Positions 1-64,000 of a stretch of 64,000 nucleotides of DNA are shown piece after piece. The translations under genes and the position numbers were made by a program. Positions within the stretch are counted from its first letter, which is position 1, and every line of letters begins with the position of its first letter. This DNA comes from Phycisphaera sp. (lineage in GTDB: Bacteria > Planctomycetota > Phycisphaerae > Phycisphaerales > Zrk34), in assembly GCA_016125285.1 (NCBI GenBank), contig WGMA01000015.1, forward strand, positions 1 through 64,000. The letters are read 5' to 3'. Under the pieces are notes generated by a model. It was not told the origin of the DNA, did not search any database, and was given only the letters and a program-made list of their open reading frames with translations.

Positions 1-99
1 AACGCCGTCGACCTACGCGAGCCGCCGCTCGGATGCGACACCTCGGCCCACGCTCATGCGTCAGGCCGAATGGATACGTGGAACGATCGGTTCATCAAA

Positions 100-115
100 C
101 ACCCCAGGCGGGGTG
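100..115 (-). terminator. Possible weak terminator after the leftmost sulfatase
   Basis: A 6-bp perfect hairpin (CACCCC, loop AGGC, GGGGTG) lies about 115 bp past the sulfatase stop codon. Read on the minus strand it is followed only by TTTG, so it is a weak candidate. Confidence 0.25.
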
Positions 116-142
116 GACGGGATCGGCTTATCATGGATACAA

Positions 143-205
143 ACTGGCGGCTCGTCCGCCAGTGCATCATTGACCGACCGAACACTGGCGGGCAAGCCGC
201 CAGTG
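143..205. repeat. Pair of near-identical palindromic repeats
   Basis: Two hairpins, ACTGGCGG-ctcgt-CCGCCAGT (143-163) and CACTGGCGG-gcaag-CCGCCAGTG (183-205), sit 19 bp apart in the non-coding segment at the left edge. Arms are 8 and 9 bp and perfect. The paired arrangement is like REP/BIME elements. I see no gene in bases 1-229. Confidence 0.6.
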
Positions 206-229
206 GCACACCTCAACGCACGTCGCGCC

Positions 230-1708
230 TCACCGCTCCGCGTTGGACGGGTCCACCTTTTCCAACACGCACAGCGGGTTCTTCGTCTTCGGGATCGGTG
301 CGCTGGTGGAGGCTTGCCAGGCGTTGAGTTCTTCGTGCATCTGTCTGGCGAGGTCGGGCATGGAGGCGGCGAGGTTGCGGAATTCGCCGGGGTCGTCCTT
401 GAGGTTGAACAGGGCGACGGAGTTGTCTTCGAGGAACTCGACGATCTTCCAGTCGCCGTGGCGCATGGCGGTGGAGGGGAAGCCGCGCCAGGAGTAGGTC
501 TTGCCGCCGGGGATGTTGATGGTCAGGCCCTTGCCCTGGAGGTAGAGCGGGTAGTGCCAGAAGATGGAGCGTTCGGGGAGGGTCTGGCCGCGCATCAGGG
601 GGGAGATGTCTGTGCCGTCGACGGGCTGGGTGGTGGGGAGCTTGGCGCCGGTGAGGGCGGCGAAGGTGGGCAGGAAGTCGACGCTGGTGACGGGGGTGTC
701 GCAGGTGGAGCCGGGCTGGATGACGCCGGGCCAGCGCATGCACATGGGCACGCGGACGCCGCCTTCGAAGAGCGAGCCCTTCTGGCCGCGGAGGGGGTCG
801 AGCTGCGAGACCTGGGGCAGGCCGCCGTTGTCGCTGCTGAAGATGATGAGCGTGTTGTTGGTCAGGCCGAGCTCGTCGACCTTGGCGACGACGCGGCCGA
901 CGGACTTGTCGACGGCTTCGATCATCGCGGCGTAGGTCGGGTTGAAGTTGCGACGCTCGGCGGCGGGGATCTTGTCGAGCTTGGCCTGGTACTTGGCGAC
1001 GACGTCCTTGCGGGCGCGGTGCGGCGCGTGGACGTCCCAGTGGGGCAGGTAGAGGAAGAACGGCTTGTCCTTGTTGTCCTCGATGAACTGCACGGCGCGG
1101 TCGGTGAGCTGCTCGGCGACGTCGGGGTCGCCGTAGTGGTGCTGGTTGGGGCCGTCTTTGCCGTTGGAGGAGCTGAGGTCGAAGCCCTGCGTGTCGTCGC
1201 CGAGGTGCCACTTGCCGAGTCGGGCGGAGGTGTAGCCGGCGGGCTTGAGGACCTCGGGGATGCAGACGAATTTGGGGTCGAGGTTGTTGGTGATCTCGAT
1301 CTCGCCGTCGGCCTGCTTGGCGAGCTTCTTGTCTTTTTGTCCGATGGCCGGCACGAGCAGGGCCATGTATTTCGGATCGCCCTTCGACTTGCCGCCGGGC
1401 GTGTAGATGTGATGGCGTGGGGTGTACATGCCGGACATGAGGCAGGCGCGGGTGGGCGAGCAGTTGGGTCCGCCGGAGTAGGCGGCGGTGAAGACCATGC
1501 CCTGCGAGGCGAGGTGGTCGATGTTGGGTGTCTCGAAGAACTGCGCGCCGGCGAAGCCGACGTCCTGCCAGCCGAGGTCGTCGGTGAGGATGAAGATGAG
1601 GTTGGGCTTGGCGGCGGGGGCGGCGTGCGCGGCGCGGGTGACGGTCGCGAGGCAGGCGAGGGCGATGAGGCAGAGGGCGAGCGCTCGCGCGGCGTGGCGG
1701 ATGGGCAT
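230..1708 (-). CDS. Secreted sulfatase (type I, formylglycine-dependent)
   Basis: This is a 492-residue exported sulfatase that would hydrolyse sulfate esters, probably on a polysaccharide outside the cytoplasm. Residues 1-30 form a signal peptide (MPIRHAARALALCL...). The metal-binding TDD motif is at D43-D44 and the formylglycine motif C83-S-P-T-R is complete, so Cys83 should be oxidised by a maturase that is not in this window. A C-terminal 'DPGEFRNLA' segment is typical of the family. The ATG at 1708 was chosen because AGGAAGG stands just upstream and the signal peptide starts there; the frame remains open further upstream without any conserved sequence. It lies downstream of a sigma/FecR-LamG pair on the same strand, so it is the likely effector of that cassette. 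The exact substrate cannot be told. Confidence 0.93.
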   Translation of the reverse strand: MPIRHAARALALCLIALACLATVTRAAHAAPAAKPNLIFILTDDLGWQDVGFAGAQFFETPNIDHLASQGMVFTAAYSGGPNCSPTRACLMSGMYTPRHHIYTPGGKSKGDPKYMALLVPAIGQKDKKLAKQADGEIEITNNLDPKFVCIPEVLKPAGYTSARLGKWHLGDDTQGFDLSSSNGKDGPNQHHYGDPDVAEQLTDRAVQFIEDNKDKPFFLYLPHWDVHAPHRARKDVVAKYQAKLDKIPAAERRNFNPTYAAMIEAVDKSVGRVVAKVDELGLTNNTLIIFSSDNGGLPQVSQLDPLRGQKGSLFEGGVRVPMCMRWPGVIQPGSTCDTPVTSVDFLPTFAALTGAKLPTTQPVDGTDISPLMRGQTLPERSIFWHYPLYLQGKGLTINIPGGKTYSWRGFPSTAMRHGDWKIVEFLEDNSVALFNLKDDPGEFRNLAASMPDLARQMHEELNAWQASTSAPIPKTKNPLCVLEKVDPSNAER

Positions 1709-1887
1709 GGTCAGACCTTCCTGCGGGTCGGGGGTTGGATTCGGGCCGGCGTGGCGCGGCCGCTGCGATTCTAACGTCGCGCGGGGGCGTGTGATTGCGG
1801 TGGGTTTGGAAGGGGGCGACGGTATTGAGGCGCGTCGTCGGGGGTCGGGTTTCGTGCGGGCAGCGTGCGACGTGTGCGGAGGGTTCA

Positions 1888-1923
1888 CCCTCACCCCGGC
1901 CCTCTCCCTCGAGGTAGAGGGGG
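1888..1923. repeat. Palindromic dispersed repeat of the CCCTCTCCC/GAGAGGG type
   Basis: This GC-rich imperfect palindrome (CCCTCT ... AGAGGG, preceded by CCCTCACCCCGG) lies immediately after the stop of the FecR-LamG gene. Relatives of the same family are inserted in the coding sequence of the PUFA synthase genes (32575-32604 and 32880-33010). As a hairpin it could also weaken read-through from the FecR-LamG gene to the sulfatase. Confidence 0.55.
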
Positions 1924-1924
1924 A

Positions 1925-3490
1925 TTACGGTTTGAGCGTAGCGAGTGTGCGGGCTTCTTCGGGGGTCAGGGCGCGGTCGTAGAGGACGACCTCGTCGATG
2001 TTGCCGTTGAGGGGGCCCATGAAACCGCGGGGGCCGGAGGAACTGCGTCGGCCGATGGTGAACGGGAGGTTGACGCGTGTGGTGTCGCGGAGGTTGTCGC
2101 GTCGGATGATGACGTCCTGCGGCTCGCCGTCGAGGTACATGCGGACGCCGGCGGCCTTGCCGGAGCCGTCGTAGGTGACCAGCACGTGTCGCCACGCGCC
2201 GGCGGGCAGGGGCTGGGGCAGCTGGACCTCGATGCAGCCGAGTCCCGCGGCGTACTGGCTGATGAGCTGGAAGTAGAGGTCGCCGTTCTGGATCATCTGC
2301 AGGTCGTAGCCGCGGTAGTTGGCGTTGGCGTCCATGCGACCCATGAGGTTCTGCTGGAGGCCGTGGGTGACGCGGACCCAGGCGCCCATGCTGAACGCGT
2401 CGGTGCGTTCGAAGTTGCCGATGTCGCCGGTGTCGACGTAGCCGTGACCGGTGAGCCGCAGGGCGCGGTTGGTTTCTTCGGCGCCGATGGGGTTGGCGTC
2501 TTCGAGCTCGGGTCCGCGGAGGAGTTGTGACTGGCCGACGATCTTCGCGGGTCGGTCGGGGTCGGCGAGGTTGGCGACGACGTCGTCGCGTGTCTCGTCG
2601 AAACGCCAGTAGCCGATGGGCCTGGAGCGGAGGACGTCGGCGGCGTAGGCCGGGCCGGGCATGAACAGGAAGGGGTCGGGCGTGATGACGCTCGCGTCGC
2701 CGGCGTCGTTGATGGCGGTGGCGTGTCCGGCGTCGAGGGTCTGGTCGATGCGCGGGGCGACCATCTGCACGCGTCCCTTGAAGACGTGGACCTGCGTGTC
2801 GGCGCGGGCGGTGTCGACGTCGACGCCGAACTCCGTGCCGAGGTCGGTGACGGTGGTGTGCGGCGTGGTGACGGTGAAGCCGACGGCCTGCGGGGGGACG
2901 TGGGCGAAGAGGCGTCCGGACTCGAGTCGGCCGCTGTTGGGGCCGGTGATTTGGACGGTGGTCTTGCCGATGAGGTCGACGACGGCGCCGCTGCGCATGA
3001 CGAGCTGGGCGACGCCGGACTCGAGTCGGAGGGGCCCGGCCTCGATCTCGGCGCCGGGGACGAGGATGCCGGCGGCGTCGTCGGCCCAGCGTGCGCTGTC
3101 GGTGTTGACGATGGTGGCGACGGTGACGGGGCGCGCGACGGGCGGGGCGGTGGTGTGGCGCGGGGCCTGCCACATCAGCGCGGCGGTGACGGAGGCGAAG
3201 AGCAGCAGCGCGGCGGCGGCGGCGTAGCGGAGGTACGGGCGCGGCGCGCGGGCGGGGAAGATCTGGGCGTGGCGCTCGAGGGCGATCGTCTGGTCGGTCC
3301 GGCTCAGCGCCATGCGCAGCGCGGTGTGCGTGTGGATGCACGCGACGTAGTACGCGCGGGCGTCGTCGTCGGTGTCGAGGATGGCGTTGAGCTCGGCCAT
3401 CTCGCGGTCGTTGAGCGCGTCGTCTGCGGCGCGGCTGGCGAGCTCGGCGACGCGGTCGCGCGTCGGGTTGTCCGATCCACGCGCGGTCAT
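1925..3490 (-). CDS. FecR-domain membrane protein with C-terminal LamG domain (putative anti-sigma/sensor)
   Basis: This 521-residue protein is likely the membrane-bound partner that controls the sigma factor encoded just upstream. Residues 1-85 are an acidic helical cytoplasmic part resembling other planctomycete sigma partners, residues 89-107 are one transmembrane helix (YAAAAALLLFASVTAAL), and about 150-280 are a FecR-like domain with the 'TVTDLGTEFGVDVD' signature. About 330-515 form a LamG/concanavalin-like jelly roll ('FSMGAWVRV', 'GAWRHVLVTYDG'), plausibly the extracellular glycan-binding part. Its ATG overlaps the sigma factor stop as ATGA (3487-3490), indicating translational coupling. 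No TonB receptor accompanies it, unlike the classic FecIRA system. The anti-sigma role is inferred from the pairing. Confidence 0.88.
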   Translation of the reverse strand: MTARGSDNPTRDRVAELASRAADDALNDREMAELNAILDTDDDARAYYVACIHTHTALRMALSRTDQTIALERHAQIFPARAPRPYLRYAAAAALLLFASVTAALMWQAPRHTTAPPVARPVTVATIVNTDSARWADDAAGILVPGAEIEAGPLRLESGVAQLVMRSGAVVDLIGKTTVQITGPNSGRLESGRLFAHVPPQAVGFTVTTPHTTVTDLGTEFGVDVDTARADTQVHVFKGRVQMVAPRIDQTLDAGHATAINDAGDASVITPDPFLFMPGPAYAADVLRSRPIGYWRFDETRDDVVANLADPDRPAKIVGQSQLLRGPELEDANPIGAEETNRALRLTGHGYVDTGDIGNFERTDAFSMGAWVRVTHGLQQNLMGRMDANANYRGYDLQMIQNGDLYFQLISQYAAGLGCIEVQLPQPLPAGAWRHVLVTYDGSGKAAGVRMYLDGEPQDVIIRRDNLRDTTRVNLPFTIGRRSSSGPRGFMGPLNGNIDEVVLYDRALTPEEARTLATLKP

Positions 3491-3984
3491 GTCGTCAGCT
3501 CCCCGTTGATGCAGTCGGTCAGCAGCTGGCGGATGCGGTACAGGGCCTGGTAGAGCGACTGGACCGGGCGCTTGAGCGCGGCGGCGGCGTCGACGACGGA
3601 GCGGTCGTTGCCGTAGCGGACGTCGAGGATCTCGCGCTGGTGCGGCGTGAGCTTTTCGAGGCAGGACTGCAACGCCGCCAGCGCCGTCGGGACGCTGTCG
3701 GCGGTCTCGCTGACGGTCTGCTCGAGCTTGCGGATCACGTCGTCGGAGAACACCATCCGCTGCCGCTTGACCCGCTTGAAGTGCGCCATCGCCTGCCAGC
3801 GCGCGATCGTAAACGCCCACGCGCGGAACTCCGTGCCCGGCGTGAAGTCGTCGCGCTTCTCCCACATCACGACGTTCGCCTCCTGGACGATGTCCGCCGT
3901 CGCCGTCGCGTCGGCCGTCAGCGACAGCACGAACGAGTACATCTGCGGCTGGACGTCGATCAGTTGCTTGACGAATTCGTTCAT
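3487..3984 (-). CDS. ECF-type sigma-70 family RNA polymerase sigma factor
   Basis: This 165-residue ECF sigma factor has region 2 (about residues 12-80, 'DIVQEANVVMWEKRDDF', 'FRAWAFTIARWQ') and region 4 (about 105-160, 'LTPHQREILDVRYG', then the helix-turn-helix). It belongs to the planctomycete/verrucomicrobial type seen three more times in this window. It would direct transcription of the downstream FecR-LamG gene and probably the sulfatase. ATG 3984 is preceded by GGAG at a long spacing. The 113-bp gap upstream carries its promoter; I see a TATAGA-like box there (minus strand, near 4020) but no convincing -35 partner. Confidence 0.92.
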   Translation of the reverse strand: MNEFVKQLIDVQPQMYSFVLSLTADATATADIVQEANVVMWEKRDDFTPGTEFRAWAFTIARWQAMAHFKRVKRQRMVFSDDVIRKLEQTVSETADSVPTALAALQSCLEKLTPHQREILDVRYGNDRSVVDAAAALKRPVQSLYQALYRIRQLLTDCINGELTT

Positions 3985-4097
3985 CCGACGTGGCTCCGTG
4001 CCCCGGCTTTCCGCCCTCTATACACCAATAGCCCATCCGGTGGCGAACCTCACCACGCGTCTGAAAGATTTCGCCGGTCGTGCGGCAGGGGGCCGGC

Positions 4098-4280
4098 CTA
4101 TTCCGCCTCGGCGGTCGCGCTGGCGTTGCCCTCGTCGTCGAACTCCACGCGGATCACGTTGGGGTTGCAGCAGACGGGGCAGTCGTCGGTAAACCGCTGG
4201 TGCGGCCCGGCCGAGGCGTCGACGGGCAGGTCGATCGGCTCGCCGCAGTGTGGGCACGTGTAGCAGGCGGTGTCGTCCAT
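4098..4280 (-). CDS. CPXCG-motif cysteine-rich zinc-ribbon protein
   Basis: This is a 60-residue protein with two Cys pairs, C-P-H-C-G near residue 9 and C-P-V-C-C near residue 34, the pattern of the small CPXCG zinc-ribbon family. The acidic tail 'EFDDEGNASATAEAE' is typical. The start codon lies 4 bp after the stop of the upstream sulfatase gene, so the two are probably cotranscribed. Function is unknown; family members occur widely in bacteria next to unrelated genes, so the position need not imply a role in sulfatase action. Confidence 0.82.
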   Translation of the reverse strand: MDDTACYTCPHCGEPIDLPVDASAGPHQRFTDDCPVCCNPNVIRVEFDDEGNASATAEAE

Positions 4281-4284
4281 GGGG

Positions 4285-5682
4285 TTACTGCGGCCCGCCC
4301 TTCGCCGCGGGGCTGGCGTAGTGGTCGCGGTACTCGTCGCACCGCTTGCGCATGTCTTCGAGCACGGTCTGGTACGCCGGGTCCTTCACGAGATTCTTCA
4401 GCTCGTCGGGGTCCTTGCTCAGGTCGTGCAGGAACTCGTACTTGAACTCGAAGTAGCGGGCGTAGACGTAGCGGTCGGTGTGGACACCTTCCCACTTGGG
4501 GATGCGCGGGTGGTTCATCAGGTGCTCGCAGAAGAAGTCGCTGCGCCACTCCGTCGGGGCGTTCCCGGCGACGACGCCGTCGAGGGCGCGGCCCTGGTAG
4601 TGCTTGGGGATGTCGACGCCGGCGTAGGACAGGATCGTCGGGGCGATGTCGAGGTTGAGGACCATGTGCTCGTCGACCCGGCCGCGCTTGTCCTTGGGCT
4701 GGCGCGGGTCGTAGATGATCAGCGGCACGCGCAGCGCCTGCTCGAAGTGCGACCACTTCCCGGCGAACCCGCGCTCGCCCATGTAGTAGCCGTTGTCTCC
4801 GGAGTAGATGATGACGGTGTTGTCGGCCAGGCCCTGCGCCTTGAGCTCGTCGAGCACGCGCCCGACAGCCGCGTCCAGGCCGAACAGCATGCGGAAGTAC
4901 GCACGCATGTTGGACTGGTACTTGGTCTCTTCGTCCCAGCGCCAGTGCCAGCGGTCGCGGTTCATCGAGTCACGCAGGAACTCGGGCAGGTCGTCGAAGA
5001 TCGACGGGTCGTCGAGCTTCGGACGCGGCATCGTCTTCTTGAGGAACATGCCGTCGGCGGCGGGCGGCCAGGGGAACTGGTCGACGTGGTCCGAGTCCTC
5101 GGCGTGCGTGCTGTTGAAGCAGACCGCCAGGCAGAACGGCTTGTCCTTCGGGTTGTCGTGGATGAACGCTACGGCGTTGTCGGCGCTGATGTCCGCCTCG
5201 TGACGCAGCTTGCCGTCGACCTTGTGGAAGTACGGATTGCGGCCCACCTCGTGGAAGTCGTCGAACGCGACCTTGGGCATCTTGCCGGCGTCCTTGATGC
5301 CGTACTTGCCGGTGAACCCCGTGCGGTAACCGGCGTTCTTCAGCAGCATCGGGTAGCTGTTGGCGGCGTGGAACTCCGAGATCGGCGGCTTGCCGAACGT
5401 GTACCCGTGCGTCCGCTCGACCAGCCCCGTGAACAGCGTCGCGCGGCTCGCGGCGCAGATCGGCGTCGTGACGAACATGTTCGTGAAACGCACGCCTTCC
5501 TTCGCCAGCCCGTCGAGCGTCGGCGTCACCGCCACCGGGTGACCGGCGCAGCCCATGGTGTCGAACCGCTGGTCGTCGGCCAGGAAGAAGATGATGTTGG
5601 GGCGGTCCGCGGCGATGGCCGGCCGGGCGATCAGGACGCCGGCGATCAGCGCGACGGTGAGCATCGACAACAGGTAGCGCAT
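4285..5682 (-). CDS. Secreted sulfatase (C-A-A-S-R active-site variant)
   Basis: This is a 465-residue sulfatase with signal peptide residues 1-25 (cleavage near AIAA-D). The metal ligands are D36-D37 in 'LADDQRFD' and the formylglycine site is C76-A-A-S-R, where alanine replaces the usual proline, an accepted variant. The 'GDNGYYMGERG' and 'KWSHFEQALRVPLIIYDP' segments give the remaining metal and sulfate-binding residues and resemble iduronate/choline-type sulfatases. ATG 5682 has GAGG about 9 bp upstream. It is followed by the CPXCG gene. Divergently across 255 bp lies a methyltransferase; nothing else is recognisable in that gap. Substrate unknown. Confidence 0.92.
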   Translation of the reverse strand: MRYLLSMLTVALIAGVLIARPAIAADRPNIIFFLADDQRFDTMGCAGHPVAVTPTLDGLAKEGVRFTNMFVTTPICAASRATLFTGLVERTHGYTFGKPPISEFHAANSYPMLLKNAGYRTGFTGKYGIKDAGKMPKVAFDDFHEVGRNPYFHKVDGKLRHEADISADNAVAFIHDNPKDKPFCLAVCFNSTHAEDSDHVDQFPWPPAADGMFLKKTMPRPKLDDPSIFDDLPEFLRDSMNRDRWHWRWDEETKYQSNMRAYFRMLFGLDAAVGRVLDELKAQGLADNTVIIYSGDNGYYMGERGFAGKWSHFEQALRVPLIIYDPRQPKDKRGRVDEHMVLNLDIAPTILSYAGVDIPKHYQGRALDGVVAGNAPTEWRSDFFCEHLMNHPRIPKWEGVHTDRYVYARYFEFKYEFLHDLSKDPDELKNLVKDPAYQTVLEDMRKRCDEYRDHYASPAAKGGPQ

Positions 5683-5937
5683 GGGGTTGCCTCGCGAGAA
5701 GTAGTCTGTTGAACGCCGCCGTTGCCCACGGGCGGAAGAGTGTCACGCTGTGCGTGCCGGGTGACGATGGTACCGGCTGGCCGGGGTTGACCCAAGCGGC
5801 GCGGCGCCGATCGACGCCGGCGACGTCACGGTATGCGCGCCGACGCCGGGGTGCCAATCGGCCCGCGCACGCAGCAGCCGACGGACGACGCGGGTATCCT
5901 GTCGCGAGCGATGAACCCTTCACGCGGCGGAGCAGCC

Positions 5938-6591
5938 ATGCCCGAGCCAACCCACGGATCGAACGACGCCCCGATGCGGGCGCAGGACTACTCGGAGGTC
6001 GAGGACTGGCCGGGCTACTTCGGCGCGGTGCTCGGCAAGGAGCCACGCGAAACGCTGCTGGTCGCGCTCGACGCGTTCGGGCGCGAAGGGGTCGCCGAGG
6101 GATTGGCGGTCGACGTCGCGGCCGGCGAGGGGCGCGACACGCTGGAACTGCTGAAGCGCGGCTGGCGGGTGGTGGCGACGGACGGGCACCCCGAGGCGTT
6201 CACGCACCTCTGGCCACGCGTGCCGGAGTCGGCGAAGGATCGGCTGGAGTCCGTCGTGGTCGACTTCGCGGAGATGGCGATCCCGGTGTGCGACCTGGTC
6301 AACGCGAGCTTCGCGCTGCCGTTCGTCGAGCCGCGGCACTTCGCGGACTTCTGGACGCGGATCGTCGCGGCGGTTCGACCGGGCGGGCGGTTCGCGGGGC
6401 AGTTCTTCGGGGACCGTGACGACTGGGCGTCGCTGCCGGGCCGATCGCATCAGTCGCGCCACGAGGTCGAGCGGCTGCTGTCGGGGTTCGACATCGAGAT
6501 GTTCCGCGAGGAGGAGCGCGACGACGCCCCGGAACTACGCAAGCCCAAGCACTGGCAGATCTTTCACGTCGTCGCGCGCAAGCGCTCGTAG
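5938..6591 (+). CDS. Class I SAM-dependent methyltransferase
   Basis: This 217-residue cytoplasmic protein has a Rossmann-type methyltransferase fold. Motif I is 'VDVAAGEGRDTLELL' (about residues 58-72), followed by the acidic loop 'VVATDGHPEA' that binds the SAM ribose, a motif IV region ('CDLVNASFALPFV') and 'AVRPGGRFAGQFFG'. It resembles TehB-like or Methyltransf_11-type enzymes; the acceptor substrate cannot be predicted. ATG 5938 was chosen because GGCGGAG lies about 7 bp upstream; an in-frame ATG at 5911 has no such site. It is isolated between two minus-strand sulfatase units, so probably monocistronic. Confidence 0.85.
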   Translation: MPEPTHGSNDAPMRAQDYSEVEDWPGYFGAVLGKEPRETLLVALDAFGREGVAEGLAVDVAAGEGRDTLELLKRGWRVVATDGHPEAFTHLWPRVPESAKDRLESVVVDFAEMAIPVCDLVNASFALPFVEPRHFADFWTRIVAAVRPGGRFAGQFFGDRDDWASLPGRSHQSRHEVERLLSGFDIEMFREEERDDAPELRKPKHWQIFHVVARKRS

Positions 6592-6612
6592 CGATCGCGG
6601 CGGGTCACGGCG

Positions 6613-8052
6613 TCACTTCTTCGGCCAGTGCATGTACGGCTGAAGCTGGCTCGACAGTTCATCGACCGTCTGCTTGTAGTGTGGGTCGTTGGCGAGGTTG
6701 TGCACCTCGTCGGGGTCGTTGTCGTGGTCGTACAGCTCGCGGCCGGCGTCGCCGCGGTTCCACTCGGTGTAGCGCCAGCGCTGATTGCGGATGGAGTAGC
6801 CGCACGCGTTGGGAGCGTGGAAGACCTGCGTGACGGCGGGCCTGTCCCACCTGGCGGCGGGGTCGGTCAGCAGCGGACGCAGCGAGGCGCCGTCGAGGTC
6901 CTTCGGCGGCTGGAGTCCGCAGTAGTCGGCGAGGGTGGGGAACAGGTCGATGAGCTCGACGGGGCGTTCGCACACGCCGGTCGACACGCCGGGCCCGGCG
7001 ATGATCATCGGCATGCGCGCCGCGCGCTCGAAGGCCTTGCGCTTGTACCACAGGCCCTTCTCACCGATGAAGTAGCCGTGGTCGGACCAGAACACGATCA
7101 GCGTGTTGTCGGTCAGCCCGTTGCGGTCGAGCGCGTCGAGCAGCTTGCCGACCTGGGCGTCGACGAAGGAGATGCAGGCGTAGTACGCGAGCTTGCACTG
7201 GCGGGCCTGGTCGACGGTGACGTCCTTGAAGTAGTACGGCCAGTTCTTCGTGTCGCGCTGAACGGCCATCGGCGGCACGTCCTCGAGGTCGGCCTTGGCG
7301 GACTCGAGGTCCTGCATCGTGATGTCCTTCATGCTGTACAGGTCGAAGTACTTCCGCGGCGCGACGTAGGGGCAGTGCGGGTTGAAGAAGCCCGCGGCGA
7401 TGAAGAACGGCTTGTCCTTGTGCTTGTCGATCAGCTCGACGATCTGTTTGGCGACCAGGCCGTCGGTGTGGTCCTCGTCTTCGCTCTCGGGGTCCCACCA
7501 CGCCATCGAGATGCCGAGCCCGCCCTTCTGCGGGCCGTAGCGCGTGATCTTGTCTTCCTGCTTGTGGTCGATGCCCGAGGGGTTGAATCGCTCGTCCCAC
7601 GTGGCGGGGTCGTCGTTGCCGTCGGTGCCGATCTGGCCGGGGTTGTTGTAGTGGAAGATCTTGCCGCAGCGCGCCGAGTAGTAGCCGTTGTTGCGGAACA
7701 TCTGGCCGATGGTCACCACGTCGGGGTTCTTCTTGCGCAGCTCGTTGTTGAGCGTGTGCATGTCGATGGAGTCGGGGTACCTGCCGGTCATCAGCGACGC
7801 GCGGCTCGGCCCGCACAGCGGCTGCTGGCAGTACGCGGCGTCGAAGCGGACGCCCCGCGCCGCGAGGCGGTCGAGGTTCGGCGTCTTGACCAGCCGAACG
7901 CCGTAGCAGCCGATGTCCGTGTTCATGTCGTCGGCGGCGATGAACAGCACGTTGAGCTTCTTGTCGGTGGCGCGCACGGGCGCGACGACGGCGACGCTCA
8001 CGACGAGCAGGGCGGTGACGAGCAACAGCACACGGTGGGTGGTCGGCTTCAT
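6613..8052 (-). CDS. Secreted sulfatase of the iduronate-2-sulfatase type
   Basis: This is a 479-residue enzyme with a signal peptide (residues 1-29, cut before TDKK). Metal residues D41-D42 lie in 'AADDMNTD' and the formylglycine motif is C80-G-P-S-R. The later block 'SDHGYFIGEKGLWYKR' followed by 'ARMPMIIAGPGV' and 'ELIDLFPTLADYCGL' is characteristic of the iduronate-2-sulfatase branch, as in many planctomycetes, where it acts on marine polysaccharides rather than glycosaminoglycans. ATG 8052 fits the signal peptide; an upstream in-frame ATG would add an unconserved basic tail. It is the last gene of a minus-strand cassette sigma, FecR, two prepilin-like proteins, sulfatase. Confidence 0.93.
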   Translation of the reverse strand: MKPTTHRVLLLVTALLVVSVAVVAPVRATDKKLNVLFIAADDMNTDIGCYGVRLVKTPNLDRLAARGVRFDAAYCQQPLCGPSRASLMTGRYPDSIDMHTLNNELRKKNPDVVTIGQMFRNNGYYSARCGKIFHYNNPGQIGTDGNDDPATWDERFNPSGIDHKQEDKITRYGPQKGGLGISMAWWDPESEDEDHTDGLVAKQIVELIDKHKDKPFFIAAGFFNPHCPYVAPRKYFDLYSMKDITMQDLESAKADLEDVPPMAVQRDTKNWPYYFKDVTVDQARQCKLAYYACISFVDAQVGKLLDALDRNGLTDNTLIVFWSDHGYFIGEKGLWYKRKAFERAARMPMIIAGPGVSTGVCERPVELIDLFPTLADYCGLQPPKDLDGASLRPLLTDPAARWDRPAVTQVFHAPNACGYSIRNQRWRYTEWNRGDAGRELYDHDNDPDEVHNLANDPHYKQTVDELSSQLQPYMHWPKK

Positions 8053-8092
8053 GGTGGTCTCGCGTCGGTGGGGCAATAGTGGACGCCTCGGT

Positions 8093-8124
8093 CCGGTCGG
8101 CAACAGCTTAGGGGAACCGACCGG
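8093..8124 (-). other. Intergenic hairpin between prepilin-like gene and sulfatase
   Basis: An 8-bp inverted repeat, CCGGTCGG (8093-8100) and CCGACCGG (8117-8124), with a 16-nt loop lies in the 108-bp gap. There is no T-run, so it may be an mRNA processing or attenuation structure rather than a full terminator. Confidence 0.35.
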
Positions 8125-8160
8125 CCGAAGCGCCCCGTTGGGGGTCGTCGGGCTGGGGCA

Positions 8161-8904
8161 CTACTTGTAGTCGTCGGGCCAGGCGACCTCTTTGCTCTGG
8201 GAGGGCGGCGCCGAGTCGACGTGTCCGTCGACGAAAGCCATGTCGGCCACGCCCCGGTTCGGGTCGCCGTTCTGCCAGAAGTGGATCGACCCGAGCGAGT
8301 CGACGAGGTGGGCGGGGTTCCTGTACTGGCCGACGGCGAGGTTGCAGTCGTTCAACGCGTAGTGGGTGATGTTCGGGATGGGCCACGGGGCGTCCTCGCC
8401 GATGAGCATGAGGCGCGACGGGGCGGCGATGCGGCTCATGCGGTTCATCGGCGGCACGTTGAGCCACGGGCCGTAGCCGTGGAAGAAGCCGTTCATCGAG
8501 TAGCCGGTCAGCGGGACGCGGTTCTTGTACCGCCCGGTCGTGTTATAGACGCCGCGGAAGGTCGGGCAGAGGTACACGTCGTCCTGCCTGCCGACGTAGT
8601 TGTAGATCAGTCCCTCGGTGATGTTCTGACGGTTGGTGTGCTCCCACCAGCTGGGGCCGAACGAGTACTGCGCGCCGCGCACCCACTCCAGCGATCCGGG
8701 CAGCACGGTGAAGTTGTCCCCGGCGTAGGCGGTCATCGCGCTGTGGAACTGCCGCAGCTGCGCGCGGCACTTGGCGTCCTCCGCTACGGCCTGCGCCCGC
8801 TGGATCGAAGGCAGCAGGATCGCGAGCAGCAGGGTGATGATCGAGCAGACGACGAGCAGTTCGATGATCGTGAATCCACGCGTGACTCTGGTGTGCGTAC
8901 CCAT
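8161..8904 (-). CDS. Prepilin-like protein with C-terminal DG motif
   Basis: This 247-residue protein has a class III (type IV pilin-like) signal: a short basic leader, cleavage G10/F11 and the sequence FTIIELLVV with the conserved Glu at +5, then a hydrophobic helix to about residue 32. The rest is a soluble domain rich in aromatic residues, ending with 'ADMAFVDGHVDS', the position of the H-X9-DG motif found in the very large planctomycete prepilin-like family. AAAGGAA precedes ATG 8904. It lies 35 bp after another prepilin-like gene and upstream of a sulfatase. It would be exported and possibly assembled into a pseudopilus; no assembly machinery is encoded in the window. Confidence 0.88.
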   Translation of the reverse strand: MGTHTRVTRGFTIIELLVVCSIITLLLAILLPSIQRAQAVAEDAKCRAQLRQFHSAMTAYAGDNFTVLPGSLEWVRGAQYSFGPSWWEHTNRQNITEGLIYNYVGRQDDVYLCPTFRGVYNTTGRYKNRVPLTGYSMNGFFHGYGPWLNVPPMNRMSRIAAPSRLMLIGEDAPWPIPNITHYALNDCNLAVGQYRNPAHLVDSLGSIHFWQNGDPNRGVADMAFVDGHVDSAPPSQSKEVAWPDDYK

Positions 8905-8939
8905 GGGGGTTCCTTTGTGTAGGCGGTCGCGGCGGCGGT

Positions 8940-9752
8940 TCACCACCACCCGCGACGCTCGCCCTTGGCCTGGCTGAAGTACTGGTTGTCCATCTCGCCG
9001 ATGGTCTTCCACGCGACCGACCCGTCGAGCGCGCCGACCATCGACCCGGCCGTCTGCAGGTCGGGGTTCAGCACGCCGACGGTCACGTCCTGCGTGTCGA
9101 CCGGCCCGAACTGCCCGTGCGACGCGGACGTGACGGGCGGCCAGAGCGTGCCGGACTCGAGGATGTCCGCGGTGAACGTCAGCGTGCTGTCGTCGGACAT
9201 GCGGTGCGGCGAGTACCACCGGCCGACCTTGCCCTTGTTGATGTTCTGGCGCTCGGAGCCGAACGGTCCGCCGACGGTCCACGCGGCGTTGTTCTTGTTG
9301 CGGTGGCCCCACATGAAGAAGTAGCCGCGGCGGACCATCTGCTGCTTCTGGCCGAACGCGTTGCCCGGCAGCCGCCAGTCCCAGTCCGGCCGGTTGGGGC
9401 AGCTGAGGATGTCGTCGCCGTTGCTGTTGTCCTTGAGGTACTTGTAGTTCTTCTGCGTCAGCCAGGTGATGTGCTCGAGCTCGATGTCCCACGGCGCCGA
9501 GCCGCTGGTGTTCCAGATGTTGGTCTGGAACTCGCGGTTGTTGTCGAAGGCGTAGCCGACCATGCCGAGGTGGATCTGGTGCTGGTTGGCGGCGCAGAGG
9601 GCGCGGCGGCTCAGCTCACGCGTGCGGGCGTAGCTGGGCATCACCATCGCCACGAGCAGCGCGATGATCGCGCAGACGACCATCAGCTCGACGACGGTGA
9701 AACCGCGGCGGGCGGTGCGGGGCGATCGGGGCGTGGCGTAGGCGCAATACAT
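8940..9752 (-). CDS. Prepilin-like protein with C-terminal DG motif
   Basis: This 270-residue protein has a 17-residue basic leader, predicted cleavage G17/F18 and FTVVELMVV with Glu+5, followed by the hydrophobic helix (to about residue 40). The C-terminal part has 'MVGALDGSVAWK', matching the DG motif of the family, and a Cys pair in 'DILSCPNRPDW' shared with other members here ('LYCPEW', 'YLCPTF'), perhaps a structural site. A perfect AGGAGG stands before ATG 9752. It follows the FecR-like gene by 49 bp and precedes a second prepilin-like gene, so all are probably one transcript driven by the upstream ECF sigma factor. Confidence 0.88.
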   Translation of the reverse strand: MYCAYATPRSPRTARRGFTVVELMVVCAIIALLVAMVMPSYARTRELSRRALCAANQHQIHLGMVGYAFDNNREFQTNIWNTSGSAPWDIELEHITWLTQKNYKYLKDNSNGDDILSCPNRPDWDWRLPGNAFGQKQQMVRRGYFFMWGHRNKNNAAWTVGGPFGSERQNINKGKVGRWYSPHRMSDDSTLTFTADILESGTLWPPVTSASHGQFGPVDTQDVTVGVLNPDLQTAGSMVGALDGSVAWKTIGEMDNQYFSQAKGERRGWW

Positions 9753-9801
9753 GCGTTCCTCCTGTGAGGCGGGTCGTGGGAGTCGTCCTTCGGGAAGGGG
9801 T

Positions 9802-11277
9802 CTAGTTCTCCGGCGGCCTGGCGGCGGTGATCACGCGGAGCCGATCCGCGGCCTGGACCACGCCGAGCTTCAGCGTCAGCGTGCGGCGGTCCGGGCTGAG
9901 CGTCACCACGTCGGCCGGTTCGTTGCGGCCGACACCACGGGTCTCCTGCCCCTCCAGCGCCAGGTACTGTGCCCGCGCGCCGGGGTAGGTCATGTCTTCG
10001 CGTTTCAGCCGCGGGCTCGACGCGGCGAAGTTCGTGTCGTCGGCGATCACGCCGAGCACCGGATCGCGGAACCGCAGCGTCCCGGTGAACGACACGCGCG
10101 ACGCACCGAGGTCGCCGTCGATCGGGTCGAACTGCACGTAGTAGCAGCGGAACGACGTGCCGGCGGGGATCACCGCGTCGCCCTTGACGAACCGCGTGTG
10201 TTCGCCGGGCTCGGTGAACGTCACCGGCAGATCGTTCGCCAGCCGCGCCTTGGCGCGCTCGACGACCACCAGCAGCGCGTCGTCCAGCTCCGTGGCGTTG
10301 CTGACCACGGAGTCGACCGCGTGGTCCGTCGCGTCGATCAGCAGCATCGGCGGGTCGGCCTCGACGATGCGCCCGCCGTGCGTCACACGCGTCTCGCGCG
10401 GCAGCTGCGCGCCGGGGTCGAAGGCGATCGCCTGCGGCGTCGGCGCGTCGGCGGAGGCCCGCACCGCCTGGCCCTTTGTCAGCGTCACCACCGACGCGTC
10501 GTCGCCGCCGAGCGGCTTGACCGTCACCCGGCCCTGCGCCACGTGCACCCGCGTCTCGCCCGCGGCGTCGACCGTCACGGCGAAACGCGTGCCGAGGTCC
10601 ACCACCTCGTGCGACGGCGTCTCGACGGTGAAGCCGTGGGCCAGAGGCGGGACCGCCGCGACCAGCCGCCCGCGATTCAGCCGGCAGCGGTTCGGCCCGA
10701 CGATCTCGACGTCGACCGCGCCGACCAGCGTCACCGACGCCGTCGACGCCATCATCACCTCCGCCGCGCCGGACTTCAGCCGAAGCGCGCCGCGTGTCAG
10801 CGCCGCGCCGGGGTCGGGCGCCGAGTCGTCGGCCCACTCCGCCTGCATCGCCTCAGTGAACGTCGCGACCGACACGTCCGCGTCGCCGCCGGCGTGGGTG
10901 TACGCCAGCGGGTCGCCGCTGGGGCGCTGCGGCCTGGACAGGCCGTACACCGCCAGACCGGCGCAAAGAAGAAAAACGGCGGCCGCGGCGTAGCGATAAA
11001 CGCTACCACCGCGACCTCCGTGGGCACGCAAATCAAACGGGTCCTCGGTCGTCTCGCGGATCGCCTCGGCCGCCTCCAGCGGGATCGGCCCGGACGTCGC
11101 GTTGGTCATCGCCGCGAGCATCTGGTGCGTCGTGACGATGTCGACGTACAGCTCCTGCGCCGCCGCGTTGCCGCTCATCAGCTCGTCGAGCCGCGCGAAC
11201 TCCGCGTCGCTCAGCTCGCCGTCGCACAGCCGCTTGAGCAGCGCGGCCAGCTCGGGATGTTCGGCGTCACGGCTCAC
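9802..11277 (-). CDS. FecR-domain membrane protein (putative anti-sigma/sensor)
   Basis: This 491-residue protein has an N-terminal cytoplasmic acidic segment (about 1-85), a transmembrane helix (about 104-118, RYAAAAVFLLCAGLAVYG) and a FecR-like domain (about 165-290, 'HEVVDLGTRFAVTVDAAGE'). Its C-terminal module of about 170 residues has a relative at the end of the FecR protein at 13749-15197 (shared pattern 'VTFTEPGEHTRF', 'DPVLGVIADDTNF', 'LSPDRRTLTLKL'). I do not recognise that module. The GTG start at 11277 overlaps the sigma stop as GTGA, exactly like the ATGA junction of the neighbouring cassettes. It probably couples an outside signal to the sigma factor. Confidence 0.87.
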   Translation of the reverse strand: MSRDAEHPELAALLKRLCDGELSDAEFARLDELMSGNAAAQELYVDIVTTHQMLAAMTNATSGPIPLEAAEAIRETTEDPFDLRAHGGRGGSVYRYAAAAVFLLCAGLAVYGLSRPQRPSGDPLAYTHAGGDADVSVATFTEAMQAEWADDSAPDPGAALTRGALRLKSGAAEVMMASTASVTLVGAVDVEIVGPNRCRLNRGRLVAAVPPLAHGFTVETPSHEVVDLGTRFAVTVDAAGETRVHVAQGRVTVKPLGGDDASVVTLTKGQAVRASADAPTPQAIAFDPGAQLPRETRVTHGGRIVEADPPMLLIDATDHAVDSVVSNATELDDALLVVVERAKARLANDLPVTFTEPGEHTRFVKGDAVIPAGTSFRCYYVQFDPIDGDLGASRVSFTGTLRFRDPVLGVIADDTNFAASSPRLKREDMTYPGARAQYLALEGQETRGVGRNEPADVVTLSPDRRTLTLKLGVVQAADRLRVITAARPPEN

Positions 11278-11792
11278 GCGGGGTCCGCCTCCAGCTTGCG
11301 ACGCACGCACTCGGCCAGCGCCAGACGCAGCCGGTACAGCGTCGTGTACATCGAATCCACCGGCCGACCGAGCGACTCGGCCAGCGCGGCCGGCGTGTCG
11401 TTGTCCGCGTAGCGCCGCTCGATCAGCTCGCGCCGCTCGGCCGGCAGCTCGTCCACGCAGTGCCGCAGCGCCGCGCTGCGACGGTCGTACTCCTCCGTAC
11501 GCCGCGTCGACACGCTCGCCAGGTCCGCCAGCAATTGATCGTTGAACCGCAGCCGCTCACGCTTCGCCTTCTTGCGATACGTCAGCACCTGGTAGTAAGC
11601 CACCTTGCACGCCCACGCCCCGAAGTTGGTGCCCGGCTCGAACTCGCCGCGGTTCTCCCACAACGCCGTGTTCGTCTCCTGAAGCACTTCCTCCATCGCG
11701 TTAAAGTTCGCCAGCAGCGACATCAGCATCGCCTGAAGCCTCGGCTGAACCGCGACGAGATCGGTGATGAACTGTTTCGTGTCGTCTCTCAT
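11274..11792 (-). CDS. ECF-type sigma-70 family sigma factor
   Basis: This 172-residue ECF sigma factor has region 2 with 'MEEVLQETNTALWENRGEF' and 'FGAWACKVAYYQVLTYRKK', and region 4 with 'LPAERRELIERRYADNDTP' and 'SLGRPVDSMYTTLYRLRLAL' forming the helix-turn-helix. It is the same subtype as the sigma factors at 3487, 13226 and 56558. ATG 11792 is supported by AGGTGG just upstream; a GTG at 11801 is the alternative. It heads a minus-strand operon of sigma, FecR, two prepilin-like proteins and a sulfatase. Confidence 0.92.
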   Translation of the reverse strand: MRDDTKQFITDLVAVQPRLQAMLMSLLANFNAMEEVLQETNTALWENRGEFEPGTNFGAWACKVAYYQVLTYRKKAKRERLRFNDQLLADLASVSTRRTEEYDRRSAALRHCVDELPAERRELIERRYADNDTPAALAESLGRPVDSMYTTLYRLRLALAECVRRKLEADPA

Positions 11793-11917
11793 GCGTGCCA
11801 CCTGTCCGGGTCGCGCGACCGCGCGTCCACCCCCGGATTGCTTCTAAATGGCCAAGCGTCCGCTGATCTGAACAACGTTGCAAGATATTTTTTTGGAATC
11901 GCGGAATGCGCGACCAC

Positions 11918-11951
11918 AAAAAAAGCCCGCGGGTCGAAAACCCTTGGGCTT
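11918..11951 (-). terminator. Rho-independent terminator of the prepilin-like gene
   Basis: Read on the minus strand, AAGCCC pairs with GGGCTT around an inner CGGG/CCTT-type stem, and the 3' arm runs into seven T. It lies 37 bp after the stop of the gene at 11988-12875 and insulates it from the sigma operon downstream. It is the best classical terminator in the window. Confidence 0.8.
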
Positions 11952-11987
11952 GTGATGGCGTGTTCAGGTTGGGTGGGGCGGCGCGGA

Positions 11988-12875
11988 TCAGTACCAGTCG
12001 TCGCGTTCCCAGTACGAGCCGAACGCGTCGTCGTCGCCGTCGGCGACCGGGTCCCAGCCGTTGAGGTCCTTCTGCCAGAAGAAGTAGCCGCGTGCGAACG
12101 AGCCGTTGGTTCGCCCGGACGACCACGAGTGGATGAACAGCATCTGGTTGAAGTTGACCCACTCCGCCGAGCCGTCGACGTATGCCTGGTTGCCGCCGGC
12201 CGCCCACGCCTTGGAGTTGCACTCGGCCTTGTGATTCGGCAGGTCGCCGTACGCGGCCTTGCGGTCCGTGTTACGCCACTTGCCGCCAACGATCGCCTGG
12301 ATATCGCTCACCAGCATCCAGTCGCTCTTCGACGTGCCCACGCGCACCGGGCTGGCCGAGTACCTGTCCGTCGGCCCGCGCCAGTTGCCCTTGAACGGGT
12401 TCCGCCAGTATTCGATGCCGCCCATGTACTGATACGCCACGACCATCTGCGGAAACGCCGACTCCCATTGCGCCTTGTAATTACGCGAAGGGCAGTTCCA
12501 CGTGTTGGTCGGCTGGTAGCCCTGGCGGCCCTGGCCGATGTCGCCCCAAGGCTCCTGCACCAGGCCGTAGCTGTACCACTGCGCCGCCCAGTCGACGTAC
12601 TTGTCGTCGTCGCGGTTGCGGTGCACCTTCATGTTCGCGGCGTTGAAGCACTTCATCACCTCACGCCCGCGGCAGATGATGTACACGCCCTGGTTGTCGA
12701 TGGTGTACGCCGTCGCCGCGAGGCTGATCTGACGCAGGTTCCCCAGGCACGCCGCCCGGTGCGTCATCTCCGTCGCCTGACACATCGCCGGCAACATGAT
12801 CGACAGCAGCAGAACGATGATCGCAATGACCACCAGCAGCTCAACTAGGGTGAACGCCCGTGCCTTGGCCCTCAT
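11988..12875 (-). CDS. Prepilin-like protein with C-terminal DG motif
   Basis: This 295-residue protein has a minimal leader MRAKARA cut before FTLVELLVVIAII (Glu+5), then a hydrophobic helix to about residue 30. The soluble domain is rich in Trp, Tyr and Asn and ends with 'GNQAYVDGSAEW', the family's DG motif. Start 12875 is preceded by GGAGA at 7 bp; an in-frame ATG at 12890 lacks a ribosome site. It stands alone: a strong terminator follows, and a divergent sigma/FecR cassette begins 350 bp upstream. It might belong functionally to either neighbouring cassette. Confidence 0.86.
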   Translation of the reverse strand: MRAKARAFTLVELLVVIAIIVLLLSIMLPAMCQATEMTHRAACLGNLRQISLAATAYTIDNQGVYIICRGREVMKCFNAANMKVHRNRDDDKYVDWAAQWYSYGLVQEPWGDIGQGRQGYQPTNTWNCPSRNYKAQWESAFPQMVVAYQYMGGIEYWRNPFKGNWRGPTDRYSASPVRVGTSKSDWMLVSDIQAIVGGKWRNTDRKAAYGDLPNHKAECNSKAWAAGGNQAYVDGSAEWVNFNQMLFIHSWSSGRTNGSFARGYFFWQKDLNGWDPVADGDDDAFGSYWERDDWY

Positions 12876-13225
12876 ACCCGATCTCCGCATGTAAGAGTGG
12901 GAGCGGTCGTGCCCGGATCCCATCGAAGGTTGAACGTGGTGGCCCCGGCCGGACGTGAACGGCAAATCGTGCGGCCGGAGACAAGCGTGCCTTCCTCCGA
13001 CGCTACTGATTGTACGAAGGTGGCGGCCCAGTGATACCCGGATTTGCATTTCCCAATACCGACTTTTCGTCGCGCCCCTCGCGCGCCCGCCGCCAGAGGC
13101 CCGGGGTGAGGGGGCAGCCATCGGTTACCCTGACGTTTCGAACCCTCTTTTTCGGGACGCGTGTCCTGATTCGTCGTCGGCGCGACGATTGAAGGGTGAC
13201 GGGCCAACGCCCGGGAGCTTCAGGC
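12876..13225. other. Divergent intergenic region with a palindromic repeat
   Basis: This 350-bp non-coding stretch lies between the minus-strand prepilin-like gene and the plus-strand sigma gene. A degenerate member of the CCCTC/GAGGG palindromic repeat family lies at about 13075-13118 (CCCCTCGCGCGCC ... GGCCCGGGGTGAGGG). A GGGAGC about 10 bp before ATG 13226 serves the sigma gene. I could not assign promoters with confidence. Confidence 0.5.
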
Positions 13226-13756
13226 ATGAGCATGGATCAGGACAGCGTGGTGCGGTGGCTGCTCAAGGAACAGCCGATGGTGCTGGCGTACATCCGCGGC
13301 GTCGTGGGCGACGAGCACCTGGCCGACGACGTGTTCCAGAACCTCACCGTCCTGGCCCTGCACAAGCACGCCGAGATCGAAGACGACGAGCACCTTCCGG
13401 GCTGGGTCCGCAACGCCGCCCGATACGAGGCGCTGAACCTCGTGCGCAAGCGCGGCCGGCAGCGCCTGGTCATCAACACCGACGCGATGGAACTGCTCAA
13501 CGCCGAGTGGGAATCGTACGACACCACGCCCGGCGGCGCGGTCGTCGACACGCTGCGGAAGTGCATGGAGCACCTGACGCCCAACGCCCGCAAGATGGTC
13601 GAGCTGCGATACATCCAGGGCATGAGCAGCGGGGCGGTCGCCGACGCGCTGCAGCGCCGGGCCGACAGCGTCTACCGCGCCCTGATCCGCATCCGCAAGA
13701 CGCTGGCCGAGTGCATCCGCCGCCACACCGTCGAGGAGGGCGCAGCCGGTGCCTGA
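13226..13756 (+). CDS. ECF-type sigma-70 family sigma factor
   Basis: This 176-residue ECF sigma factor has region 2 ('EHLADDVFQNLTVLAL', 'LPGWVRNAARYEALNLVRKR') and region 4 ('LTPNARKMVELRYIQGMS', 'LQRRADSVYRALIRIRKTL'). It opens the plus-strand cassette sigma, FecR, prepilin-like, sulfatase. ATG 13226 was preferred over an upstream GTG (13196) because the extra residues are not conserved. Its stop overlaps the start of the FecR gene by 8 bp. Confidence 0.92.
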   Translation: MSMDQDSVVRWLLKEQPMVLAYIRGVVGDEHLADDVFQNLTVLALHKHAEIEDDEHLPGWVRNAARYEALNLVRKRGRQRLVINTDAMELLNAEWESYDTTPGGAVVDTLRKCMEHLTPNARKMVELRYIQGMSSGAVADALQRRADSVYRALIRIRKTLAECIRRHTVEEGAAGA

Positions 13757-15197
13757 TCACCTCGACGACACTCACGACGACGACCCGCGCGACGACGCGC
13801 CCGACGACCTGGCCACGCGCATCGGCCGCTACCTCGACGGCGAGGCCGACGAAGCCGAGGTCGCCGAGCTGAGCGACCTGCTGACCACCGACCCCGCGGC
13901 GCGGCAGTTGTACGTCGCGATGTGCGTCGGCGCCGGCGCGATGAAGGCGCTGGCGATCAAGGACGCCGCCACCCGGGCGACCAGCGACGACACTCCGGCG
14001 TCGCTGGCGATGCCGTCGGTCGACGCGGTTGAACTTCGACGTGCCCGCGGCGGTCGCGGACGTAGCAGCGATGTGACTCGCTACGCCGCGGCCGCCGTTC
14101 TTTTGATCGTTGCCGGCGTCGCCGCGACGCTGATGCTGTCCGACCGCGGGCCGCACGACGGCGCCGGCCCCGTCGTCTATCAGCCCACCGGCGAGCCCGT
14201 CGGGACGGTCGTCGCGCAGACGCAGGCCGTGTGGTCCGACGACAGCGCCTCGTCGCTGATCGGCCTCGGCGCCCGCCTCGACGCCGGGGCGCGCACGCTG
14301 AATCTCGGTTACACGGAACTGCAGATGGACCGCGGAGCGTCGGTCACGGTGGCCGGGCCGGCGGTGTTCAACATCACGGGCCCCAACGCCTGTCGCCTCG
14401 ACCGCGGGACGCTGCTGGCGCAGGTGCCGCCGGGCGCGAAGGGCTTTACGGTCACCACGCCGGAGATGAAGGTCGTCGACCTCGGCACGCGTTTCGTCGT
14501 ACACGTGTCCGACGACGGGCAAACCGAGGTGCACGTGCTGAAGGGCCACGTCGAGGCGCAGGCGATCACGCGTGACGGCGTGGTGTTCGCGCGGCGCTCG
14601 CTGAACGCCGGTCAGGCCGTCAGCAGCGCCGGCTCGACCGACCGCCTGGCCGACGTCGCGTTCGCGCCGGACCGCTACCTCTGGCCGAGCGACGCCGACA
14701 CGCCGAAGCTCAGCGGCGAGGCCCGCCTGCTGGCCGCGCCCCCGGTGACCAGCGCCATGGACGCGCTGAACTCGAGCGAGATGCTGCTTTTCCGCGAACG
14801 CACCGGCGTCGAGCCCGATGAGACGATCAGCGTAACGTTCTTCGGTCCCGGTCGGCACAACGTCGAAACGTCGCGCAAGAAAGGGATCAAACCCCGTGGC
14901 GCGCGGTACGACGCGTACCTGCTGCACCTCGATCGACCGGGCCGCGACAAGCGACTGACCCACGCGACCGTCACGTTCCCCCGCCCGATCGTCGGCGTCA
15001 TCGCGACACGCGATCAGCTGAACGACAGCGATCAACTCTTCGGCTCACCGCAGACGAAATACCCCGCACGAATCGACCCCCGCTTCGGACTCGATCCGGG
15101 CGACAACGTCGTGATCAGCGAAGATCGCAAGACCATGGAACTCGAACTACAGGGCTACCTCGTCGACCAGATGCGGATTCTGATCGAGGCCGAGTAG
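13749..15197 (+). CDS. FecR-domain membrane protein (putative anti-sigma/sensor)
   Basis: This 482-residue protein has a very acidic N-terminus (DDTHDDDPRDDAPDD), a transmembrane helix at about 120-138 and a FecR-like domain at about 195-300 ('MKVVDLGTRFVVHVSDDGQ'). It carries the same unrecognised C-terminal module (about 330-480) as the FecR protein at 9802-11277. The start is GTG, overlapping the sigma stop by 8 bp. The 30 bases encoding its transmembrane helix (14088-14117) are identical to bases 57376-57405 in the FecR gene 43 kb away, pointing to cassette duplication or recombination. It is the likely regulator of the upstream sigma factor. Confidence 0.87.
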   Translation: MPDHLDDTHDDDPRDDAPDDLATRIGRYLDGEADEAEVAELSDLLTTDPAARQLYVAMCVGAGAMKALAIKDAATRATSDDTPASLAMPSVDAVELRRARGGRGRSSDVTRYAAAAVLLIVAGVAATLMLSDRGPHDGAGPVVYQPTGEPVGTVVAQTQAVWSDDSASSLIGLGARLDAGARTLNLGYTELQMDRGASVTVAGPAVFNITGPNACRLDRGTLLAQVPPGAKGFTVTTPEMKVVDLGTRFVVHVSDDGQTEVHVLKGHVEAQAITRDGVVFARRSLNAGQAVSSAGSTDRLADVAFAPDRYLWPSDADTPKLSGEARLLAAPPVTSAMDALNSSEMLLFRERTGVEPDETISVTFFGPGRHNVETSRKKGIKPRGARYDAYLLHLDRPGRDKRLTHATVTFPRPIVGVIATRDQLNDSDQLFGSPQTKYPARIDPRFGLDPGDNVVISEDRKTMELELQGYLVDQMRILIEAE

Positions 15198-15235
15198 CGC
15201 GCACTGAATCCGGGGACGACAAAGGAGAGACCGCG

Positions 15236-16021
15236 ATGTCTCAGTCGGGACCGCGCTATCGTTGCGCCTTCACGATCGTCGAACTGCTGGTGGTGATGAG
15301 CATCATCATCCTGCTGCTGGCGATCATTCTGCCCTCGGCGAAGCGGGCGCGCGCCACGGCGAAGTTGGCGGTGTGCCAGGCGCAGCAGCACCAGATCAGC
15401 ATCGCGGCGATGAGCTACAGCTGCGATCATTTCGGGTCGTTCATGCCGCACACGCCGGACCCCGACACGTCGTTCGGCGGCGGCGTCTGGGCCGTGGCTC
15501 AGAAGATCCAGAACCCCAACAAGGCGAAGTATCGCGGCGCCGGCCTGCTGATCAGCGAGGGCTACATCTCCGAGCCGCGTGTGCTGTATTGCCCGGAATG
15601 GTCGTTCCCGGGGTTCGGCTACGGCGAACTTTCAGACATGCTGCCCGGGCAGGGCGGCTGGCCCGAAGCGCAGCAGGCGGTGATGCCGACCGGTCTCATC
15701 AAGTGCTCGTATCACTACCGCGCGTCTTACACGCGCGGCATCGACGGCAGCAAGGGCCGACGCTTCCGGGCCAGCGACCCGGGCAACCTCGCGATCATGG
15801 CCGACCACTGGACCGATCACATCAAGGACGCGCCCGGCAGCGAGGGCGTCGGCGAGGGCATCTTCGGACACAGCTACCTGACGGGGTACAATGTGGCATA
15901 CATCGATGGCCACATCCGGTACAAGCCGGACTTTGAGCAATACATCATGAATTCCAACGTTTCAAAGACAGACCACGACTTGATCGAGTTGTTCTGGCGG
16001 AACTGGTTCGACGCGCAATGA
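15236..16021 (+). CDS. Prepilin-like protein with C-terminal DG motif
   Basis: This 261-residue protein has the leader MSQSGPRYRCA, predicted cleavage A11/F12, FTIVELLVV with Glu+5 and a helix to about residue 33. It ends with 'YNVAYIDGHIRYK', the DG motif. A Cys-Pro pair 'VLYCPEWSF' is present, as in its paralogues. AAAGGAGAG is placed well before ATG 15236. It lies 38 bp after the FecR gene and 18 bp before the sulfatase gene, so the four genes form one transcript. Confidence 0.88.
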   Translation: MSQSGPRYRCAFTIVELLVVMSIIILLLAIILPSAKRARATAKLAVCQAQQHQISIAAMSYSCDHFGSFMPHTPDPDTSFGGGVWAVAQKIQNPNKAKYRGAGLLISEGYISEPRVLYCPEWSFPGFGYGELSDMLPGQGGWPEAQQAVMPTGLIKCSYHYRASYTRGIDGSKGRRFRASDPGNLAIMADHWTDHIKDAPGSEGVGEGIFGHSYLTGYNVAYIDGHIRYKPDFEQYIMNSNVSKTDHDLIELFWRNWFDAQ

Positions 16022-16039
16022 TTCAAGGAGTTTGATGAC

Positions 16040-17602
16040 ATGGCGATCTTCGGTCGAGTCGGCGTAGCACGGGCCCTGATGTTGCTGGTGTGCCTGGTGT
16101 TCGCGCACGGCGCGGTCCGCGCCGAGGCGGCGTCGAAGCCGAACATCGTCTACATCCTCTGCGACGACCTGGGCTACGGCGACGTGCACTGCCTCAACAC
16201 GTCGCGCGGCAAGATCGCCACGCCCTGCATCGACAAGCTCGCCTCGCAGAGCATGACCTTCACCGACGCCCACTCCGGCTCGTCGGTCTGCACGCCCACA
16301 CGCTACGGCATCATGACCGGACGCTACGCGTGGCGCTCGCGCCTGCAGCACGGCGTCGTGACGGGCCACGCCGATCCGCTCATCGCCGCCGACCGGCTCA
16401 CCGTCGCCTCCATGCTCCGCCAGCAGGGCTACAACACGGCGATCATCGGCAAGTGGCACCTGAACTACAACTACGTCAATCCCGACGGCGCCAAGGCCGC
16501 GGGCGTCGCCCCCAACGGCGAAGACGGCGACGATTCGCCCGTGCAGAAGAAGAAGGGCAAGAGGGAAGGCGGCAACGCCGGGGTGAGGGTCGGCACGATG
16601 ATCCCCGACGGCCCGGTCACCCGCGGGTTCGACTACTTCTTCGGCTTCCACCACGCCCGCGAGATGCGCTGGCTCGTCGAGAACGACCGCATCATCAAGG
16701 ACCTGCCGACGATCGAGATGCTGCCGTTGCTGACGAAGAAGGCCGTGTCGTACATCAATGAGCACGCCGCCGAAGCCAAGGCCGGCAAGCCGTTCTTCCT
16801 GTACATCCCCTGGAGCGCGCCCCACACGCCGATCGACCCGGCGCCGCAGTGGCAGGGCAAGAGCGGCATCAGCCCCTACGCCGACTTCGTCATGCAGACC
16901 GACTGGTCCACCGGCCAGGTCCTCGGCGCCCTCGACGCCAACGGCCTGACCGACAATACGCTCGTCATCTTCACCTCCGATAACGGCTGCTCGAAGGCCG
17001 CGAACTTCAAAACGCTCAACGCCGCGGGCCACTACCCCAGCGCCGACATGCGCGGCTCCAAGGCCGACATCTGGGACGGCGGACACCGCGTCGCGTTCTT
17101 CGTCCGCTGGCCCGGCGGCGGCGTGAAGCCCGGCTCCACCTGCGAGCAGACCATCTGCCACACCGACCTCATGGCCACCGCCGCCGAGATCACCGGCGCC
17201 ACCTACCCGCCCAACGCCGCCGAAGACAGCGTCAGCTTCCTGCCCGCGCTGTCCGGCAAGCCGATCCCCGCCGACCGACCCGCGATCGTCCATCATTCCA
17301 TCTCCGGCAAGTTCGCCATCCGGCAGGGCCCGTGGAAGCTCATCCTCACGCCCGGCTCCGGCGGGTGGTCCGACCCCTCCGACGCCGCCGCTCGCAAGAA
17401 GGGCTGGCCCGACATCCAGCTCTACCGCATGGACAAGGACCTCGGCGAGGAACAGAACCTCCAGGCCGAGGACCACGACGAGGTCCAGCGCCTCCTGCAG
17501 GTTCTCCAGCAGATCGTCGAGCAGGGCCGAAGCACGCCCGGGCCCGCGCAGTCCAACGACGTGGCCGTCGACATCCTCAAGGGCGCGAAGGTCGGCGAGT
17601 GA
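16040..17602 (+). CDS. Secreted arylsulfatase-type sulfatase
   Basis: This 520-residue enzyme has a signal peptide (about 1-31, MLLVCLVFAHGAVRAEA). Metal residues D42-D43 are in 'LCDDLGYGD' and the formylglycine site C84-T-P-T-R-Y-G is perfect. Other conserved blocks are 'IIGKWHL', 'PFFLYIPWSAPHTP', 'FTSDNGCS' and 'GSKADIWDGGHRVAFFVRWPG', as in arylsulfatase A-type enzymes. A lysine-rich loop near residues 170-180 (QKKKGKREGG) is not usual. AAGGAG precedes the start. It is the terminal gene of the plus-strand sigma/FecR/prepilin cassette. The preference for a given sulfated glycan is unknown. Confidence 0.93.
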   Translation: MAIFGRVGVARALMLLVCLVFAHGAVRAEAASKPNIVYILCDDLGYGDVHCLNTSRGKIATPCIDKLASQSMTFTDAHSGSSVCTPTRYGIMTGRYAWRSRLQHGVVTGHADPLIAADRLTVASMLRQQGYNTAIIGKWHLNYNYVNPDGAKAAGVAPNGEDGDDSPVQKKKGKREGGNAGVRVGTMIPDGPVTRGFDYFFGFHHAREMRWLVENDRIIKDLPTIEMLPLLTKKAVSYINEHAAEAKAGKPFFLYIPWSAPHTPIDPAPQWQGKSGISPYADFVMQTDWSTGQVLGALDANGLTDNTLVIFTSDNGCSKAANFKTLNAAGHYPSADMRGSKADIWDGGHRVAFFVRWPGGGVKPGSTCEQTICHTDLMATAAEITGATYPPNAAEDSVSFLPALSGKPIPADRPAIVHHSISGKFAIRQGPWKLILTPGSGGWSDPSDAAARKKGWPDIQLYRMDKDLGEEQNLQAEDHDEVQRLLQVLQQIVEQGRSTPGPAQSNDVAVDILKGAKVGE

Positions 17603-17718
17603 TCGCGACCCGGCGGACCGGTCGACCCGATTCGCTTAGCTCGCTGGGGCGTCGTCGTTTCGGTCGCACGCGCCGCGCGCGGCCGCTTCTCGTCACCTCC
17701 GGGTGCTTTTATCGGCGC

Positions 17719-17746
17719 TTGACGGGCACCCGTAATTCACAAAAAT
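17719..17746 (+). promoter_or_regulatory. Candidate promoter of the pfa-ole operon with embedded palindrome
   Basis: TTGACG (17719-17724, 5 of 6 matches to -35) and AAAAAT (17741-17746, 4 of 6 to -10) are 16 bp apart in an AT-rich patch of an otherwise GC-rich region. The perfect inverted repeat ACGGG-CA-CCCGT (17722-17733) fills the spacer and would suit a repressor. Two direct GTTCGACA copies (17753-17760, 17763-17770) follow, 10 bp apart. This is the only promoter-like patch in the 225 bp before pfaD. Confidence 0.42.
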
Positions 17747-17827
17747 AGAAGGGTTCGACAGCGTTCGACAAGGCGTGATAGCGGGTGGTACAGGCCCCGC
17801 CGATGTTCCCGTCGAGAGGTGATTGCG

Positions 17828-19549
17828 GTGACGATGCAGGCGAAGGTCAGCGAACGGCCCGACGCGGTCCGCGCGACGGGGCGTGGCGCGGCGTCTATCG
17901 GTCGGTGGGCTGGGCCCGTCGACGGACCCGACGCCCCGCGCGCCGAGCCCGCCGGCATCGCCGCGGCGCTCGGTGATCTGTCGCGGCCCGTGGGCTTTGT
18001 CGAAGTCGAGGGCCGGCCTGCGGTTGTCACGTGCGGGACCGTCACGCTCGGCGACGTGCCGAGCGGTAATGACGCCGCGGACGCCGACACGCTACCCGTG
18101 CTCGGCTACGCCCCGGCGCTGCATCCGTCGCAGCTCGGCGACCGCAGCTTCTGCGACGACTACGGCACGCGCTTCGCCTACATGACCGGCGCGATGGCCA
18201 ACGGGATCGCGTCCGTCGAGACGGTCATCGCCGCGGCGCGGGCCGGGTGCCTCGGCGCGTACGGAGCCGCCGGGCAGTCGGTCGACGTGATCAGCGCCGC
18301 GATCGATCGCATCCAGACGGCGCTCGACACGCAGTCCGCGCACGGCGGGCCCTACGCGTTCAACCTGATCCACAGCCCCAACGAGCCGGCGCACGAGCAG
18401 GCCGTGGTCGACCTGTACATCGCCCGCGGCGTGCACCTCGTCGAGGCGTCCGCGTACCTCGGCCTCACGCCCGCCGTCGTGCGCTACCGGCTGCACGGCA
18501 TCTACGTCGACGACGAGGGCAACGTCGTGACGCCCAACCGCGTGATCGCCAAGGCGTCGCGCATCGAGGTCGCTACGCGCTGGTTCAGCCCGCCGCCGCA
18601 GAAGATGGTCGACGACCTCGTCGCCGCGGGGCACATCACGCCCGAGCAGGCGGAGCTGTCGCAGCGGATCCCGATGGCGCAGGACCTGACCGCCGAGGCC
18701 GACTCCGGCGGGCACACCGACAACCGTCCCGCGATCACGCTGATCCCCACGATGCTCGCCCTGCGGGATCGCATGCAGCGGGAGCACCGCTACGGCGTGC
18801 CGCTGCGTGTGGGCGCGGCGGGGGGCATCGCCACGCCGTCGTCCGCCGCCGCGGCGTTCGCCATGGGCGCGTCCTACATCGTCACCGGCACCGTCAACCA
18901 GGCGTGCGTGGAGTCCGGCTCGTCGGACGGCGTCCGCCAGATGCTCGCCGAGACCGAGCAGGCCGACGTGACCATGGCGCCCGCCGCGGACATGTTCGAG
19001 ATGGGCGTGAAGCTGCAGGTGCTCAAGCGCGGCACGATGTTCGCCATGCGGGCCGGGAAGCTGTTCGAGCTCTACCGCGCCCACGACTCGCTCGACGCCA
19101 TCCCCGCCACGGAGCGCGCTTCGCTGGAGAAGACCGTCTTCCGCGCCCCGCTCGACGAGATCTGGCGACTCACCGCCGAATACTTCGGCAAGTACGACCC
19201 CGCGCAGGTCGCGAAGGCCGACAGCGACCCGAAGCACAAGATGGCCCTGACGTTCCGCTGGTACCTCGGCCTGTCGAGCCGCTGGGCCAACGCCGGCGAC
19301 CCCGACCGCCGCATCGACTACCAGGTCTGGTGCGGCCCGGCCATGGGCGCCTTCAACGAATGGACCGCCGACACCTTCCTCGCCAAACCCGAACACCGCA
19401 CCATCGGCACGGTCGCGTGGAACCTGCTGCATGGCGCTGCGGTACAAACCCGCATCAACGCGCTAAGGTCGCAGGGCGTGAGGTTGGACGGTGACGTGAC
19501 GCGGATTGAGCCGAAGAACGCAGATGATCTGCAACGAGTGATGGATTGA
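17828..19549 (+). CDS. pfaD: PfaD-type enoyl reductase of PUFA synthase
   Basis: PfaD is a 573-residue flavin-dependent trans-acting enoyl reductase that reduces selected double bonds during PUFA synthesis. Diagnostic stretches are 'MTGAMANGIASVE', 'AGCLGAYGAAGQ', 'GPYAFNLIHSPNEP' and 'GVHLVEASAYLGLTPAVVRYR', plus the FMN-binding barrel segment 'VGAAGGIATPSSAAAAFAMGA'. The length matches the family (about 540). The start is uncertain between GTG 17828, which has GAGAGG 8 bp upstream, and ATG 17834. It is the first gene of a nine-gene operon. The C-terminal 20 residues are unusually charged, and their coding sequence runs into the following SUKH gene after only 2 bp. Confidence 0.93.
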   Translation: MTMQAKVSERPDAVRATGRGAASIGRWAGPVDGPDAPRAEPAGIAAALGDLSRPVGFVEVEGRPAVVTCGTVTLGDVPSGNDAADADTLPVLGYAPALHPSQLGDRSFCDDYGTRFAYMTGAMANGIASVETVIAAARAGCLGAYGAAGQSVDVISAAIDRIQTALDTQSAHGGPYAFNLIHSPNEPAHEQAVVDLYIARGVHLVEASAYLGLTPAVVRYRLHGIYVDDEGNVVTPNRVIAKASRIEVATRWFSPPPQKMVDDLVAAGHITPEQAELSQRIPMAQDLTAEADSGGHTDNRPAITLIPTMLALRDRMQREHRYGVPLRVGAAGGIATPSSAAAAFAMGASYIVTGTVNQACVESGSSDGVRQMLAETEQADVTMAPAADMFEMGVKLQVLKRGTMFAMRAGKLFELYRAHDSLDAIPATERASLEKTVFRAPLDEIWRLTAEYFGKYDPAQVAKADSDPKHKMALTFRWYLGLSSRWANAGDPDRRIDYQVWCGPAMGAFNEWTADTFLAKPEHRTIGTVAWNLLHGAAVQTRINALRSQGVRLDGDVTRIEPKNADDLQRVMD

Positions 19550-19551
19550 TC

Positions 19552-19983
19552 ATGCAAGACGTTGACGAACTCATCTCGCGCGCGAAGGCCAACGGACATG
19601 ATGTCTGGGTAGCCGGCGCGCAATCGCCAGAGGACGTCGATGAATTTGAGAGAGGATTTGGCGCGAAGCTGCCGCCGTCGTATCGCGAGTTTCTCTTGAA
19701 GTACGGAGAGATCAGCATCGCCGATTCAGTCGCGGCAGGTATGGAGTGGTTGACGACCCAGACCGAAGTCTTTCGCGAGGACTATGACTTGCCTGACTAC
19801 CTTCGCGTTGTGCAACCGGACCACGATGCGCCTTACTGCTTCGATATTCGTCGTCCCGATCCGAACGGTGAAATGCCGATTATCTGTTTTGAATTGCACT
19901 CGCGCCACGAAGGAAAGATCGCATCAAACTTTGGTCAGTGGCTGCGTGATTGGTTCCTGAAAGGTTGGGCGGAAGACAATTGA
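19552..19983 (+). CDS. SMI1/KNR4 (SUKH) domain protein
   Basis: This 143-residue protein has the SUKH fold signature 'EDVDEFERGFGAKLPPSYREFLLKYGEISI' near residues 25-55 and a typical C-terminal 'FGQWLRDWF'. SUKH proteins are best known as immunity proteins of contact-dependent toxins, but some have other regulatory roles. It is sandwiched between pfaD (2 bp before) and pfaA, whose TTG start overlaps its stop, so it is transcribed with the synthase. Third codon positions are clearly less GC-rich than in the flanking genes, which suggests later acquisition. No toxin is nearby. A TTG at 19546 is an alternative start. Confidence 0.84.
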   Translation: MQDVDELISRAKANGHDVWVAGAQSPEDVDEFERGFGAKLPPSYREFLLKYGEISIADSVAAGMEWLTTQTEVFREDYDLPDYLRVVQPDHDAPYCFDIRRPDPNGEMPIICFELHSRHEGKIASNFGQWLRDWFLKGWAEDN

Positions 19984-22900
19984 GCAACGAACCCAACAAC
20001 CCGTCCCGTGAACCGCTGGCGATCGTCGGCATCGGCTGTCGTTTTCCGAAGGCCGATTCGCTGGAGGCGTTCTGGTCGAACATCCGGCGGGGGGTCGATG
20101 CGATCACGGAGATTCCGGAGTCGCACTGGGACCCGGCGGCGTATTTTGATGCGGACAAGTCGACGCCGGACATGACGTACGCGAAGCGGGGCGGGTTCAT
20201 CGATCCGGTGGACTTCAACCCGATGGAGTTCGGCGTCGGGCCGGTGAACATCGAGGCGACGGACACGACGCAGCTGCTGGGCATGCTGGTGGCGCGCGAC
20301 GCGCTGCGGGACGCGGGGTACGCGACGTCGCGCGAGGCGACCGACGGGCGGGCGTTCGACCGCGACCGGTGCAGCGTGATCCTCGGCGTGACCGGCACGC
20401 TGGAACTGGTGATCCCGCTGGGCGCGCGGCTCGGGCATCCGATCTGGCGGAAGGCGCTGGCGGAGGCGGGCGTCGACGGCGAGACCGCCGAGGACGTCGT
20501 GCAGCGCATCGCCGACGGGTACGTGCCGTGGCAGGAGAACAGCTTCCCCGGCCTGCTGGGCAACGTCGCGGCGGGGCGGATCGCCAATCGCCTCGACACC
20601 GGCGGGACCAACTGCGTGGTCGACGCGGCGTGCGCCAGTTCGCTGGGCGCGGTGCACATGGCGGCGATGGAGCTGTGGGCCGGTCGCAGCGACATGGCGA
20701 TCACCGGCGGGCTCGACACGTTCAACGACATCTTCATGTACATGTGCTTCAGCAAGACGCCGGCGCTGAGCCCGACGGGCAACAGCCGACCGTTCGACCG
20801 CGACGGCGACGGCACGATCCTCGGCGAGGGCCTGGGCGTGGTGGTGCTCAAGCGGCTGAGCGACGCGCAGCGCGACGGCGACAAGGTGTACTGCGTGCTG
20901 CGTTCGATCGGGTCGAGCAGCGATGGGAAGGGCAACGCGGTGTACGCGCCGAGCGCGAAGGGTCAGGCGAAGGCGCTGCGTGTGGCGTACCGCGAGGCGG
21001 GCGTGTCGCCGGACACGATCGAACTGATCGAGGCGCACGGCACGGGCACGAAGGTGGGCGACGCGGTGGAGCTCACGGCGCTGAGCGAGGTGTACCGCGA
21101 GGCGAAGGGCGACGGGACGTGGGCGGCGGTGGGTTCGGTGAAGTCGATGATCGGCCACACGAAGGCCGCGGCGGGCGTGGCGGGTCTGATCAAGGCCGCG
21201 ATGGCGCTGCGGCATAAGGTGCTGCCGCCGACGATCAAGGTCGCCAATCCGCTGGACGTGGTGAAGCCGGGCGACGCGCCGATGTACATCAACGCGGAGC
21301 AGCGTCCGTGGGTGCGTGGGACGGACGCGCCGCGTCGGGCCGCGCTCAGCGCGTTCGGGTTCGGCGGGTCGAACTTCCACGCGGTGCTGGAGGAAGCGCC
21401 GGCCGCGCAGGCCGAGCCGGCGTGGGACGGTCGGACGGTGATCCTTCCGCTGCACGCCGACACGCGCGACGCGCTGCTGGGTGAGCTCGACAGGATCGAC
21501 ACGACGTGGGACTGGCCGCGTTTGCGTGGCGAAGCGGCCCGACACCGCGCGGCGTTTGATGCGAAGGCGAAGTGTCGCCTCGTGCTGGTCATCGAGAAGG
21601 ACGACACGGACCTCGGCAAGCTGCTGGACAAGGCGCGCGAGCAAATCCGCAATCCGAAATCCGCAATCCGAAATACCTCCGCGTTCTTCGCGGAGGGTAC
21701 GCCCGGCAAGCTCGGCGTGCTGTTCCCCGGTCAGGGATCGCAGCGCATCGGCATGCTGCGTGACCTGGCGTGCCAGTTCCCGGCGGCGCTCGACGCGCTG
21801 GGCGCGGCGGACGCGGCTTACGGCCCTGCGACAGGCGCGCGGCACGGCGAGCGGCTCAGCGATCGCATCTATCCGATTACGGTGTTTGATGACGCGGCGC
21901 GGGCGGCGCAGGACGCGGCGTTGCGGGACACGTCGGTGGCTCAGCCGGCGTTGGGCGCGGTCAGCGCAGGGGCGTGGGACACGCTGCGACAGTTCGGCGT
22001 GTCGGCCGATGCGTTCGCGGGTCACAGCTTCGGCGAGCTGGTCGCGCTGCACGCGGCGGGGCGCATCGACGCCGGCACGCTGCACAGGCTCGCGGTGGCG
22101 CGCGGCCGGGCGATGGCCGACGCTGCGAACGCGGGTGGCGACACGGGCGCGATGCTCGCGGCGTTCGCTTCGGCGGATCAGCTGCGACAGATCATTGAAC
22201 AGCACAAGCTCGACGTGGTGCTTGCGAACGACAACGCGCCGACGCAGGTGGTGCTGTCGGGGCCGACGGACGCGATCGATCGCGCCGCGACGGTGCTGGC
22301 CGACGCGGGCATCCGCGCGAAGCGCCTCGAGGTCGCCGCGGCGTTTCACTCGCGGCTCGTCGCCGACGCCGAGACGAAGTTCGCTGCGGCGCTCGCTGAT
22401 ATCGACCTCGCGGGCACATCACCAAATCACCAAATCACCACTTCACCCAATCGAGGCGAGGTCTACGCGAACACCACAGGCGATCGATACCCCGCGGATG
22501 CCGACGAAGCGAAACGACTCCTCGCGGCGCAGCTCGCCAACCCGGTGAAGTTCGTCGACTCGATCCGCGCGATGCACGCGGCGGGTGTGCGGACGTTTGT
22601 CGAGGTCGGTCCGGGCGCGGTGCTGACGGGGTTGGTCGGCGCGATCCTCGGCGACGCGGATCACACGGCGATCGCGCTGGACGCGTCGCGCGGCAAGCGG
22701 TCGGGTCAGCACGACCTGGCGCTGCTGCTGGCGCGGCTTGCGTCACTGGGTTACGCGGTCGATCTGACGCGGTGGGACACGCCGGCGTCGGCGATCGAGA
22801 TTGATCAGAAGAAACCGGGGATGACCGTCAAGCTGACCGGGGCGAACTATGTCACGCCGCGCGAGCCGCGTCCGCCGCGCCCGCGCACCGCATCGAAGGT

Positions 22901-25900
22901 TGATGCTGCTAAGCCGCAAGCGGCTGGGGCATCGACGCACTCTACAACGCAGGCTACTCCCGCCATGGATCAGCAGTCCGCATCGAATCGTCCGTCATCG
23001 AATCCGCTGACCGCGAACGCGCTGGCGGCGACGCAGCAGTCGTTGCTGGCGTTGCAGCAGATGCAGCAGCAGGCCGCGGAACTGCACCGTCAGTACCTCG
23101 AGGGTCAGCAGGCGACGCAGCACGCGATCGCGCAGCTGATCGCGCAGCAGCAGGCGCTGCTGGGTGGCGCGCCGCTGCCGGCGGTGCAGATGCCGGTGGC
23201 GCCCGCGCCGGTTGCGAAGAGGCAAGCGGTGACGGAGGCGAGTGCGCCTTCGCGTGAGCCGCTCCCTCAGTCCGTCCCCGGCGTGGCGGGAGGCGGTGCG
23301 CCGTTCGCCCCGGTGGCAGAGGCGAAGAGGCAAGCGGTGACGGAGGCGAGTGCGCCTTCGCGTGAGCCGCTCCCTCAGTCCGTCCCCGGCGTGGTGGGAG
23401 GCGGTGCGGTTGACGTGTCGCGGTTCCGTGACGCGCTGCTCGCGGTCGTGGCGGACAAGACGGGGTATCCCGTTGAGATGCTCGAACTCGATATGTCGCT
23501 CGACGCGGACCTCGGCATAGACTCGATCAAGCGTGTGGAGATTCTGTCGGCGTTTCAGGAGCGGGTGCCGGATGCGCCGGCTGTGAAGCCGGACGATCTT
23601 GGGCGGTTGCAGACGCTGCGTCAGATCGTGGACTTCATGGGCGCGGCGGCGGGGGCGGCGGATGCGTCTGATGCGAAGAGGCAAGCGGTGGCGGAGGCGA
23701 GTGCGCCATCGCGTGAGCCGCTCCCTCAATCCCTCCCCGGCGGGGAGGGAGGTGGTGGGGTCGACGTGTCGCGGTTCCGTGACGCGCTGCTGGCGGTCGT
23801 GGCGGACAAGACGGGGTACCCCGTTGAGATGCTCGAGCTCGATATGTCGCTCGACGCGGACCTCGGGATTGATTCGATCAAACGTGTGGAGATTCTGTCG
23901 GCGTTTCAGGAACGTGCGCCGGATGCGCCGGCTGTGAAGCCGGACGATCTTGGGCGGCTGCAGACACTGCGGCAGATTGTGGAGTTTATGGGTGACGCGA
24001 CGCAGGCGAGTGCGCCATCGCGTGAGCCCCTCCCTCGATCCCTCCCCGGCGTGGTGGGAGGTGGTGCGGTTGACGTGTCGCGCTTCCGTGATGCGCTGCT
24101 GGCGGTGGTGGCGGATAAGACGGGGTATCCCGTTGAGATGCTCGAACTCGATATGTCGCTCGACGCGGACCTCGGCATAGACTCGATCAAGCGTGTGGAG
24201 ATTCTGTCGGCGTTTCAGGAACGTGTGCCGGACGCGCCGGCGGTGAAGCCGGACGATCTTGGGCGGTTGCAGACGCTGCGGCAGATCGTGGAGTTTATGG
24301 GTGACGCGGCGGAGGCGAGTGCGCCATCGCGTGAGCCCCTCCCTCGATCCCTCCCCGGCGGGGAGGGAGGTTCACCGACGCGGGTCGAGGTGGTTGTTGA
24401 GCCGCCGAAGCCGGCGCGGGTGTACACGGCGGACGATCTGGATCGGCGGGTGCTGGTGGCCACGCCGTTCGATCCGCACGCGGCGCGCGAGCACGTGGAG
24501 CTGCCGGAGGGCGCGGCGGTGTGGGTGACGGACGACGGCACGGAGCTGACGCATTACGTGTGTGCTTCGATCAAGTCGCGCGGGCTGCACCCGGAGGTGG
24601 TGGCGTTGAATCACGCCGCGCCGAACCCCGACGCGCGGCCGGTCGCGGGCCTGGTGCTGCTCGCGCCGGCGAAGCCTGCGTCGACGTACGTCGCCGACGC
24701 GTTCGGGCTGCTGCAGCGTGTGGGGGCGTCGCTGCGTGAATGCGGCAAGGACGGCGCGGCGCTGCTGGCGTGCGTGACGCGATTCGACGGGACGTTCATG
24801 CTGAACGCGCAGGCGGAGCCGGCGGCGGACGTGACGAGCGCGGGGCTGGCGGGTCTGGTGAAGACGGCTTCGCACGAGTGGCCGGAGGTGCACTGCAAGG
24901 TGATTGACGCGGCGCCGGGTCGGCCGGACCTGCAGCGGTTGGGCGAGCACGTGGTGATGGAGATGCTGGCGGTGGGGCCGATCGAGGTGGGCGTGGGCGC
25001 CGGGCCGGACGCACGGGTGGCGCTGGAGCTGCGGGACGAAAAGATTTCGGATTTCGGATCTCGGATTTCGGATTTGAAGGGCGAACTCGGCGGGGGCGAC
25101 GTGATCGTCGTCACCGGCGGGGCGCGCGGCGTGACGGCGGAGGTGGCGGTGGCGCTGGCCGAGACGTACGGCGTGACGCTGGCGTTGCTCGGCCGCAGCC
25201 CGGACCCGAAGCCGGAGCCGGCGTGGCTGGCCGACGCTCACGACGACGCGTCGATCAAGAAGGCGATCATCGCGCACCTCGGCGGCAAGGTGACGCCGAA
25301 GAAGGTCGAGGAACGCTTCCGCCCGATCGTCGCGAACCGTCAGATCAACGAGACGCTGCGTCGCATCGAGGCGGCGGGCGGTGCGGCGGTGTACCGCTCG
25401 GTCGACGTGCGTAACGCGGTGGCGGTGGCGAAGACGCTCGACGGGATCCGCAACGAGCACGGCCCGATCCGCGGCCTCGTGCACGGCGCGGGCGTGCTGG
25501 CCGACAAGCTGATCGAAGACAAGACCGCGGCCGACTTCGCGTCGGTGTGGTCGACGAAGGTGGACGGGCTGCGGGCGCTGCTGGCGGCGACGTCGAAGGA
25601 CGACCTGCGCGTGATGGTGCTGTTCGGCAGCTCGACGGGGCGGTTCGGCCGACGCGGTCAGGCGGACTACGCGGCGGCGAACGAGCTGCTCAACAAGCTG
25701 GCGCAGCGCGAGGCGCGGCGTCGGCCGGGCTGCCGCGTGGTGAGCGTCAACTGGGGCCCGTGGGACGGCGGCATGGTCACGCCGGAGCTGAAGAAGGTGT
25801 TCGCCGCGGAGGGCGTGAGCGTGATCCCGCTGGCGGCGGGCGCGGCGTACCTGACGCGCGAGATCGCGACGGACGTGAGCGACGCGGCGGCGTCGCCGGT

Positions 25901-26927
25901 GGAGGTGGTGCTGCTGGGGCCGCGCGAGGTCGAAGAGGCAAGCGGTGCGGACGCGGGGACGCGATCGGGCGCCGATCGCGCGGAAGAGAAGACCATCGCC
26001 ACGCCGGTGTCCGCGTCGATGCACGTGGCGCTGCGGCGCGAGGTGAGCGTCGAGTCTTGCCCGGTGCTGGCGTCGCACGTGATGAACGGCCGGGCGGTGC
26101 TGCCGACGGCGTTGATGATCGAGTGGATGGCGCACGCGGCGATCCACGACAACCCCGGCCTCGGCTTCGCGGGCTTCGACGACCTGCGCGTGCTCAAGGG
26201 CGTGATCGTCGAGCCGGAGCAGGCCACGGAGCTGCGCGTGCTCAAGGGCGTGATCGTCGAGCCGGAGCAGGCCACGGAGCTGCGCGTGTTTGCGGGCCCG
26301 GCCGAGGTGCGCGGCGAGGCGGACGTGGTGCCGGTCGAACTGCGCAGCGGCGATGGCGGCCAGGTGCTGCACGCCCGCGCGTCGATCGTGCTGAGCAACA
26401 CGCTGGAATCCGCGGCCGCGTCGAGCGCGGCGCGACCGACCGGCGCGTACGCGCACGCCGATCATCTCTACGCCGACGCACGCCTGTTCCACGGCCCGGA
26501 CCTGCACGCGATCGACGCCGTCGAGGCGTGCGGCGCCGCGGGCATCGTCACGCGTGTCCACACCGCGCCCGCGCCCGGCGAATGGCTCCGCCAGCCGCTG
26601 CGGGCGTCGTGGATCGCCGACCCGCTCGTGCTCGACGGCGCGTTCCAGTCGATGATCCTCTGGACGCAGGAAACACGCGGCGTCGGCTCGCTGCCCACCG
26701 GCGCGGCGCGATACCGTCAGTTCCAGCGCGACTACCCGACGACCGGCCCGATGCGGATCGTCATCCGTGTCACCGACCGCAAGGACCACGCCGCGACCGC
26801 CGACATCGAATTGCTCGACGCCAACGGTTCGCTCGTCGGCCGCATCGAAGGCTACACGTGCGTCATCGACGCGTCGCTCAACGAGGCGTTCACCCGCAAC
26901 CAGCTGCCGCAGCGCGTCGGCACGTAA
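19980..26927 (+). CDS. pfaA: PUFA synthase subunit PfaA (KS-AT-ACP3-KR-DH)
   Basis: This is a giant multidomain enzyme of 2315 residues. Domains in order are: ketosynthase (about 10-470; Cys218 in DAACASS, His353 in EAHGTGT, His393 in GHTKAAAG); malonyl/acyltransferase (about 575-925; Ser683 in GHSFGE); a Gln-rich helical linker (about 1010-1065); three acyl carrier domains with LGIDSIKR (Ser1182, Ser1299, Ser1402); ketoreductase (about 1700-1970, 'VVTGGARGVTAEVA', 'FGSSTGRFG'); and a C-terminal dehydratase hot-dog (about 2030-2315, H-V-M-N-G-R-A-V-L-P). The order is that of PfaA. The start is taken as TTG 19980, giving a TTGA overlap with the SUKH stop; conserved sequence begins at once. Several linkers contain dispersed repeats, and residues encoded at 26184-26279 are a perfect tandem duplication within the dehydratase. 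Confidence 0.93.
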   Translation: MSNEPNNPSREPLAIVGIGCRFPKADSLEAFWSNIRRGVDAITEIPESHWDPAAYFDADKSTPDMTYAKRGGFIDPVDFNPMEFGVGPVNIEATDTTQLLGMLVARDALRDAGYATSREATDGRAFDRDRCSVILGVTGTLELVIPLGARLGHPIWRKALAEAGVDGETAEDVVQRIADGYVPWQENSFPGLLGNVAAGRIANRLDTGGTNCVVDAACASSLGAVHMAAMELWAGRSDMAITGGLDTFNDIFMYMCFSKTPALSPTGNSRPFDRDGDGTILGEGLGVVVLKRLSDAQRDGDKVYCVLRSIGSSSDGKGNAVYAPSAKGQAKALRVAYREAGVSPDTIELIEAHGTGTKVGDAVELTALSEVYREAKGDGTWAAVGSVKSMIGHTKAAAGVAGLIKAAMALRHKVLPPTIKVANPLDVVKPGDAPMYINAEQRPWVRGTDAPRRAALSAFGFGGSNFHAVLEEAPAAQAEPAWDGRTVILPLHADTRDALLGELDRIDTTWDWPRLRGEAARHRAAFDAKAKCRLVLVIEKDDTDLGKLLDKAREQIRNPKSAIRNTSAFFAEGTPGKLGVLFPGQGSQRIGMLRDLACQFPAALDALGAADAAYGPATGARHGERLSDRIYPITVFDDAARAAQDAALRDTSVAQPALGAVSAGAWDTLRQFGVSADAFAGHSFGELVALHAAGRIDAGTLHRLAVARGRAMADAANAGGDTGAMLAAFASADQLRQIIEQHKLDVVLANDNAPTQVVLSGPTDAIDRAATVLADAGIRAKRLEVAAAFHSRLVADAETKFAAALADIDLAGTSPNHQITTSPNRGEVYANTTGDRYPADADEAKRLLAAQLANPVKFVDSIRAMHAAGVRTFVEVGPGAVLTGLVGAILGDADHTAIALDASRGKRSGQHDLALLLARLASLGYAVDLTRWDTPASAIEIDQKKPGMTVKLTGANYVTPREPRPPRPRTASKVDAAKPQAAGASTHSTTQATPAMDQQSASNRPSSNPLTANALAATQQSLLALQQMQQQAAELHRQYLEGQQATQHAIAQLIAQQQALLGGAPLPAVQMPVAPAPVAKRQAVTEASAPSREPLPQSVPGVAGGGAPFAPVAEAKRQAVTEASAPSREPLPQSVPGVVGGGAVDVSRFRDALLAVVADKTGYPVEMLELDMSLDADLGIDSIKRVEILSAFQERVPDAPAVKPDDLGRLQTLRQIVDFMGAAAGAADASDAKRQAVAEASAPSREPLPQSLPGGEGGGGVDVSRFRDALLAVVADKTGYPVEMLELDMSLDADLGIDSIKRVEILSAFQERAPDAPAVKPDDLGRLQTLRQIVEFMGDATQASAPSREPLPRSLPGVVGGGAVDVSRFRDALLAVVADKTGYPVEMLELDMSLDADLGIDSIKRVEILSAFQERVPDAPAVKPDDLGRLQTLRQIVEFMGDAAEASAPSREPLPRSLPGGEGGSPTRVEVVVEPPKPARVYTADDLDRRVLVATPFDPHAAREHVELPEGAAVWVTDDGTELTHYVCASIKSRGLHPEVVALNHAAPNPDARPVAGLVLLAPAKPASTYVADAFGLLQRVGASLRECGKDGAALLACVTRFDGTFMLNAQAEPAADVTSAGLAGLVKTASHEWPEVHCKVIDAAPGRPDLQRLGEHVVMEMLAVGPIEVGVGAGPDARVALELRDEKISDFGSRISDLKGELGGGDVIVVTGGARGVTAEVAVALAETYGVTLALLGRSPDPKPEPAWLADAHDDASIKKAIIAHLGGKVTPKKVEERFRPIVANRQINETLRRIEAAGGAAVYRSVDVRNAVAVAKTLDGIRNEHGPIRGLVHGAGVLADKLIEDKTAADFASVWSTKVDGLRALLAATSKDDLRVMVLFGSSTGRFGRRGQADYAAANELLNKLAQREARRRPGCRVVSVNWGPWDGGMVTPELKKVFAAEGVSVIPLAAGAAYLTREIATDVSDAAASPVEVVLLGPREVEEASGADAGTRSGADRAEEKTIATPVSASMHVALRREVSVESCPVLASHVMNGRAVLPTALMIEWMAHAAIHDNPGLGFAGFDDLRVLKGVIVEPEQATELRVLKGVIVEPEQATELRVFAGPAEVRGEADVVPVELRSGDGGQVLHARASIVLSNTLESAAASSAARPTGAYAHADHLYADARLFHGPDLHAIDAVEACGAAGIVTRVHTAPAPGEWLRQPLRASWIADPLVLDGAFQSMILWTQETRGVGSLPTGAARYRQFQRDYPTTGPMRIVIRVTDRKDHAATADIELLDANGSLVGRIEGYTCVIDASLNEAFTRNQLPQRVGT
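21643..21674 (+). repeat. AATCCG-type short repeat inside pfaA
   Basis: Four tandem variants of AATCCG(C/A)AA encode QIRNPKSAIRN in the linker between the KS and AT domains. It is the same family as 25044-25075, 27426-27457, 28326-28432 and 29681-29713. Confidence 0.75.
22416..22452 (+). repeat. TCACCAAA-type short repeat inside pfaA
   Basis: Tandem TCACCAAA units (about 3.5 copies) encode TSPNHQITTSPN within the AT domain, between the 'AAFHSRLVADAE' helix and the 'VYANTTGDRYP' strand. Length remains a multiple of three, so the frame is kept. Confidence 0.65.
23214..24372 (+). repeat. Repeated palindromic linkers around the three ACP domains
   Basis: Five copies of a linker encoding E-A-S-A-P-S-R-E-P-L-P-x-S-x-P-G occur at about 23214-23300, 23322-23408, 23673-23758, 24005-24068 and 24311-24372. 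The best copies hold the perfect palindrome TCCCTCCCC-GGC-GGGGAGGGA. The first two are exactly 108 bp (36 codons) apart. The ACP-coding DNA between copies is also near-identical, especially ACP1 and ACP3. The linker looks like a dispersed palindromic repeat that was amplified with the carrier domains. Confidence 0.8.
25044..25075 (-). repeat. AATCCG-type short repeat inside pfaA (reverse orientation)
   Basis: ATTTCGG units encode KISDFGSRISDL just before the ketoreductase Rossmann motif. They are the reverse complement of the family found at 21643-21674. Confidence 0.75.
26184..26279 (+). repeat. Perfect 48-bp tandem duplication in the pfaA dehydratase
   Basis: Copies at 26184-26231 and 26232-26279 are identical, and a 9-bp start of a third follows (26280-26288). 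They add 16 residues (L-R-V-L-K-G-V-I-V-E-P-E-Q-A-T-E twice) to the hot-dog domain after its active-site helix. Confidence 0.92.
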
Positions 26928-26957
26928 TCCGTCGACGCCTCGCGGCAAGGCAGTCCC

Positions 26958-29900
26958 ATGAATCCCACGCAGCGCATCGCGATCGTCGGCATCGGCGGCG
27001 TGTTCCCCGGCTCGGACACGCCGGACGCGCTGTGGCGTCACGTCGTCGCCGCGCGCGACCTGGCGACCGAGCCCCCGGCGGGGCGATGGGCGTTGCCGGT
27101 CGATGAGGCGTACTCCCCGACGCTCGCGCCCGACAAGGTCAACAGCCGCCGCATGTGCTTCGTCGACGGCGTGACGCTCGATCACTCGGGCCTCGACATC
27201 GACGCCGACCTCGTTCGCCAGCTCGACCCGATGTTCCACCTCGTGCTGCACGCCGGCCGCGCCGCGTGGCTCGACGCCGTGACCGACGCGCTCGATCGAT
27301 CGCGTGTCGGCGTGATCATCGGCAACATCGCGCTGCCGACGGACACGTCGTCGGCGCTCGCCGACGAATTGCTCGGACCGGCATTCGAGTCCCGCCTGCT
27401 CGGCAAGATCCAAAGCGGCGCGACACATCCGCAATCCGCAATCCGCAATCCGAAATCGACTCACCCGCTCAACCGCTACGTCACCGGCCTGCCCGGCGGC
27501 GTGCTCGCCAAGGCGTTGCGGCTCGGCGGCGGCAGCTGGACGCTCGACGCCGCGTGCGCCTCGTCGCTGTACGCGTTGAAGTTCGCGTGCGACGAGCTGC
27601 TGGCCGGTCGCGCCGATGCGATGCTGGCCGGCGGGCTGTCACGCCCCGACGCGCTGTACACGCAGATGGGCTTCTCACAGCTCCGCGCGGTGAGCCCGAC
27701 GGGGCGGTGCAGCCCGTTCGATCGCAAGGCCGATGGGCTGGTCGTCGGCGAGGGCAGCGGCATCGTCGTGCTCAAGCGGCTGGACGACGCGCTGCGCGAC
27801 GGCGACCACGTCTACGCGACGATCGCGGGCATCGGCCTGAGCAACGACATCGAGGGCAACCTGATGCAGCCGGCGTCGGAGGGCCAGGTCCGCGCGATGC
27901 GCGACGCCTACGCCGCCGCGGGCTGGTCGCCGAGCGACGTCGACCTCATCGAGTGCCACGGCACCGGCACGCCGACCGGCGACGCGGTGGAGTTCAACAG
28001 CCTCGCGACGGTGTGGGGCGACGCGCGCCGTGGCACGCGCTGCGTCATCGGGTCCGTGAAATCCAACGTCGGCCATCTGCTCACCGCCGCGGGATCAGCC
28101 GGCCTGATCAAGACGCTGCTCGCGCTCAAGCACGGCGTGCTGCCGCCGACGGCGAACTACGAGGCGTCGCCCGACAAGATCGACATGAGCGACAGCCCGT
28201 TCGAGGTGCTCGCCGCGCCGCGCGCGTGGCCACGTCGCGCCGACGACCGGCCGCGCCGCGCCGCGGTCAGCGCGTTCGGCTTCGGCGGCATCAACGCGCA
28301 CGTGCTGCTGGAGGAACTCCCCGAGAATCTCGGATTTCGGATTTCGGATTTCAAATTTGATTCACGCGCAGAGGCCTCGTCTTTGTCCGAGGCGGATGAC
28401 AATCCGAAATCCGAAATCCAAAATCCGAAATCACACCGCATCGCGGTGGTCGGCCTCGACGCCCGCGTCGGCCCGTGGGACAGCCTCGCGTCGCTGCGGG
28501 CGCGGCTGCTCGGCGGTGCTGAGTCGTTCGATGCACGCACGCCGCGCAACTGGTGGGGCGTCGACGCACTCGCGCCCGGCGCGGCAGACGTGCGCGGGCA
28601 CGCGATCGATCACGTCGATATCCCGCTCAAGCGGTTCCGCATCCCGCCGACCGAGCTGCGCGACATGCTGCCGCAGCAGGCGTTGATGCTGTTGGCCGCC
28701 GCGGGCGCGCTCGACGACGCCGGGCTCGGCGAACACGTCGAAGCGCGCCTCGACACCGGCGTGTTCATCGGCATCGGCCTCGATCTCAACACGACCAACT
28801 TCCACTTCCGCTGGACGCTCGCCGAGCGCGCCCGCATGTGGAACACACAACTCGGCCTCGGCCTCAGCGACACGGAGCTCGACGCGTGGGCCGCGCAGCT
28901 GCGCGACGCCGCGGGCCCGCCGCTGACCGCCGACCGCACGATGGGCAACCTCGGCGGCATCGTCGCCTCGCGCGTGGCCCGCGCGTTCCGCGTCGGCGGC
29001 CCCAGCTTCACGATCTCCAGCGAAGAAACGTCCGGCGTCCGCGCGCTCGAAGCCGCCGTCGGCGCGCTGCAACGCGGCGAGGTCGACAAGGCCATCGTCG
29101 GCGCGGTCGACTTCGCCACCGACCCCCGCGCCGCGCTCAACACGCCGGGCCTGTCCCCCGACCACACGCTGGCCGACGGCGCCGTCGCGTTCATCCTCAA
29201 GCGGCACGAAGACGCGGTGCGCGACGGTGACAAGGTCTACGCGTTGATCTCGGAAGTGGGAGCGCGGAACGCGGAACGCGGAACTCAAAGCCGCGTCGTC
29301 GATCACGACTGGAGCGCCACGCCGTGCGTCGGTGACTGCGGCGCGGCGTCGGCGATGGTGTCGGTGTTGCGTGCGGTGCTCGGCCTGCACCACCACGTGC
29401 TGCCACCAGCGGACTCGACCGGCTCGCCGCGTTACTGGCTGCGCGACCGCATCGACGGCCCACGCCGCACGACCGTGCACGCCGACAGCGTCGATGGCAA
29501 CCACGTGATCGTCGCGCTCGAAGGCGTCGACGCCAACCCAGCCAAGCTCGACACGCAGCCCCTCGGCGAACTGCCGGCCGCACTGTTCGTCACGACACCC
29601 GACCAACTCGACACGCTGCGCCAGCTCGCCGACCGCACCGACGGCGTGTCGATCGAGCAACTCGCGCGTTTGTGGAAAAGCAATCCGAAATCCGTAATCC
29701 GTAATCCGAAATCGCCGCGCGTCGCGCTCGTCGTCGACTCCGTCGCCCAACTCCGCGACGCGATCACCGACGCGCAACGCGCCGTCTCCGCCAACGAGCG
29801 GCGCACCGGCGACCGCGTGTGGTACAGCCCGCAGCCGCTGTGCGCGGGCGATGCGTCGGGCGAGGTGGCGTTCGTGTTCCCGGGGTCGGGCAGTCATTTC

Positions 29901-32900
29901 GTCGGCATGGGGCGCGAGGCGGCGCTGGCCTGGCCGGACGTCGTCGCGCGGCTCGACGCCGAGAACGATCGCCTCGCGTCACAGTTCGCCGACACGCGGT
30001 TCTGGTCGACGGATCACGTCGACGCGGAGGATCACCCGGCGGTGATCTTCGGGCAGGTGTGGGCCGGGACTTTGATCAGCGACGTGATCGCGCGGTTCGA
30101 CGTGAGGCCCGACGCGGTGATCGGCTACTCGCTCGGCGAGACCGCGGGCATGTTCGCCACGCGGAGCTGGGCCCGCGGATCGCGCGATCTGATGTACGAG
30201 CGCATCTGCGCCTCGAAGCTGTTCACGCGTGACCTGGCCGGGCCGTGCGAGAGCGTGCGAACGGCGTGGGGGTTGCGCGAAGGCGAATCCGTCGACTGGC
30301 AGCTCGGTGTCGTTGATCGCTCGGCGGACGTCGTGCGTGCGGCGATCGCCGGGCGCGAGCACGTGTACCTGCTGATCGTCAACACGCCGGGCGAGTGCGT
30401 CGTCGGCGGCCAGCGCGACCGCGTGCAGCAACTCGTGCGCGATCTGGGTTGCGCGTTCCACGCGGTGGAGGGTGTGACGACGGTGCACTGCGACGTGGCC
30501 CGGCCGGTGTTCGAGCCGTATCGCGATCTGCACCTGTTCGAGACGAAACCCGCGGCGGGCGTACGGTTTTACAGCGGCGTGCTGGGTCGTGCGTATGAGG
30601 TCACGCGCGATTCGATCGCGGACTCGATCGTCGGGCAAGCGGTCCAGCCGTTCGACTACACCAAGGTGATCGAATCGGCGTACGCGGACGGCGTGCGCGT
30701 GTTCGTGGAGATGGGGCCCGGCGCGACGTGCAGCCGGATGATCTCGCAGATCCTCGGCGATCGCCCGCACGCGGCGCGGTCGGCGTGCGTCCGCAACGAG
30801 CGGGGCACGGTGAGTGTGCTGCGTACGCTGGCGATGCTGATCGCGGAGGGCGTCGCGGTTGATCTCGGCAAACTTTACGGCGATGACGACGGCGGGGCGG
30901 CGCGTGATGTGGGCCCGGTCGTGGCGGTGATCGCGGGCGGTGAGGCGTTTGATCCGCCGGCGCCGCGTGGAGGGGACAGGGGACAGGAGACAGGGGACAG
31001 CAGGTCCATCAGCGAGCCGGCTCGTCCGCGAGCCCGTGCGACGTCGGTGTCATCCCGCCCCGTCTCGGCTGCGCCTCGCAGTGGCGGGCTTGGGGCGCAC
31101 TCAGGTGAGATGGCGTTGCAGCCCGTGATCGACGGCCTGGCCGCGGCACAGGTGGCGCACGCGCGGGCGGAGGCGGCGTTCGTCGCGCTCAACAACGACA
31201 TCACCGCGACGATCACGCGCACGCTGCAGTGGCAGATGCAGGTGATCGCGTCGGGTGATGAAGCCGTTTGCGGCTCAGCAGTCGATGAGTTGGTCGCGCC
31301 AGTTGCTAAGCCGCAAGCGGCTTGCGTGCTCGATTACGCCCAGTGCCTCGAGTTCGCGATCGGGTCGATCGCGAAGGTGCTCGGCCCCGAGTTCGCGGAG
31401 GCCGACACGTACCCGTCGCGCGTGCGGCTGCCCGATGAGCCGCTGCAGCTCGTGCATCGCATCACCGCAATCGACGGCGAGCCGCGATCGATGACGCACG
31501 GTCGCGTCGTCACCGAGCACGACATCGTCGACGGCGCGTGGTACCTCGACGGCGGGCGCATCCCCACGTGTATCGCCGTCGAAGCCGGGCAGGCCGACCT
31601 GTTCTTGAGCGGCTACCTCGGCATCGACTTCGAGACGAAGGGCCACGCGGTGTACCGCCTGCTCGACGCGATCGTCACGTTCCACCGCCCGCTGCCCGGG
31701 CCCGGCGAGACCATCGTCTACGACATCCGCATCCTGCACTTCTTCCGGCAGGGCGACACGTACCTGTTCCGCTTCGAGTTCGACGCGACGGTCAACGGCG
31801 AGTCGCTGCTGACGATGCGTGACGGGTGCGCGGGGTTCTTCACGCAGGGCGAGCTCGACGCCGGCAAGGGCATCGTGCTCACGACGATGGACAAGCAGGT
31901 CGTGCCCGGCCCGCGGCCCGAGGACCGCATCAACCTGGCGCCGCTGCCGCCGCAGGGAGCCACCGAGTCGTACAGCGACGCGCAGGTCGATGCGCTGCGG
32001 CGCGGCGACCTCGTCGGTTGCTTCGGCGATGCGTTCGCCGGTCTGCCGCTGCGCGACCCGGTGAAGATCCCCAGCGGGCTGATGACGCTCGTGCACCGCA
32101 TCGTCGAGCTCGATCCGTACGGCGGGCGATTCGGCCGGGGGATCATCGTCGGCGAGGCGGACATCCATCCCGACGACTGGTTCCTGACGTGCCACTTCTT
32201 CGACGACAACGTCATGCCCGGCACGCTGATGTACGAGTGCTGCCTGCACACGCTGCGCATCCTGCTGACACGGCTCGGGTGGGTCGGCGAGGTGGACGAA
32301 GTCGTCTACGAGCCGATCCCCGGCGTGCCGAGCCAGCTCAAGTGCCGCGGGCAGGTGATCGAGACCACGAAGAAGGTCACGTACGAGCTGACGGTGCGTT
32401 CAATGGCCTACGAGGACGACGGCACGCCGGTGGTCCTGGCCGACGCGCTGATGTACGGCGACGGTCGGCCGATCGTGCAGATGAAGACGATGTCGGTGCG
32501 CCTCAGCGGATTGACGCGGCAGCGCGTCGAGCAGATCTGGCGGGAGCGCGGCGTAGTGGGCGATTTCCCCTCACCCTCGCCCTCTCCCGGGGGGAGAGGG
32601 GAACGGTCAATTGCCACATCGGATTGTGGTATTCCGTTCGACTCTGACAGTATTCTCGCGTTCGCGGTGGGCAAGCCGTCGGAGGCGTTCGGTGATCGGT
32701 ACAAGGTGTTCGACGCCGAGCGTGTGATCGCGCGACTGCCGGGGCCGCCGTACAAGTTTTTGGATCGCATCACGCGCATCGAGAGCTGTGAGCAGTGGGT
32801 GCTGAAGTCGGGCGGGAAGATCACGGCGGAATACGATGTGCCGCGCGACGCGTGGTACTTCGCGGCGGACGAGCAAACGCCCTCTCCCTGCAAGGGAGAG

Positions 32901-33845
32901 GGCTGGGGTGAGGGTGAGATGCGCGGCCGCGGCGAGCGCTTCCCATCAGGGCGAGCCGCGCCGCCTCCGCACTCACACCCCTCACACGGCCTCTCCCCTC
33001 AAGGGGAGAGAGGTTTGAGAATGCCTTACGCGGTGCTGCTCGAGGTGTCGCTGCAGCCGTGCGGGTGGCTCGCGGCGTATCTCGGTTCGGCGTTGACGAG
33101 CGACGAGGACCTGTCGTTCCGCAATCTCGGCGGCAGCGGCGTGCAGCACCGCGCGGTCACGCCGGACATCGGCACGCTGTACACCGACGTGACGATCACG
33201 GGCGTGTCGCAGTCGGGCGGGATGATCATCCAGCACTTCGCGTTCGACACGTACTGCGACGCCGGGCCGGTGTACACGGGCAAGACGTACTTCGGGTTCT
33301 TCGCGAAGGAGGCGTTGGCGAACCAGGTGGGCATCCGCGACGCTGACGTCTACGAGCCGAGCGACGCGGAGCGGGCGCGTGCGGTGGGGCCGATCGCGTA
33401 TCCGACCGACGCGCCTTATCCGGACGCCATGATGCGGATGGTGGACCGGGTGGAGATGTGGGTGCCGGACGGCGGGCCGCACGGCCTGGGCTTCATCCGC
33501 GGCACGGCGGACGTGGACCCGAGCGACTGGTTCTACAAGGCTCACTTCTACCAGGACCCGGTGTGGCCCGGCTCGCTGGGGCTGGAGTCGATGGCGCAGC
33601 TGATGAAATACGCGGCGGTGCAGCGGTGGGGCGGTAACGCCTTTGAATCGCTGGCCTTGGGAGAGAAGCACGAATGGATGTACCGCGGTCAGATCCTGCC
33701 GACCGACCGGCGCGTGACGGTCCAGGCGGTCGTGACGGAGGTCGACGATGCGCGTAGACTGCTGCGTGCCGACGGGCATCTGAGCGTTGATGGCAGAATC
33801 ATCTACCAAATGTCGGACTTTGCGATTAGACTGTCGGGCCTCTAA
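26958..33845 (+). CDS. pfaC: PUFA synthase subunit PfaC (KS-CLF-AT-DH-DH)
   Basis: This is a 2295-residue multidomain protein. Order: active ketosynthase (about 5-450; Cys200 in DAACASS, His334, His373); chain-length-factor KS (about 490-850) in which the catalytic Cys is replaced by Glu690 (SSEETSG); acyltransferase (about 960-1310; Ser1058 in GYSLGE); a first double hot-dog dehydratase (about 1458-1853; His1746 in CHFFDDNVMPG); and a second (about 1880-2295; His2196 in AHFYQDPVWPG). The AT domain replaces the separate PfaB found in marine gammaproteobacteria. With PfaA and PfaD it should build a polyunsaturated acyl chain. The start ATG is 30 bp after pfaA. Residues 1974-2021 (T-P-S-P...G-L-R) are a repeat-derived insert inside the second dehydratase. 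Confidence 0.93.
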   Translation: MNPTQRIAIVGIGGVFPGSDTPDALWRHVVAARDLATEPPAGRWALPVDEAYSPTLAPDKVNSRRMCFVDGVTLDHSGLDIDADLVRQLDPMFHLVLHAGRAAWLDAVTDALDRSRVGVIIGNIALPTDTSSALADELLGPAFESRLLGKIQSGATHPQSAIRNPKSTHPLNRYVTGLPGGVLAKALRLGGGSWTLDAACASSLYALKFACDELLAGRADAMLAGGLSRPDALYTQMGFSQLRAVSPTGRCSPFDRKADGLVVGEGSGIVVLKRLDDALRDGDHVYATIAGIGLSNDIEGNLMQPASEGQVRAMRDAYAAAGWSPSDVDLIECHGTGTPTGDAVEFNSLATVWGDARRGTRCVIGSVKSNVGHLLTAAGSAGLIKTLLALKHGVLPPTANYEASPDKIDMSDSPFEVLAAPRAWPRRADDRPRRAAVSAFGFGGINAHVLLEELPENLGFRISDFKFDSRAEASSLSEADDNPKSEIQNPKSHRIAVVGLDARVGPWDSLASLRARLLGGAESFDARTPRNWWGVDALAPGAADVRGHAIDHVDIPLKRFRIPPTELRDMLPQQALMLLAAAGALDDAGLGEHVEARLDTGVFIGIGLDLNTTNFHFRWTLAERARMWNTQLGLGLSDTELDAWAAQLRDAAGPPLTADRTMGNLGGIVASRVARAFRVGGPSFTISSEETSGVRALEAAVGALQRGEVDKAIVGAVDFATDPRAALNTPGLSPDHTLADGAVAFILKRHEDAVRDGDKVYALISEVGARNAERGTQSRVVDHDWSATPCVGDCGAASAMVSVLRAVLGLHHHVLPPADSTGSPRYWLRDRIDGPRRTTVHADSVDGNHVIVALEGVDANPAKLDTQPLGELPAALFVTTPDQLDTLRQLADRTDGVSIEQLARLWKSNPKSVIRNPKSPRVALVVDSVAQLRDAITDAQRAVSANERRTGDRVWYSPQPLCAGDASGEVAFVFPGSGSHFVGMGREAALAWPDVVARLDAENDRLASQFADTRFWSTDHVDAEDHPAVIFGQVWAGTLISDVIARFDVRPDAVIGYSLGETAGMFATRSWARGSRDLMYERICASKLFTRDLAGPCESVRTAWGLREGESVDWQLGVVDRSADVVRAAIAGREHVYLLIVNTPGECVVGGQRDRVQQLVRDLGCAFHAVEGVTTVHCDVARPVFEPYRDLHLFETKPAAGVRFYSGVLGRAYEVTRDSIADSIVGQAVQPFDYTKVIESAYADGVRVFVEMGPGATCSRMISQILGDRPHAARSACVRNERGTVSVLRTLAMLIAEGVAVDLGKLYGDDDGGAARDVGPVVAVIAGGEAFDPPAPRGGDRGQETGDSRSISEPARPRARATSVSSRPVSAAPRSGGLGAHSGEMALQPVIDGLAAAQVAHARAEAAFVALNNDITATITRTLQWQMQVIASGDEAVCGSAVDELVAPVAKPQAACVLDYAQCLEFAIGSIAKVLGPEFAEADTYPSRVRLPDEPLQLVHRITAIDGEPRSMTHGRVVTEHDIVDGAWYLDGGRIPTCIAVEAGQADLFLSGYLGIDFETKGHAVYRLLDAIVTFHRPLPGPGETIVYDIRILHFFRQGDTYLFRFEFDATVNGESLLTMRDGCAGFFTQGELDAGKGIVLTTMDKQVVPGPRPEDRINLAPLPPQGATESYSDAQVDALRRGDLVGCFGDAFAGLPLRDPVKIPSGLMTLVHRIVELDPYGGRFGRGIIVGEADIHPDDWFLTCHFFDDNVMPGTLMYECCLHTLRILLTRLGWVGEVDEVVYEPIPGVPSQLKCRGQVIETTKKVTYELTVRSMAYEDDGTPVVLADALMYGDGRPIVQMKTMSVRLSGLTRQRVEQIWRERGVVGDFPSPSPSPGGRGERSIATSDCGIPFDSDSILAFAVGKPSEAFGDRYKVFDAERVIARLPGPPYKFLDRITRIESCEQWVLKSGGKITAEYDVPRDAWYFAADEQTPSPCKGEGWGEGEMRGRGERFPSGRAAPPPHSHPSHGLSPQGERGLRMPYAVLLEVSLQPCGWLAAYLGSALTSDEDLSFRNLGGSGVQHRAVTPDIGTLYTDVTITGVSQSGGMIIQHFAFDTYCDAGPVYTGKTYFGFFAKEALANQVGIRDADVYEPSDAERARAVGPIAYPTDAPYPDAMMRMVDRVEMWVPDGGPHGLGFIRGTADVDPSDWFYKAHFYQDPVWPGSLGLESMAQLMKYAAVQRWGGNAFESLALGEKHEWMYRGQILPTDRRVTVQAVVTEVDDARRLLRADGHLSVDGRIIYQMSDFAIRLSGL
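27426..27457 (+). repeat. AATCCG-type short repeat inside pfaC
   Basis: Tandem ATCCGCA/AATCCGAAATC units encode HPQSAIRNPKS in a loop of the first ketosynthase domain, about 30 codons before the active-site Cys. Confidence 0.75.
28326..28432. repeat. Complete bipartite AATCCG repeat element inside pfaC
   Basis: This 107-bp element has a left arm of GGATTTC units (28331-28358), a right arm of AATCCGAAATC units (28400-28432) in inverted orientation, and a central hairpin GCCTCG (28374-28379)/CGAGGC (28388-28393). It lies in the linker between the KS and CLF domains and is read in frame. It resembles a small non-autonomous element; the other AATCCG copies here look like single arms. Confidence 0.8.
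29262..29290 (+). repeat. GCGGAAC-type short repeat inside pfaC
   Basis: Three GCGGAAC units encode ARNAERGTQ in the CLF domain after 'KVYALISEVG'. It is a different repeat family from its neighbours and is again read in frame. Confidence 0.65.
29681..29713 (+). repeat. AATCCG-type short repeat inside pfaC
   Basis: Tandem AATCCG(A/T)AA units encode NPKSVIRNPKS in the linker between the CLF and AT domains. Confidence 0.75.
30971..31003 (+). repeat. GGGGACA-type short repeat inside pfaC
   Basis: Four tandem GGGGACA/GGAGACA units encode GGDRGQETGDS in the linker after the AT domain. Confidence 0.7.
31260..31325. repeat. Inverted pair of AGCCGCAAGCGGCT palindromes inside pfaC
   Basis: GAAGCCGTTTGCGGCTCAGCA at the left and its imperfect inverted copy (TGCTAAGCCGCAAGCGGC) at the right enclose 23 bp; the whole is read in frame before the first dehydratase. 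A single copy of the same palindrome lies in pfaA at 22907-22925. Confidence 0.7.
32575..32604 (+). repeat. CCCTCTCCC palindromic repeat inside pfaC
   Basis: The palindrome CCCTCTCCC/GGGAGAGGG with a short G spacer encodes F-P-S-P-S-P-S-P-G-G-R-G-E-R between the two dehydratase domains. Confidence 0.75.
32877..33020. repeat. Bipartite CCCTCTCCC element inserted within the second dehydratase of pfaC
   Basis: Left hairpin CCCTCTCCC-tgcaa-GGGAGAGGG (32880-32902) and right hairpin CTCTCCCC-tcaa-GGGGAGAG (32991-33010) face each other, with GGGTGAGG and CCCCTCAC sequences inside. The element is 144 bp (48 codons) and adds residues 1974-2021 between 'WYFAADEQ' and 'MPYAVLLE', which are normally contiguous or nearly so in this domain family as I remember it. 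Confidence 0.82.
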
Positions 33846-33905
33846 TTTGAACCTTCTTGCGATGTGGCCCAACCAAATGTCAGTCTCCGGGTGGGCGGAG
33901 CGACG

Positions 33906-35111
33906 ATGAAGTATTCGCGTGTGTACATGGAGTCGCTGGGGTATGAGCTGCCGCCGGTGGTCGTGACGTCGACCGAGCTGGAGCAGCGGCTGGCCCCCGT
34001 TTACGAGAAGCTGCACCTGTCGTCGGGCCAGCTCGAAGCGCTGACCGGCATCACCGAGCGGCGCTGGTGGGACGACGGCTACTCGCTGTCGCAGGGCGCG
34101 GCCGCGGCGGCGCGCAAGGCGCTGGACCGCTCCGGGCTCAAACCCAAGGACATCGAGGCGCTGATCTACACCGGCGTGTGCCGCGAGAACTTCGAGCCCG
34201 CCACCGCGTGCGCCGTCGCCGCGGCCGTAGGCATCCGCGACGACGCCCACGTGTATGACATCTCCAACGCCTGCCTCGGCGTGCTCAACGGCATCATCGA
34301 CATCGCCAACCGCATCGAGCTTGGCCAGATCCGCGCGGGTATGGTCGTTTCGTGCGAGTCGGCCCGCGACATCAACGAGATCACGATCCAGCGCCTGCTC
34401 GACGACCCGACCATGGAGACGTTCAGCACGTGCCTCGCGACGCTGACCGGCGGGTCCGGCGCCGCGGCCGTGGTCCTGACCGACGGGTCGTTCAGCAAGG
34501 AGCACCGTCGGCGCCTGCTCGGCGGCGTGACCAAGGCCGCGCCGGAGCACCACCGCCTGTGCCGCTGGGGCATCACGCTCAGCCCGATCAAGATCGGCAA
34601 GATGATCTTCTCGCCGGACAAGCTCAAGAACACGTTCGACCAGCTGACCGACCCGCAGACCGTGCCGTCGGTCGTGCGCGACATGATGGTCAGCACCGGC
34701 GACAAGCTGCCCCCGGCGCTGGCGAACATGCTGCCGTCCGAGGCGCTGCCCGCGGCGCTGACGCAGGTGATGAACACCGACTCGGTCGCCGTCCTGAAGC
34801 ACGGCGTCGAGCTGGGCATCCGCACCTGGGGCGCGTTCCTCAAGAACCTCGGCTGGGCCCGCGACGAGGTCGACAAGATCATCTGCCACCAGGTCGGCAC
34901 CGGCCACCGCGACACCATCCTCCGCGAGCTCGGCATCTCGCCCGAAAAGGACTTCACGACGTATCAGTACCTCGGCAACATCGGCACCGTGTCGCTCCCG
35001 CTGACCGCCGCCCTCGCCGAGCAACGCCGCCACCTCCAGCCCGGCGACCACGTCGGGTTCCTCGGTATCGGCTCCGGCCTCAACTGCCTGATGCTCGGCT
35101 GGAAGTGGTAA
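33906..35111 (+). CDS. oleA: OleA: head-to-head condensing thiolase-fold enzyme
   Basis: OleA is a 401-residue KAS III-like enzyme that condenses two activated fatty acyl chains in a non-decarboxylative Claisen reaction to a 2-alkyl-3-ketoacid. The catalytic Cys is C123 in SNACLGVLNG, with His328 (CHQVGTGH) and Asn358 (YLGNIGTV). Glu97 in 'ENFEPATA' may be the second-channel base known for OleA, but I have not aligned it. GGCGGAG before ATG 33906 decides the start over an upstream in-frame codon. It follows pfaC by 60 bp. In this operon its likely substrates are the polyunsaturated chains made by PfaA/C/D, perhaps taken directly from an ACP, since no thioesterase or acyl-CoA ligase is encoded here. 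Confidence 0.93.
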   Translation: MKYSRVYMESLGYELPPVVVTSTELEQRLAPVYEKLHLSSGQLEALTGITERRWWDDGYSLSQGAAAAARKALDRSGLKPKDIEALIYTGVCRENFEPATACAVAAAVGIRDDAHVYDISNACLGVLNGIIDIANRIELGQIRAGMVVSCESARDINEITIQRLLDDPTMETFSTCLATLTGGSGAAAVVLTDGSFSKEHRRRLLGGVTKAAPEHHRLCRWGITLSPIKIGKMIFSPDKLKNTFDQLTDPQTVPSVVRDMMVSTGDKLPPALANMLPSEALPAALTQVMNTDSVAVLKHGVELGIRTWGAFLKNLGWARDEVDKIICHQVGTGHRDTILRELGISPEKDFTTYQYLGNIGTVSLPLTAALAEQRRHLQPGDHVGFLGIGSGLNCLMLGWKW

Positions 35112-35181
35112 TCCGTACCCCGCCGGCCGACGGGTCCCGTCCCGCGGCCTCGAGTTCGCCCACCCGGGCGCCGCCACGAAC

Positions 35182-36081
35182 ATGAAGCTGCCCGACTATC
35201 CATTCACTCCCAAAAGCGTCGACATCGACGGGCACCACCTGTTCTACCTCGACGAGGGGCCCGGCGGGCTGATCCCCGCGCCCAACGTCGTGATGCTGCA
35301 CGGCAACCCGACCTGGTCGTTCTACTACCGCCGTCTCGTGTCCGCGCTGTCCGACCGCTACCGCTGCGTCGTGCCCGACCACATCGGCATGGGCCTGTCC
35401 GACAAGCCCGCCAAAGACGAATACCGCTACACGCTTGAACAGCGTGTCGATGACCTCGACGCGCTGCTCGGCGAGATCAACGTCACCGAAGACATCACGC
35501 TCGTGCTGCACGACTGGGGCGGCATGATCGGCATGGCCTACGCGTGCCGCTACCCCGAGCGGATCGCCCGGCTCGTGCTGCTCAACACCGGCGCGTTCCG
35601 CCACCCCGCGGGCAAGCGCCTGCCGTGGCAGATCCGCCTGGCGCGCACCGCCGGGCTCGGCTCGTTCCTCGTCAGGCAGCTCAACCTGTTCTCCAAGGGC
35701 GCGGTGACCAACTGCGTGACGCGCGGGCCGATGCCCGAAGACGTCGCCAACGCGTACCTGATGCCGTACGACACGCCGGAGCACCGCGTGGCGGTGCACG
35801 AGTTCGTGCGCGACATCCCCGTCGGGCCGGGCGACGAGGCGTGGGACCGCGTGCTGGAGGTCGAGGCGCAGCTCGGGCAGTTCTCCGACCGCCCGGCGCT
35901 GCTCTGCTGGGGCATGCGGGACTTCGTGTTCGACGCCGACTTCCTCGACAAGTGGCGGCAGCTGCTGCCCGACGCCGAGGTGCACCGCTTCAAGGACGCC
36001 GGTCACTACGTCCTCGAAGACGCGCACGAAGAGATCATCCCGCTCGTGTCCGAGTTCCTCGACCGCGAGACCAAACGCTGA
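35182..36081 (+). CDS. oleB: OleB: alpha/beta hydrolase (beta-lactone decarboxylase)
   Basis: This 299-residue protein is of the haloalkane-dehalogenase-like alpha/beta hydrolase branch. The oxyanion segment is HGNPTWS (residues 40-46), the nucleophile Asp111 is in LHDWGG, and the catalytic His275 is in DAGHYVLED. In the Ole pathway it decarboxylates the beta-lactone made by OleC to a cis-olefin. It is encoded separately here, whereas some bacteria have an OleBC fusion. It is placed 70 bp after oleA and 61 bp before oleC. Without context it could be called a haloalkane dehalogenase; the neighbours settle the role. Confidence 0.9.
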   Translation: MKLPDYPFTPKSVDIDGHHLFYLDEGPGGLIPAPNVVMLHGNPTWSFYYRRLVSALSDRYRCVVPDHIGMGLSDKPAKDEYRYTLEQRVDDLDALLGEINVTEDITLVLHDWGGMIGMAYACRYPERIARLVLLNTGAFRHPAGKRLPWQIRLARTAGLGSFLVRQLNLFSKGAVTNCVTRGPMPEDVANAYLMPYDTPEHRVAVHEFVRDIPVGPGDEAWDRVLEVEAQLGQFSDRPALLCWGMRDFVFDADFLDKWRQLLPDAEVHRFKDAGHYVLEDAHEEIIPLVSEFLDRETKR

Positions 36082-36142
36082 GCGGAGCGCCCGGACACGC
36101 CGCGCCTCTGACATCGCCCGTCAGCCCCGCTACACTCCCCCC

Positions 36143-37837
36143 ATGACCGCCGTTTCGGACACGACCGTCAATATCGCCTCGCACCTGCCCGCGATGGCCG
36201 CGCGGCAGCCGGACACGATCGCCCTGCGCGTGCCGATCGGGCGCGACGCCGACGGCCTGCGCTACGCCGAGTGGACCTACGCCGAGCTCGACCGCGCGTC
36301 CGATGAGATCGCGCGCGGCCTGCAGCGGATGGGCGTCACGCGCGGCACGCGCACCGCGCTGCTCGTGCCGCCCTCCGCCGAGTTCTTCGCCCTCGTGTTC
36401 GCGCTGTTCAAGGTCGGCGCGGTGATGGTCTGCGTCGACCCCGGCATCGGCGTCAAGAACATGGGCAAGTGCCTGACCGAGGCCGAGCCCGAGGCGTTCA
36501 TCGGCGTGCCCAAGGCGCAGGTCGCCCGACGCCTGCTCGGCTGGGCGCGCGGGTACGTCAAGATGTCGATCACCGTCGGCGGCCTGCTCGGCACGACGCT
36601 GAACAAGGTGCGGTTCCTCGGGCAGTCGACGTGTGAAACCTCCGTCCTCGCCGACACCCAGCCCGACGACCTCGCCGCGATCCTCTTTACGTCAGGCTCC
36701 ACCGGCATCCCGAAGGGCGTGGTCTACACGCACGGCAACTTCGACGCGCAGGTCCGCGCGCTGGTCGATCACTTCGATATCCAGCCCGGCGAGGTCGACC
36801 TGTGCACGTTCCCGCTGTTCGCGCTGTACGCCCCGGCGATGGGCATGACCGCGGTGATCCCGCGCATGGACTTCACGCGACCGGGCTCCGTTGATCCGCG
36901 CGAGATCATCGAACCGGTGCGGCGGTTCGGCGTGACCAACATGTTCGGTTCGCCGGCGCTGCTGCGCCGCGTGATCGACACGCCGGACGTCGAGGTCGTG
37001 CCGCCGCCCGTGCTGCCGTCGCTCAAGCGTGTGATCTCGGCGGGCGCGCCCGTGCCCGCGACGGTGATCAAACAATGGACCGAACGCATGCTCGGCGCCG
37101 ACGCCGACGTGCACACGCCGTACGGCGCGACCGAGTCGCTGCCCGTGGCGTGCATCGCGGGCTGCGAGATCCTCGGCGAAACGTCGGCGCAGACCGACGA
37201 AGGCCGCGGCGTTTGCGTCGGCCGGCCCGTCGGCGACGTGGCCGTGCGCGTCATCCGCATCACCGACGAGGCGATCGACACGTGGGCCGACGACCTGTGC
37301 GTCGACGACGGGCAGATCGGCGAGATCGTCGTGCGCGGCCCGGCGGTCACCGCGTCGTACCACCACCGCCCGGACCAGACGCGCCTCGCGAAGATCGCCG
37401 ACACGGACGCGCACGGCGGCGGCGTGTGGCACCGCATGGGCGACCTGGGTTACCTCGACGAGTCCGGCCGCGTGTGGTTCTGCGGGCGCAAGATTCAGCG
37501 TGTGAAGCTGCCGGACGGCGACCTGTACACGATCCCGTGCGAGGCGGTGTTCAACACCCACCCGGCGGTGCGGCGCACGGCCCTGGTTGGCGTCCAGCGC
37601 AACGGCGTCGTGCAGGCGGCGCTCTGCTTCGAGCTGCGCACCGATACGTCGGCCAACCCCGTCGAGATCCATCGCGACCTCAAGCGTTTCGCCGAGCGGA
37701 CCGCCGATACGCGTCGCATCGAGCACTTCCTGTATCATTCGGGGCAGTTCCCGGTCGACATCCGACACAACGCGAAGATCGGCCGGGAGAAACTCGCGAA
37801 GTGGGCCGCGAAACAGCTCGGGGGCAAACCGGCATGA
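36143..37837 (+). CDS. oleC: OleC: AMP-forming beta-lactone synthetase
   Basis: This is a 564-residue ANL-superfamily adenylating enzyme. The P-loop-like core motif TSGSTGIPKGVVYTH is at about 191-205, the 'YGATES' motif near 330 and 'RMGDLGYLDESGRVWFCGRK' near 432-451; the C-terminal lysine is probably in 'AKIGREKLAKW'. OleC activates the beta-hydroxy acid with ATP and closes it to a beta-lactone rather than forming a CoA ester. Its stop overlaps the start of oleD as ATGA, so they are translationally coupled. Confidence 0.92.
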   Translation: MTAVSDTTVNIASHLPAMAARQPDTIALRVPIGRDADGLRYAEWTYAELDRASDEIARGLQRMGVTRGTRTALLVPPSAEFFALVFALFKVGAVMVCVDPGIGVKNMGKCLTEAEPEAFIGVPKAQVARRLLGWARGYVKMSITVGGLLGTTLNKVRFLGQSTCETSVLADTQPDDLAAILFTSGSTGIPKGVVYTHGNFDAQVRALVDHFDIQPGEVDLCTFPLFALYAPAMGMTAVIPRMDFTRPGSVDPREIIEPVRRFGVTNMFGSPALLRRVIDTPDVEVVPPPVLPSLKRVISAGAPVPATVIKQWTERMLGADADVHTPYGATESLPVACIAGCEILGETSAQTDEGRGVCVGRPVGDVAVRVIRITDEAIDTWADDLCVDDGQIGEIVVRGPAVTASYHHRPDQTRLAKIADTDAHGGGVWHRMGDLGYLDESGRVWFCGRKIQRVKLPDGDLYTIPCEAVFNTHPAVRRTALVGVQRNGVVQAALCFELRTDTSANPVEIHRDLKRFAERTADTRRIEHFLYHSGQFPVDIRHNAKIGREKLAKWAAKQLGGKPA

Positions 37838-38886
37838 AGGTACTGGTCACCGGCGGCGGCGGCTTCCTCGGCGGCGCGATCGTCCGGCGGCTCATCGCGC
37901 GCGGCGACGAGGTGGTGACGCTGCAGCGCGGGGATTACGCGTGGCTGCGCGAGGCGGGCGCGGCGGTCGTGGCCGGTGACATCGCCGATTTCGACACGGC
38001 GCGGCGCGCCGCGGAAGGGTGTGACGTGGTCTTCCACGTCGCGGCGAAGGCGGGCGTGTGGGGCGCGCTCGCTGAGTATCGGCGTATCAACGTGATCGGC
38101 ACGGACAGCGTGATGCGCGCCGCGCGCGACGCCGGTGTGACGCGGGTCGTGTACACGAGTTCGCCCAGCGTCACGTTCAGCGGGCACGATGAGCGGGGCG
38201 TCAATGAGTCGACGCCGTATCCCCATCACTACCTCACACACTACCCCGCAACGAAGGCCGAGGCCGAGCGGCACGTGCTCAACGCGAACGGGCTCGACGG
38301 CGACGAACGCGACGGCGTCGCGCCGATGGCGACGGTCTCCCTCCGTCCGCACCTGATCTGGGGCCCCGGCGACAATCACCTCGTGCCGCGGATCGTGGAT
38401 CGGGCGCGGCGGGGCAAGCTGAAGATCGTCGGCGACGGCGCCAACCTCGTCGACTCGACCTACATCGACAACGCCGTCGACGCGCACCTCCTCGCGGCGG
38501 ATCAGCTGATGGAGTACGGCGCCGACGCGGCGTGCGCGGGCAAGGCGTACTTCATCACGAACGGCGAGCCGGTGCCGATCCGCGAGCTGATCGACCGCAT
38601 CATCGGCGCCGCGGGCCTGCCGCCCGTGCGCAAGCACGTGTCGCCGGGCGTGGCGTACGCGGCGGGCGCGGTGCTTGAGGCGGTGTACCGGTTGTTCGGG
38701 ATCAAGAGCGAGCCGCTGATGACGCGGTTCGTGGCGCGGCAGTTGTCGACGGCGCACTGGTACGACATCAGCGCGGCGAAGCGCGACCTGGGCTACGAGC
38801 CGCGCGTGTCGATCGACGCGGGGATGATCGAGCTGCGCGAGTGGCTCAGCGGCGATCGCGACGTGTACCGAGGGGGGCCGAGGTGA
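37834..38886 (+). CDS. oleD: OleD: NAD(P)-dependent 2-alkyl-3-ketoacid reductase
   Basis: This 350-residue short-chain dehydrogenase of the extended (3beta-HSD-like) type has the Rossmann motif TGGGGFLGG at residues 6-14, a catalytic Ser in 'VVYTSSPSVTFSG' and the Tyr-Lys pair in 'HYPATKAEAE'. It reduces the OleA product to the 2-alkyl-3-hydroxyacid used by OleC. The ATGA overlap with oleC and GTGA overlap with the following transferase gene show tight coupling. Length and motif order agree with OleD. Confidence 0.93.
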   Translation: MKVLVTGGGGFLGGAIVRRLIARGDEVVTLQRGDYAWLREAGAAVVAGDIADFDTARRAAEGCDVVFHVAAKAGVWGALAEYRRINVIGTDSVMRAARDAGVTRVVYTSSPSVTFSGHDERGVNESTPYPHHYLTHYPATKAEAERHVLNANGLDGDERDGVAPMATVSLRPHLIWGPGDNHLVPRIVDRARRGKLKIVGDGANLVDSTYIDNAVDAHLLAADQLMEYGADAACAGKAYFITNGEPVPIRELIDRIIGAAGLPPVRKHVSPGVAYAAGAVLEAVYRLFGIKSEPLMTRFVARQLSTAHWYDISAAKRDLGYEPRVSIDAGMIELREWLSGDRDVYRGGPR

Positions 38887-39659
38887 ACGACGCGGCGAGC
38901 GAATCGTGGGCGACGATGCCGGGCGACCTGCGTCCGTCGCGGGCGCACGTCGATGTGTGGCGCGTGCCGCTCGACACGGCGGCGACGGCGTTTGAGCGCG
39001 TCGAGGCGCTCACGCCGCTGCTGAGCGACGACGAGCGCGAGCGTGCGGCGCGGTTCAAGTTCGACGACAAGCGTGCGGAGTTCACGGTGACGCGCGCCGC
39101 GCTGCGGCGGGTGATCGGCGTGCTGCTCGACGCGTACCCGGCTTCGCTGGCGTTCACCTACAGCGCGATGGGCAAGCCGACGCTCGACCCGGCGCGCCTC
39201 ACGCCGGACGGGCACGCGGTCGAGTTCAACGTCAGCCACACGACGGGCGTGGCGCTGATCGCGGTCGCGGCGGGGCGTGCGGTGGGCGTGGACGTCGAGA
39301 CGCTGCGGCGTGACGCGGATCACAAGGCGCTGTCTGAGCGATTCTTTGCGCCGTCGGAAGCGAAACGGATCGCCGCGCTGCCCGAGGCGGAGCGGCACGC
39401 GGCGTTCTTCCGCTGCTGGACACGCAAGGAGGCGTACGTCAAGGCGCACGGCGGGGGCGTCGCGGGCGGGCTCGACCACTTCCAGGTCTCGCTGGCTCCC
39501 GGTGAACCGGCGGCGCTAGTGGCCACCCGCCCCGATCCGAGGGAAGCGGCGCGGTGGTGGATGGCGGACCTGCCCGTCGAGGATCCGTACCGCGCGGCGG
39601 TGTGTGCGGCGTGCGCGCCGGGCGAGGTCCCGGCGTTGCGAACGTGGCAAATCCCGTGA
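38883..39659 (+). CDS. Sfp-type 4'-phosphopantetheinyl transferase (PfaE role)
   Basis: This 258-residue enzyme transfers the phosphopantetheine arm from CoA to the serine of carrier domains. The magnesium-binding motif VGVDVE (about 138-143) and W-T-R-K-E-A-Y-V-K-A-H-G (about 179-190) are intact, and a 'FNVSHTTGVALIAVA' segment precedes them. The GTG start at 38883 overlaps the oleD stop as GTGA, with AGGGGGG upstream. As last gene of the operon it should activate the three ACP domains of PfaA, the job done by PfaE in marine bacteria. Confidence 0.92.
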   Translation: MNDAASESWATMPGDLRPSRAHVDVWRVPLDTAATAFERVEALTPLLSDDERERAARFKFDDKRAEFTVTRAALRRVIGVLLDAYPASLAFTYSAMGKPTLDPARLTPDGHAVEFNVSHTTGVALIAVAAGRAVGVDVETLRRDADHKALSERFFAPSEAKRIAALPEAERHAAFFRCWTRKEAYVKAHGGGVAGGLDHFQVSLAPGEPAALVATRPDPREAARWWMADLPVEDPYRAAVCAACAPGEVPALRTWQIP

Positions 39660-39722
39660 GCCGATTGCTGTCCGGGGGACGCGCTTTCGGTGTATATTGC
39701 AGGTGGAAAGGGGCGCCGGGAC

Positions 39723-40673
39723 ATGAGCGGAATCGAAGAACTCGCTGCGAAGGTGCACGACCCCAAGACCAGTTATTTCGGTCGGATCGACGCGATCCGT
39801 GCGTTGGGCAAGCTGAAGACCACGCAGGCGGCGCAGGTGCTGACGTCGGCGCTGAGCGACCGCGAGCAGATGGTGCGTCAGAGCGCGGTGCAGGCGCTGG
39901 CGGAGATCGGCACGGCGGACACGGTCAAGCCGCTGATCGCCGTGCTCCAGTCGGACGACGACTCGCTGCATCACTACGCGGTCGAGGCGCTGGGCAAGAT
40001 CGGCGCGGCGGAGGCCCGGCCGGTGCTCGAGCAGATCGCCAAGAACGGCTCGTTCATGGTGCGCAGCGCGGCGCAGCGTGCGTTGGAGAAGCTGCCCGCG
40101 GCCGGCGCGGCGCCCGTCGCGGCGGGTGCGCCGACGCCGCCGCCGATCGCATCGCGCCCCGCACCGCCGATCGCGTCGCGGCCCGCGGCATCATCGCCGA
40201 TGTCACCGCCGCCGATGATGCCCGGCGCGCCGCCTGCGCCGCCGAGCGCGCCGATTGACGCCACGTTCGTGGCGCGGCTCATTCAGCAGGCGCTGCAGGG
40301 CGTGAACTGCCAGGTCACACCGGAGCAGAACGGCGCGCGTTACAAGCTCACCGTGCCGCTGGCCGAGGGCCGTCACCAGGACGTTTACATCGCCACGGGC
40401 ATCGCCGACAGCGAGGGCTCGCCGCTGATGTGCGTGTACACGTACTGCGCCCCCGCGACGCCGGAGAACTACGAGCGCGCGCTGCGGTACAACATGCGGA
40501 TGAGCTACGGTGCGCTGGCGATCAACGACGTGGGCGACACGCCGATGTTCGTGATGGTCGACACCGTGCTGATCTCCGCGGCCGACGCCAACGAAGTCCG
40601 CAAGACGATCCTCGGTCTGGCGCGACACGGCGACCGCGTCGAGAAGTCGCTGACGGGCAAGGACCTCCACTGA
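39723..40673 (+). CDS. HEAT-repeat protein with C-terminal YbjN-like domain
   Basis: This is a 316-residue cytoplasmic protein. Residues 1-130 are four HEAT/PBS-lyase-like helical repeats ('AAQVLTSALSDREQMVRQSAVQALAEIG' pattern). About 135-187 is a Pro/Ala-rich linker with the duplicated APPIASRP motif. About 190-316 is a compact alpha/beta domain resembling YbjN or type III chaperone-like domains ('LIQQALQGVNCQVTPEQ', 'YERALRYNMRMSYGAL'). It probably mediates protein-protein contact. ATG 39723 follows GGGGCGCCGGGAC; a TATATT box lies at 39693-39698. It starts 63 bp after the pfa-ole operon and may be cotranscribed or independent. Specific function unknown. Confidence 0.78.
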   Translation: MSGIEELAAKVHDPKTSYFGRIDAIRALGKLKTTQAAQVLTSALSDREQMVRQSAVQALAEIGTADTVKPLIAVLQSDDDSLHHYAVEALGKIGAAEARPVLEQIAKNGSFMVRSAAQRALEKLPAAGAAPVAAGAPTPPPIASRPAPPIASRPAASSPMSPPPMMPGAPPAPPSAPIDATFVARLIQQALQGVNCQVTPEQNGARYKLTVPLAEGRHQDVYIATGIADSEGSPLMCVYTYCAPATPENYERALRYNMRMSYGALAINDVGDTPMFVMVDTVLISAADANEVRKTILGLARHGDRVEKSLTGKDLH

Positions 40674-40703
40674 GCCCGCAGCGCGGGAGATTCTCAAATC
40701 CCC

Positions 40704-41822
40704 ATGAAGATCACCCGCGTCGAACCGTTCATCCTGCACGTGCCGGTCACGGGGAACCTGATCGGCGACTCGACGCACCGCATCAGCCAGTGGGGGCTGC
40801 CGGGCGTTCGCGTGTTTACCGACGCGGGGATTGTCGGCTACGGACACACGGGCACGCACGCGCACCTGCCGAGCGATCGGCTGATCACGGACTGCATCGC
40901 GCACACGCTCGGGCCGCTGATGATCGGCGAGGACCCGCGCGACGTCGCGGCGCTGCACACGAAGCTGTCGCGCACGGGTCACGTGCTGTGGCTCGGGCGT
41001 GCGGGGATCACGCAGATGGCGCTGTCGGCGGTGGACATCGCGCTGCACGACATCGCGGCGAAGGCGGCCGACGCGCCGCTGTGGCGGCTGCTCAACCCCA
41101 GGCTCGACCCGGACTCGAAGCGCGTCGCGGCGTACAACACCGATTGCGGCTGGCTGACGCTGACGACCGACGAGCTGGTCGAGGGCTGCCTGCGGATGAT
41201 CGACGCGGGGTTCACCGGCGTGAAGATGAAGATCGGCGGGCCCGACCCGGACGAGGACATGCGGCGGATCAAGGCGGTGCGCGCGGCGATCGGCGACGCG
41301 ACGCTGATGGTCGACGCGAACGGCAAGTGGGACGTGAAGACGGCGATCGAGTACGGGCGGCGGTTCGGCGACCACGACATCGCGTGGTTCGAAGAGCCGC
41401 TGTGGCACGACGACGTGGTGGGGCACCGCGAGCTGGCCACGGCGATCGACACGCCGATCGCGCTGGGCGAGCTGCTGTACCACGTCGACGCGTTCCGCAC
41501 GTTCATCGATCAGAAGGCGGTGACGTATCTCCAGCCGGACGCGACGCGCTGCGGCGGACTGACGAACGTGTGGAAGGTGGCGGACCTGGGCGCGGCGGCG
41601 GGTCTGCCGGTCGCGCCGCACCACGGCGACATGATGCAGGCGCAGCTGCACCTGGTGCTGGCGCATCGGCAGACGACGCTGCTGGAGTACATCCCATGGA
41701 CGCTGCACTGCTTCGTCGAGCCGGCGGAGGTGGTCGACGGGCACTACCTCACGCCGCAGCTGCCCGGCGCGGGCACGACGCTGACGGACGAGGCGCTGGC
41801 GAAGTACAACGTGCTGGAGTGA
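40704..41822 (+). CDS. Enolase-superfamily enzyme (mandelate racemase/muconate lactonizing family)
   Basis: This 372-residue enzyme is likely a sugar-acid dehydratase or racemase. The catalytic K174-x-K176 motif is present (GVKMKIGG), the metal ligands are Asp204 (MVDANGKW), Glu230 (WFEEPLW) and Glu256 (LGELLY), and a candidate general base His306/His307 lies in APHHGD. The N-terminal capping domain occupies about residues 1-120. It is convergent with a sugar-type ABC importer whose 3' end is 3 bp away, so uptake and conversion of a sugar acid is a reasonable guess. The precise substrate cannot be assigned. Confidence 0.88.
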   Translation: MKITRVEPFILHVPVTGNLIGDSTHRISQWGLPGVRVFTDAGIVGYGHTGTHAHLPSDRLITDCIAHTLGPLMIGEDPRDVAALHTKLSRTGHVLWLGRAGITQMALSAVDIALHDIAAKAADAPLWRLLNPRLDPDSKRVAAYNTDCGWLTLTTDELVEGCLRMIDAGFTGVKMKIGGPDPDEDMRRIKAVRAAIGDATLMVDANGKWDVKTAIEYGRRFGDHDIAWFEEPLWHDDVVGHRELATAIDTPIALGELLYHVDAFRTFIDQKAVTYLQPDATRCGGLTNVWKVADLGAAAGLPVAPHHGDMMQAQLHLVLAHRQTTLLEYIPWTLHCFVEPAEVVDGHYLTPQLPGAGTTLTDEALAKYNVLE

Positions 41823-41825
41823 GGA

Positions 41826-43337
41826 TCACTCGGGCTGCGCAGCCCGCGCCTGGAGCACCGCGCGGCGCTTGGCGGCGAGACGCTTGAACACCTCGTCCGC
41901 GAGAACTCCCAGCAGCAGCACGGCGCCGATGATCGTGTACTCGAGGCGGTCGGAGATCTTGAGCATGACGGTCAGCGTGTAGAGCACCTGCATGACGGCG
42001 GTGCCGATGACGACGCCGATGATCGTGCCCTCGCCGCCGCGAAGGGAGCATCCGCCGAGCACCGCCGCGGCGATCGCGTAGAGCTCGAAGAAGTTGCCGA
42101 AGCTGGATGGCGAGATGGAGTTAGCGTCGAGGGCGAAGAGCATGCCGCCGGCGCCGGCCAGCGCGGTGCAGATCACATACGCCACGATCACGACGCGGTC
42201 GGTGTTGATGCCGCTATAGCGGGCCGCCTGTTCGTTGCGACCAAGGGCCAGCAGGTACCGGCCCCAGATCGTGCGGTTGAGAAACACCATCGCGGCAATC
42301 ATCAGGAAGGCCATGATGAAGAATGGGTAGGGGATGCCGAACGACGTGCCATCAGCGGCGGTCCACAGCGTTACCTTGCCGGTGGCCAGCGGGCTGAGCG
42401 TATCGGTGAACTCGTTGTAGAAGCCAACGGGTTGATCCTTGGCGATCTCGCGGGACAGGCCGCGATAGATCAGCAGGCCGCACAGCGTGACGACGAATGG
42501 CTGCATCTTCATCTTTGTGATCAGCAGGCCGTGGATCAGCCCGAGCCCGATCGCGATGCCGAGCACCGATAGCAGCGCCAGGGGAATCGACATGTACTGA
42601 TTGCGTTCGAGCAGCGTGGCGACCCACTCGTTGGTCACGCCGCCGGGCTTCTCATTGACGGTGAGTGTCGTCGAGTCGCTGTCGACCGTGACGCCAGTGA
42701 TCGTAAGCTGGCGTAGTCCCGACTTGGGGTGCGCCAGCGTGATCTGGTCGCGGGCGGCGAGGTCGGCGTGAGCTCCACGGATCGTCACTGTCGCATCGGT
42801 GTCGGTTGCGCCGGTCACCGCGTACACTTTCGCGACCTGGCCGTACGTGTCGTCACCGCTGAGCGCCTGGTCGACGGTGATCTCGGTAACCACGCCGCCG
42901 TCACTGCTGACGCCGGGCTTTACGGCCGTGACGTTCACCACGGCATTGCCCGCGCGGCGTCCGCCCCAGTAGCGGATGCGATCGCCGGGCTTGAACAACG
43001 CGACGTCGCCCTTCAGCACGATCGTCTTGTCGGCCCCGCGCACCTGCGCGATCGGTTCGCCCTCGAAGGGCGTGTAGGTCACGCTCAGGAATATCGCCAG
43101 CAGACACCCGCTGAGGCACACCACAGAACCGATCGACAGATCGATTCCCGATGAAATGATCACGAGAGCCACGCCGATGCCGAGGATGCCGTACATCGCC
43201 GTCCGCCGCAGCAGGTTCTCGATGTTGCCCGCCTTGGCGAACGCGATGTCGCCGGTTGCCGAGTCGTACGTCATGATCATCATGAACACGCACAGGGCCG
43301 CGAGGAGGACGGTAATGCCGATTACTTTTGCGTTCAT
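41826..43337 (-). CDS. Ribose-type ABC transporter permease with a large inserted domain
   Basis: This is a 503-residue inner-membrane permease. Hydrophobic segments near 6-22, 48-62 and 70-86, and again from 250 to about 485, match RbsC-like permeases ('GVALVIISSGIDLSIGSVV', 'GLIHGLLITKMKMQPFVVTL', 'YSGINTDRV'). Unlike typical members (about 320-340 residues), about 155 residues (roughly 90-245) are inserted between early membrane segments. They are beta-rich and polar ('LKGDVALFKPGDRIRYW', 'ATVTIRGAHADLAARDQITL'). ATG 43337 was chosen over a TTG at 43349. It follows the ATPase gene by 21 bp. Confidence 0.88.
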   Translation of the reverse strand: MNAKVIGITVLLAALCVFMMIMTYDSATGDIAFAKAGNIENLLRRTAMYGILGIGVALVIISSGIDLSIGSVVCLSGCLLAIFLSVTYTPFEGEPIAQVRGADKTIVLKGDVALFKPGDRIRYWGGRRAGNAVVNVTAVKPGVSSDGGVVTEITVDQALSGDDTYGQVAKVYAVTGATDTDATVTIRGAHADLAARDQITLAHPKSGLRQLTITGVTVDSDSTTLTVNEKPGGVTNEWVATLLERNQYMSIPLALLSVLGIAIGLGLIHGLLITKMKMQPFVVTLCGLLIYRGLSREIAKDQPVGFYNEFTDTLSPLATGKVTLWTAADGTSFGIPYPFFIMAFLMIAAMVFLNRTIWGRYLLALGRNEQAARYSGINTDRVVIVAYVICTALAGAGGMLFALDANSISPSSFGNFFELYAIAAAVLGGCSLRGGEGTIIGVVIGTAVMQVLYTLTVMLKISDRLEYTIIGAVLLLGVLADEVFKRLAAKRRAVLQARAAQPE

Positions 43338-43358
43338 AGTTGCTCTCAAATCTGCCGA

Positions 43359-44873
43359 CTACGCGGCCGGAGATTTCTGTCTGCCGGTCGCCAACTGCAT
43401 TACGGCTTCTTCGCTTAGTTCGTCACGCATCAACTCGCCGGTGATGGCGCCTTCGTGCATCACGATGACGCGGTCGGACATACCCATCACCTCTTCCAGT
43501 TCGCTGGAGACGAACAGCACCGCCATGCCCTGTTCGGCGAGGCGTTCCATCAGCTTGTAGATCTCTTCCTTGGCGCCGACGTCGATGCCGCGCGTCGGTT
43601 CGTCGAGCAGCAGGAGCCGCGGGCTCAGCGCCAGCCACTTGCCGATGACGACCTTCTGCTGATTGCCGCCCGAAAGGAACTTGGCGACCTGGTCCGGGCC
43701 GGGCGTCTTGATGTTCAGCTTGCCGATCATCTCGGCGGTGTCGTGGTCTTCCTGGGCCTGGTTGAGCATGCCACCGGTTCGGGCGTTGCGGTGCAGCCCG
43801 GCGAGGCCGACGTTATGTCGGACGGACATGTCGACGACGAGGCCGTGCTGCTTGCGGTCCTCGGGCACAAGCGCTAGGCCGTGCTCGATCGCTTCGATCG
43901 GGCTCGTGATCTCGACAGGTTGGCCGTCGATCAGCACCTCGCCGGTGAGGCGTCGGTCGATGCCGAACAGCGTGCGGAGCATCTCGGTACGGCCGGCGCC
44001 GACGAGCCCGGCGACGCCGACGATCTCACCTCGGTGTACCTTGAAGCTGAGTCGATGTCCGGGCCACGTCGGTGTGGCCAGCCCGCGGACCTCCAACAGC
44101 GTGTCACCGATCGGGTGCTGCTGGCGGGCGTAGAACTGGCTGATGTCGCGGCCGACCATCAGGCGGACCATCGCGTCGTGATCGATCTGAGCGTGGTCGA
44201 GGTCGCCGGCGTTCTCGCCGTCGCGCATCACCGTGACGCGGTCAGCCAGTTCCTTGACCTCGCCGAGCCGGTGCGAGATGTAGATGACGCTCACGCCCTT
44301 GTTTCGAAGATCCTTGACGACGTCGAACAGTGTCTCGGTCTCGTGCGCCGAGAGGCTGGACGTGGGCTCGTCCATGATCAGTACGCGGGCATTGATCGAA
44401 AGCGCCTTGGCGATCTCGACGAGCTGCTGACGCCCGATCGACAGCTGCGACAGCGGCGTGGCGGGGTCGACGTCGAGGCCGACGCGCCGCAGCACGTCGC
44501 GCGCGTCGCGATTCATCCGTTTCGTGTCGATCAGCCCGAGGCGCCGCGGCTCGCGGCCGAGGTAGATGTTGGCGCCGACCGTCAGGTTGTCCGCGAGATT
44601 CAGCTCCTGGTGGATCAGCGCGATGCCCGCGTCGAGTGCATCGTTGACCGTGCGAATCTCCACGGGCTGGCCGTCGACGCGGATCTCGCCGGTATCGGGC
44701 GGTTGCACGCCCGCGAGGATCTTCATCAGCGTGCTCTTACCCGCGCCGTTCTCGCCGATCAGCGCCAGCACCTCTGAACGATGCAGCGTCAAATCGATCT
44801 CGTGCAGCGCACGGACGCCTGGAAAGCTCTTGCAGACTTTGCAGACCTGAAGCAGTGGTGCAGTATCGGTCAT
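43359..44873 (-). CDS. Ribose-type ABC transporter ATP-binding protein (two nucleotide-binding domains)
   Basis: This 504-residue RbsA/MglA-like ATPase has two ABC domains. The first has Walker A GENGAGKST (about residues 40-48), signature LSIGRQQLVEIAKAL and Walker B VLIMDEPTSSL. The second has a degenerate P-loop (GLVGAGRTEML), signature LSGGNQQKVVIGKWL and Walker B LLLLDEPTRGIDVGA. Such asymmetry is normal for carbohydrate importers of this class. ATG 44873 is the first codon next to the conserved 'LLQVCKVCKSFPGV'. It works with the permease (21 bp downstream) and the binding lipoprotein (89 bp upstream). Confidence 0.93.
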   Translation of the reverse strand: MTDTAPLLQVCKVCKSFPGVRALHEIDLTLHRSEVLALIGENGAGKSTLMKILAGVQPPDTGEIRVDGQPVEIRTVNDALDAGIALIHQELNLADNLTVGANIYLGREPRRLGLIDTKRMNRDARDVLRRVGLDVDPATPLSQLSIGRQQLVEIAKALSINARVLIMDEPTSSLSAHETETLFDVVKDLRNKGVSVIYISHRLGEVKELADRVTVMRDGENAGDLDHAQIDHDAMVRLMVGRDISQFYARQQHPIGDTLLEVRGLATPTWPGHRLSFKVHRGEIVGVAGLVGAGRTEMLRTLFGIDRRLTGEVLIDGQPVEITSPIEAIEHGLALVPEDRKQHGLVVDMSVRHNVGLAGLHRNARTGGMLNQAQEDHDTAEMIGKLNIKTPGPDQVAKFLSGGNQQKVVIGKWLALSPRLLLLDEPTRGIDVGAKEEIYKLMERLAEQGMAVLFVSSELEEVMGMSDRVIVMHEGAITGELMRDELSEEAVMQLATGRQKSPAA

Positions 44874-44962
44874 GATCTCACGTGGGCGAAAGGTGTCCGG
44901 CTGCACGCGGCGGTGCAGGGGTCGGGTGTCACAATCGCGGAGCGTTCATCGGGCGGGAGTGG

Positions 44963-46069
44963 TCAGCCACCCTTCTTCGACTTCAGATCGGCCCAGTACT
45001 CGTCAACGTTTTCCTTCGTGATCTTGCGCGGTGGGATGTCGACGTAGTGGCTTTCGGGGACGACGCCCTTGCCGTTCTTGAGGATCTCGGTCAGCCACTT
45101 GACGGATTGATACCCGTACTCGTAAGGGTTTTGCACGACGGTGCCGACGCACGTACCGTCCTTGATCGCTTGGAGAGTTACGTCGTTCTCGTCGAAGCCG
45201 ATGAGTTTGACCGTGCCGAGTTTGTCGGCTTTCTGCAACGCCTGGTAGCACGCGGGCGGGTTGTACTCGAACAGCCCCACCATTGCGTTCATCTCCTTGT
45301 AGGCGTTGATCGTGTCTTCGGCCTTCTGCTGGGCGACTTGTGCGGCGCCGCCGTCAAGGATCGTTCCGAGGATCGTGTACTTGTCGCCCTTGATCGGATC
45401 GCCCACCGGGTCCCACGCGTTACTCTGACTCTTATAGAACGCCTGGTCCCGATCCAACCGCGCTCCGCCGAGCAGTTCATCAATGACGCCCTGACGGCGG
45501 TACTTGCTGTTGTCCTGCTCGAGGCGGCCGATGAAGAGCATCACGTTGCCGCCGTCCGGCAGCGCCTGCTTAACCAACTCGCCACACAGGCGACCGGCCT
45601 TGTAGTTGTCCATGCCGATGTACATCAGCCGGTTACTCTTGGGCGCATCGGAATCGTGCGTGATCAGCGGAACTTTACCGGCGATCGAGTTGAGCCAATC
45701 GGTCTGATTGTCGGCGTCGAGCGGGCTGATGGCGATGGCGTTGATCCCCGCGGAGATCAGGTCCTCGACGATCTGCTTCTGTTTCACGGCGCTGGCCTCG
45801 GGCGGCATCTTCACGTCGACGTGCACACCCAGGTCCTTCTCAGCGTCCTTAGCGCCGGCCTCGGCGATCTTCCAGAAGTCGGCGATCTGGTTGGTGACGA
45901 AGGCAATCTGCGGCTTGTCACCGCCGGTCGATCCGCCGCCGCCCGCGTTGGGCGTCGATCCGCCGCCGGCGCCTCCGCCGGAGCCCGCGTCGCCCTTGCC
46001 GCAGCCGGTCAGCGTCAGCATGGTCACCATCACGCACAGCATCGCGCTGCGAAGAATCCGTGTGCTCAT
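44963..46069 (-). CDS. Periplasmic-binding lipoprotein of ribose-type ABC importer
   Basis: This is a 368-residue substrate-binding protein. A lipoprotein signal with LTGC gives lipidated Cys23, followed by a Gly/Ser-rich tether (about 24-50). The Peripla_BP_4 domain starts at 'KPQIAFVTNQIADFWKIAEAGAKDAE' and has 'INAIAISPLDADNQTDWLNSI', 'PLITHDSDAPKSNR' and 'LIGFDENDVTLQAIKDG', as in ribose/galactose/xylose-type binders. AGGAGA lies about 10 bp before ATG 46069; another ATG at 46077 is not favoured. It is the first gene of the importer operon. The ligand is probably a monosaccharide or sugar acid. Confidence 0.92.
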   Translation of the reverse strand: MSTRILRSAMLCVMVTMLTLTGCGKGDAGSGGGAGGGSTPNAGGGGSTGGDKPQIAFVTNQIADFWKIAEAGAKDAEKDLGVHVDVKMPPEASAVKQKQIVEDLISAGINAIAISPLDADNQTDWLNSIAGKVPLITHDSDAPKSNRLMYIGMDNYKAGRLCGELVKQALPDGGNVMLFIGRLEQDNSKYRRQGVIDELLGGARLDRDQAFYKSQSNAWDPVGDPIKGDKYTILGTILDGGAAQVAQQKAEDTINAYKEMNAMVGLFEYNPPACYQALQKADKLGTVKLIGFDENDVTLQAIKDGTCVGTVVQNPYEYGYQSVKWLTEILKNGKGVVPESHYVDIPPRKITKENVDEYWADLKSKKGG

Positions 46070-46484
46070 CGGTTCATGTCTCCTGGAGATTGCGTAGCGG
46101 GGTGCGCGTCGCGCATCGTCCGTTCGTTTAAAGGTGCGAGACCACTTTACCCGTGCCATCCGGCCGCGGCAACCGTGACGCAATAGTGAAACGCGAAAGC
46201 TCAATGGCGCGACGCGTTAGCTCAATTCGCTGCGGCAGACGTTTATGTCGCCGTGACGCGATGATGGCCATATGCCGGGATTTGCCGGGATATCGCCGAT
46301 CCGACGCGCCGCCGGAAAAACTCAATCGGCGCACGCCGCGCCGCGCCGATCTGACGCATTTATTCAGGCCGCGACCGCGCCGCGTGTGCAACCCGCCGAC
46401 CGTCGCTCCGGTAGGCGTTGGAGGTGGGGCGGACCGGCACGCCCGCCCCGCGACACATCACCGCTAACGCATGGGGAACGTCAC
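46070..46484. other. Divergent regulatory region of the sugar importer
   Basis: This 415-bp non-coding stretch has three notable structures. Direct repeats AGCTCAAT at 46198-46205 and 46219-46226 start 21 bp apart (two helical turns). Direct repeats TGCCGGGAT at 46273-46281 and 46283-46291 start 10 bp apart. A hairpin ATCGGCGC (46325-46332)/GCGCCGAT (46343-46350) follows. The spacing of the first pair fits a tandem-binding activator of the importer. No gene is visible in this stretch. Confidence 0.45.
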
Positions 46485-48272
46485 ATGACCCTCGCACGTA
46501 ACTGGAAGAAATGGCTGATGCTGCTGCTGATCGCCACGATGCTGATGCCGCTGGTCGGCCCGACGCGCTCGGCCCGCGCCGCCGAGAAGACCGCCGCGCA
46601 GCTCATGCCCGAGACCACCGTCTTCTACGCGGAGATCGCGCATCCCGACCGCGTGCTCGCCACGCTGCTCGATCACCCGCTGTCCAAAAAGATCCAGGCG
46701 TCGCCGGAGTATCGGCAGGGACTCAAGGCCCCGCAGCTCGCGCCGCTCTACGGCGTGGTCGACGCGATGGAACTGAAGATGGACATGAAGTGGCGGCCGA
46801 TGCTGCAGAAGCTCACCGACGGCGGGCTCTACGTCGGCGTCGACATCGCGTCGAAGGGCGGCGTGCTCCTCGCGAAGTCCAGCGACCCCGAGCTGCCCGG
46901 CAGGTTCGCCGACGCGCTGGCCGACGTGGCGCGTCAGACCGCCGCGGAGCACGGCAACGACAACGCCGTCGAGCGGCGCGACTACAAGGGCATCGTCGCG
47001 TACAAGATCAACAAGGGCGTGCACGCCGCGGTGGGGCCGTGGCTGGTGATCTCCAACCAGGGCGACCTCGCCAGGGCCGTCGCCGACGCGTACCTCGGCG
47101 GCCAGGCGCCGTCGCTCGACGACGAGACCGAGTTCCGCGCCGCACGCAGCGGCCGCCGCGACGGCGCCGCCGGGTGGGCCTACCTGAAGATGCGCACGCT
47201 GCGCGAGATGGGTGTCGGCCGCGAGGCGTTCGCCAATCGGCTCAACAACCCCGGCGTCGAGTTCCTGCTCGGCGGCGTGCTGTCCGTCCTCCGCCGCGCC
47301 GACTTCGTCACCCTCGACCTGCTCGCCGACGACACGTCGCTCCGCGCCGCGATCAACCTGCCCCGCAGCGAAGGCGACATCCCCAAGGCTCGCGCGTTCT
47401 ACTTCGGCCCCGAGGGCGAGGGCGGCGCCCCCAAGCCGCTGCGGCCCGAGGGCACGCTGCTGAACCTCACGATGTATCGCGACCTCGCGGCCATGTGGAA
47501 CGCCGCGCCCGACCTGTTCGACGAGGACACCGCCGCGAAGCTCGCCAAGGCCGACACCGATCTGTCGAACTTCTTCGGCGGCCGCCCGTTCGGCGCCGAG
47601 ATCCTCCCGGCGATCGGACCGCGGTCGCAGCTGCTGGTCGTGCAGATGCCCGCCGACCCGGACGCGAAGGGCCCGGCGCCGCAGATCAAGATCCCCGCCG
47701 CGGCGTTCGTCCTGCAGTCGCCGAACCCCGAGAAGATCACGCCGTTCATGAAGGTCGCGTTCCAGACGCTGATCGCTTTCGCGAACATCGACGGCGCGTC
47801 CAAAGGCCGGCCGACGCTGATGCTCACCAACGAGAAGCGCGAGGCCGGCGACCTGGTCTCCGCGGAATACCTGGTGATGCCGGGCGACAAGCCGATGGCG
47901 AACGCCGAGGTCTACTACAACTTCTCGCCCGCGCTGGCGATCAGCGGCGACACGATCATCATCGCGTCGACCAAGCGCCTCGCCGAGTCGCTGATGACGC
48001 TGGCGAAGGCACAGGCCGGGCAGACCGTCAAGTCCAACACGCTGCTGGAGATCAACGGCGCCGCGACGCACCAGGCGCTGGCCGCCAACCGCGAGCAGCT
48101 GATCGCGCAGAACATGATCAAGGAGGGCCACACGCGCGAGCAGGCCGAGGCCGCGATCAACGGCCTGCTTCAGCTCGTCGAGCTCATCAAGGCCGCCGAC
48201 GTGCACCTGACCCGCACGGACAAGACGCTGTCGCTCGAACTCGGCGTTCAGATCAAACCCGTCAGCGAGTGA
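46485..48272 (+). CDS. Large secreted protein of unknown function (DUF3352-like)
   Basis: This 595-residue protein has a signal peptide (about 1-34, WLMLLLIATMLMPLVGPTRSARA). The N-terminal pattern 'LMPETTVFYAEIAHPDRVLATLLDHPLSKKIQ' and later 'TDGGLYVGVDIASKGG' resemble the DUF3352-like proteins common in planctomycetes; this is a memory-based match. A charged C-terminal helix region with 'REQLIAQNMIKEGHTREQAEAAINGLLQLVELI' follows. GGGGAA precedes ATG 46485; the open frame upstream is not conserved-looking. No enzyme motif is visible. It precedes DUF1800/DUF1501 genes on the same strand, separated by a stable hairpin. Confidence 0.72.
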   Translation: MTLARNWKKWLMLLLIATMLMPLVGPTRSARAAEKTAAQLMPETTVFYAEIAHPDRVLATLLDHPLSKKIQASPEYRQGLKAPQLAPLYGVVDAMELKMDMKWRPMLQKLTDGGLYVGVDIASKGGVLLAKSSDPELPGRFADALADVARQTAAEHGNDNAVERRDYKGIVAYKINKGVHAAVGPWLVISNQGDLARAVADAYLGGQAPSLDDETEFRAARSGRRDGAAGWAYLKMRTLREMGVGREAFANRLNNPGVEFLLGGVLSVLRRADFVTLDLLADDTSLRAAINLPRSEGDIPKARAFYFGPEGEGGAPKPLRPEGTLLNLTMYRDLAAMWNAAPDLFDEDTAAKLAKADTDLSNFFGGRPFGAEILPAIGPRSQLLVVQMPADPDAKGPAPQIKIPAAAFVLQSPNPEKITPFMKVAFQTLIAFANIDGASKGRPTLMLTNEKREAGDLVSAEYLVMPGDKPMANAEVYYNFSPALAISGDTIIIASTKRLAESLMTLAKAQAGQTVKSNTLLEINGAATHQALAANREQLIAQNMIKEGHTREQAEAAINGLLQLVELIKAADVHLTRTDKTLSLELGVQIKPVSE

Positions 48273-48282
48273 CTGTTTAGCG

Positions 48283-48299
48283 ACGCCCCGCAGGGGCGT
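48283..48299. repeat. Perfect intergenic hairpin
   Basis: ACGCCCC-GCA-GGGGCGT (7-bp arms, 3-nt loop) lies 10 bp after the stop of the DUF3352-like gene. It has no T-run, and is perhaps a dispersed palindromic repeat or a processing site. Confidence 0.5.
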
Positions 48300-48322
48300 G
48301 TGACTCCGGACAGGAAATGCCC

Positions 48323-49732
48323 ATGCCGACCGACCTCACCGAACTCGACCCGCAGCAGGCGTGGGCGCCTTACACGCCCGACGCGCAGCGGCCGTGGAAC
48401 ATCCGCCGCGCGGCGCACCTCTACCGGCGTGCCGCGTTCGGCGCGGACTACGCGACGCTCACCGCCGCCGTCGACGCCGGGCCCGCCACCGTCATCGACG
48501 CACTGTTCACCGCATCCGAGCCCGCTGGGGACGGCGCGAACCAGCGCGGCGACGGGAGTGACGCCGTCGCCGCGTTTGACCGCCAGATGGAGTCCCTCAG
48601 CAGCGCGATGATGGGCACCGGCGACCCGCGCGCCCTCTCCGCGTCGTGGCTGTATCGCATGGTGAACACGCCCGCGCCGCTGCTCGAGCGCGTCACGCTC
48701 TGCTGGCACGACCACTTCGCCACCTCCGCCGCGAAGGTCACCAAGTCACGCCTCATGCTCGACCACCTCGACCTGCTCCGCAGCCACGCGCTCGGCGCGT
48801 TCGAGCCGTTCGTCCAGGCCATCAGCCGCGACCCGGCGATGCTCATCTGGCTCGACTCCACCGTCAACCGACGCGTCAGCCCCAACGAGAACTACGCACG
48901 CGAGGTCATGGAGCTGTTCTGCCTCGGCGTCGGCCACTACACCGAGGACGACATCAAGCAGGTCGCCCGCGCGTTCACCGGCTGGGAGGTCCACCGCGAC
49001 CGATTCACCTTCAACAAGTTCCAGCACGACACGCGCGACAAGACCTTCCTCGGCCACACCGGCGACTACGACGGCGACGACGCCATCCGCATCATCCTCG
49101 CTCAGCCCGCCGCGTCGCGACACATCGCACGCAAGCTCGCACGCGCGTTCGTCTGCGACGAGCCCGAGCTGCCCGACACGCTCATCCAGCCGCTCGCCGA
49201 TCAGCTCCGCGACAACGGCTTCGTCATCGCGCCCGTCGTGCGACGCATCCTGTCGTCGAGCCTGTTCTTCTCCGAGCACGCCATCGGCCGCAAGGTTCGC
49301 AGCCCCGTCACGCTCGGCGTCGGCATGCTCCGCGCGTTCGACGCGACGACCAACATGAACCAGCTCGCCGCCGCCGTCGACACGCTGGGGCAGCTGCCGC
49401 TGTTCCCGCCGTCGGTCAAGGGCTGGGACGGCGGGCGCACGTGGATCAACAGCTCCACGCTGCTCGGCCGCGCCAACCTCGCCCGCGCGTTCGGCCTCGG
49501 CGGGCAGGTCAAGTTCAACGCCGGCTCACTCGCCGCGACCGCCGCGAAGCACGGCGTCACGAAGCCCGCCGACGCCGTGAACTGGATGCTCGACCTGATC
49601 GTCCCCCTCGACCCGCCCGCCGACGTCCGCGACCAGCTCGTCGCGATCGCCTCGGGCCCCGGCGACGAGAACCAACGCCTCGGCAAGACCCTCCAGGCGA
49701 TCGGCACGCTGCCCGAATTCAACCTCGCGTGA
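48323..49732 (+). CDS. DUF1800 family protein
   Basis: This 469-residue protein of the DUF1800 family has the motif 'AAHLYRRAAFGADYATL' near the N-terminus, 'LCWHDHFATS' near 130, 'NENYAREVMELFCLGVGHYTEDDIKQVARAFTGW' near 195-228 and 'FPPSVKGWDGGRTWINSSTLL' near 385. These proteins almost always pair with a DUF1501 protein, as here (17 bp downstream). Function is not established; a role at the cell surface or in export is suspected. Two ATGs lie 6 bp apart (48317, 48323); AGGAA spacing favours the second. Confidence 0.9.
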   Translation: MPTDLTELDPQQAWAPYTPDAQRPWNIRRAAHLYRRAAFGADYATLTAAVDAGPATVIDALFTASEPAGDGANQRGDGSDAVAAFDRQMESLSSAMMGTGDPRALSASWLYRMVNTPAPLLERVTLCWHDHFATSAAKVTKSRLMLDHLDLLRSHALGAFEPFVQAISRDPAMLIWLDSTVNRRVSPNENYAREVMELFCLGVGHYTEDDIKQVARAFTGWEVHRDRFTFNKFQHDTRDKTFLGHTGDYDGDDAIRIILAQPAASRHIARKLARAFVCDEPELPDTLIQPLADQLRDNGFVIAPVVRRILSSSLFFSEHAIGRKVRSPVTLGVGMLRAFDATTNMNQLAAAVDTLGQLPLFPPSVKGWDGGRTWINSSTLLGRANLARAFGLGGQVKFNAGSLAATAAKHGVTKPADAVNWMLDLIVPLDPPADVRDQLVAIASGPGDENQRLGKTLQAIGTLPEFNLA

Positions 49733-49749
49733 ATGATCGGAGCCCCACG

Positions 49750-51012
49750 ATGACCCCCACACGCCGTGACTTTCTCAAGACCTCCGTCGGCTCGACCGCG
49801 CTCGTTTCACTGGCGTCGAGCGTGCCGCTGTTCATGCGCGACGCCGCCGCGCTCGCCGCGCCTTCGAAGGGTGACAACGTGCTCGTCGTCATCCAGATGT
49901 CCGGCGGCAACGACGGGCTCAACACCGTCGTGCCCTACGCCGACGACGCCTACGCACGCAACCGCAACACACTGCGCCTCAGCCCCAACGGGGTGCACAA
50001 GATCGACGATTACATCGGCCTGCACCCCAGCCTCGACAACCTCTTCAAGCTGCTCGACGCTAACCAGCTCGCGATCCTCCAGGGCGTCGGCTACCCGAAC
50101 CCCAACCGCTCGCACTTCGAGTCGATGGACATCTGGCAGACCGCGCGCGTCGACATGACGGAGGCCAACGCGGGCCTCGGTGGGCGGCGCACCGGGTGGA
50201 TCGGTCGCTACCTCGACACGACCGCCGCCGCGGGGCTCGACGTGCCCGCGCTGCACATCGGCGGCGGGCGCCAGCCGCTCGCCCTCGCCGGTGAGCAGGC
50301 CCGCGCCGCGTCCGTGCAATCGATGGACGCGTTCAAGCTCGACACCGGCGGCGACACGTCGCTGCGTCAGTCGATCGAACGCATCGCCGCCGTGCCGCGC
50401 GGCAACGCGAACCCCGGCGAGGCGGGCGACGATCTGCTCGGCTTTCTGCAGCGCTCGACCGTCGGCGCGCTGGCGTCGAGTCAGCGTGTGCATGATGCGC
50501 TGGCGCGTTACGACAACCGGGCCGCGTACCCGGGCACGGCGTTGGCGCAGCAGCTGCGCACCGTCGCGCAGCTGATCGACGCGGGGATGGGCACGCGCGT
50601 GTACTACCTCGAGCTCGGCGGGTTCGACACGCACGCCAACCAGGCCCCGCAGCAGGCCGGCCTGCTCCGCGAGCTCGGCGACGCGATCGGCGCGTTCATG
50701 GCCGACCTGACCGCGCGCGGGCACGCCGACCGCACGCTGCTGATGACCTTCAGCGAGTTCGGCCGCCGCGTGAAGGAAAACGCCTCACAGGGCACCGACC
50801 ACGGCGTCGCCGCCCCGATGTTCCTCGCCGGCGGCCGCGTCACCCCCGGCCTCGTCGGCAAGCACCCGTCACTCACCGATCTGACCGACGGCGACCTCAT
50901 CCACCACACCGACTTCCGCCGCGTCTACGCGACGATCCTCCGCGACTGGCTCGGCGCGAAGCCCGCGCCGGTGCTGCTCGGCGAGTACGAGCCGGTGGTG
51001 TTTTTGAGGTAG
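49750..51012 (+). CDS. DUF1501 family protein with Tat signal
   Basis: This 420-residue protein begins with a twin-arginine export signal, TRRDFLKTSVGSTALVSLASS, so it is folded before export. The body matches DUF1501, a sulfatase/phosphatase-like fold: 'LVVIQMSGGNDGLNTVVPY', 'GLHPSLDNLFKLLD', 'ELGGFDTHANQ', 'MTFSEFGRRVKEN', 'GTDHGVAAPMFLAGG'. The Asp and His residues in these motifs suggest metal binding. It is the partner of the DUF1800 gene immediately upstream. GGAG lies 8 bp before ATG 49750. Confidence 0.92.
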   Translation: MTPTRRDFLKTSVGSTALVSLASSVPLFMRDAAALAAPSKGDNVLVVIQMSGGNDGLNTVVPYADDAYARNRNTLRLSPNGVHKIDDYIGLHPSLDNLFKLLDANQLAILQGVGYPNPNRSHFESMDIWQTARVDMTEANAGLGGRRTGWIGRYLDTTAAAGLDVPALHIGGGRQPLALAGEQARAASVQSMDAFKLDTGGDTSLRQSIERIAAVPRGNANPGEAGDDLLGFLQRSTVGALASSQRVHDALARYDNRAAYPGTALAQQLRTVAQLIDAGMGTRVYYLELGGFDTHANQAPQQAGLLRELGDAIGAFMADLTARGHADRTLLMTFSEFGRRVKENASQGTDHGVAAPMFLAGGRVTPGLVGKHPSLTDLTDGDLIHHTDFRRVYATILRDWLGAKPAPVLLGEYEPVVFLR

Positions 51013-51025
51013 ACAGGTGCCCGTA

Positions 51026-51397
51026 TCAGGCTGGCTCAGTTACCAGAACATGGATGTAATCCGGCTCCCGGTCGTCGTTCACGTAGATTCGGACACGTGA
51101 ACGGATAGCCGTTTTTTCGATCGTGACGAGCGTTTCGTCGTGGACGTTGCAGATCGCCACGCGACGAGAAGGGGTTTCGATTTCACCTTCAAATGCGAGC
51201 GTCAGATCCGATGGCGGTGCGCCCTCGTCGGTAAGAATCGCCCGTGTCTCGCCGTCCTGAGCCGAAAGCGTTCCCACCGCGATACAGCTTTCGGTGGATG
51301 CGATCAGGCCATCGATCGATTCCGGAATCGCACCGAAGGACGGATCGAGGATCAGCAGAAGCGAGTTGGGTGGTGATATGTACAGTTCGTTGATCAT
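51026..51397 (-). CDS. Hypothetical protein
   Basis: This 123-residue protein is not recognised. It starts MINELYISPPNSLLLILDPS, has no signal peptide or membrane segment, and shows alternating polar/hydrophobic beta-like strands ('DLTLAFEGEIE', 'RVAICNVHDETLVTIE', 'RSRVRIYVNDD'). The gene starts 2 bp after the stop of the SGNH hydrolase gene on the same strand, so they are probably cotranscribed. Codon third positions are less GC-rich than those of its neighbours, which hints at a different origin. The start is decided by this close junction. Confidence 0.6.
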   Translation of the reverse strand: MINELYISPPNSLLLILDPSFGAIPESIDGLIASTESCIAVGTLSAQDGETRAILTDEGAPPSDLTLAFEGEIETPSRRVAICNVHDETLVTIEKTAIRSRVRIYVNDDREPDYIHVLVTEPA

Positions 51398-51399
51398 GC

Positions 51400-52533
51400 T
51401 CAGGGACTCTCGATCGGCTCGATACCCAGCAACTCGGTCAGTTCCTTCGCAAGCAACTCCGCGGCGATGGCGTGGCCGGCGGGTTTCCAGTGGCAGTCGT
51501 CGTGGAAGTAGGTCTTCTCGGCGCCGAGTTCGAGGAGGCGGTCGGTGGTGTCGACGCACGGTACGCCCATGGCGTTGAACGCTTCGGCGACCTTCTTCGC
51601 GGGCAGGCGCAGGTCGCGTGTGGTGTCGGGCGGTTGGCCGTCGCGTTCGGCGGTGATCTGCTCGATCGCGCCGGTCTCGGGGATGATCAGCACGATGACC
51701 GGGATGTGCTCGGTCTTGCAGCGCTCGACGATCTTGCCGCACTCGGTGGTAAACAGTCGCATCTGGTTCTGGAGGTGCGGGTGTTCCCACGCGTCGGGCA
51801 GGTAGAGGTACTTGTTGTATCGGAAGCGGTTGGGCTCATCGAGCGACAGGGCGTCGAGGCCGCGGTCGAGCAGGCGGACGAGGTGGCTGAAGCGTTTGAG
51901 GTCGAAGCGGTCGCGCGTGCCGCGGTAGAGCGTGCCGTCGATGACGGTCACGGCGTCGCGGTCGCCGAACGCGGAGGTGATGTCGTTGCCGAGGTAGATG
52001 CCGAGGATCACCGCGGCGGGCTTGGGCTGCGTGTCGAGGTGATGCTCGAAGACGAGGCGGTACTCGTCGGGCCCGTGTTTGGGCACGCCGGTGTCGATGA
52101 ACGTCAGCCGCCCGGCGAAACGCTTGTCGAGCAGGCCGGCGAAGGTCTGGTCGTAGTCGACGGGCTGGCCGAACGTGAACGAGTCGCCGATGAGCAGGAC
52201 GGGTTGGCCGGAGCGCGGGTACGGGTCGACGGGCACGCGGTAGCCGAGGTCGTCGGTGACGATGGTGTAGCGTGTCTCGCCGACGTCGACGATCTGGTGG
52301 GCGTGGACGTCCATCGTGTGGACGCCGGGGATGTCGGGGTGCATGCGGTAGCACGTGGGGACCCACAGCGTCTGCGGCGCGATCATCCGCAGCACGCCCT
52401 CGGCGATGAGCGCCGCGATGAGCATGGCGAGCGTCACCGCGCCGGCGCGGAACAGCCAGCGCTTCCAGCGTGGGTAAGCGCGCGGCGGGGTAGACGGCGG
52501 GGCGGACGGGGTTGCGGGTTCGTCGTCGGGCAC
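51400..52533 (-). CDS. Membrane-anchored SGNH/GDSL hydrolase-like protein
   Basis: This 377-residue protein has a Pro-rich N-terminus, one transmembrane helix (about 26-46) and an extracytoplasmic SGNH domain. Block I is GDSFTFG (about 115-121), block III is YLGNDI (about 178-183), and the terminal Asp/His pair is in 'DDCHWKPAGHAIAAELL' (about 345-361). The arrangement resembles AlgX/DltD-like acetyl transfer or esterase proteins of polysaccharide modification. It lies divergent to the GntR regulator across 182 bp, so it might be controlled from the same region. Substrate unknown. Confidence 0.85.
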   Translation of the reverse strand: MPDDEPATPSAPPSTPPRAYPRWKRWLFRAGAVTLAMLIAALIAEGVLRMIAPQTLWVPTCYRMHPDIPGVHTMDVHAHQIVDVGETRYTIVTDDLGYRVPVDPYPRSGQPVLLIGDSFTFGQPVDYDQTFAGLLDKRFAGRLTFIDTGVPKHGPDEYRLVFEHHLDTQPKPAAVILGIYLGNDITSAFGDRDAVTVIDGTLYRGTRDRFDLKRFSHLVRLLDRGLDALSLDEPNRFRYNKYLYLPDAWEHPHLQNQMRLFTTECGKIVERCKTEHIPVIVLIIPETGAIEQITAERDGQPPDTTRDLRLPAKKVAEAFNAMGVPCVDTTDRLLELGAEKTYFHDDCHWKPAGHAIAAELLAKELTELLGIEPIESP

Positions 52534-52647
52534 GCCGCCATTGTACGGTGCGCGGTTTTCGCGGGGGCGCTCCGGTCGTAACCCGCTGCGCCATCGGCCT
52601 TGCGAGCCGGTCGCGCGCCTCGGCCGAACATTTCACATCGCCGATCC

Positions 52648-52675
52648 TTGACTCGCCGCCGCACGCGCCTAGTAT
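52648..52675 (+). promoter_or_regulatory. Sigma-70-type promoter of the GntR regulator gene
   Basis: TTGACT (52648-52653, 5 of 6) and TAGTAT (52670-52675, 4 of 6) are 16 bp apart. The -10 box overlaps the palindromic operator at 52673-52689. Confidence 0.6.
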
Positions 52676-52689
52676 TTGTCCAACAAATA
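52673..52689. promoter_or_regulatory. GntR/FadR-type operator
   Basis: TATTTGTCCAACAAATA is a perfect 7-3-7 palindrome whose core TTGT-N3-ACAA matches the TNGTNNNACNA consensus of FadR-subfamily regulators. It overlaps the -10 box and lies 27 bp before the GntR start codon, so autorepression is likely. Confidence 0.72.
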
Positions 52690-52715
52690 TTCGTCCTCCT
52701 GTTGGGTAGGTATTC

Positions 52716-53357
52716 ATGAAGAATTCGACGCTGCTGGACCGGTTTCGCAGGCATCTGCTGGAGGACGGCTACGCGCCGGGGGATCGGCTGCAGCCGGAGA
52801 CGGAACTGGCCGAGCGGTTCAACGTCTCGCGGAACACGATCCGCGAGATCATCATGCACCTGTGCTTTTCGGGCGTGCTGGAGCGGGCGACGAGCCGTGG
52901 AACCGTGGTTCGGGCGCTCGATGTGGACCTGCTCGAGGAGGACCTGGCGTTTCGGCTGGAGATCTCGCGGTACAGCTTTACGGAGCTGAAGGAGACGCGG
53001 GCGACGATCGAGTGTGCGATCCTGCCGCTGGTCGCGGCGCGCATGACGCCCGAGGCTGCGGACCGGCTCGCGAAGAACATCGACGCGATGGAGGCCGCGG
53101 CGGATCGGCCGGATGATGCGGATATGTTGGACAAAGAATTCCACCTGGCGCTGCTGGACGTGTGCGGCAACCGGCCGCTGCGGCTGTTCTCGCACGTCAT
53201 CTCGCGGCTGTTCGATCGCTCGTATCGCGGCGCGTTCCTCAACCGCGACGCGGCGATGAAGTCGGTGCGCGACCACCGCGCGCTGCTGCGGTTCCTGCTC
53301 GATCACAACGTCGACGCGGCGCGCGAGCTGCTCGCCGCGCACATCAACGCGACCTGA
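52716..53357 (+). CDS. GntR-family transcriptional regulator (FadR subfamily, FCD domain)
   Basis: This 213-residue DNA-binding regulator has a winged helix-turn-helix at residues about 5-70 ('YAPGDRLQPETELAERFNVSRNTIREIIMHL') and an all-helical FCD ligand domain at about 80-205. Candidate metal ligands are in 'DKEFHLALLDVCGNRPL' and the terminal 'RDHRALLRFL'. Ligands of this subfamily are often sugar acids or other carboxylates. It sits upstream of a sialidase-like gene and divergent to the SGNH gene; either could be its target. Confidence 0.92.
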   Translation: MKNSTLLDRFRRHLLEDGYAPGDRLQPETELAERFNVSRNTIREIIMHLCFSGVLERATSRGTVVRALDVDLLEEDLAFRLEISRYSFTELKETRATIECAILPLVAARMTPEAADRLAKNIDAMEAAADRPDDADMLDKEFHLALLDVCGNRPLRLFSHVISRLFDRSYRGAFLNRDAAMKSVRDHRALLRFLLDHNVDAARELLAAHINAT

Positions 53358-53374
53358 CCGGCGGCCGCCGCCGG
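53358..53374. other. Hairpin between GntR and sialidase genes
   Basis: CCGGCGG-CCG-CCGCCGG (7-bp perfect arms) starts right after the GntR stop codon. There is no T-run; it may lower expression of the downstream gene or be a processing site. Confidence 0.4.
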
Positions 53375-53398
53375 ACCTGATCCTAGACGGAGCACCCG

Positions 53399-54664
53399 AT
53401 GAAGATTTCGCTGCCGATGATCTGCCTGTGCCTGCTCGCCGTCACGACCCTCCGGGCGGACGAGCCCAACGCCCATCCGGAGGCGCGCTTCGCGGAGATG
53501 ACGCCGCAGCAGATCCGCGCGCACCGGCTCGAGGTGATGCGGCACGTCGCCGACCTCGCGCTCGAGCCGCCGACGCTCAACACGTCGCCGCTGCCGGAGT
53601 ACGACAACGACCGGCTCGACTACGGCATGACCATCGGCATCGCGCGCACGCCGAAGGGGCGCATCTGGGCGTGCTGGGTCGCGGGCGGGGACAGCCCCAA
53701 GGCGTTCTTCGTGCTGGCCACGAGCGACGACGACGGCGAGACGTGGTCGCACCCGCGCCTCGTCGTCGACACGCACTCGAAGAGCCTGCCGATGGATCGC
53801 AGCACGCTCGTCGGCAACGTGTGGACCGATCCGCTCGGACGGCTGTGGCTCATCTTTGATCAGTCGATGGAGATGTTCGACGGCCGGGCGGGCGTGTGGG
53901 CGGCGGTGTGCGAGAACCCTGATGCCGACACGCCGACGTGGTCGACGCCGCGGCGCATCTGGCACGGCGTGACGCTCAACAAGCCGACCGTGCTGTCGAC
54001 CGGCGAGTGGATGCTGCCGATCTCACTCGACCAGCGCAAGGGCTTCGGCCCGTTCCGCGGCGCGTTCGACGACCTCGATCCCTACCGCGGCGCCAACGTG
54101 TTCGTGTCGAGCGACAAGGGCGCGACCTGGACACGCCGCGGCTGCGTCACGTTCCCCAACCCCGACTGGCACGAGCATATGATCGTCGAACGCAAGGACG
54201 GCTCGCTGTGGATGCTCGCCCGCACGCGCCCCGGCATCATGCAGTCGACCTCCACCGACGGCGGCAAGACGTGGTCCACGCCCACCGAGCCCGACGGCAT
54301 CCGCCAGCCCAACGCGCGGTTTCATATCCGCCGACTCGCGTCCGGCCGACTGCTGCTCATCAAGCACGGCGTGACCTGCGACGCGCACACCGGCCGCGAC
54401 CACCTCTCCGCGTGGCTGTCCGACGACGACGGCAAGACCTGGCGCGGCGGACTCATGCTCGACGAACGCACCGGCGTGTCCTACCCCGACGGGTTCCAGG
54501 CGCCCGACGGCACGATCTACATCTCCTACGACCGCAACCGCGCGACCGACGGCGAGATCCTCCTCGCGCGGTTTACCGAGCAAGACGTCCTCGCCGGGAA
54601 ACTCGTCGGGGAAAAGTCGAAGCTGAAGATGCTGATCAGCCGGCCGGGGAAGGCGCGGAAGTAG
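53399..54664 (+). CDS. Secreted sialidase-like (BNR/Asp-box) protein
   Basis: This is a 421-residue exported beta-propeller protein with a signal peptide (about 1-20, cut before DEPNAH). Four Asp-box motifs (S-x-D-x-G-x-T-W) are visible: SDDDGETW, SSDKGATW, STDGGKTW and SDDDGKTW. 'PNARFHIRRLASGRLLLI' and 'GVSYPDGFQAPDGTIYISYDRNR' are typical of the exo-alpha-sialidase-like family of planctomycetes, in which true sialidase activity is often unproven. GGAG precedes the ATG. It lies just after the GntR gene, so it could be part of the same transcript. Confidence 0.87.
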   Translation: MKISLPMICLCLLAVTTLRADEPNAHPEARFAEMTPQQIRAHRLEVMRHVADLALEPPTLNTSPLPEYDNDRLDYGMTIGIARTPKGRIWACWVAGGDSPKAFFVLATSDDDGETWSHPRLVVDTHSKSLPMDRSTLVGNVWTDPLGRLWLIFDQSMEMFDGRAGVWAAVCENPDADTPTWSTPRRIWHGVTLNKPTVLSTGEWMLPISLDQRKGFGPFRGAFDDLDPYRGANVFVSSDKGATWTRRGCVTFPNPDWHEHMIVERKDGSLWMLARTRPGIMQSTSTDGGKTWSTPTEPDGIRQPNARFHIRRLASGRLLLIKHGVTCDAHTGRDHLSAWLSDDDGKTWRGGLMLDERTGVSYPDGFQAPDGTIYISYDRNRATDGEILLARFTEQDVLAGKLVGEKSKLKMLISRPGKARK

Positions 54665-54674
54665 CGGCGGATTG

Positions 54675-55112
54675 CTATCGATCTTTGGCTCGTTGACGAT
54701 CAAACGTGTAGACGATGTCGTCGGATAGAAAGTCGTGCTCTGACAGCGTGCCCCATTTCTGATCGGGCCCGCGACTCGCGAATCCGATGAGCTGGCCGTC
54801 GTGGATGATCAAGGCGATCTCGTTCTGCCAGGCGTCGAGGATGCGGCCGTTCACCTCGTCGACATGGTTCAGGTAGCCTTTTCCCGGGTCGAGCACGAGG
54901 CTGTTTGTTTCCTTCATGAGTTGGATCATGGCGGCGCTGTTCAGCGGTTCGGTCGCGCCTTCGGCCCTTTCCCGGATCTGAACGTCATCGCCCATCATCA
55001 TGAAAAGGCTTCTCGTTTCCGCGTGCTTGCGGACGTCCGAAGCGGGCGCTCGATTGCAGCCCGCGCAGGCGCACGAGAGCAACATCGCAGCCAGTCCAGC
55101 AGATTTGAGCAT
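54675..55112 (-). CDS. Hypothetical lipoprotein
   Basis: This 145-residue protein has a lipoprotein-type signal (MLKSAGLAAMLLSCACAGCN; the lipobox is LLSC or the later AGC). The mature part has no motif I recognise; a beta-rich C-terminal half carries 'EIALIIHDGQLIGFASRGPD'. AAGAG upstream favours ATG 55112 over a TTG at 55130. It is convergent with the sialidase gene (10 bp apart) and its codon use is less GC-biased than the neighbours. Confidence 0.62.
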   Translation of the reverse strand: MLKSAGLAAMLLSCACAGCNRAPASDVRKHAETRSLFMMMGDDVQIRERAEGATEPLNSAAMIQLMKETNSLVLDPGKGYLNHVDEVNGRILDAWQNEIALIIHDGQLIGFASRGPDQKWGTLSEHDFLSDDIVYTFDRQRAKDR

Positions 55113-55199
55113 GTTCGATCTCTTCACCAAGTTTCATCGATCGATATGCGCGTTCTGGTCGATGTGTGCAATGAGGGTCATGATCGAGCAGAAACAGCG

Positions 55200-55571
55200 T
55201 CAAAACACAACGCCGTCCGCGAACCAGCACGACTCGAAGCAACGCCACCCGCCCTCGTCTTCGACGAACCACACCCACAGCGTGCCGCCTTCGGGATGGA
55301 GCGGGCCGCGCGGATAAAAGATCAGTGTGCGGATGGGGTCCTCCGGCAGAGAGCGTGGCATGAACGCGCCCAACGACTGATATCCTTGCGACACCGTGTC
55401 GGGCTCGCCGTACTCCGCCCGCACCTGTGCTTCGGTACGGCCGACGAGCGCGTTGGTCACCACGCCTTCACGGTTCGCGCGTACAGACAACGCCCACGTG
55501 AGATAGCCGCCAGCCAGAACGAGAAGGGCAACCCCGGTGATGGAAATCCATCGTTTTCGAGTCTGAGTCAT
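55200..55571 (-). CDS. Hypothetical membrane-anchored protein with BamE/SmpA-like motif
   Basis: This 123-residue protein has an N-terminal membrane anchor (about 10-29, ISITGVALLVLAGGYLTWAL) and a segment 'ALVGRTEAQVRAEYGEPDTVSQG' that resembles the conserved helix and G-x-P turn of SmpA/OmlA (BamE)-type small domains. Similar domains occur in many unrelated small lipoproteins, so no function is claimed. It lies 31 bp before the prepilin-like gene stop on the same strand. Codon use is less GC-biased. Confidence 0.6.
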   Translation of the reverse strand: MTQTRKRWISITGVALLVLAGGYLTWALSVRANREGVVTNALVGRTEAQVRAEYGEPDTVSQGYQSLGAFMPRSLPEDPIRTLIFYPRGPLHPEGGTLWVWFVEDEGGWRCFESCWFADGVVF

Positions 55572-55602
55572 CTGATTCGAGTGAAGTGGAGACCCGCGTC
55601 GC

Positions 55603-56325
55603 TCAGTACCGATCCCACCGCGCCGCCGGGTCCTTCGCGTCGTACTGGAAGCCGATCTCGCCGACCGGCATCGTCTCGGCGCGGCCGTCCATGAAGCCCG
55701 CGGCCAGGCGGTCGCCGTGGCGGTTGAACGCGCGCGTCGGCAGCGTGTCGAAGTAGGGCACGTTGTCCGGCGTGCGGAACAGCACGCTGCCGACCTCCTG
55801 GTTGATCGGCTCCCACTTGTCGGGGTCCGGCTCGGTGACGTTGGAGATCGCGCCCGAGTCGGCGTACACGATCGAGTCGTCCGGACGCTTGATCGTGTCC
55901 ATCCGGAACACGTACTCCTCGCTCGACTTTCCGTTCGACAGCTTCTGCAGCCAGCGGCCGATCTGCGGGTGGTTCATGCCGATGCCGTAGCCGTTCTCGC
56001 GGACGGACGGGCAGTGGATGATCTTCGGCGTGCCGTCGTCGGTCTCGCCGATGTAAGGCCCCATCCAGCGGTGCGCGTACCACCACTCGGTCTTGTTGAT
56101 GCCCTGCCAGCCGTAGCCGTGGCCGACCGGCGGGATCTGCTGCTGGTGCTCGTTGGCGAACATCTGGTACCCGAGCAGGATCTGCTTCTGCTGCGTCGAG
56201 CAGACGACGACCTTCGCCGTGGCCCGCGCCTTGTTCAGCGACGGCAGCAGGATCGCGATCAGCAGCGCGATGATGCTGACGACGACGAGCAGTTCGATCA
56301 ACGTGAACGCCTTGCGGTGTGACAT
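55603..56325 (-). CDS. Prepilin-like protein with C-terminal DG motif
   Basis: This 240-residue protein has the very short leader MSHRKA, cleavage A6/F7 and FTLIELLVVVSII with Glu+5, then a helix to about residue 28. The C-terminal motif is 'HGDRLAAGFMDGRAETM'. A His- and Trp-rich middle ('GHGYGWQGINKTEWWYAHRW') and a Cys-Pro pair ('IHCPSV') resemble its paralogues. GGAAGG precedes ATG 56325. It is divergent from a sigma/FecR/prepilin cassette across 232 bp. Confidence 0.87.
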   Translation of the reverse strand: MSHRKAFTLIELLVVVSIIALLIAILLPSLNKARATAKVVVCSTQQKQILLGYQMFANEHQQQIPPVGHGYGWQGINKTEWWYAHRWMGPYIGETDDGTPKIIHCPSVRENGYGIGMNHPQIGRWLQKLSNGKSSEEYVFRMDTIKRPDDSIVYADSGAISNVTEPDPDKWEPINQEVGSVLFRTPDNVPYFDTLPTRAFNRHGDRLAAGFMDGRAETMPVGEIGFQYDAKDPAARWDRY

Positions 56326-56557
56326 GCGTGCCTTCCGAGGGAATGTGCCCAGTGGGATCAGACCCCTATTGTGAGGCAGATCGCCCCGTGGGACAAGGGT
56401 TTTATCACCCCCGGCGAGGCCGCGAGCGCCGGGTCTCGGCACATTTTTTTTGCCGACGCGCCTCAGATTCCCCGCCGGACTGTTAATACATTACGAGCCA
56501 TCCAGCCGGCGCCGCGTCGCGTTCGGCCGATGGCCGGGTCCAACCCCGCGAGCCCCC

Positions 56558-57079
56558 ATGTCCGACGACGTCGACAGCCTGGCCCCGCAGCTGATCCAGT
56601 GTCAGCAGAAGCTCTACGCGTACATCCTGACGCTTGTGGGCGACGTGTCGACCGCCGACGACGTGCTGCAGGAGACCAACGTCGTGCTCTGGGCCAAGCG
56701 GCGCGAGTACGACCCGTCGCTGCCGCTGCTGAACTGGGCGATGCGGATCGCCTACTACCAGGTCCTCGCGCATCGCACACGCAGGGGCCGCGCCCGCGTG
56801 CGGTTCAGCGACGCGCTGCTCGAGACCGTCGCCGCCGAGGCCGAGCCGGGCCTCGACGAGCTGGACCGCCGCCGCGTCGCCCTGGCCGACTGCGTCCACA
56901 AGCTGCCCGACACCGACCGCGACCTGATCCGCCTCCGCTACGACGACGCGCTGAGCGCCGGGCAGATCGCCGACCGCGTCAACCGCTCCGTCGACGCCGT
57001 CTACCAGGCGATGCGCCGCATCCGCCTCGCGCTGATGCGCTGCGCCCGCGCGCAGATGACCACGGAGGACGCGCGATGA
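56558..57079 (+). CDS. ECF-type sigma-70 family sigma factor
   Basis: This 173-residue ECF sigma factor has region 2 with 'TADDVLQETNVVLWAKRREY' and 'LLNWAMRIAYYQVLAHRTR', and region 4 with 'LPDTDRDLIRLRYDDALSAGQIADRVNRSVDAVYQAMRRIRLAL'. It is the same subtype as the three others in the window. ATG 56558 is the first codon next to conserved sequence. Its stop overlaps the FecR start as ATGA (57076-57079). Confidence 0.92.
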   Translation: MSDDVDSLAPQLIQCQQKLYAYILTLVGDVSTADDVLQETNVVLWAKRREYDPSLPLLNWAMRIAYYQVLAHRTRRGRARVRFSDALLETVAAEAEPGLDELDRRRVALADCVHKLPDTDRDLIRLRYDDALSAGQIADRVNRSVDAVYQAMRRIRLALMRCARAQMTTEDAR

Positions 57080-58416
57080 GCCACACGCCCTCCAATGACG
57101 ACCGCCTCGAGGAGCTGTTGATCCGCATGATCGACGGCGAACTGACCGACGACGAGCTGGCCGCGCTGACCGACCGCCTCGAACACGACCGCGCCGCCCG
57201 CGACCTGTACCGCGAGCTCGTCCGCGACCACGCGATCCTCCGCTGGCAGTACGGCGCCCCGCAGCCCGCCATCGAGATGCACGACGCGCCGCCGTCCGCC
57301 GACGTGAGCCCGGCGTCGCTCCCCGTTCGACGTGCCCTCGGCGGCCGCACGCATGGCACTCTGTATCGCTATGCGGCGGCCGCCGTTCTTTTGATCGTTG
57401 CCGGCCTTGCGGCCGCTTACCTGCTGGCGCCACGGCGCGACGTGGAGCCGCCCGCGCGTGTCGCCACGCTCGTCAACGCCGAGAACGCGGTGTTTGCCGG
57501 CGGACATGCCGCGGCGGAAGTCGGCGATGCGCTGATGTCCGGCCCGATCGAACTGGCGTCCGGGCGGGCGCAGGTTCTGTTTGACTCCACCGCGGTGGCC
57601 GACCTGGATGGGGCGTGCGAGTTCGAACTGACCGGGCCGAATCGCGGTCGGCTGACGCGGGGTCTGGTCCACATCTTTGTTCCCGAACGAGCCCACGGAT
57701 TTACCGTGGACCTGCCGGGCAACGTGCATGTGACCGACCTGGGCACGCGGCTGTCCATCCAGGTCGCGGGGCCGACGCACACGAACTATGTCGTCGTGCA
57801 GGAGGGGCGCGTCTCGGTATCGAACCCGGGCAAGGGCCAGGACGTGCTGGTTACGGCCGGACAGGTCTGCGCCTGTGAGCCGAACGGCGCGCTGCGTGTC
57901 ATCGAGACGCCGACCGACGCGGACGTCGTGGCGAACGGTGGTTTCGAAGCCGCATCGCCCGACGCGACGTGGTCGATCGTCGGCAACGCGTTCGTCATGG
58001 CCGACATCCCCACGCCGGTACGTCAGGACCGAAACGTGCTGGTGTTCAACGCCGGGGACTCCGTGCCCAACGGCGTGGTCACGCAGGAGCTGCACACGCT
58101 GCCGGCCGTGCGCTATCGGCTGCGTCTGCGCGCGGCGAAATACGGCGGCGTCGAGGGCAACGTGATCCTCGGGATCGACGCCGTGGACGTCGCCAGCGGT
58201 CTGTCCGTCGCCTCCGAAACGCACAACGTGGCGCCCAAAGCCGGTTCCACGCCCGATGCGTTCGAGACGGTCACGTTCGATTTCACGGCTCGTGGCGACC
58301 GGACGCTGCTGAAACTATCCGACCGATGCGATTCACCCGGGATCAACTTTGATCTCGTCATCGACCAGGTCGAAGTGAAACCCGTCGCGGGCGGCGGCGG
58401 GACCGAGAACAAATAG
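57076..58416 (+). CDS. FecR-domain membrane protein with carbohydrate-binding-like C-terminus
   Basis: This 446-residue protein has an acidic cytoplasmic part (about 1-95), a transmembrane helix (about 100-117, LYRYAAAAVLLIVAGLAAAYLL) and a FecR-like domain (about 145-275, 'VHVTDLGTRLSIQV'). A C-terminal beta-sandwich (about 280-435; 'VVANGGFEAASPDATWSIVG', 'YRLRLRAAKYGG', 'DRTLLKLSD') resembles CBM4/9-type carbohydrate-binding modules. Its gene shares 30 identical bases (57376-57405) with the FecR gene at 13749. GGAGGA precedes the ATG. It is probably the sensor partner of the overlapping sigma factor. Confidence 0.87.
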   Translation: MSHTPSNDDRLEELLIRMIDGELTDDELAALTDRLEHDRAARDLYRELVRDHAILRWQYGAPQPAIEMHDAPPSADVSPASLPVRRALGGRTHGTLYRYAAAAVLLIVAGLAAAYLLAPRRDVEPPARVATLVNAENAVFAGGHAAAEVGDALMSGPIELASGRAQVLFDSTAVADLDGACEFELTGPNRGRLTRGLVHIFVPERAHGFTVDLPGNVHVTDLGTRLSIQVAGPTHTNYVVVQEGRVSVSNPGKGQDVLVTAGQVCACEPNGALRVIETPTDADVVANGGFEAASPDATWSIVGNAFVMADIPTPVRQDRNVLVFNAGDSVPNGVVTQELHTLPAVRYRLRLRAAKYGGVEGNVILGIDAVDVASGLSVASETHNVAPKAGSTPDAFETVTFDFTARGDRTLLKLSDRCDSPGINFDLVIDQVEVKPVAGGGGTENK

Positions 58417-58427
58417 GAGCACTCATC

Positions 58428-59246
58428 ATGCGGCACGCACAGACACGATCCACCGAACTCGCCCCGCGCGCGGCGGCACACCGAATCCATCGCGACGGGT
58501 TCACGATCGTCGAACTCCTGGTGGTCATGTCGATCATTCTCCTGCTGCTGTCGATCATGATGCCCTCGTTCAGCAAGGTCCGCGAGGTGAGCCGCCGGGC
58601 GATCTGCGCGTCCAACCTGCATCAGACGCACACCGGCCACGTGATGTGGGCCGGCGATCACTACAATCAACTCATCGGCGGTCAGCCCTTCATCATGGGC
58701 ACGGGGTTCGGCTGCGAGGTGGTCTGGGCGCGGGGCATCAACCGGCCGGAGCCCTACGGCGATTACCTGCGCGAGGGCGTGCTGGCGCGCGACAAATACG
58801 TGTCGGGGCAGACGCTCTATTGCCCCAGCTGGCAGGGCCCGCCCGAGATCAACTACGAGCAGTCGGGCTGGTGGGTGTACGGCGGGTGGGTGGACGATCT
58901 GAACCAACTGCCCGCATCCATCTCCTACATGGCCACGCATTACGATTACAACAGCATGGTGGGTTCGGATGTCTCGTCCGACCCCAACGACTGGCGCCCG
59001 GCCCGCATGTCCGACCCCGGCCGGCTGGCGCTGATGGCCGACCAGTTTGTTCTCCCCGTCTGGGGCGGCGTCGCTCACAACACCGGCTACAGCACGGCGC
59101 ACCTCGACGGCTCGGTGAATTTCTACGACGACCCCACCCGCGAGCTGCGTGACTTCAACGGCCCCGACTACAACTACTGGGCGGGCTACGGCAACTACGT
59201 GCTCTACCAGTCCAAGGCGTGGCAGATCCTCAGCCGCGGCGGATGA
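58428..59246 (+). CDS. Prepilin-like protein with C-terminal DG motif
   Basis: This 272-residue protein has a long basic leader, cleavage G24/F25 and FTIVELLVVMSII with Glu+5. The C-terminal motif 'GYSTAHLDGSVNFYDD' and the Cys-Pro pair 'LYCPSWQG' are conserved with its paralogues. TAGGAG stands before the ATG, 12 bp after the FecR gene, so it belongs to the sigma/FecR transcript. Next is a thioredoxin-protease fusion gene instead of a sulfatase. Confidence 0.88.
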   Translation: MRHAQTRSTELAPRAAAHRIHRDGFTIVELLVVMSIILLLLSIMMPSFSKVREVSRRAICASNLHQTHTGHVMWAGDHYNQLIGGQPFIMGTGFGCEVVWARGINRPEPYGDYLREGVLARDKYVSGQTLYCPSWQGPPEINYEQSGWWVYGGWVDDLNQLPASISYMATHYDYNSMVGSDVSSDPNDWRPARMSDPGRLALMADQFVLPVWGGVAHNTGYSTAHLDGSVNFYDDPTRELRDFNGPDYNYWAGYGNYVLYQSKAWQILSRGG

Positions 59247-59296
59247 TCTCCGCCTGTCCGTCCGCTCGTGTCGATCAACCCGGTTTGGATACACGC

Positions 59297-60883
59297 ATGT
59301 CGAAACACTCCGATCGTCCACTGCACGCTTGGCTCTCGGCATCACCCCAATGGGTTGCAGGTTGCGCGTCCGCCGTGATCCTGGCTTTAGGGGTTTCGCT
59401 CTGGGCCGATGAGCCGCCCGCGACGTCGGTTGGTGCGCCGCCCCACGCGCCGAAGGCCTGTGTCGCTGCGGGCGCCGACCACGCGTCGGAGGTTGCGGAA
59501 GCCGGGCAGGTTGTGTCTCTGGTGGGCCGGCCGGCGCCACCGTTCACACTCGAGAACATCGCGGGCGAGAAGGTCGCGCTGGCGGACCTCAAGGGGTCGG
59601 TCGTGGTCGTCGACTTCTGGGCGACGTGGTGCGGTCCCTGCCGCGAGTCGCTGCCCGAGATTGATCAGCTGTATCAGGAACTGAAGGGGCGCGGCCTGAA
59701 GGTCTTCGCGGTCAACGAGGATGAGTCGGTCGATGAAGTGAAACGGACGATCGAGGGGATGCGGCTGCATCTGCCGGTATTGCTGGACAAGGATCACGCC
59801 GTCAGCGAGCGGTACGCGGTCGAGGGGATTCCCACGACGGTGGTGGTCGGCGCTGACGGCACGGTGGCCGATGTGTTCGTCGGTGCGGGCAACGAGATCC
59901 GCCTGCGGGCTGCGGTGATCAACGCCATGGGCCTCACGCAGCGACTCGTCCCCGCCACGAATCTGAAGGTTGTTGACGACAACGCGATCACCGCGCGGAT
60001 CATCGGGGAGTCGAGGCGGCTCGTGGCCCAGCGCGTCCTGCCGCCCAACGGGCAGCTGATGCGGGAGCTTCGTGAGCGGGAGAAGACACCGGCGAAGATT
60101 CCGTCCGTCGCTGTAGGCAAGGCGCTGCCGATGACCCATGCCGCGCCCGCCGCCGATCTGTATGCCGAGGCGTGTCGCGGCACGATCGTCATCGCGGGGC
60201 TCGTGGAGGACGACTCGGAGCCGTGGCTCACGACCGCGAGCGGTTTTGTCGTCTCGGCGTCCGGCGTGGCGGTGACGAACTATCACGTGATCGACGACAC
60301 GGGGGCCACGCCGATGGTGGCGATGCTGCATGACGGGCGGGTCGTGCCGATCCGTGCCGTCCTGGCGTCCAGCCGCGTGTGTGACATCGCGGTGATCCAG
60401 CTCGAGGGCTCGGGCTTCACGCCGCTGCCTCTGGCGGATGGCGCACCGGTCGGCGCGGACGTTTCGGTGCTCAGCCATCCCAGCGACCACTTCTACTGCC
60501 TGACGCGCGGCGCGGTGGTGCGGTACGGCTTGTCCGGCGACGACGGTCAGCCGCCCGTGCCGGTGATGAACGTGTCCGCGGACTTCTCCGTCGGGTCCAG
60601 CGGCGGTCCCGTGCTCGATGCGGCGGGTCGCGTGGTCGGCATGGTCAGCGCAACCGAATCGATCTATGCGGAACCCGACCTCGGCCATGTCGACGTCGCG
60701 CAGCACGACGGTGAAGAGGCAGAGGACGAGGATTCGGACGCATGGTTCAGCGAACCCGATCTCCAGATGGTCTTCAAGCACTGCGTGCCCATCGAGCAGA
60801 TCATCGCCACCCTGCGCGGCAACGCGCCGCGCATGGTCATCGAGGCTGCTCTCGAAGCCGCGGCTTCCACGCTGTCCCGCTGA
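59297..60883 (+). CDS. Exported thioredoxin-like/trypsin-like serine protease fusion
   Basis: This 528-residue protein combines two domains. After an N-terminal signal or anchor (about 20-38) comes a TlpA/ResA-like thioredoxin domain (about 75-215) with the redox motif W-C-G-P-C (Cys112, Cys115) and the cis-Pro segment 'YAVEGIPTTVVV'. Then comes a trypsin-like domain (about 290-510) with a full triad: His330 (TNYHVID), Asp363 (CDIAVIQ) and Ser435 (GSSGGPV). An acidic loop (EEAEDEDSD) follows. I know these as separate proteins, not as a fusion. ATG 59297 is favoured because the hydrophobic anchor follows; earlier in-frame codons overlap the previous gene. It lies between two prepilin-like genes. 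Confidence 0.87.
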   Translation: MSKHSDRPLHAWLSASPQWVAGCASAVILALGVSLWADEPPATSVGAPPHAPKACVAAGADHASEVAEAGQVVSLVGRPAPPFTLENIAGEKVALADLKGSVVVVDFWATWCGPCRESLPEIDQLYQELKGRGLKVFAVNEDESVDEVKRTIEGMRLHLPVLLDKDHAVSERYAVEGIPTTVVVGADGTVADVFVGAGNEIRLRAAVINAMGLTQRLVPATNLKVVDDNAITARIIGESRRLVAQRVLPPNGQLMRELREREKTPAKIPSVAVGKALPMTHAAPAADLYAEACRGTIVIAGLVEDDSEPWLTTASGFVVSASGVAVTNYHVIDDTGATPMVAMLHDGRVVPIRAVLASSRVCDIAVIQLEGSGFTPLPLADGAPVGADVSVLSHPSDHFYCLTRGAVVRYGLSGDDGQPPVPVMNVSADFSVGSSGGPVLDAAGRVVGMVSATESIYAEPDLGHVDVAQHDGEEAEDEDSDAWFSEPDLQMVFKHCVPIEQIIATLRGNAPRMVIEAALEAAASTLSR

Positions 60884-60918
60884 GCGTTCACACGGCCGGC
60901 AAAAATGGGAGAATCGCC

Positions 60919-61740
60919 ATGACCCGCAAGCCCGGAACACACCGTCGCGCGTTCACGCTGATCGAACTGCTGGTCGTCGTCAGCATCATCGCTCTGCTGA
61001 TCGCGATCCTGCTGCCCTCGCTCAGCAAGGCGCGCGAGCAGTCCCGCCGCGTCGTGTGCGGGGCGAACCTGCACCAGTGGGGCGTCGCGTGTTTCAGCTA
61101 CGCCGCCAGCTCAAAGAACAGCCTGCCCAAGGCGTTTCGCCACTGGGCGGCGAACGCGCCTCGCCCGCAGTTCATCAACGCACCGGACCCGGGTGACGTG
61201 ACCGTCAGCGGCGATAATCCCTACAACGCGAGCAAGTACGGCCTGCCCTGGCGTGAGTTCGTCAAGATGGGCCTCACCGAAAAACTCGCCGATTGCCCCT
61301 CCGCGAAGTGGCTCGATCAGCCGACCTTCTACAACGCCCCCGGCTGGGGCAGGTTCCTTTACATCGATTACATGTACGTCGTCGGAACGATGGACCCACC
61401 CGTGTTTGGCGCGCCGGTGGAGAACGCCGTGCATCGAAAAATCCAGTCGGTCAGCACGGTACGCGGCGGGACCTCTCAACACGTCATGGCAGCGGACCTG
61501 GTTTACTGGGGCGGTGGGGCGGCGTATGCATGGGGCGACGATTACGCCATCAATCACGGCCAGCGGGATCAAGTCGGGCGTCCCGCGTTTCAGAACATCC
61601 TCTTCGCCGATGGACATACCGACAGCGAGACCGCCTGGGACAACGCGCTGGAAAACGACCTGTCCGGCGGCGACAACTACTCCTTCAAGGTCGGCTTCCA
61701 GGGCAGTTTCTACTACTGGGAAGGCACGGCATCGCGGTAG
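60919..61740 (+). CDS. Prepilin-like protein with C-terminal DG motif
   Basis: This 273-residue protein has the leader MTRKPGTHRRA, cleavage A11/F12 and FTLIELLVVVSII with Glu+5. The C-terminal motif is 'FQNILFADGHTDSE'. The segment following the helix, 'SKAREQSRRVVCGANLHQWG', is shared with many planctomycete members. GGGAGA is 7 bp before ATG 60919. It lies 35 bp after the protease fusion gene and is the last intact gene of this cassette. Confidence 0.88.
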   Translation: MTRKPGTHRRAFTLIELLVVVSIIALLIAILLPSLSKAREQSRRVVCGANLHQWGVACFSYAASSKNSLPKAFRHWAANAPRPQFINAPDPGDVTVSGDNPYNASKYGLPWREFVKMGLTEKLADCPSAKWLDQPTFYNAPGWGRFLYIDYMYVVGTMDPPVFGAPVENAVHRKIQSVSTVRGGTSQHVMAADLVYWGGGAAYAWGDDYAINHGQRDQVGRPAFQNILFADGHTDSETAWDNALENDLSGGDNYSFKVGFQGSFYYWEGTASR

Positions 61741-61815
61741 AGCACGCCCGGCCTGGTCCACCGCGCGGACCCTTGACCCGCAGAATGCGCAAGGCGGAAG
61801 CGACGTCCGCCCGCG

Positions 61816-62034
61816 ACCGTCAAGGCGCGCGGCGGCGACCTCGGCGACATGTGGACGCTGACGCTCGACGACGTGAAGCACGTGCTGGACAACCTCGGCG
61901 GGGAGTTCCCCGAGCTGGCCGGACGGAAGTACGAGATCGCCGGCTTCGGCTGGCACTGGAACCACAACGGCATCACGCACTACAAGATCGGCGAAGCCAT
62001 GGGGCAGGCAATGCTGAAGCTGATCGGCCGGTAG
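61816..62034 (+). pseudogene. C-terminal remnant of a sialate O-acetylesterase-like (SASA/DUF303) gene
   Basis: An open frame continuing without a good start encodes 'MWTLTLDDVKHVLDNLGGEF', 'PELAGRKYEIAGFGWHWNHN' and 'HYKIGEAMGQAMLKLIGR'. These match, in compressed form, the end of carbohydrate esterases of the sialate O-acetylesterase type, which have a longer catalytic loop between the GFGWH and HYKIGEAMG parts. The N-terminal nine tenths are missing and no ribosome site is present. I read it as a decayed gene with an internal deletion; a small functional protein is unlikely. Confidence 0.6.
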
Positions 62035-62421
62035 GCGTCGCCGCGTCGCGCCGCGTCGCGCCGGTGCGCACGGCGTGACCGGGCAAAACGGGTCCCGATC
62101 TCCAGTAATTCTGACCGTTTCGCGCTCCGAATGGGCCGTTTGGCGCGCTGGGGTGTCCCATGCGCGCCCCGTTTGCGCCCCATTGGCGCACCATCAAAAT
62201 CGGCGCGATCGGGTGCGGCGGGGGCGTGTCATAAGGACTTACGTCGCGCGGGCGTCGTGGAGGCGTTGTAAGTGTCGATCACACGTGTGGCCGCGACGGG
62301 TTGGTCCGCGCGCGGCGCGGATCCGCGTGTCGGCGCGCACAGCATGACACGCCGAACGGCGCGACGCGCGGGCAGCGGGCGGATGGTCACGGGGCGCACG
62401 ATTGATACACTGACGCGGACC
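62035..62421. other. Non-coding stretch before the tRNA gene
   Basis: This 387-bp stretch is GC-rich with no gene I can support. There are many GCGC-containing inverted segments but no clear terminator, repeat array or attachment site. Confidence 0.4.
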
Positions 62422-62495
62422 GGCCCCGTAGCCCAACCGGCAGAGGCAGGCGACTTAAAATCGCTACAGTGTGGGTTCGAATCCCACCGGGGCCA
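62422..62495 (+). tRNA. tRNA with anticodon UAA and short variable loop (tRNA-Leu-like)
   Basis: A full cloverleaf is visible: acceptor GGCCCCG/CGGGGCC with discriminator A62495, D-arm GCC/GGC, anticodon stem GGCGA/TCGCT with loop CTTAAAA (anticodon TAA, 62456-62458), a 5-base variable loop ACAGT, and T-arm GTGGG-TTCGAAT-CCCAC. CCA is not encoded. UAA reads leucine codon UUA, but bacterial tRNA-Leu normally has a long (class II) variable arm; this one has class I form. Such genes are often labelled tRNA-Leu or undetermined. Confidence 0.9.
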
Positions 62496-62507
62496 TTCAC
62501 ACTTCGG

Positions 62508-63119
62508 TCACGGCGCCTTGGCGGACTCATCGCCGAGGATGTCGGCCATCTCGATCACATCGCGTGCGACGTCGGCGATGCGGCGCTTGCGGTTCATCGC
62601 GAGCGTGCGGAGCCGTCGGTAGGCCTCGGCCTCGCCCAGGCCGCGCTGGTCCATGAGGATGCCCTTGGCGCGTTCGACGATCTTGCGTTCGTTGAGTGCG
62701 GCGCGGGCGTGCTCGAGCTGGTGGCGGACCTGCTGGTCGTGGTCGAACAGGGCGCGGGCGGATTCGATGAGCACGGCGAGCTGCTCGCGTGTGGCCGCGC
62801 CGTAGTGGATGGCCGCGACGCCGGCGGCGATCGCGTCGTCGACGCTGTGCTTGTCGTCGGCCTTCTGAAAGATCACCGCGACGGGGTGCGGCGCGATCCG
62901 CTGCGCGGCGGTGACGTTGACGAGCAGGTTGCCCGTCAGCTTCGTGGCGTCGATGAGCACGACGTCGGGGGTGTGCTCGGCGACAAGGTCCGCGAGGATG
63001 CTCGTCGGGCCGGCGATCGCCGCGATCGCGTAACCCTTGCTCGTCAACAGATGCGTAATGGATCCCTGACGGTGGCCATCGTCCTGAACGACCAATACCC
63101 GGCTGGCTGTGTCACTCAT
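62508..63119 (-). CDS. nasT: NasT-like ANTAR-domain response regulator
   Basis: This is a 203-residue RNA-binding regulator. A receiver-like domain (about 7-120) has the acceptor position Asp57 (DVVLIDA). A coiled segment ('RHQLEHARAALNERK') leads to an ANTAR domain (about 142-198; 'ERKIVERAKGILMDQRGLGEAEAYRRLRTLAM'). ANTAR proteins of nitrate regulons prevent early termination by binding hairpins in leader RNA. It is encoded divergently from a nitrate transporter with a sigma-54 promoter and leader hairpin, which supports the assignment. ATG 63119 is preferred to a GTG at 63128. No NasS sensor is in the window. Confidence 0.9.
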   Translation of the reverse strand: MSDTASRVLVVQDDGHRQGSITHLLTSKGYAIAAIAGPTSILADLVAEHTPDVVLIDATKLTGNLLVNVTAAQRIAPHPVAVIFQKADDKHSVDDAIAAGVAAIHYGAATREQLAVLIESARALFDHDQQVRHQLEHARAALNERKIVERAKGILMDQRGLGEAEAYRRLRTLAMNRKRRIADVARDVIEMADILGDESAKAP

Positions 63120-63332
63120 AAATATCACACGCGTTGCCGGGCGCGATCAGGACAGATCGCGCACGAAACAACGGGTGCCTCCGCAAATCAGATACAAATT
63201 GCTTGCCAATCCATCAGCCGGCCCGAAACGCCGCCTCGATGTGCCGCGTTTTTGTGCAATTGGATGTTTGGTGCGCATCAGATGGACACTTTTACGCGGC
63301 GTGGCGGCGTGGATTGCCTTTAAAACAGGAAG

Positions 63333-63347
63333 TGGCACGACCTTTGC
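63333..63347 (+). promoter_or_regulatory. Sigma-54 promoter upstream of the nitrate transporter
   Basis: TGGCACGACCTTTGC matches the sigma-54 consensus TGGCAC-N5-TTGC; the invariant GG (63334-63335) and GC (63346-63347) are separated by exactly 10 bp. Transcription would start at about 63359. Confidence 0.8.
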
Positions 63348-63357
63348 GAAACATCCG

Positions 63358-63394
63358 GCGGGCCGTCCGATCGACGTGGATCCGGTCGGCCCGC
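63358..63394 (+). promoter_or_regulatory. Leader hairpin, candidate ANTAR target
   Basis: GCGGGCCGTCC pairs with GGTCGGCCCGC (one mismatch) and an inner GATC/GATC stem closes a six-base loop GACGTG. ANTAR targets have hexaloops with A1 and G4; here G4 is present but position 1 is G. It begins at the predicted transcript start of the sigma-54 promoter. Confidence 0.5.
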
Positions 63395-63553
63395 AGTTAC
63401 TCGCCGAGCCTTCACCGGCTGCCTCCCAAGCAGGACAACGGCGTCCCGCGACGTAGTGCGAGTCACGAGGATGCGTTCCACGGACACGCCCCCGGCGTGC
63501 CCGAGTGGTTGTGGTTTGTCCGTTCGAGAGACGTTCGAGAGAGAGGCAATCTG

Positions 63554-64000
63554 ATGAGCACGCAGTCGGCGAAAGCCACGCGGATCAAGCTGTTCAGTTT
63601 CAACACGCCGCAGATGCGCGCGTTCCACATGTCGTGGTTCGCGTTCTTCCTGTGCTTCTTCGCGTGGTTCGGCATCGCGCCACTGATGAAGGTGGTGCGG
63701 GAGGAGCTGACGCTGACCAGGGAGCAGGTCGGCTGGTGCATCATCGCATCGGTCGCCGCGACGGTGTTCGCCCGCCTGCTGATCGGCTGGCTGTGCGACC
63801 GCATCGGCCCACGCCTCGCCTACACGTGGATGCTGCTGCTCGGGTCGATCCCCGTAATGGGCATCGGCCTCGCGCAGTCGTTCGAGACGTTCCTGCTGTT
63901 CCGCCTGGCGATCGGCGTGATCGGCGCGTCGTTCGTCATCACGCAGTACCACACGTCGGTCATGTTCGCGCCCAACTGCGTCGGCACGGCCAACGCCACG
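63554..64000 (+). CDS. narK: NarK-type nitrate/nitrite transporter (partial, cut by window end)
   Basis: The first 149 residues of a major facilitator protein are present: MSTQSAKATRIKLFSFNTPQ, then membrane helices starting at 'FHMSWFAFFLCFFAWFGIAPL', the MFS loop 'GWLCDRIGPR' and the nitrate signature region 'GASFVITQYHTSVMFAPN' followed by CVGTANAT. This is the NarK/NasA family that imports nitrate or exchanges it for nitrite. GAGAGG lies about 8 bp before ATG 63554. Regulation by sigma-54 and an ANTAR antiterminator is indicated by the upstream region. The rest of the gene lies beyond the window. Confidence 0.93.
   Translation, partial: MSTQSAKATRIKLFSFNTPQMRAFHMSWFAFFLCFFAWFGIAPLMKVVREELTLTREQVGWCIIASVAATVFARLLIGWLCDRIGPRLAYTWMLLLGSIPVMGIGLAQSFETFLLFRLAIGVIGASFVITQYHTSVMFAPNCVGTANAT

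Follow-up and report, generated by a model that had tools for sequence, protein, structure and literature searches.

The second dehydratase domain (DH2) of a PfaC-type PUFA synthase subunit from Phycisphaera sp. is interrupted in frame by one copy of a genome-wide family of paired palindromic repeats, a membership absent from the initial annotation of this DNA, and the protein most probably tolerates the insert as a floppy, disordered surface loop without loss of the dehydratase. The gene lies in a window of 64,000 nt (contig WGMA01000015.1 of assembly GCA_016125285.1, positions 1 to 64,000), in which the following features are relevant:

26958..33845, plus strand: pfaC-like gene, 2295 aa, with KS, KS/CLF-like, AT-like, DH1 and DH2 domains (open reading frame, Pfam, orthologues)
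32568..32600, minus strand: second, single unit of the repeat family in the DH1-DH2 linker, encoding FPSPSPSPGGRGER, with 9/9 triads (motif search, triad parse)
32877..33020, plus strand: in-frame insertion of 48 codons (net 46 versus orthologues), an inverted pair of triplex-type palindromic units (sequence, orthologue alignment, family alignment)
32880..32915, plus strand: unit 1, CCCTCTCCCT-GCA-AGGGAGAGGG-CTG-GGGTGAGGGT, with 10/10 Watson-Crick pairs and 10/10 class-II triads (triad parse)
32916..32976, no strand: inter-unit spacer, 61 nt by the triad parse for a family distance of about 59 nt (sequence, family pairs)
32977..33011, minus strand: unit 2, inverted and more diverged, TCTCTCCCCT-TG-AGGGGAGAGG-CCG-TGTGAGGGGT, with 9/10 pairs and 9/10 triads (triad parse)
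33420..33845, plus strand: C-terminal hotdog of DH2, downstream of the insert, with an intact AHFYQDPVWPG motif (Pfam, alignment)

Pfam recognizes in the open reading frame two KS domains, an acyltransferase and two FabA-like domains, the content of a PfaC-type subunit. The frame is intact over its 2295 residues, and so are its pfa neighbours: a PfaA-type gene upstream (19950-26924), which matches KS, AT, three ACP, KR and DH domains, and, upstream of that gene, a reductase-like gene (17819-19546). The insert covers 144 nt (codons 1974-2021), is free of stops, reads TPSPCKGEG...GERGLR and falls after WYFAADxQ and before the central helix in the N-terminal hotdog of DH2. All nine PfaC orthologues covering this site, seven from the same order and two from MAG contigs labelled Gammaproteobacteria, are empty and read WYFAxDRQxxMPFAVLLE or close variants. 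Eight orthologues align along the entire domain, and relative to these PfaC has gained a net 46 residues, in agreement with a three-row alignment; it is not 48 because the orthologues retain two residues between Q and M. The initial annotation had proposed searching orthologues for an equally long unrelated loop; none has one, so that the hypothesis of an ordinary variable loop is excluded for these relatives and the claim of an insertion stands. Since the closest orthologue is only about 70% identical, the junctions, any target-site duplication and the age of the event are defined inexactly.

The palindromic 48-codon element described at 32877-33020 inside DH2 was recovered as such, and the fold of its RNA is far more stable than expected from its composition (z of -4.3, with 0/200 shuffles as good). 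Its second hairpin has the 8 pairs first reported (CTCTCCCC-TCAA-GGGGAGAG), but the first one, GCCCTCTCCCT-GCA-AGGGAGAGGGC, contains 11 pairs rather than 9, and an inner inverted pair, GGGTGAGG/CCCCTCAC, lies within the insert. Throughout the repeat family, a unit is built of a pyrimidine stem, a loop, a purine stem, a second loop and a third strand. Scoring C.G*G, T.A*A or T.A*T as allowed triads of pyrimidine stem, purine stem and third strand, we found that 124 of the 160 parsed units obey the class-II triplex rule fully, against 3/160 when the third strand is shuffled. The units of the PfaC insert can thus be assigned, by their predicted triads, to the G/C-rich intrastrand-triplex repeats (PIT/TM), arranged as a REPIN-like doublet. 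As for the loops, the commonest doublets combine a TTG loop with a C loop (27 pairs of CCG, CTG or CAG with TTG) and C+C pairs are also present; the PfaC pair, with CTG and CCG, is not of the mixed TT-loop/C-loop kind.

The family is large. The 19-mer core GAGAGGGCTGGGGTGAGGG occurs 137 times at ≤3 mismatches in the 6.09-Mb genome, the reversed pattern once, and the perfect hairpin is found 92 times genome-wide (0 for the control). In 1.13 Mb of stretches around copies we located 168 units, and 57 of the 60 close pairs are inverted with the hairpins outside, at an inter-unit distance mostly of 56-61 nt, about 59. The doublets can be aligned along their whole length (58 aligned copies). Over positions 1-143 the 144 nt from PfaC are 73% identical to a copy in a PfkB-type gene (L095:8239-8370; E of 7e-14), and in the family alignment the nearest other copy is at 68%. 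With 63.6% identity to the consensus, the sixth lowest of the 58 copies, the PfaC copy is apparently old, as one of the family's most diverged members; its flanks are unique. Across the order the motif has a patchy distribution, with occurrences in 43/101 genomes.

The initial annotation left two outcomes side by side, a tolerated loop or a reaction altered or lost, and the data favor the first. The residues of the catalytic motifs of DH2 are kept: AHFYQDPVWPG, LLE and the conserved Glu of the central helix. Foldseek relates the model of an empty orthologue (L033, pLDDT of 66) to double-hotdog dehydratases (2cf2, CurJ DH) and to FabA. In this model the site is in the N-terminal hotdog, in a loop that joins a short helix (77-80) to the central one (89-109), which bears out the view that the insert is within a folded catalytic domain. 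In the model with insert (pLDDT of 48), residues 82-134 have no secondary structure and the same elements are present on either side. This comparison used L033 in place of an insert-less form of the protein and an alignment of 3 rows, and because the confidence of both models is modest or low we give them little weight, so that local damage to DH2 could still exist. The terminal branch leading to the window sequence measures 0.295 for DH1, 0.294 for DH2 and 0.246 when only the N-terminal hotdog of DH2 is taken. A DH2 branch no longer than that of DH1 gives no sign of release from constraint, and a pseudogene or relaxed DH2 was rejected on this ground of rates.

An insert that disables or alters DH2, leaving a PUFA synthase with a different product or a dying one, is accordingly an unlikely reading. 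It draws on the position of the insert, inside the domain and 7 residues ahead of the conserved Glu, near the expected active site, and on the fall in model confidence. Such a fall would however be produced anyway by an unaligned insert of 46 residues, the catalytic-motif residues are conserved, the long frame and its pfa neighbours are intact, and the branch shows no acceleration despite an element that ranks with the most diverged copies. In-frame copies in DnaE, in valyl-tRNA synthetase (ValRS) and in further enzymes, described below, also favor tolerance.

The location and the frame of the other copies were studied in the same 1.13 Mb, chosen around known copies and not covering the whole genome, which biases the counts of location more than those of frame. 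Coding signal was given by a dicodon model trained on long open reading frames, for which 55% of random positions have coding on both sides. Only 11/55 doublets do (P of 3e-7): doublets avoid genes, in which they are depleted but not absent. Eight of these 11 keep an open frame across the element; a ninth is in frame too but meets a stop (the open reading frame there can begin inside the element), a tenth is out of phase and the last is flanked by opposite genes. Unit 2 of the PfaC pair has diverged too far for the pair to count as a doublet; unit 1 scores in frame. When PfaC is included, 10/11 same-strand intragenic doublets are in frame, against an expected 1/3 (P of 1.3e-4), in a test that is small and drawn from the surroundings of known copies. 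A second criterion retained seven in-frame doublets, plus PfaC, with coding signal on both sides. The hosts are:

In-frame doublets: DnaE, ValRS, an amine-oxidase-type FAD enzyme, a PfkB kinase, a pyridine-nucleotide oxidoreductase, an alpha/beta hydrolase, a PMT_2 transferase and a dockerin protein
Single units: MnmG and an O-antigen ligase

Alignments to the solved structures of ValRS (1gax), DnaE (2hpi) and MnmG (3cp2) break or show a gap at the insert, and 11/11 aligned ValRS homologues from relatives are without it. DnaE is a weaker case than ValRS or PfaC because its site is a linker of variable length in relatives. The PfaC element had been described as unlike the other repeats in lying inside a folded domain; that holds within the window and fails genome-wide, folded domains elsewhere carrying the element too. 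Several doublets share a reading frame whose peptide is PLPQVGERLGEGDGS...TLTPALSLxGRG or a close variant of it, and the PfaC copy is read in another frame than most intragenic copies. All 52 measurable doublets have at least one stop-free frame, so open frames are intrinsic to these GC-rich sequences and need no coding selection.

The explanation that we favour, and hold to be probable, is that of a selfish-type element that was copied and inserted, whose frame in pfaC was kept by chance and which is tolerated as a disordered surface loop of a functional DH2. A doublet would have been copied and inserted into pfaC, in the loop that precedes the central helix in the N-terminal hotdog, where it happened to preserve the frame and brought no stop. 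It would then be translated as about 46 extra residues rich in Pro, Gly and charges, presumably disordered at the domain surface, and DH2 would stay functional. Purifying selection would have cleared the insertions that broke a frame or a domain, which would account for doublets being rare in genes and for the intragenic ones being in frame.

It is much less likely that the loop, or the RNA or DNA hairpin, has been recruited for translational pausing between subdomains, for a protein-protein contact or for regulation of pfa. The stable RNA fold, the second unit in the DH1-DH2 linker and the recurrence of one peptide frame in unrelated proteins are in line with a recruited role; on the other hand, the hosts have no common function, their sites differ, the orthologues manage without the insert, and the PfaC copy is far from the consensus and in a frame unlike most. 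That the insert is removed or skipped by RNA processing, translational bypass or protein splicing, yielding a mature PfaC without it, is hardly credible: the precise, frame-keeping fit is all that speaks for it, Rfam gives nothing above gathering score over the element (the sub-threshold matches are plainly irrelevant microRNAs and sRNAs), PfaC has no match to an intein domain, and a skipped insert could be out of frame or contain stops, yet the intragenic copies are in frame and open. An assembly artefact or a chance GC-rich sequence can be practically dismissed, even in an assembly of 90 contigs of which some end at these repeats, given the distinct sequence of the PfaC copy, its unique flanks and reversed-pattern controls of 0-1.

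Copies of a single architecture are scattered and orthologues have empty sites, from which we infer that the doublets have moved. A neighbouring RAYT, the mobiliser usually proposed for REPINs, is unsupported: the genome has 4 Y1_Tnp (RAYT-type) genes, none with a unit within about 1.5 kb (two of the flanks are cut by contig ends), and over the order a perfect unit was found near 1/33 Y1 loci. That single locus, L184 (G066:C113), is a candidate for a linked mobiliser in a relative. The genome counts of Y1 genes and of the motif correlate weakly, with a rho of 0.38 uncorrected for relatedness and genome size. A further observation concerns AGCAGGATATTGC, whose 12 occurrences are all near contig ends (e.g., L211-L222, L010:1526, L072:9255), directly after CCCTCTCCC stems, that is, in the position of the hairpin loop. 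Two continuations follow it, ATAGTTGCC.. and GCCACGGC.., the latter running into an ATGGACGACGAACGATTC start; they look like both ends of one hairpin-targeting IS with terminal inverted repeats, which would break the assembly. An IS110-type transposase was considered as the source of a repeat-targeting IS and discarded, as the genome has no match to PF02371. A bolder and rather improbable proposal is that paired triplex motifs form, in this order, a mobile class of protein-inserting elements, which an enzyme yet unnamed would move in frame into housekeeping enzymes and whose recurring peptide (PLPQVGERLGEGDGS...TLTPALSLxGRG) would be kept as harmless or useful.

Neither the repeat family nor the in-frame occurrence of palindromes within genes is new; what stands out is that in-frame use recurs. 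A 2015 paper described the G/C-rich intrastrand triplex motif for E. coli, and for more than 260 genomes in all, and showed that the E. coli form adopts a triplex in vitro (PMC4666352); for Enterobacter sp. 638, a further paper mentions the hairpin part (PMC2869309). The unit found here is almost letter for letter the E. coli CCCTCTCCCTTCCAGGGAGAGGGTCGGGGTGAGGGT, with the same order of pyrimidine strand, purine strand and third strand and the same class-II triads, which predict a triplex here. In E. coli, inverted pairs are reported always to join a type A to a type B motif (PMC4666352); among the inverted pairs here, those of a TT-loop unit with a C-loop unit are the most frequent, beside pairs of other kinds. 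All 23 E. coli copies are reported to be intergenic and to have no link to mobile elements (PMC4666352), whereas at least 8 pairs here are in frame in genes; the distance between units is also longer here, and conserved at about 59 nt. Like REPINs or REP doublets (Bertels and Rainey 2011, PMC3116915), the pairs are inverted, have a fixed spacing and a high copy number and take the doublet as unit. Most of them, but not all, lie outside genes. They differ in that no RAYT gene is flanked by units here, the unit is a triplex motif and a minority is in frame in genes.

GTAG/CGTC REP dimers were reported in frame in the DnaE of Rickettsia conorii, in DnaE2, in tRNA synthetases and in repair genes, where, it was argued, loops or linkers accommodate them (Di Nocera et al. 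2013, PMC3733652). The present elements resemble them by their in-frame intragenic copies, with DnaE and a tRNA synthetase among the hosts, but belong to another repeat family, with inserts of 33-46 aa where most of theirs encode 20-30 aa; terminal GTAG or CGTC at the stem ends is absent from the consensus of the 58 aligned copies. The Rickettsia palindromic elements (RPE; Ogata et al., as cited in PMC3733652 and PMC10969869) are, according to these citing papers, about 150-bp elements in frame in many unrelated genes with a recurring peptide. As far as that account goes, the likeness seen is one of behaviour: in-frame insertion into unrelated genes with a recurring reading frame, here in a different host and with most copies outside genes. 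In a limited literature search we found no description of a triplex pair in frame in proteins, and no priority is claimed.

A triplex-type repeat reported as intergenic in E. coli is thus carried in frame here by DNA polymerase III alpha, valyl-tRNA synthetase and a PUFA synthase. If translated, these copies would be natural insertions of 33-46 residues tolerated in essential enzymes, and the genome would be one where insertion tolerance, repeat age and frame selection are measurable. Such inserts should not be taken as functional domains or as marks of pseudogenes.

Other observations were made in the window. A further unit of the family, GAGAGGGCCGGGGTGAGGG, with a near-perfect hairpin, lies on the minus strand at 1888-1921. 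Runs of the heptads AATCCGA/AATCCGC on either strand form a second type of repeat in PfaA and PfaC (21642, 25043, 27424, 28327, 28399 and 29680); their peptides resemble NPKSEIQNPKS and are apparently located in linkers of the two proteins. In the repeated-ACP region of PfaA (23192-24376), tandem copies of 300 nt are nearly identical (91-93%), with spacings of 351 and 309. Finally, directly 3' of pfaC (33864-37834), thiolase/ACP_syn_III-type, alpha/beta hydrolase and AMP-binding genes follow each other in the order OleA-OleB-OleC, which suggests a pathway to polyunsaturated head-to-head hydrocarbons.

Follow-up and report, generated by a model that had tools for sequence, protein, structure and literature searches.

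The locus analysed here raises the question of how a gene for nitrate uptake is controlled in a member of the Phycisphaerae. The window, that is, the whole stretch of 64,000 nucleotides, covers the first 64 kb of a 103.7-kb contig (C12) from a 6.09-Mb draft genome, which is 97% complete in 90 contigs. At its end lies narK (63554..64000, plus strand), which encodes a nitrate/nitrite MFS transporter (PF07690, TIGR00886) and continues beyond the window to about C12:64939; the full open reading frame was read, and the part inside the window matches TIGR00886 (NarK family) with a score under the full-length cut-off. Divergent from it, on the minus strand, is a nasT-like gene (62508..63128) for a protein with a degenerate receiver and an ANTAR RNA-binding domain. 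The best overall explanation, to which we assign a probability of about 0.8, is NasT-dependent antitermination, through the ANTAR domain, on a narK transcript initiated by sigma-54.

Upstream of narK, the candidate sigma-54 promoter TGGCACGACCTTTGC (63333..63347, plus strand) has the GG and GC elements at the consensus spacing and is the sole match with 0 mismatches in the window. The initial annotation had described it as a near-consensus site 206 bp before narK; it even matches the consensus perfectly, and the distance from its last base to the narK ATG (63554) is indeed 206 nt. The transcript is predicted to start at about 63359. A search of the genome, which the same annotation had recommended, found one rpoN and also 10 sigma-54 activators. 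The pattern TGGCACG-N4-TTGC has 14 exact matches in this genome versus 0 for the reversed control, and TGGCAY-N5-TTGC has 26 versus 9. The same 15-mer precedes nrtA in a genome of the same family (G060) and recurs at C12:65085, outside the window, before the next operon (C12:64936-72808), which encodes an iron-sulfur/DmsC fusion, nasA, nirA and a flavoprotein. Control of this dmsBC-nasA-nirA-cysJ operon by NasT was considered and rejected, as no ANTAR-like hexaloop occurs in the initial 110-150 nt of its leader; because of this, uptake may be the only step under nitrate control. The best match to an NtrC-like palindrome upstream of narK has 3 mismatches and was not used as evidence, and an Rfam scan of the whole window at the gathering threshold matched a tRNA alone.

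The leader RNA between promoter and gene is predicted to fold into a series of hairpins on the plus strand. P1 (63358..63394), which the initial annotation had rightly placed at the predicted transcript start as a strong hairpin with a six-base loop, has a folding energy of -28.3 kcal/mol (z -3.9; 0/200 shuffles equally stable) and resembles, in position and form, the P1 of other sigma-54/NasT leaders. Its hexaloop GACGUG (63373-63378) has G at position 4 and a C-G closing pair, as expected of an ANTAR target, and G instead of A at position 1. A linker of 38 nt (63395..63432), which may fold a small hairpin of its own (AGCC-UUCACC-GGCU), separates it from P2, GGAC-AACGGC-GUCC (63433..63446), a 14-mer that recurs in relatives and has A1 and G4 in its hexaloop (63437-63442) and the C-G closing pair. 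By its form and recurrence, P2 is the candidate second ANTAR target, which the first reading had overlooked. That reading had instead proposed the hairpin at 63478..63508 as the second RNA bound by the ANTAR protein. The hairpin is real, GC-rich and followed by TTGTGGTTTGTC (7 T of 12), and could be part of a terminator; we reject it as an ANTAR site, since its loop has only three bases, and those leaders of relatives that were read carry the conserved hexaloop in P2. Overlapping P2 lies a competing, terminator-like hairpin (63441..63474; -16.3 kcal/mol, z -2.0), which re-uses the end of the P2 loop and its 3' arm, so that this hairpin and P2 are mutually exclusive. The minimum free energy (MFE) fold of the whole leader is ordinary (z -0.67), does not contain P2 and is uninformative.

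The long linker is a point against this arrangement. It exceeds the 5-12 nt of eut leaders and the 2-25 nt used as an actinobacterial filter, and the available text of one study states that adding 20 nt to the linker abolished antitermination by EutV (PMC8934654). Long linkers do occur in the leaders of Pelomonas, Mitsuaria and the planctomycete G143, and measure 36 nt in loci L159 and L161 and 76 nt in L037.

Comparison with other genomes indicates that the arrangement extends across phyla. In G060, of the same family, nasS follows the ANTAR gene, nrtA is divergent and the same P2 overlaps a terminator with six U. Genomes of the same order (G137, G143, G201 and G231) have nasT-nasS together with a sigma-54 site and a P2 hairpin before nrtA, in G231 before nirA as well, and G072 has two such leaders on another contig. 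A scan of contigs yielded 52 nasT loci in Planctomycetota, Pseudomonadota, Myxococcota, Verrucomicrobiota and Poribacteria; with six loci of relatives, and excluding the genome of the window, the comparison set comprised 58 nasT loci, in which three pairs of the same DNA (L036/L147, L039/L146 and L040/L145) are counted twice. Sites too near the end of a locus were dropped beforehand, and a hairpin with a C[AANG(G/A)H]G hexaloop was sought within 220 nt. Such a hairpin lies downstream of 19 of the 30 perfect sigma-54 sites, versus 0/30 upstream on the same strand and 1/30 upstream on the opposite strand. Among sites with no more than one mismatch, the downstream count is 46/119, against 1/119 (same strand) and 3/119 (opposite strand) upstream. 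This asymmetry is, on these sequence counts, far from chance. Hexaloops with G1 and G4 are common in GC-rich sequence (466 in 252,616 nt), as would suit hairpins that arose by chance beside an unrelated ANTAR gene, but that explanation is contradicted by the asymmetry in the other genomes, by the identity and position of P2 and by the shuffles, and we regard it as highly improbable.

The P2 14-mer by itself is less telling. Over 397 genomes of the class, the bare 14-mer showed, by eye, no clear excess over its reversed control, and therefore we used only matches with context. Among 79 distinct matches in the class search, 7 have, in the 400 nt upstream, a sigma-54 site with no more than one mismatch, versus 5 for the opposite-strand control; all 7 are in genomes with a close NasT. 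In five loci of Pirellulaceae (L148, L152, L153, L157 and L158), P2-like hairpins with another stem (catgc/cgtgc) and the loops AAUGAA, AACGAA, AAAGGC, AAAGAC and AACGAC were seen behind sigma-54 sites; in front of them is a GTCGAGAAGTCTGACTTTGGTCG-like hairpin that is conserved and maybe another form of P1.

What weakens the antitermination reading most is the missing classical U-tract terminator, which was sought on the plus strand and not found. The competing hairpin is followed only by GUUCC, and TTGTGGTTTGTC comes after the next hairpin; since the competing hairpin has no U-tract, termination in the narK leader might be Rho-dependent or absent. This would favour an action of NasT on the translation or stability of narK RNA, and actinobacterial ANTAR RNAs have been reported, in the accessible part of PMC8164766, to act on translation. 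Against such an action, which we hold to be unlikely, P2 is placed some 107 nt upstream of the narK ATG, the competing hairpin leaves the Shine-Dalgarno-like GAGAGAGG uncovered, and in G060, in G137 and G201 and in the gammaproteobacterium Fontimonas thermophila P2 overlaps with a terminator of textbook form, complete with its U run.

The regulator agrees with antitermination in its RNA-binding half. The divergent NasT-like gene described at the outset was confirmed; it starts at a GTG (63128) or an ATG (63119) and encodes the sole ANTAR protein of the genome (PF03861, 73.8 bits). The N-terminal domain matches the receiver family PF00072 weakly, under its cut-off, and is predicted to have a receiver-like fold: the AF2 model (pLDDT 85.7) finds its best PDB matches in the EutV-RNA complex 6ww6 and in Rv1626, followed by AmiR (1qo0). 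The Pfam scan gave only receiver and ANTAR, with no NIT domain fused to the latter. When compared with nine relatives chosen from the 26 in the alignment, the receiver has a mean identity of 30%, whereas those nine share 38-52% among themselves; the ANTAR domain has 55% to the same nine, within the 52-59% of all the others. The ratio of receiver to ANTAR identity is the lowest of the ten, that of the Poribacteria protein is next and that of Fontimonas is fourth lowest. In the tree, the branch of the window protein is long (1.75 versus a median of 0.28) and its placement is not firm. A divergent receiver with a conserved ANTAR domain would fit release from NasS binding with retention of RNA binding.

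Does the G at position 1 of the P1 loop change recognition, as the initial annotation had suspected? The G itself is there, but the suspicion of altered recognition has been weakened. According to the available text on the EutV-RNA crystal, A1 makes no specific contact, whereas Arg142, Lys149 and Glu160 hold G4, which stacks on Tyr164 (PMC8934654). NasT of the window has the equivalents of all these G4-reading residues (R148, K155, E166 and Y170) and also M178, and because of this its reading of G4 should be normal. On the other side, the accessible portion of PMC3369931 reports that induction fell when A1 of the eutP leader was changed and that A at this position of P1 was needed in EutV leader mutants, versus the G found here. 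G1 recurs in nature. The narK leader of Fontimonas has a P1 stem of 16 bp (G-U allowed) with the loop GACGGU and a P2 the same as that of the window; the leaders of syqfu, UBA7800 and NAT22 have the loop GGCGUA before P2; and the sigma-54 leader of a porin gene in the window's own genome has, at its transcript start, two tandem hairpins, both with the loop GACGUG (0/200 shuffles gave two C[NNNGNN]G hexaloops). Of 45 leaders, 25 have a candidate P1, with A at loop position 1 in 15, G in 9 and T in 1, a tally biased by the background of the window's genome, in which G1/G4 hairpins outnumber A1/G4 hairpins 5.6-fold, and by three near-identical G leaders. With C and G on its two sides, the hexamer GACGUG occurs often in this genome (843 places of SNCGACGTGGNS); as a loop on a stem of at least 4 pairs it is rare, with 4 cases in 252,616 nt. 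Two of these belong to the narK and porin leaders. These numbers are after the fact, the loop having been noticed first and tested later. G1 in P1 is thus likely a tolerated variant. The G1 loop, together with the weak terminator, the missing NasS and the long NasT branch, might also suggest a relic, in which sigma-54 control is real and the ANTAR element defunct. We consider a relic leader quite unlikely in view of the letter-perfect P2, the conserved ANTAR domain and contact residues, and the tandem hexaloops that recur in the porin leader.

If NasT is active, what does it respond to? The initial annotation had asked for a search for nasS, a gene usually found beside nasT, and in this 97% complete draft nasS was not found. 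The only NasS relatives in the genome are a binding protein encoded in a cyanate operon and the product of nrtA (on C18), which has a signal-peptide-like start and 79% identity to NrtA of G060 versus 48% to NasS. As NasS was sought and not found, the system cannot be filed as a NasS-NasT system, though it would work like one. It is possible, if on balance doubtful, that it is an ordinary NasS-NasT system with unchanged sensing whose nasS is hidden in a gap of the draft assembly: the draft is in 90 contigs, and NasS adjoins NasT in G060, of the same family, and in ZRK34. Yet the neighbourhood of nasT is complete on one contig, where a tRNA gene (62422-62495) lies directly downstream, in the position that nasS has in close relatives; the receiver has lost its conservation while the ANTAR domain has kept it; and the Fontimonas genome and a Poribacteria MAG, both with nasT and narK, likewise gave no match in the NasS search, which gave two each in ZRK34 and G409. 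A gene of the NasS/NrtA type is not adjacent in 7 of 10 loci with NarK, but is also lacking in 10 of 31 loci without it; this tally covers the 41 loci with enough flank and leaves out 12 with short flanks, the window's included. The association at the locus level is therefore not clean, and we used only the absences of NasS from whole genomes. Tentatively, and with low confidence, one may imagine a branch of NasT free of NasS: genomes that import nitrate through NarK (this planctomycete, Fontimonas and the Poribacteria MAG) would have lost NasS or never had it, the receiver would have been free to diverge, the signal would come from elsewhere (its own receiver, NarK or another partner), the RNA code would have relaxed to a purine at loop position 1 and the porin family would have joined the regulon.

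Under the preferred reading of NasT-dependent antitermination, narK would be transcribed from the sigma-54 promoter, presumably on nitrogen limitation through an NtrC-type activator, and P1 would fold at once in the leader RNA. If NasT is not active, the hairpin at 63441-63474 would capture the 3' arm of P2, and elongation would stop in the leader. With nitrate or nitrite present, a NasT dimer may bind the hexaloops GACGUG of P1 and AACGGC of P2; P2 would then stay folded and transcription would reach narK.

The same NasT probably serves nrtA, the porin gene and nirB. When 26 sigma-54 leaders of the genome were folded, C[NNNGNN]G hexaloops appeared in six MFE folds, those of narK (where the second loop counted is CAAGCA and not P2), the porin gene, nirB, a TorF-like porin gene (C63), a sigma-factor-like gene (C70) and groEL. 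The nirB leader has the loop AUUGAG, and AAUGAG with three pairs only; the nrtA leader has a P2-like GGAC-AACGAA-GUCC that lies largely beyond the 110 nt folded. Judged by these leaders, narK, nrtA, the porin gene and nirB are probable NasT targets, and cynA and glutamine synthetase were rejected, their leaders having sigma-54 sites without an R1/G4 hexaloop closed by a C-G pair. The porin-like gene with the tandem hexaloops (L077, C13:119500-122600, minus strand) is Alginate_exp/Opr-like with weak family scores. Its homologue in ZRK34 (48%) adjoins nasT-nasS and that in Fontimonas (36%) is divergent from nasT, both with a sigma-54 site and a hexaloop hairpin, and a porin family linked to nitrate is possible. 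The TorF-family-like porin gene (L203) has a sigma-54-like site, TGGCATAAGGTTTGC, and a hairpin with the hexaloop AAUGGA near its predicted start. Apart from these leaders, a sigma-54 site precedes a cyanate-type ABC transporter operon with a cyanase-like open reading frame, named by eye (L078, C15), and perfect sigma-54 sites lie upstream of dnaK-like and groEL-like genes, at distances of 92 and 137 nt (L082 and L085, C57 and C84); enrichment of sigma-54 sites at chaperone genes of Planctomycetota has already been reported (PMC12316311, in its accessible text).

These results extend sigma-54 and NasT/ANTAR control of nitrate uptake to several families of the Phycisphaerae; a search by title and abstract, with subscription journals mostly outside it, found no description of such control in planctomycetes. 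They raise the question of how nitrate is sensed by NasT in genomes in which no NasS is found, and the natural G1 hexaloops can serve to test whether the protein reads A1 or whether this base merely shapes the loop.

A NasS-NasT system for nitrate assimilation was reportedly described by Wang et al. in 2012, and AmiR, of the AmiC-AmiR system, has a pseudo-receiver controlled by its partner. The window NasT resembles AmiR in its fold, but no gene for a periplasmic-binding-type partner was found for it. With the NasS-NasT systems of Paracoccus, Azotobacter and Pseudomonas it shares, as far as the available texts describe them, a receiver-ANTAR protein and a two-hairpin leader before nitrate genes (PMC3795266, PMC5424462), and the proteobacterial nasT loci compared here have sigma-54 sites, as the window does. 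It differs from them in that no nasS was found, in its narK-type transporter (the nrtA operon lies elsewhere in the genome) and in the G1 loop of P1. The proposal that the locus follows the logic of proteobacterial nas operons draws good support from comparison as regards sigma-54 initiation and ANTAR antitermination, and fails in that P2 had been misplaced and NasS is missing. Like the eut RNA of EutV, as presented in the accessible parts of PMC3369931 and PMC8934654, the leader has two hexaloops with G4 and a C-G closing pair, a P2 whose 3' arm is common to a competing hairpin, and a regulator with conserved G4-reading residues; unlike it, the linker has 38 nt instead of 5-12, P1 has G for A1 and the receiver is degenerate. 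The nasF leader of Klebsiella, according to the available text of PMC7496416, likewise combines nitrate genes, two hairpins and an ANTAR domain, but NasR senses nitrate through its own NIT domain, whereas the window protein has a receiver-like one. The mechanism proposed here, ANTAR antitermination on a sigma-54 transcript, is thus of a known kind and is found here in the Phycisphaerae.
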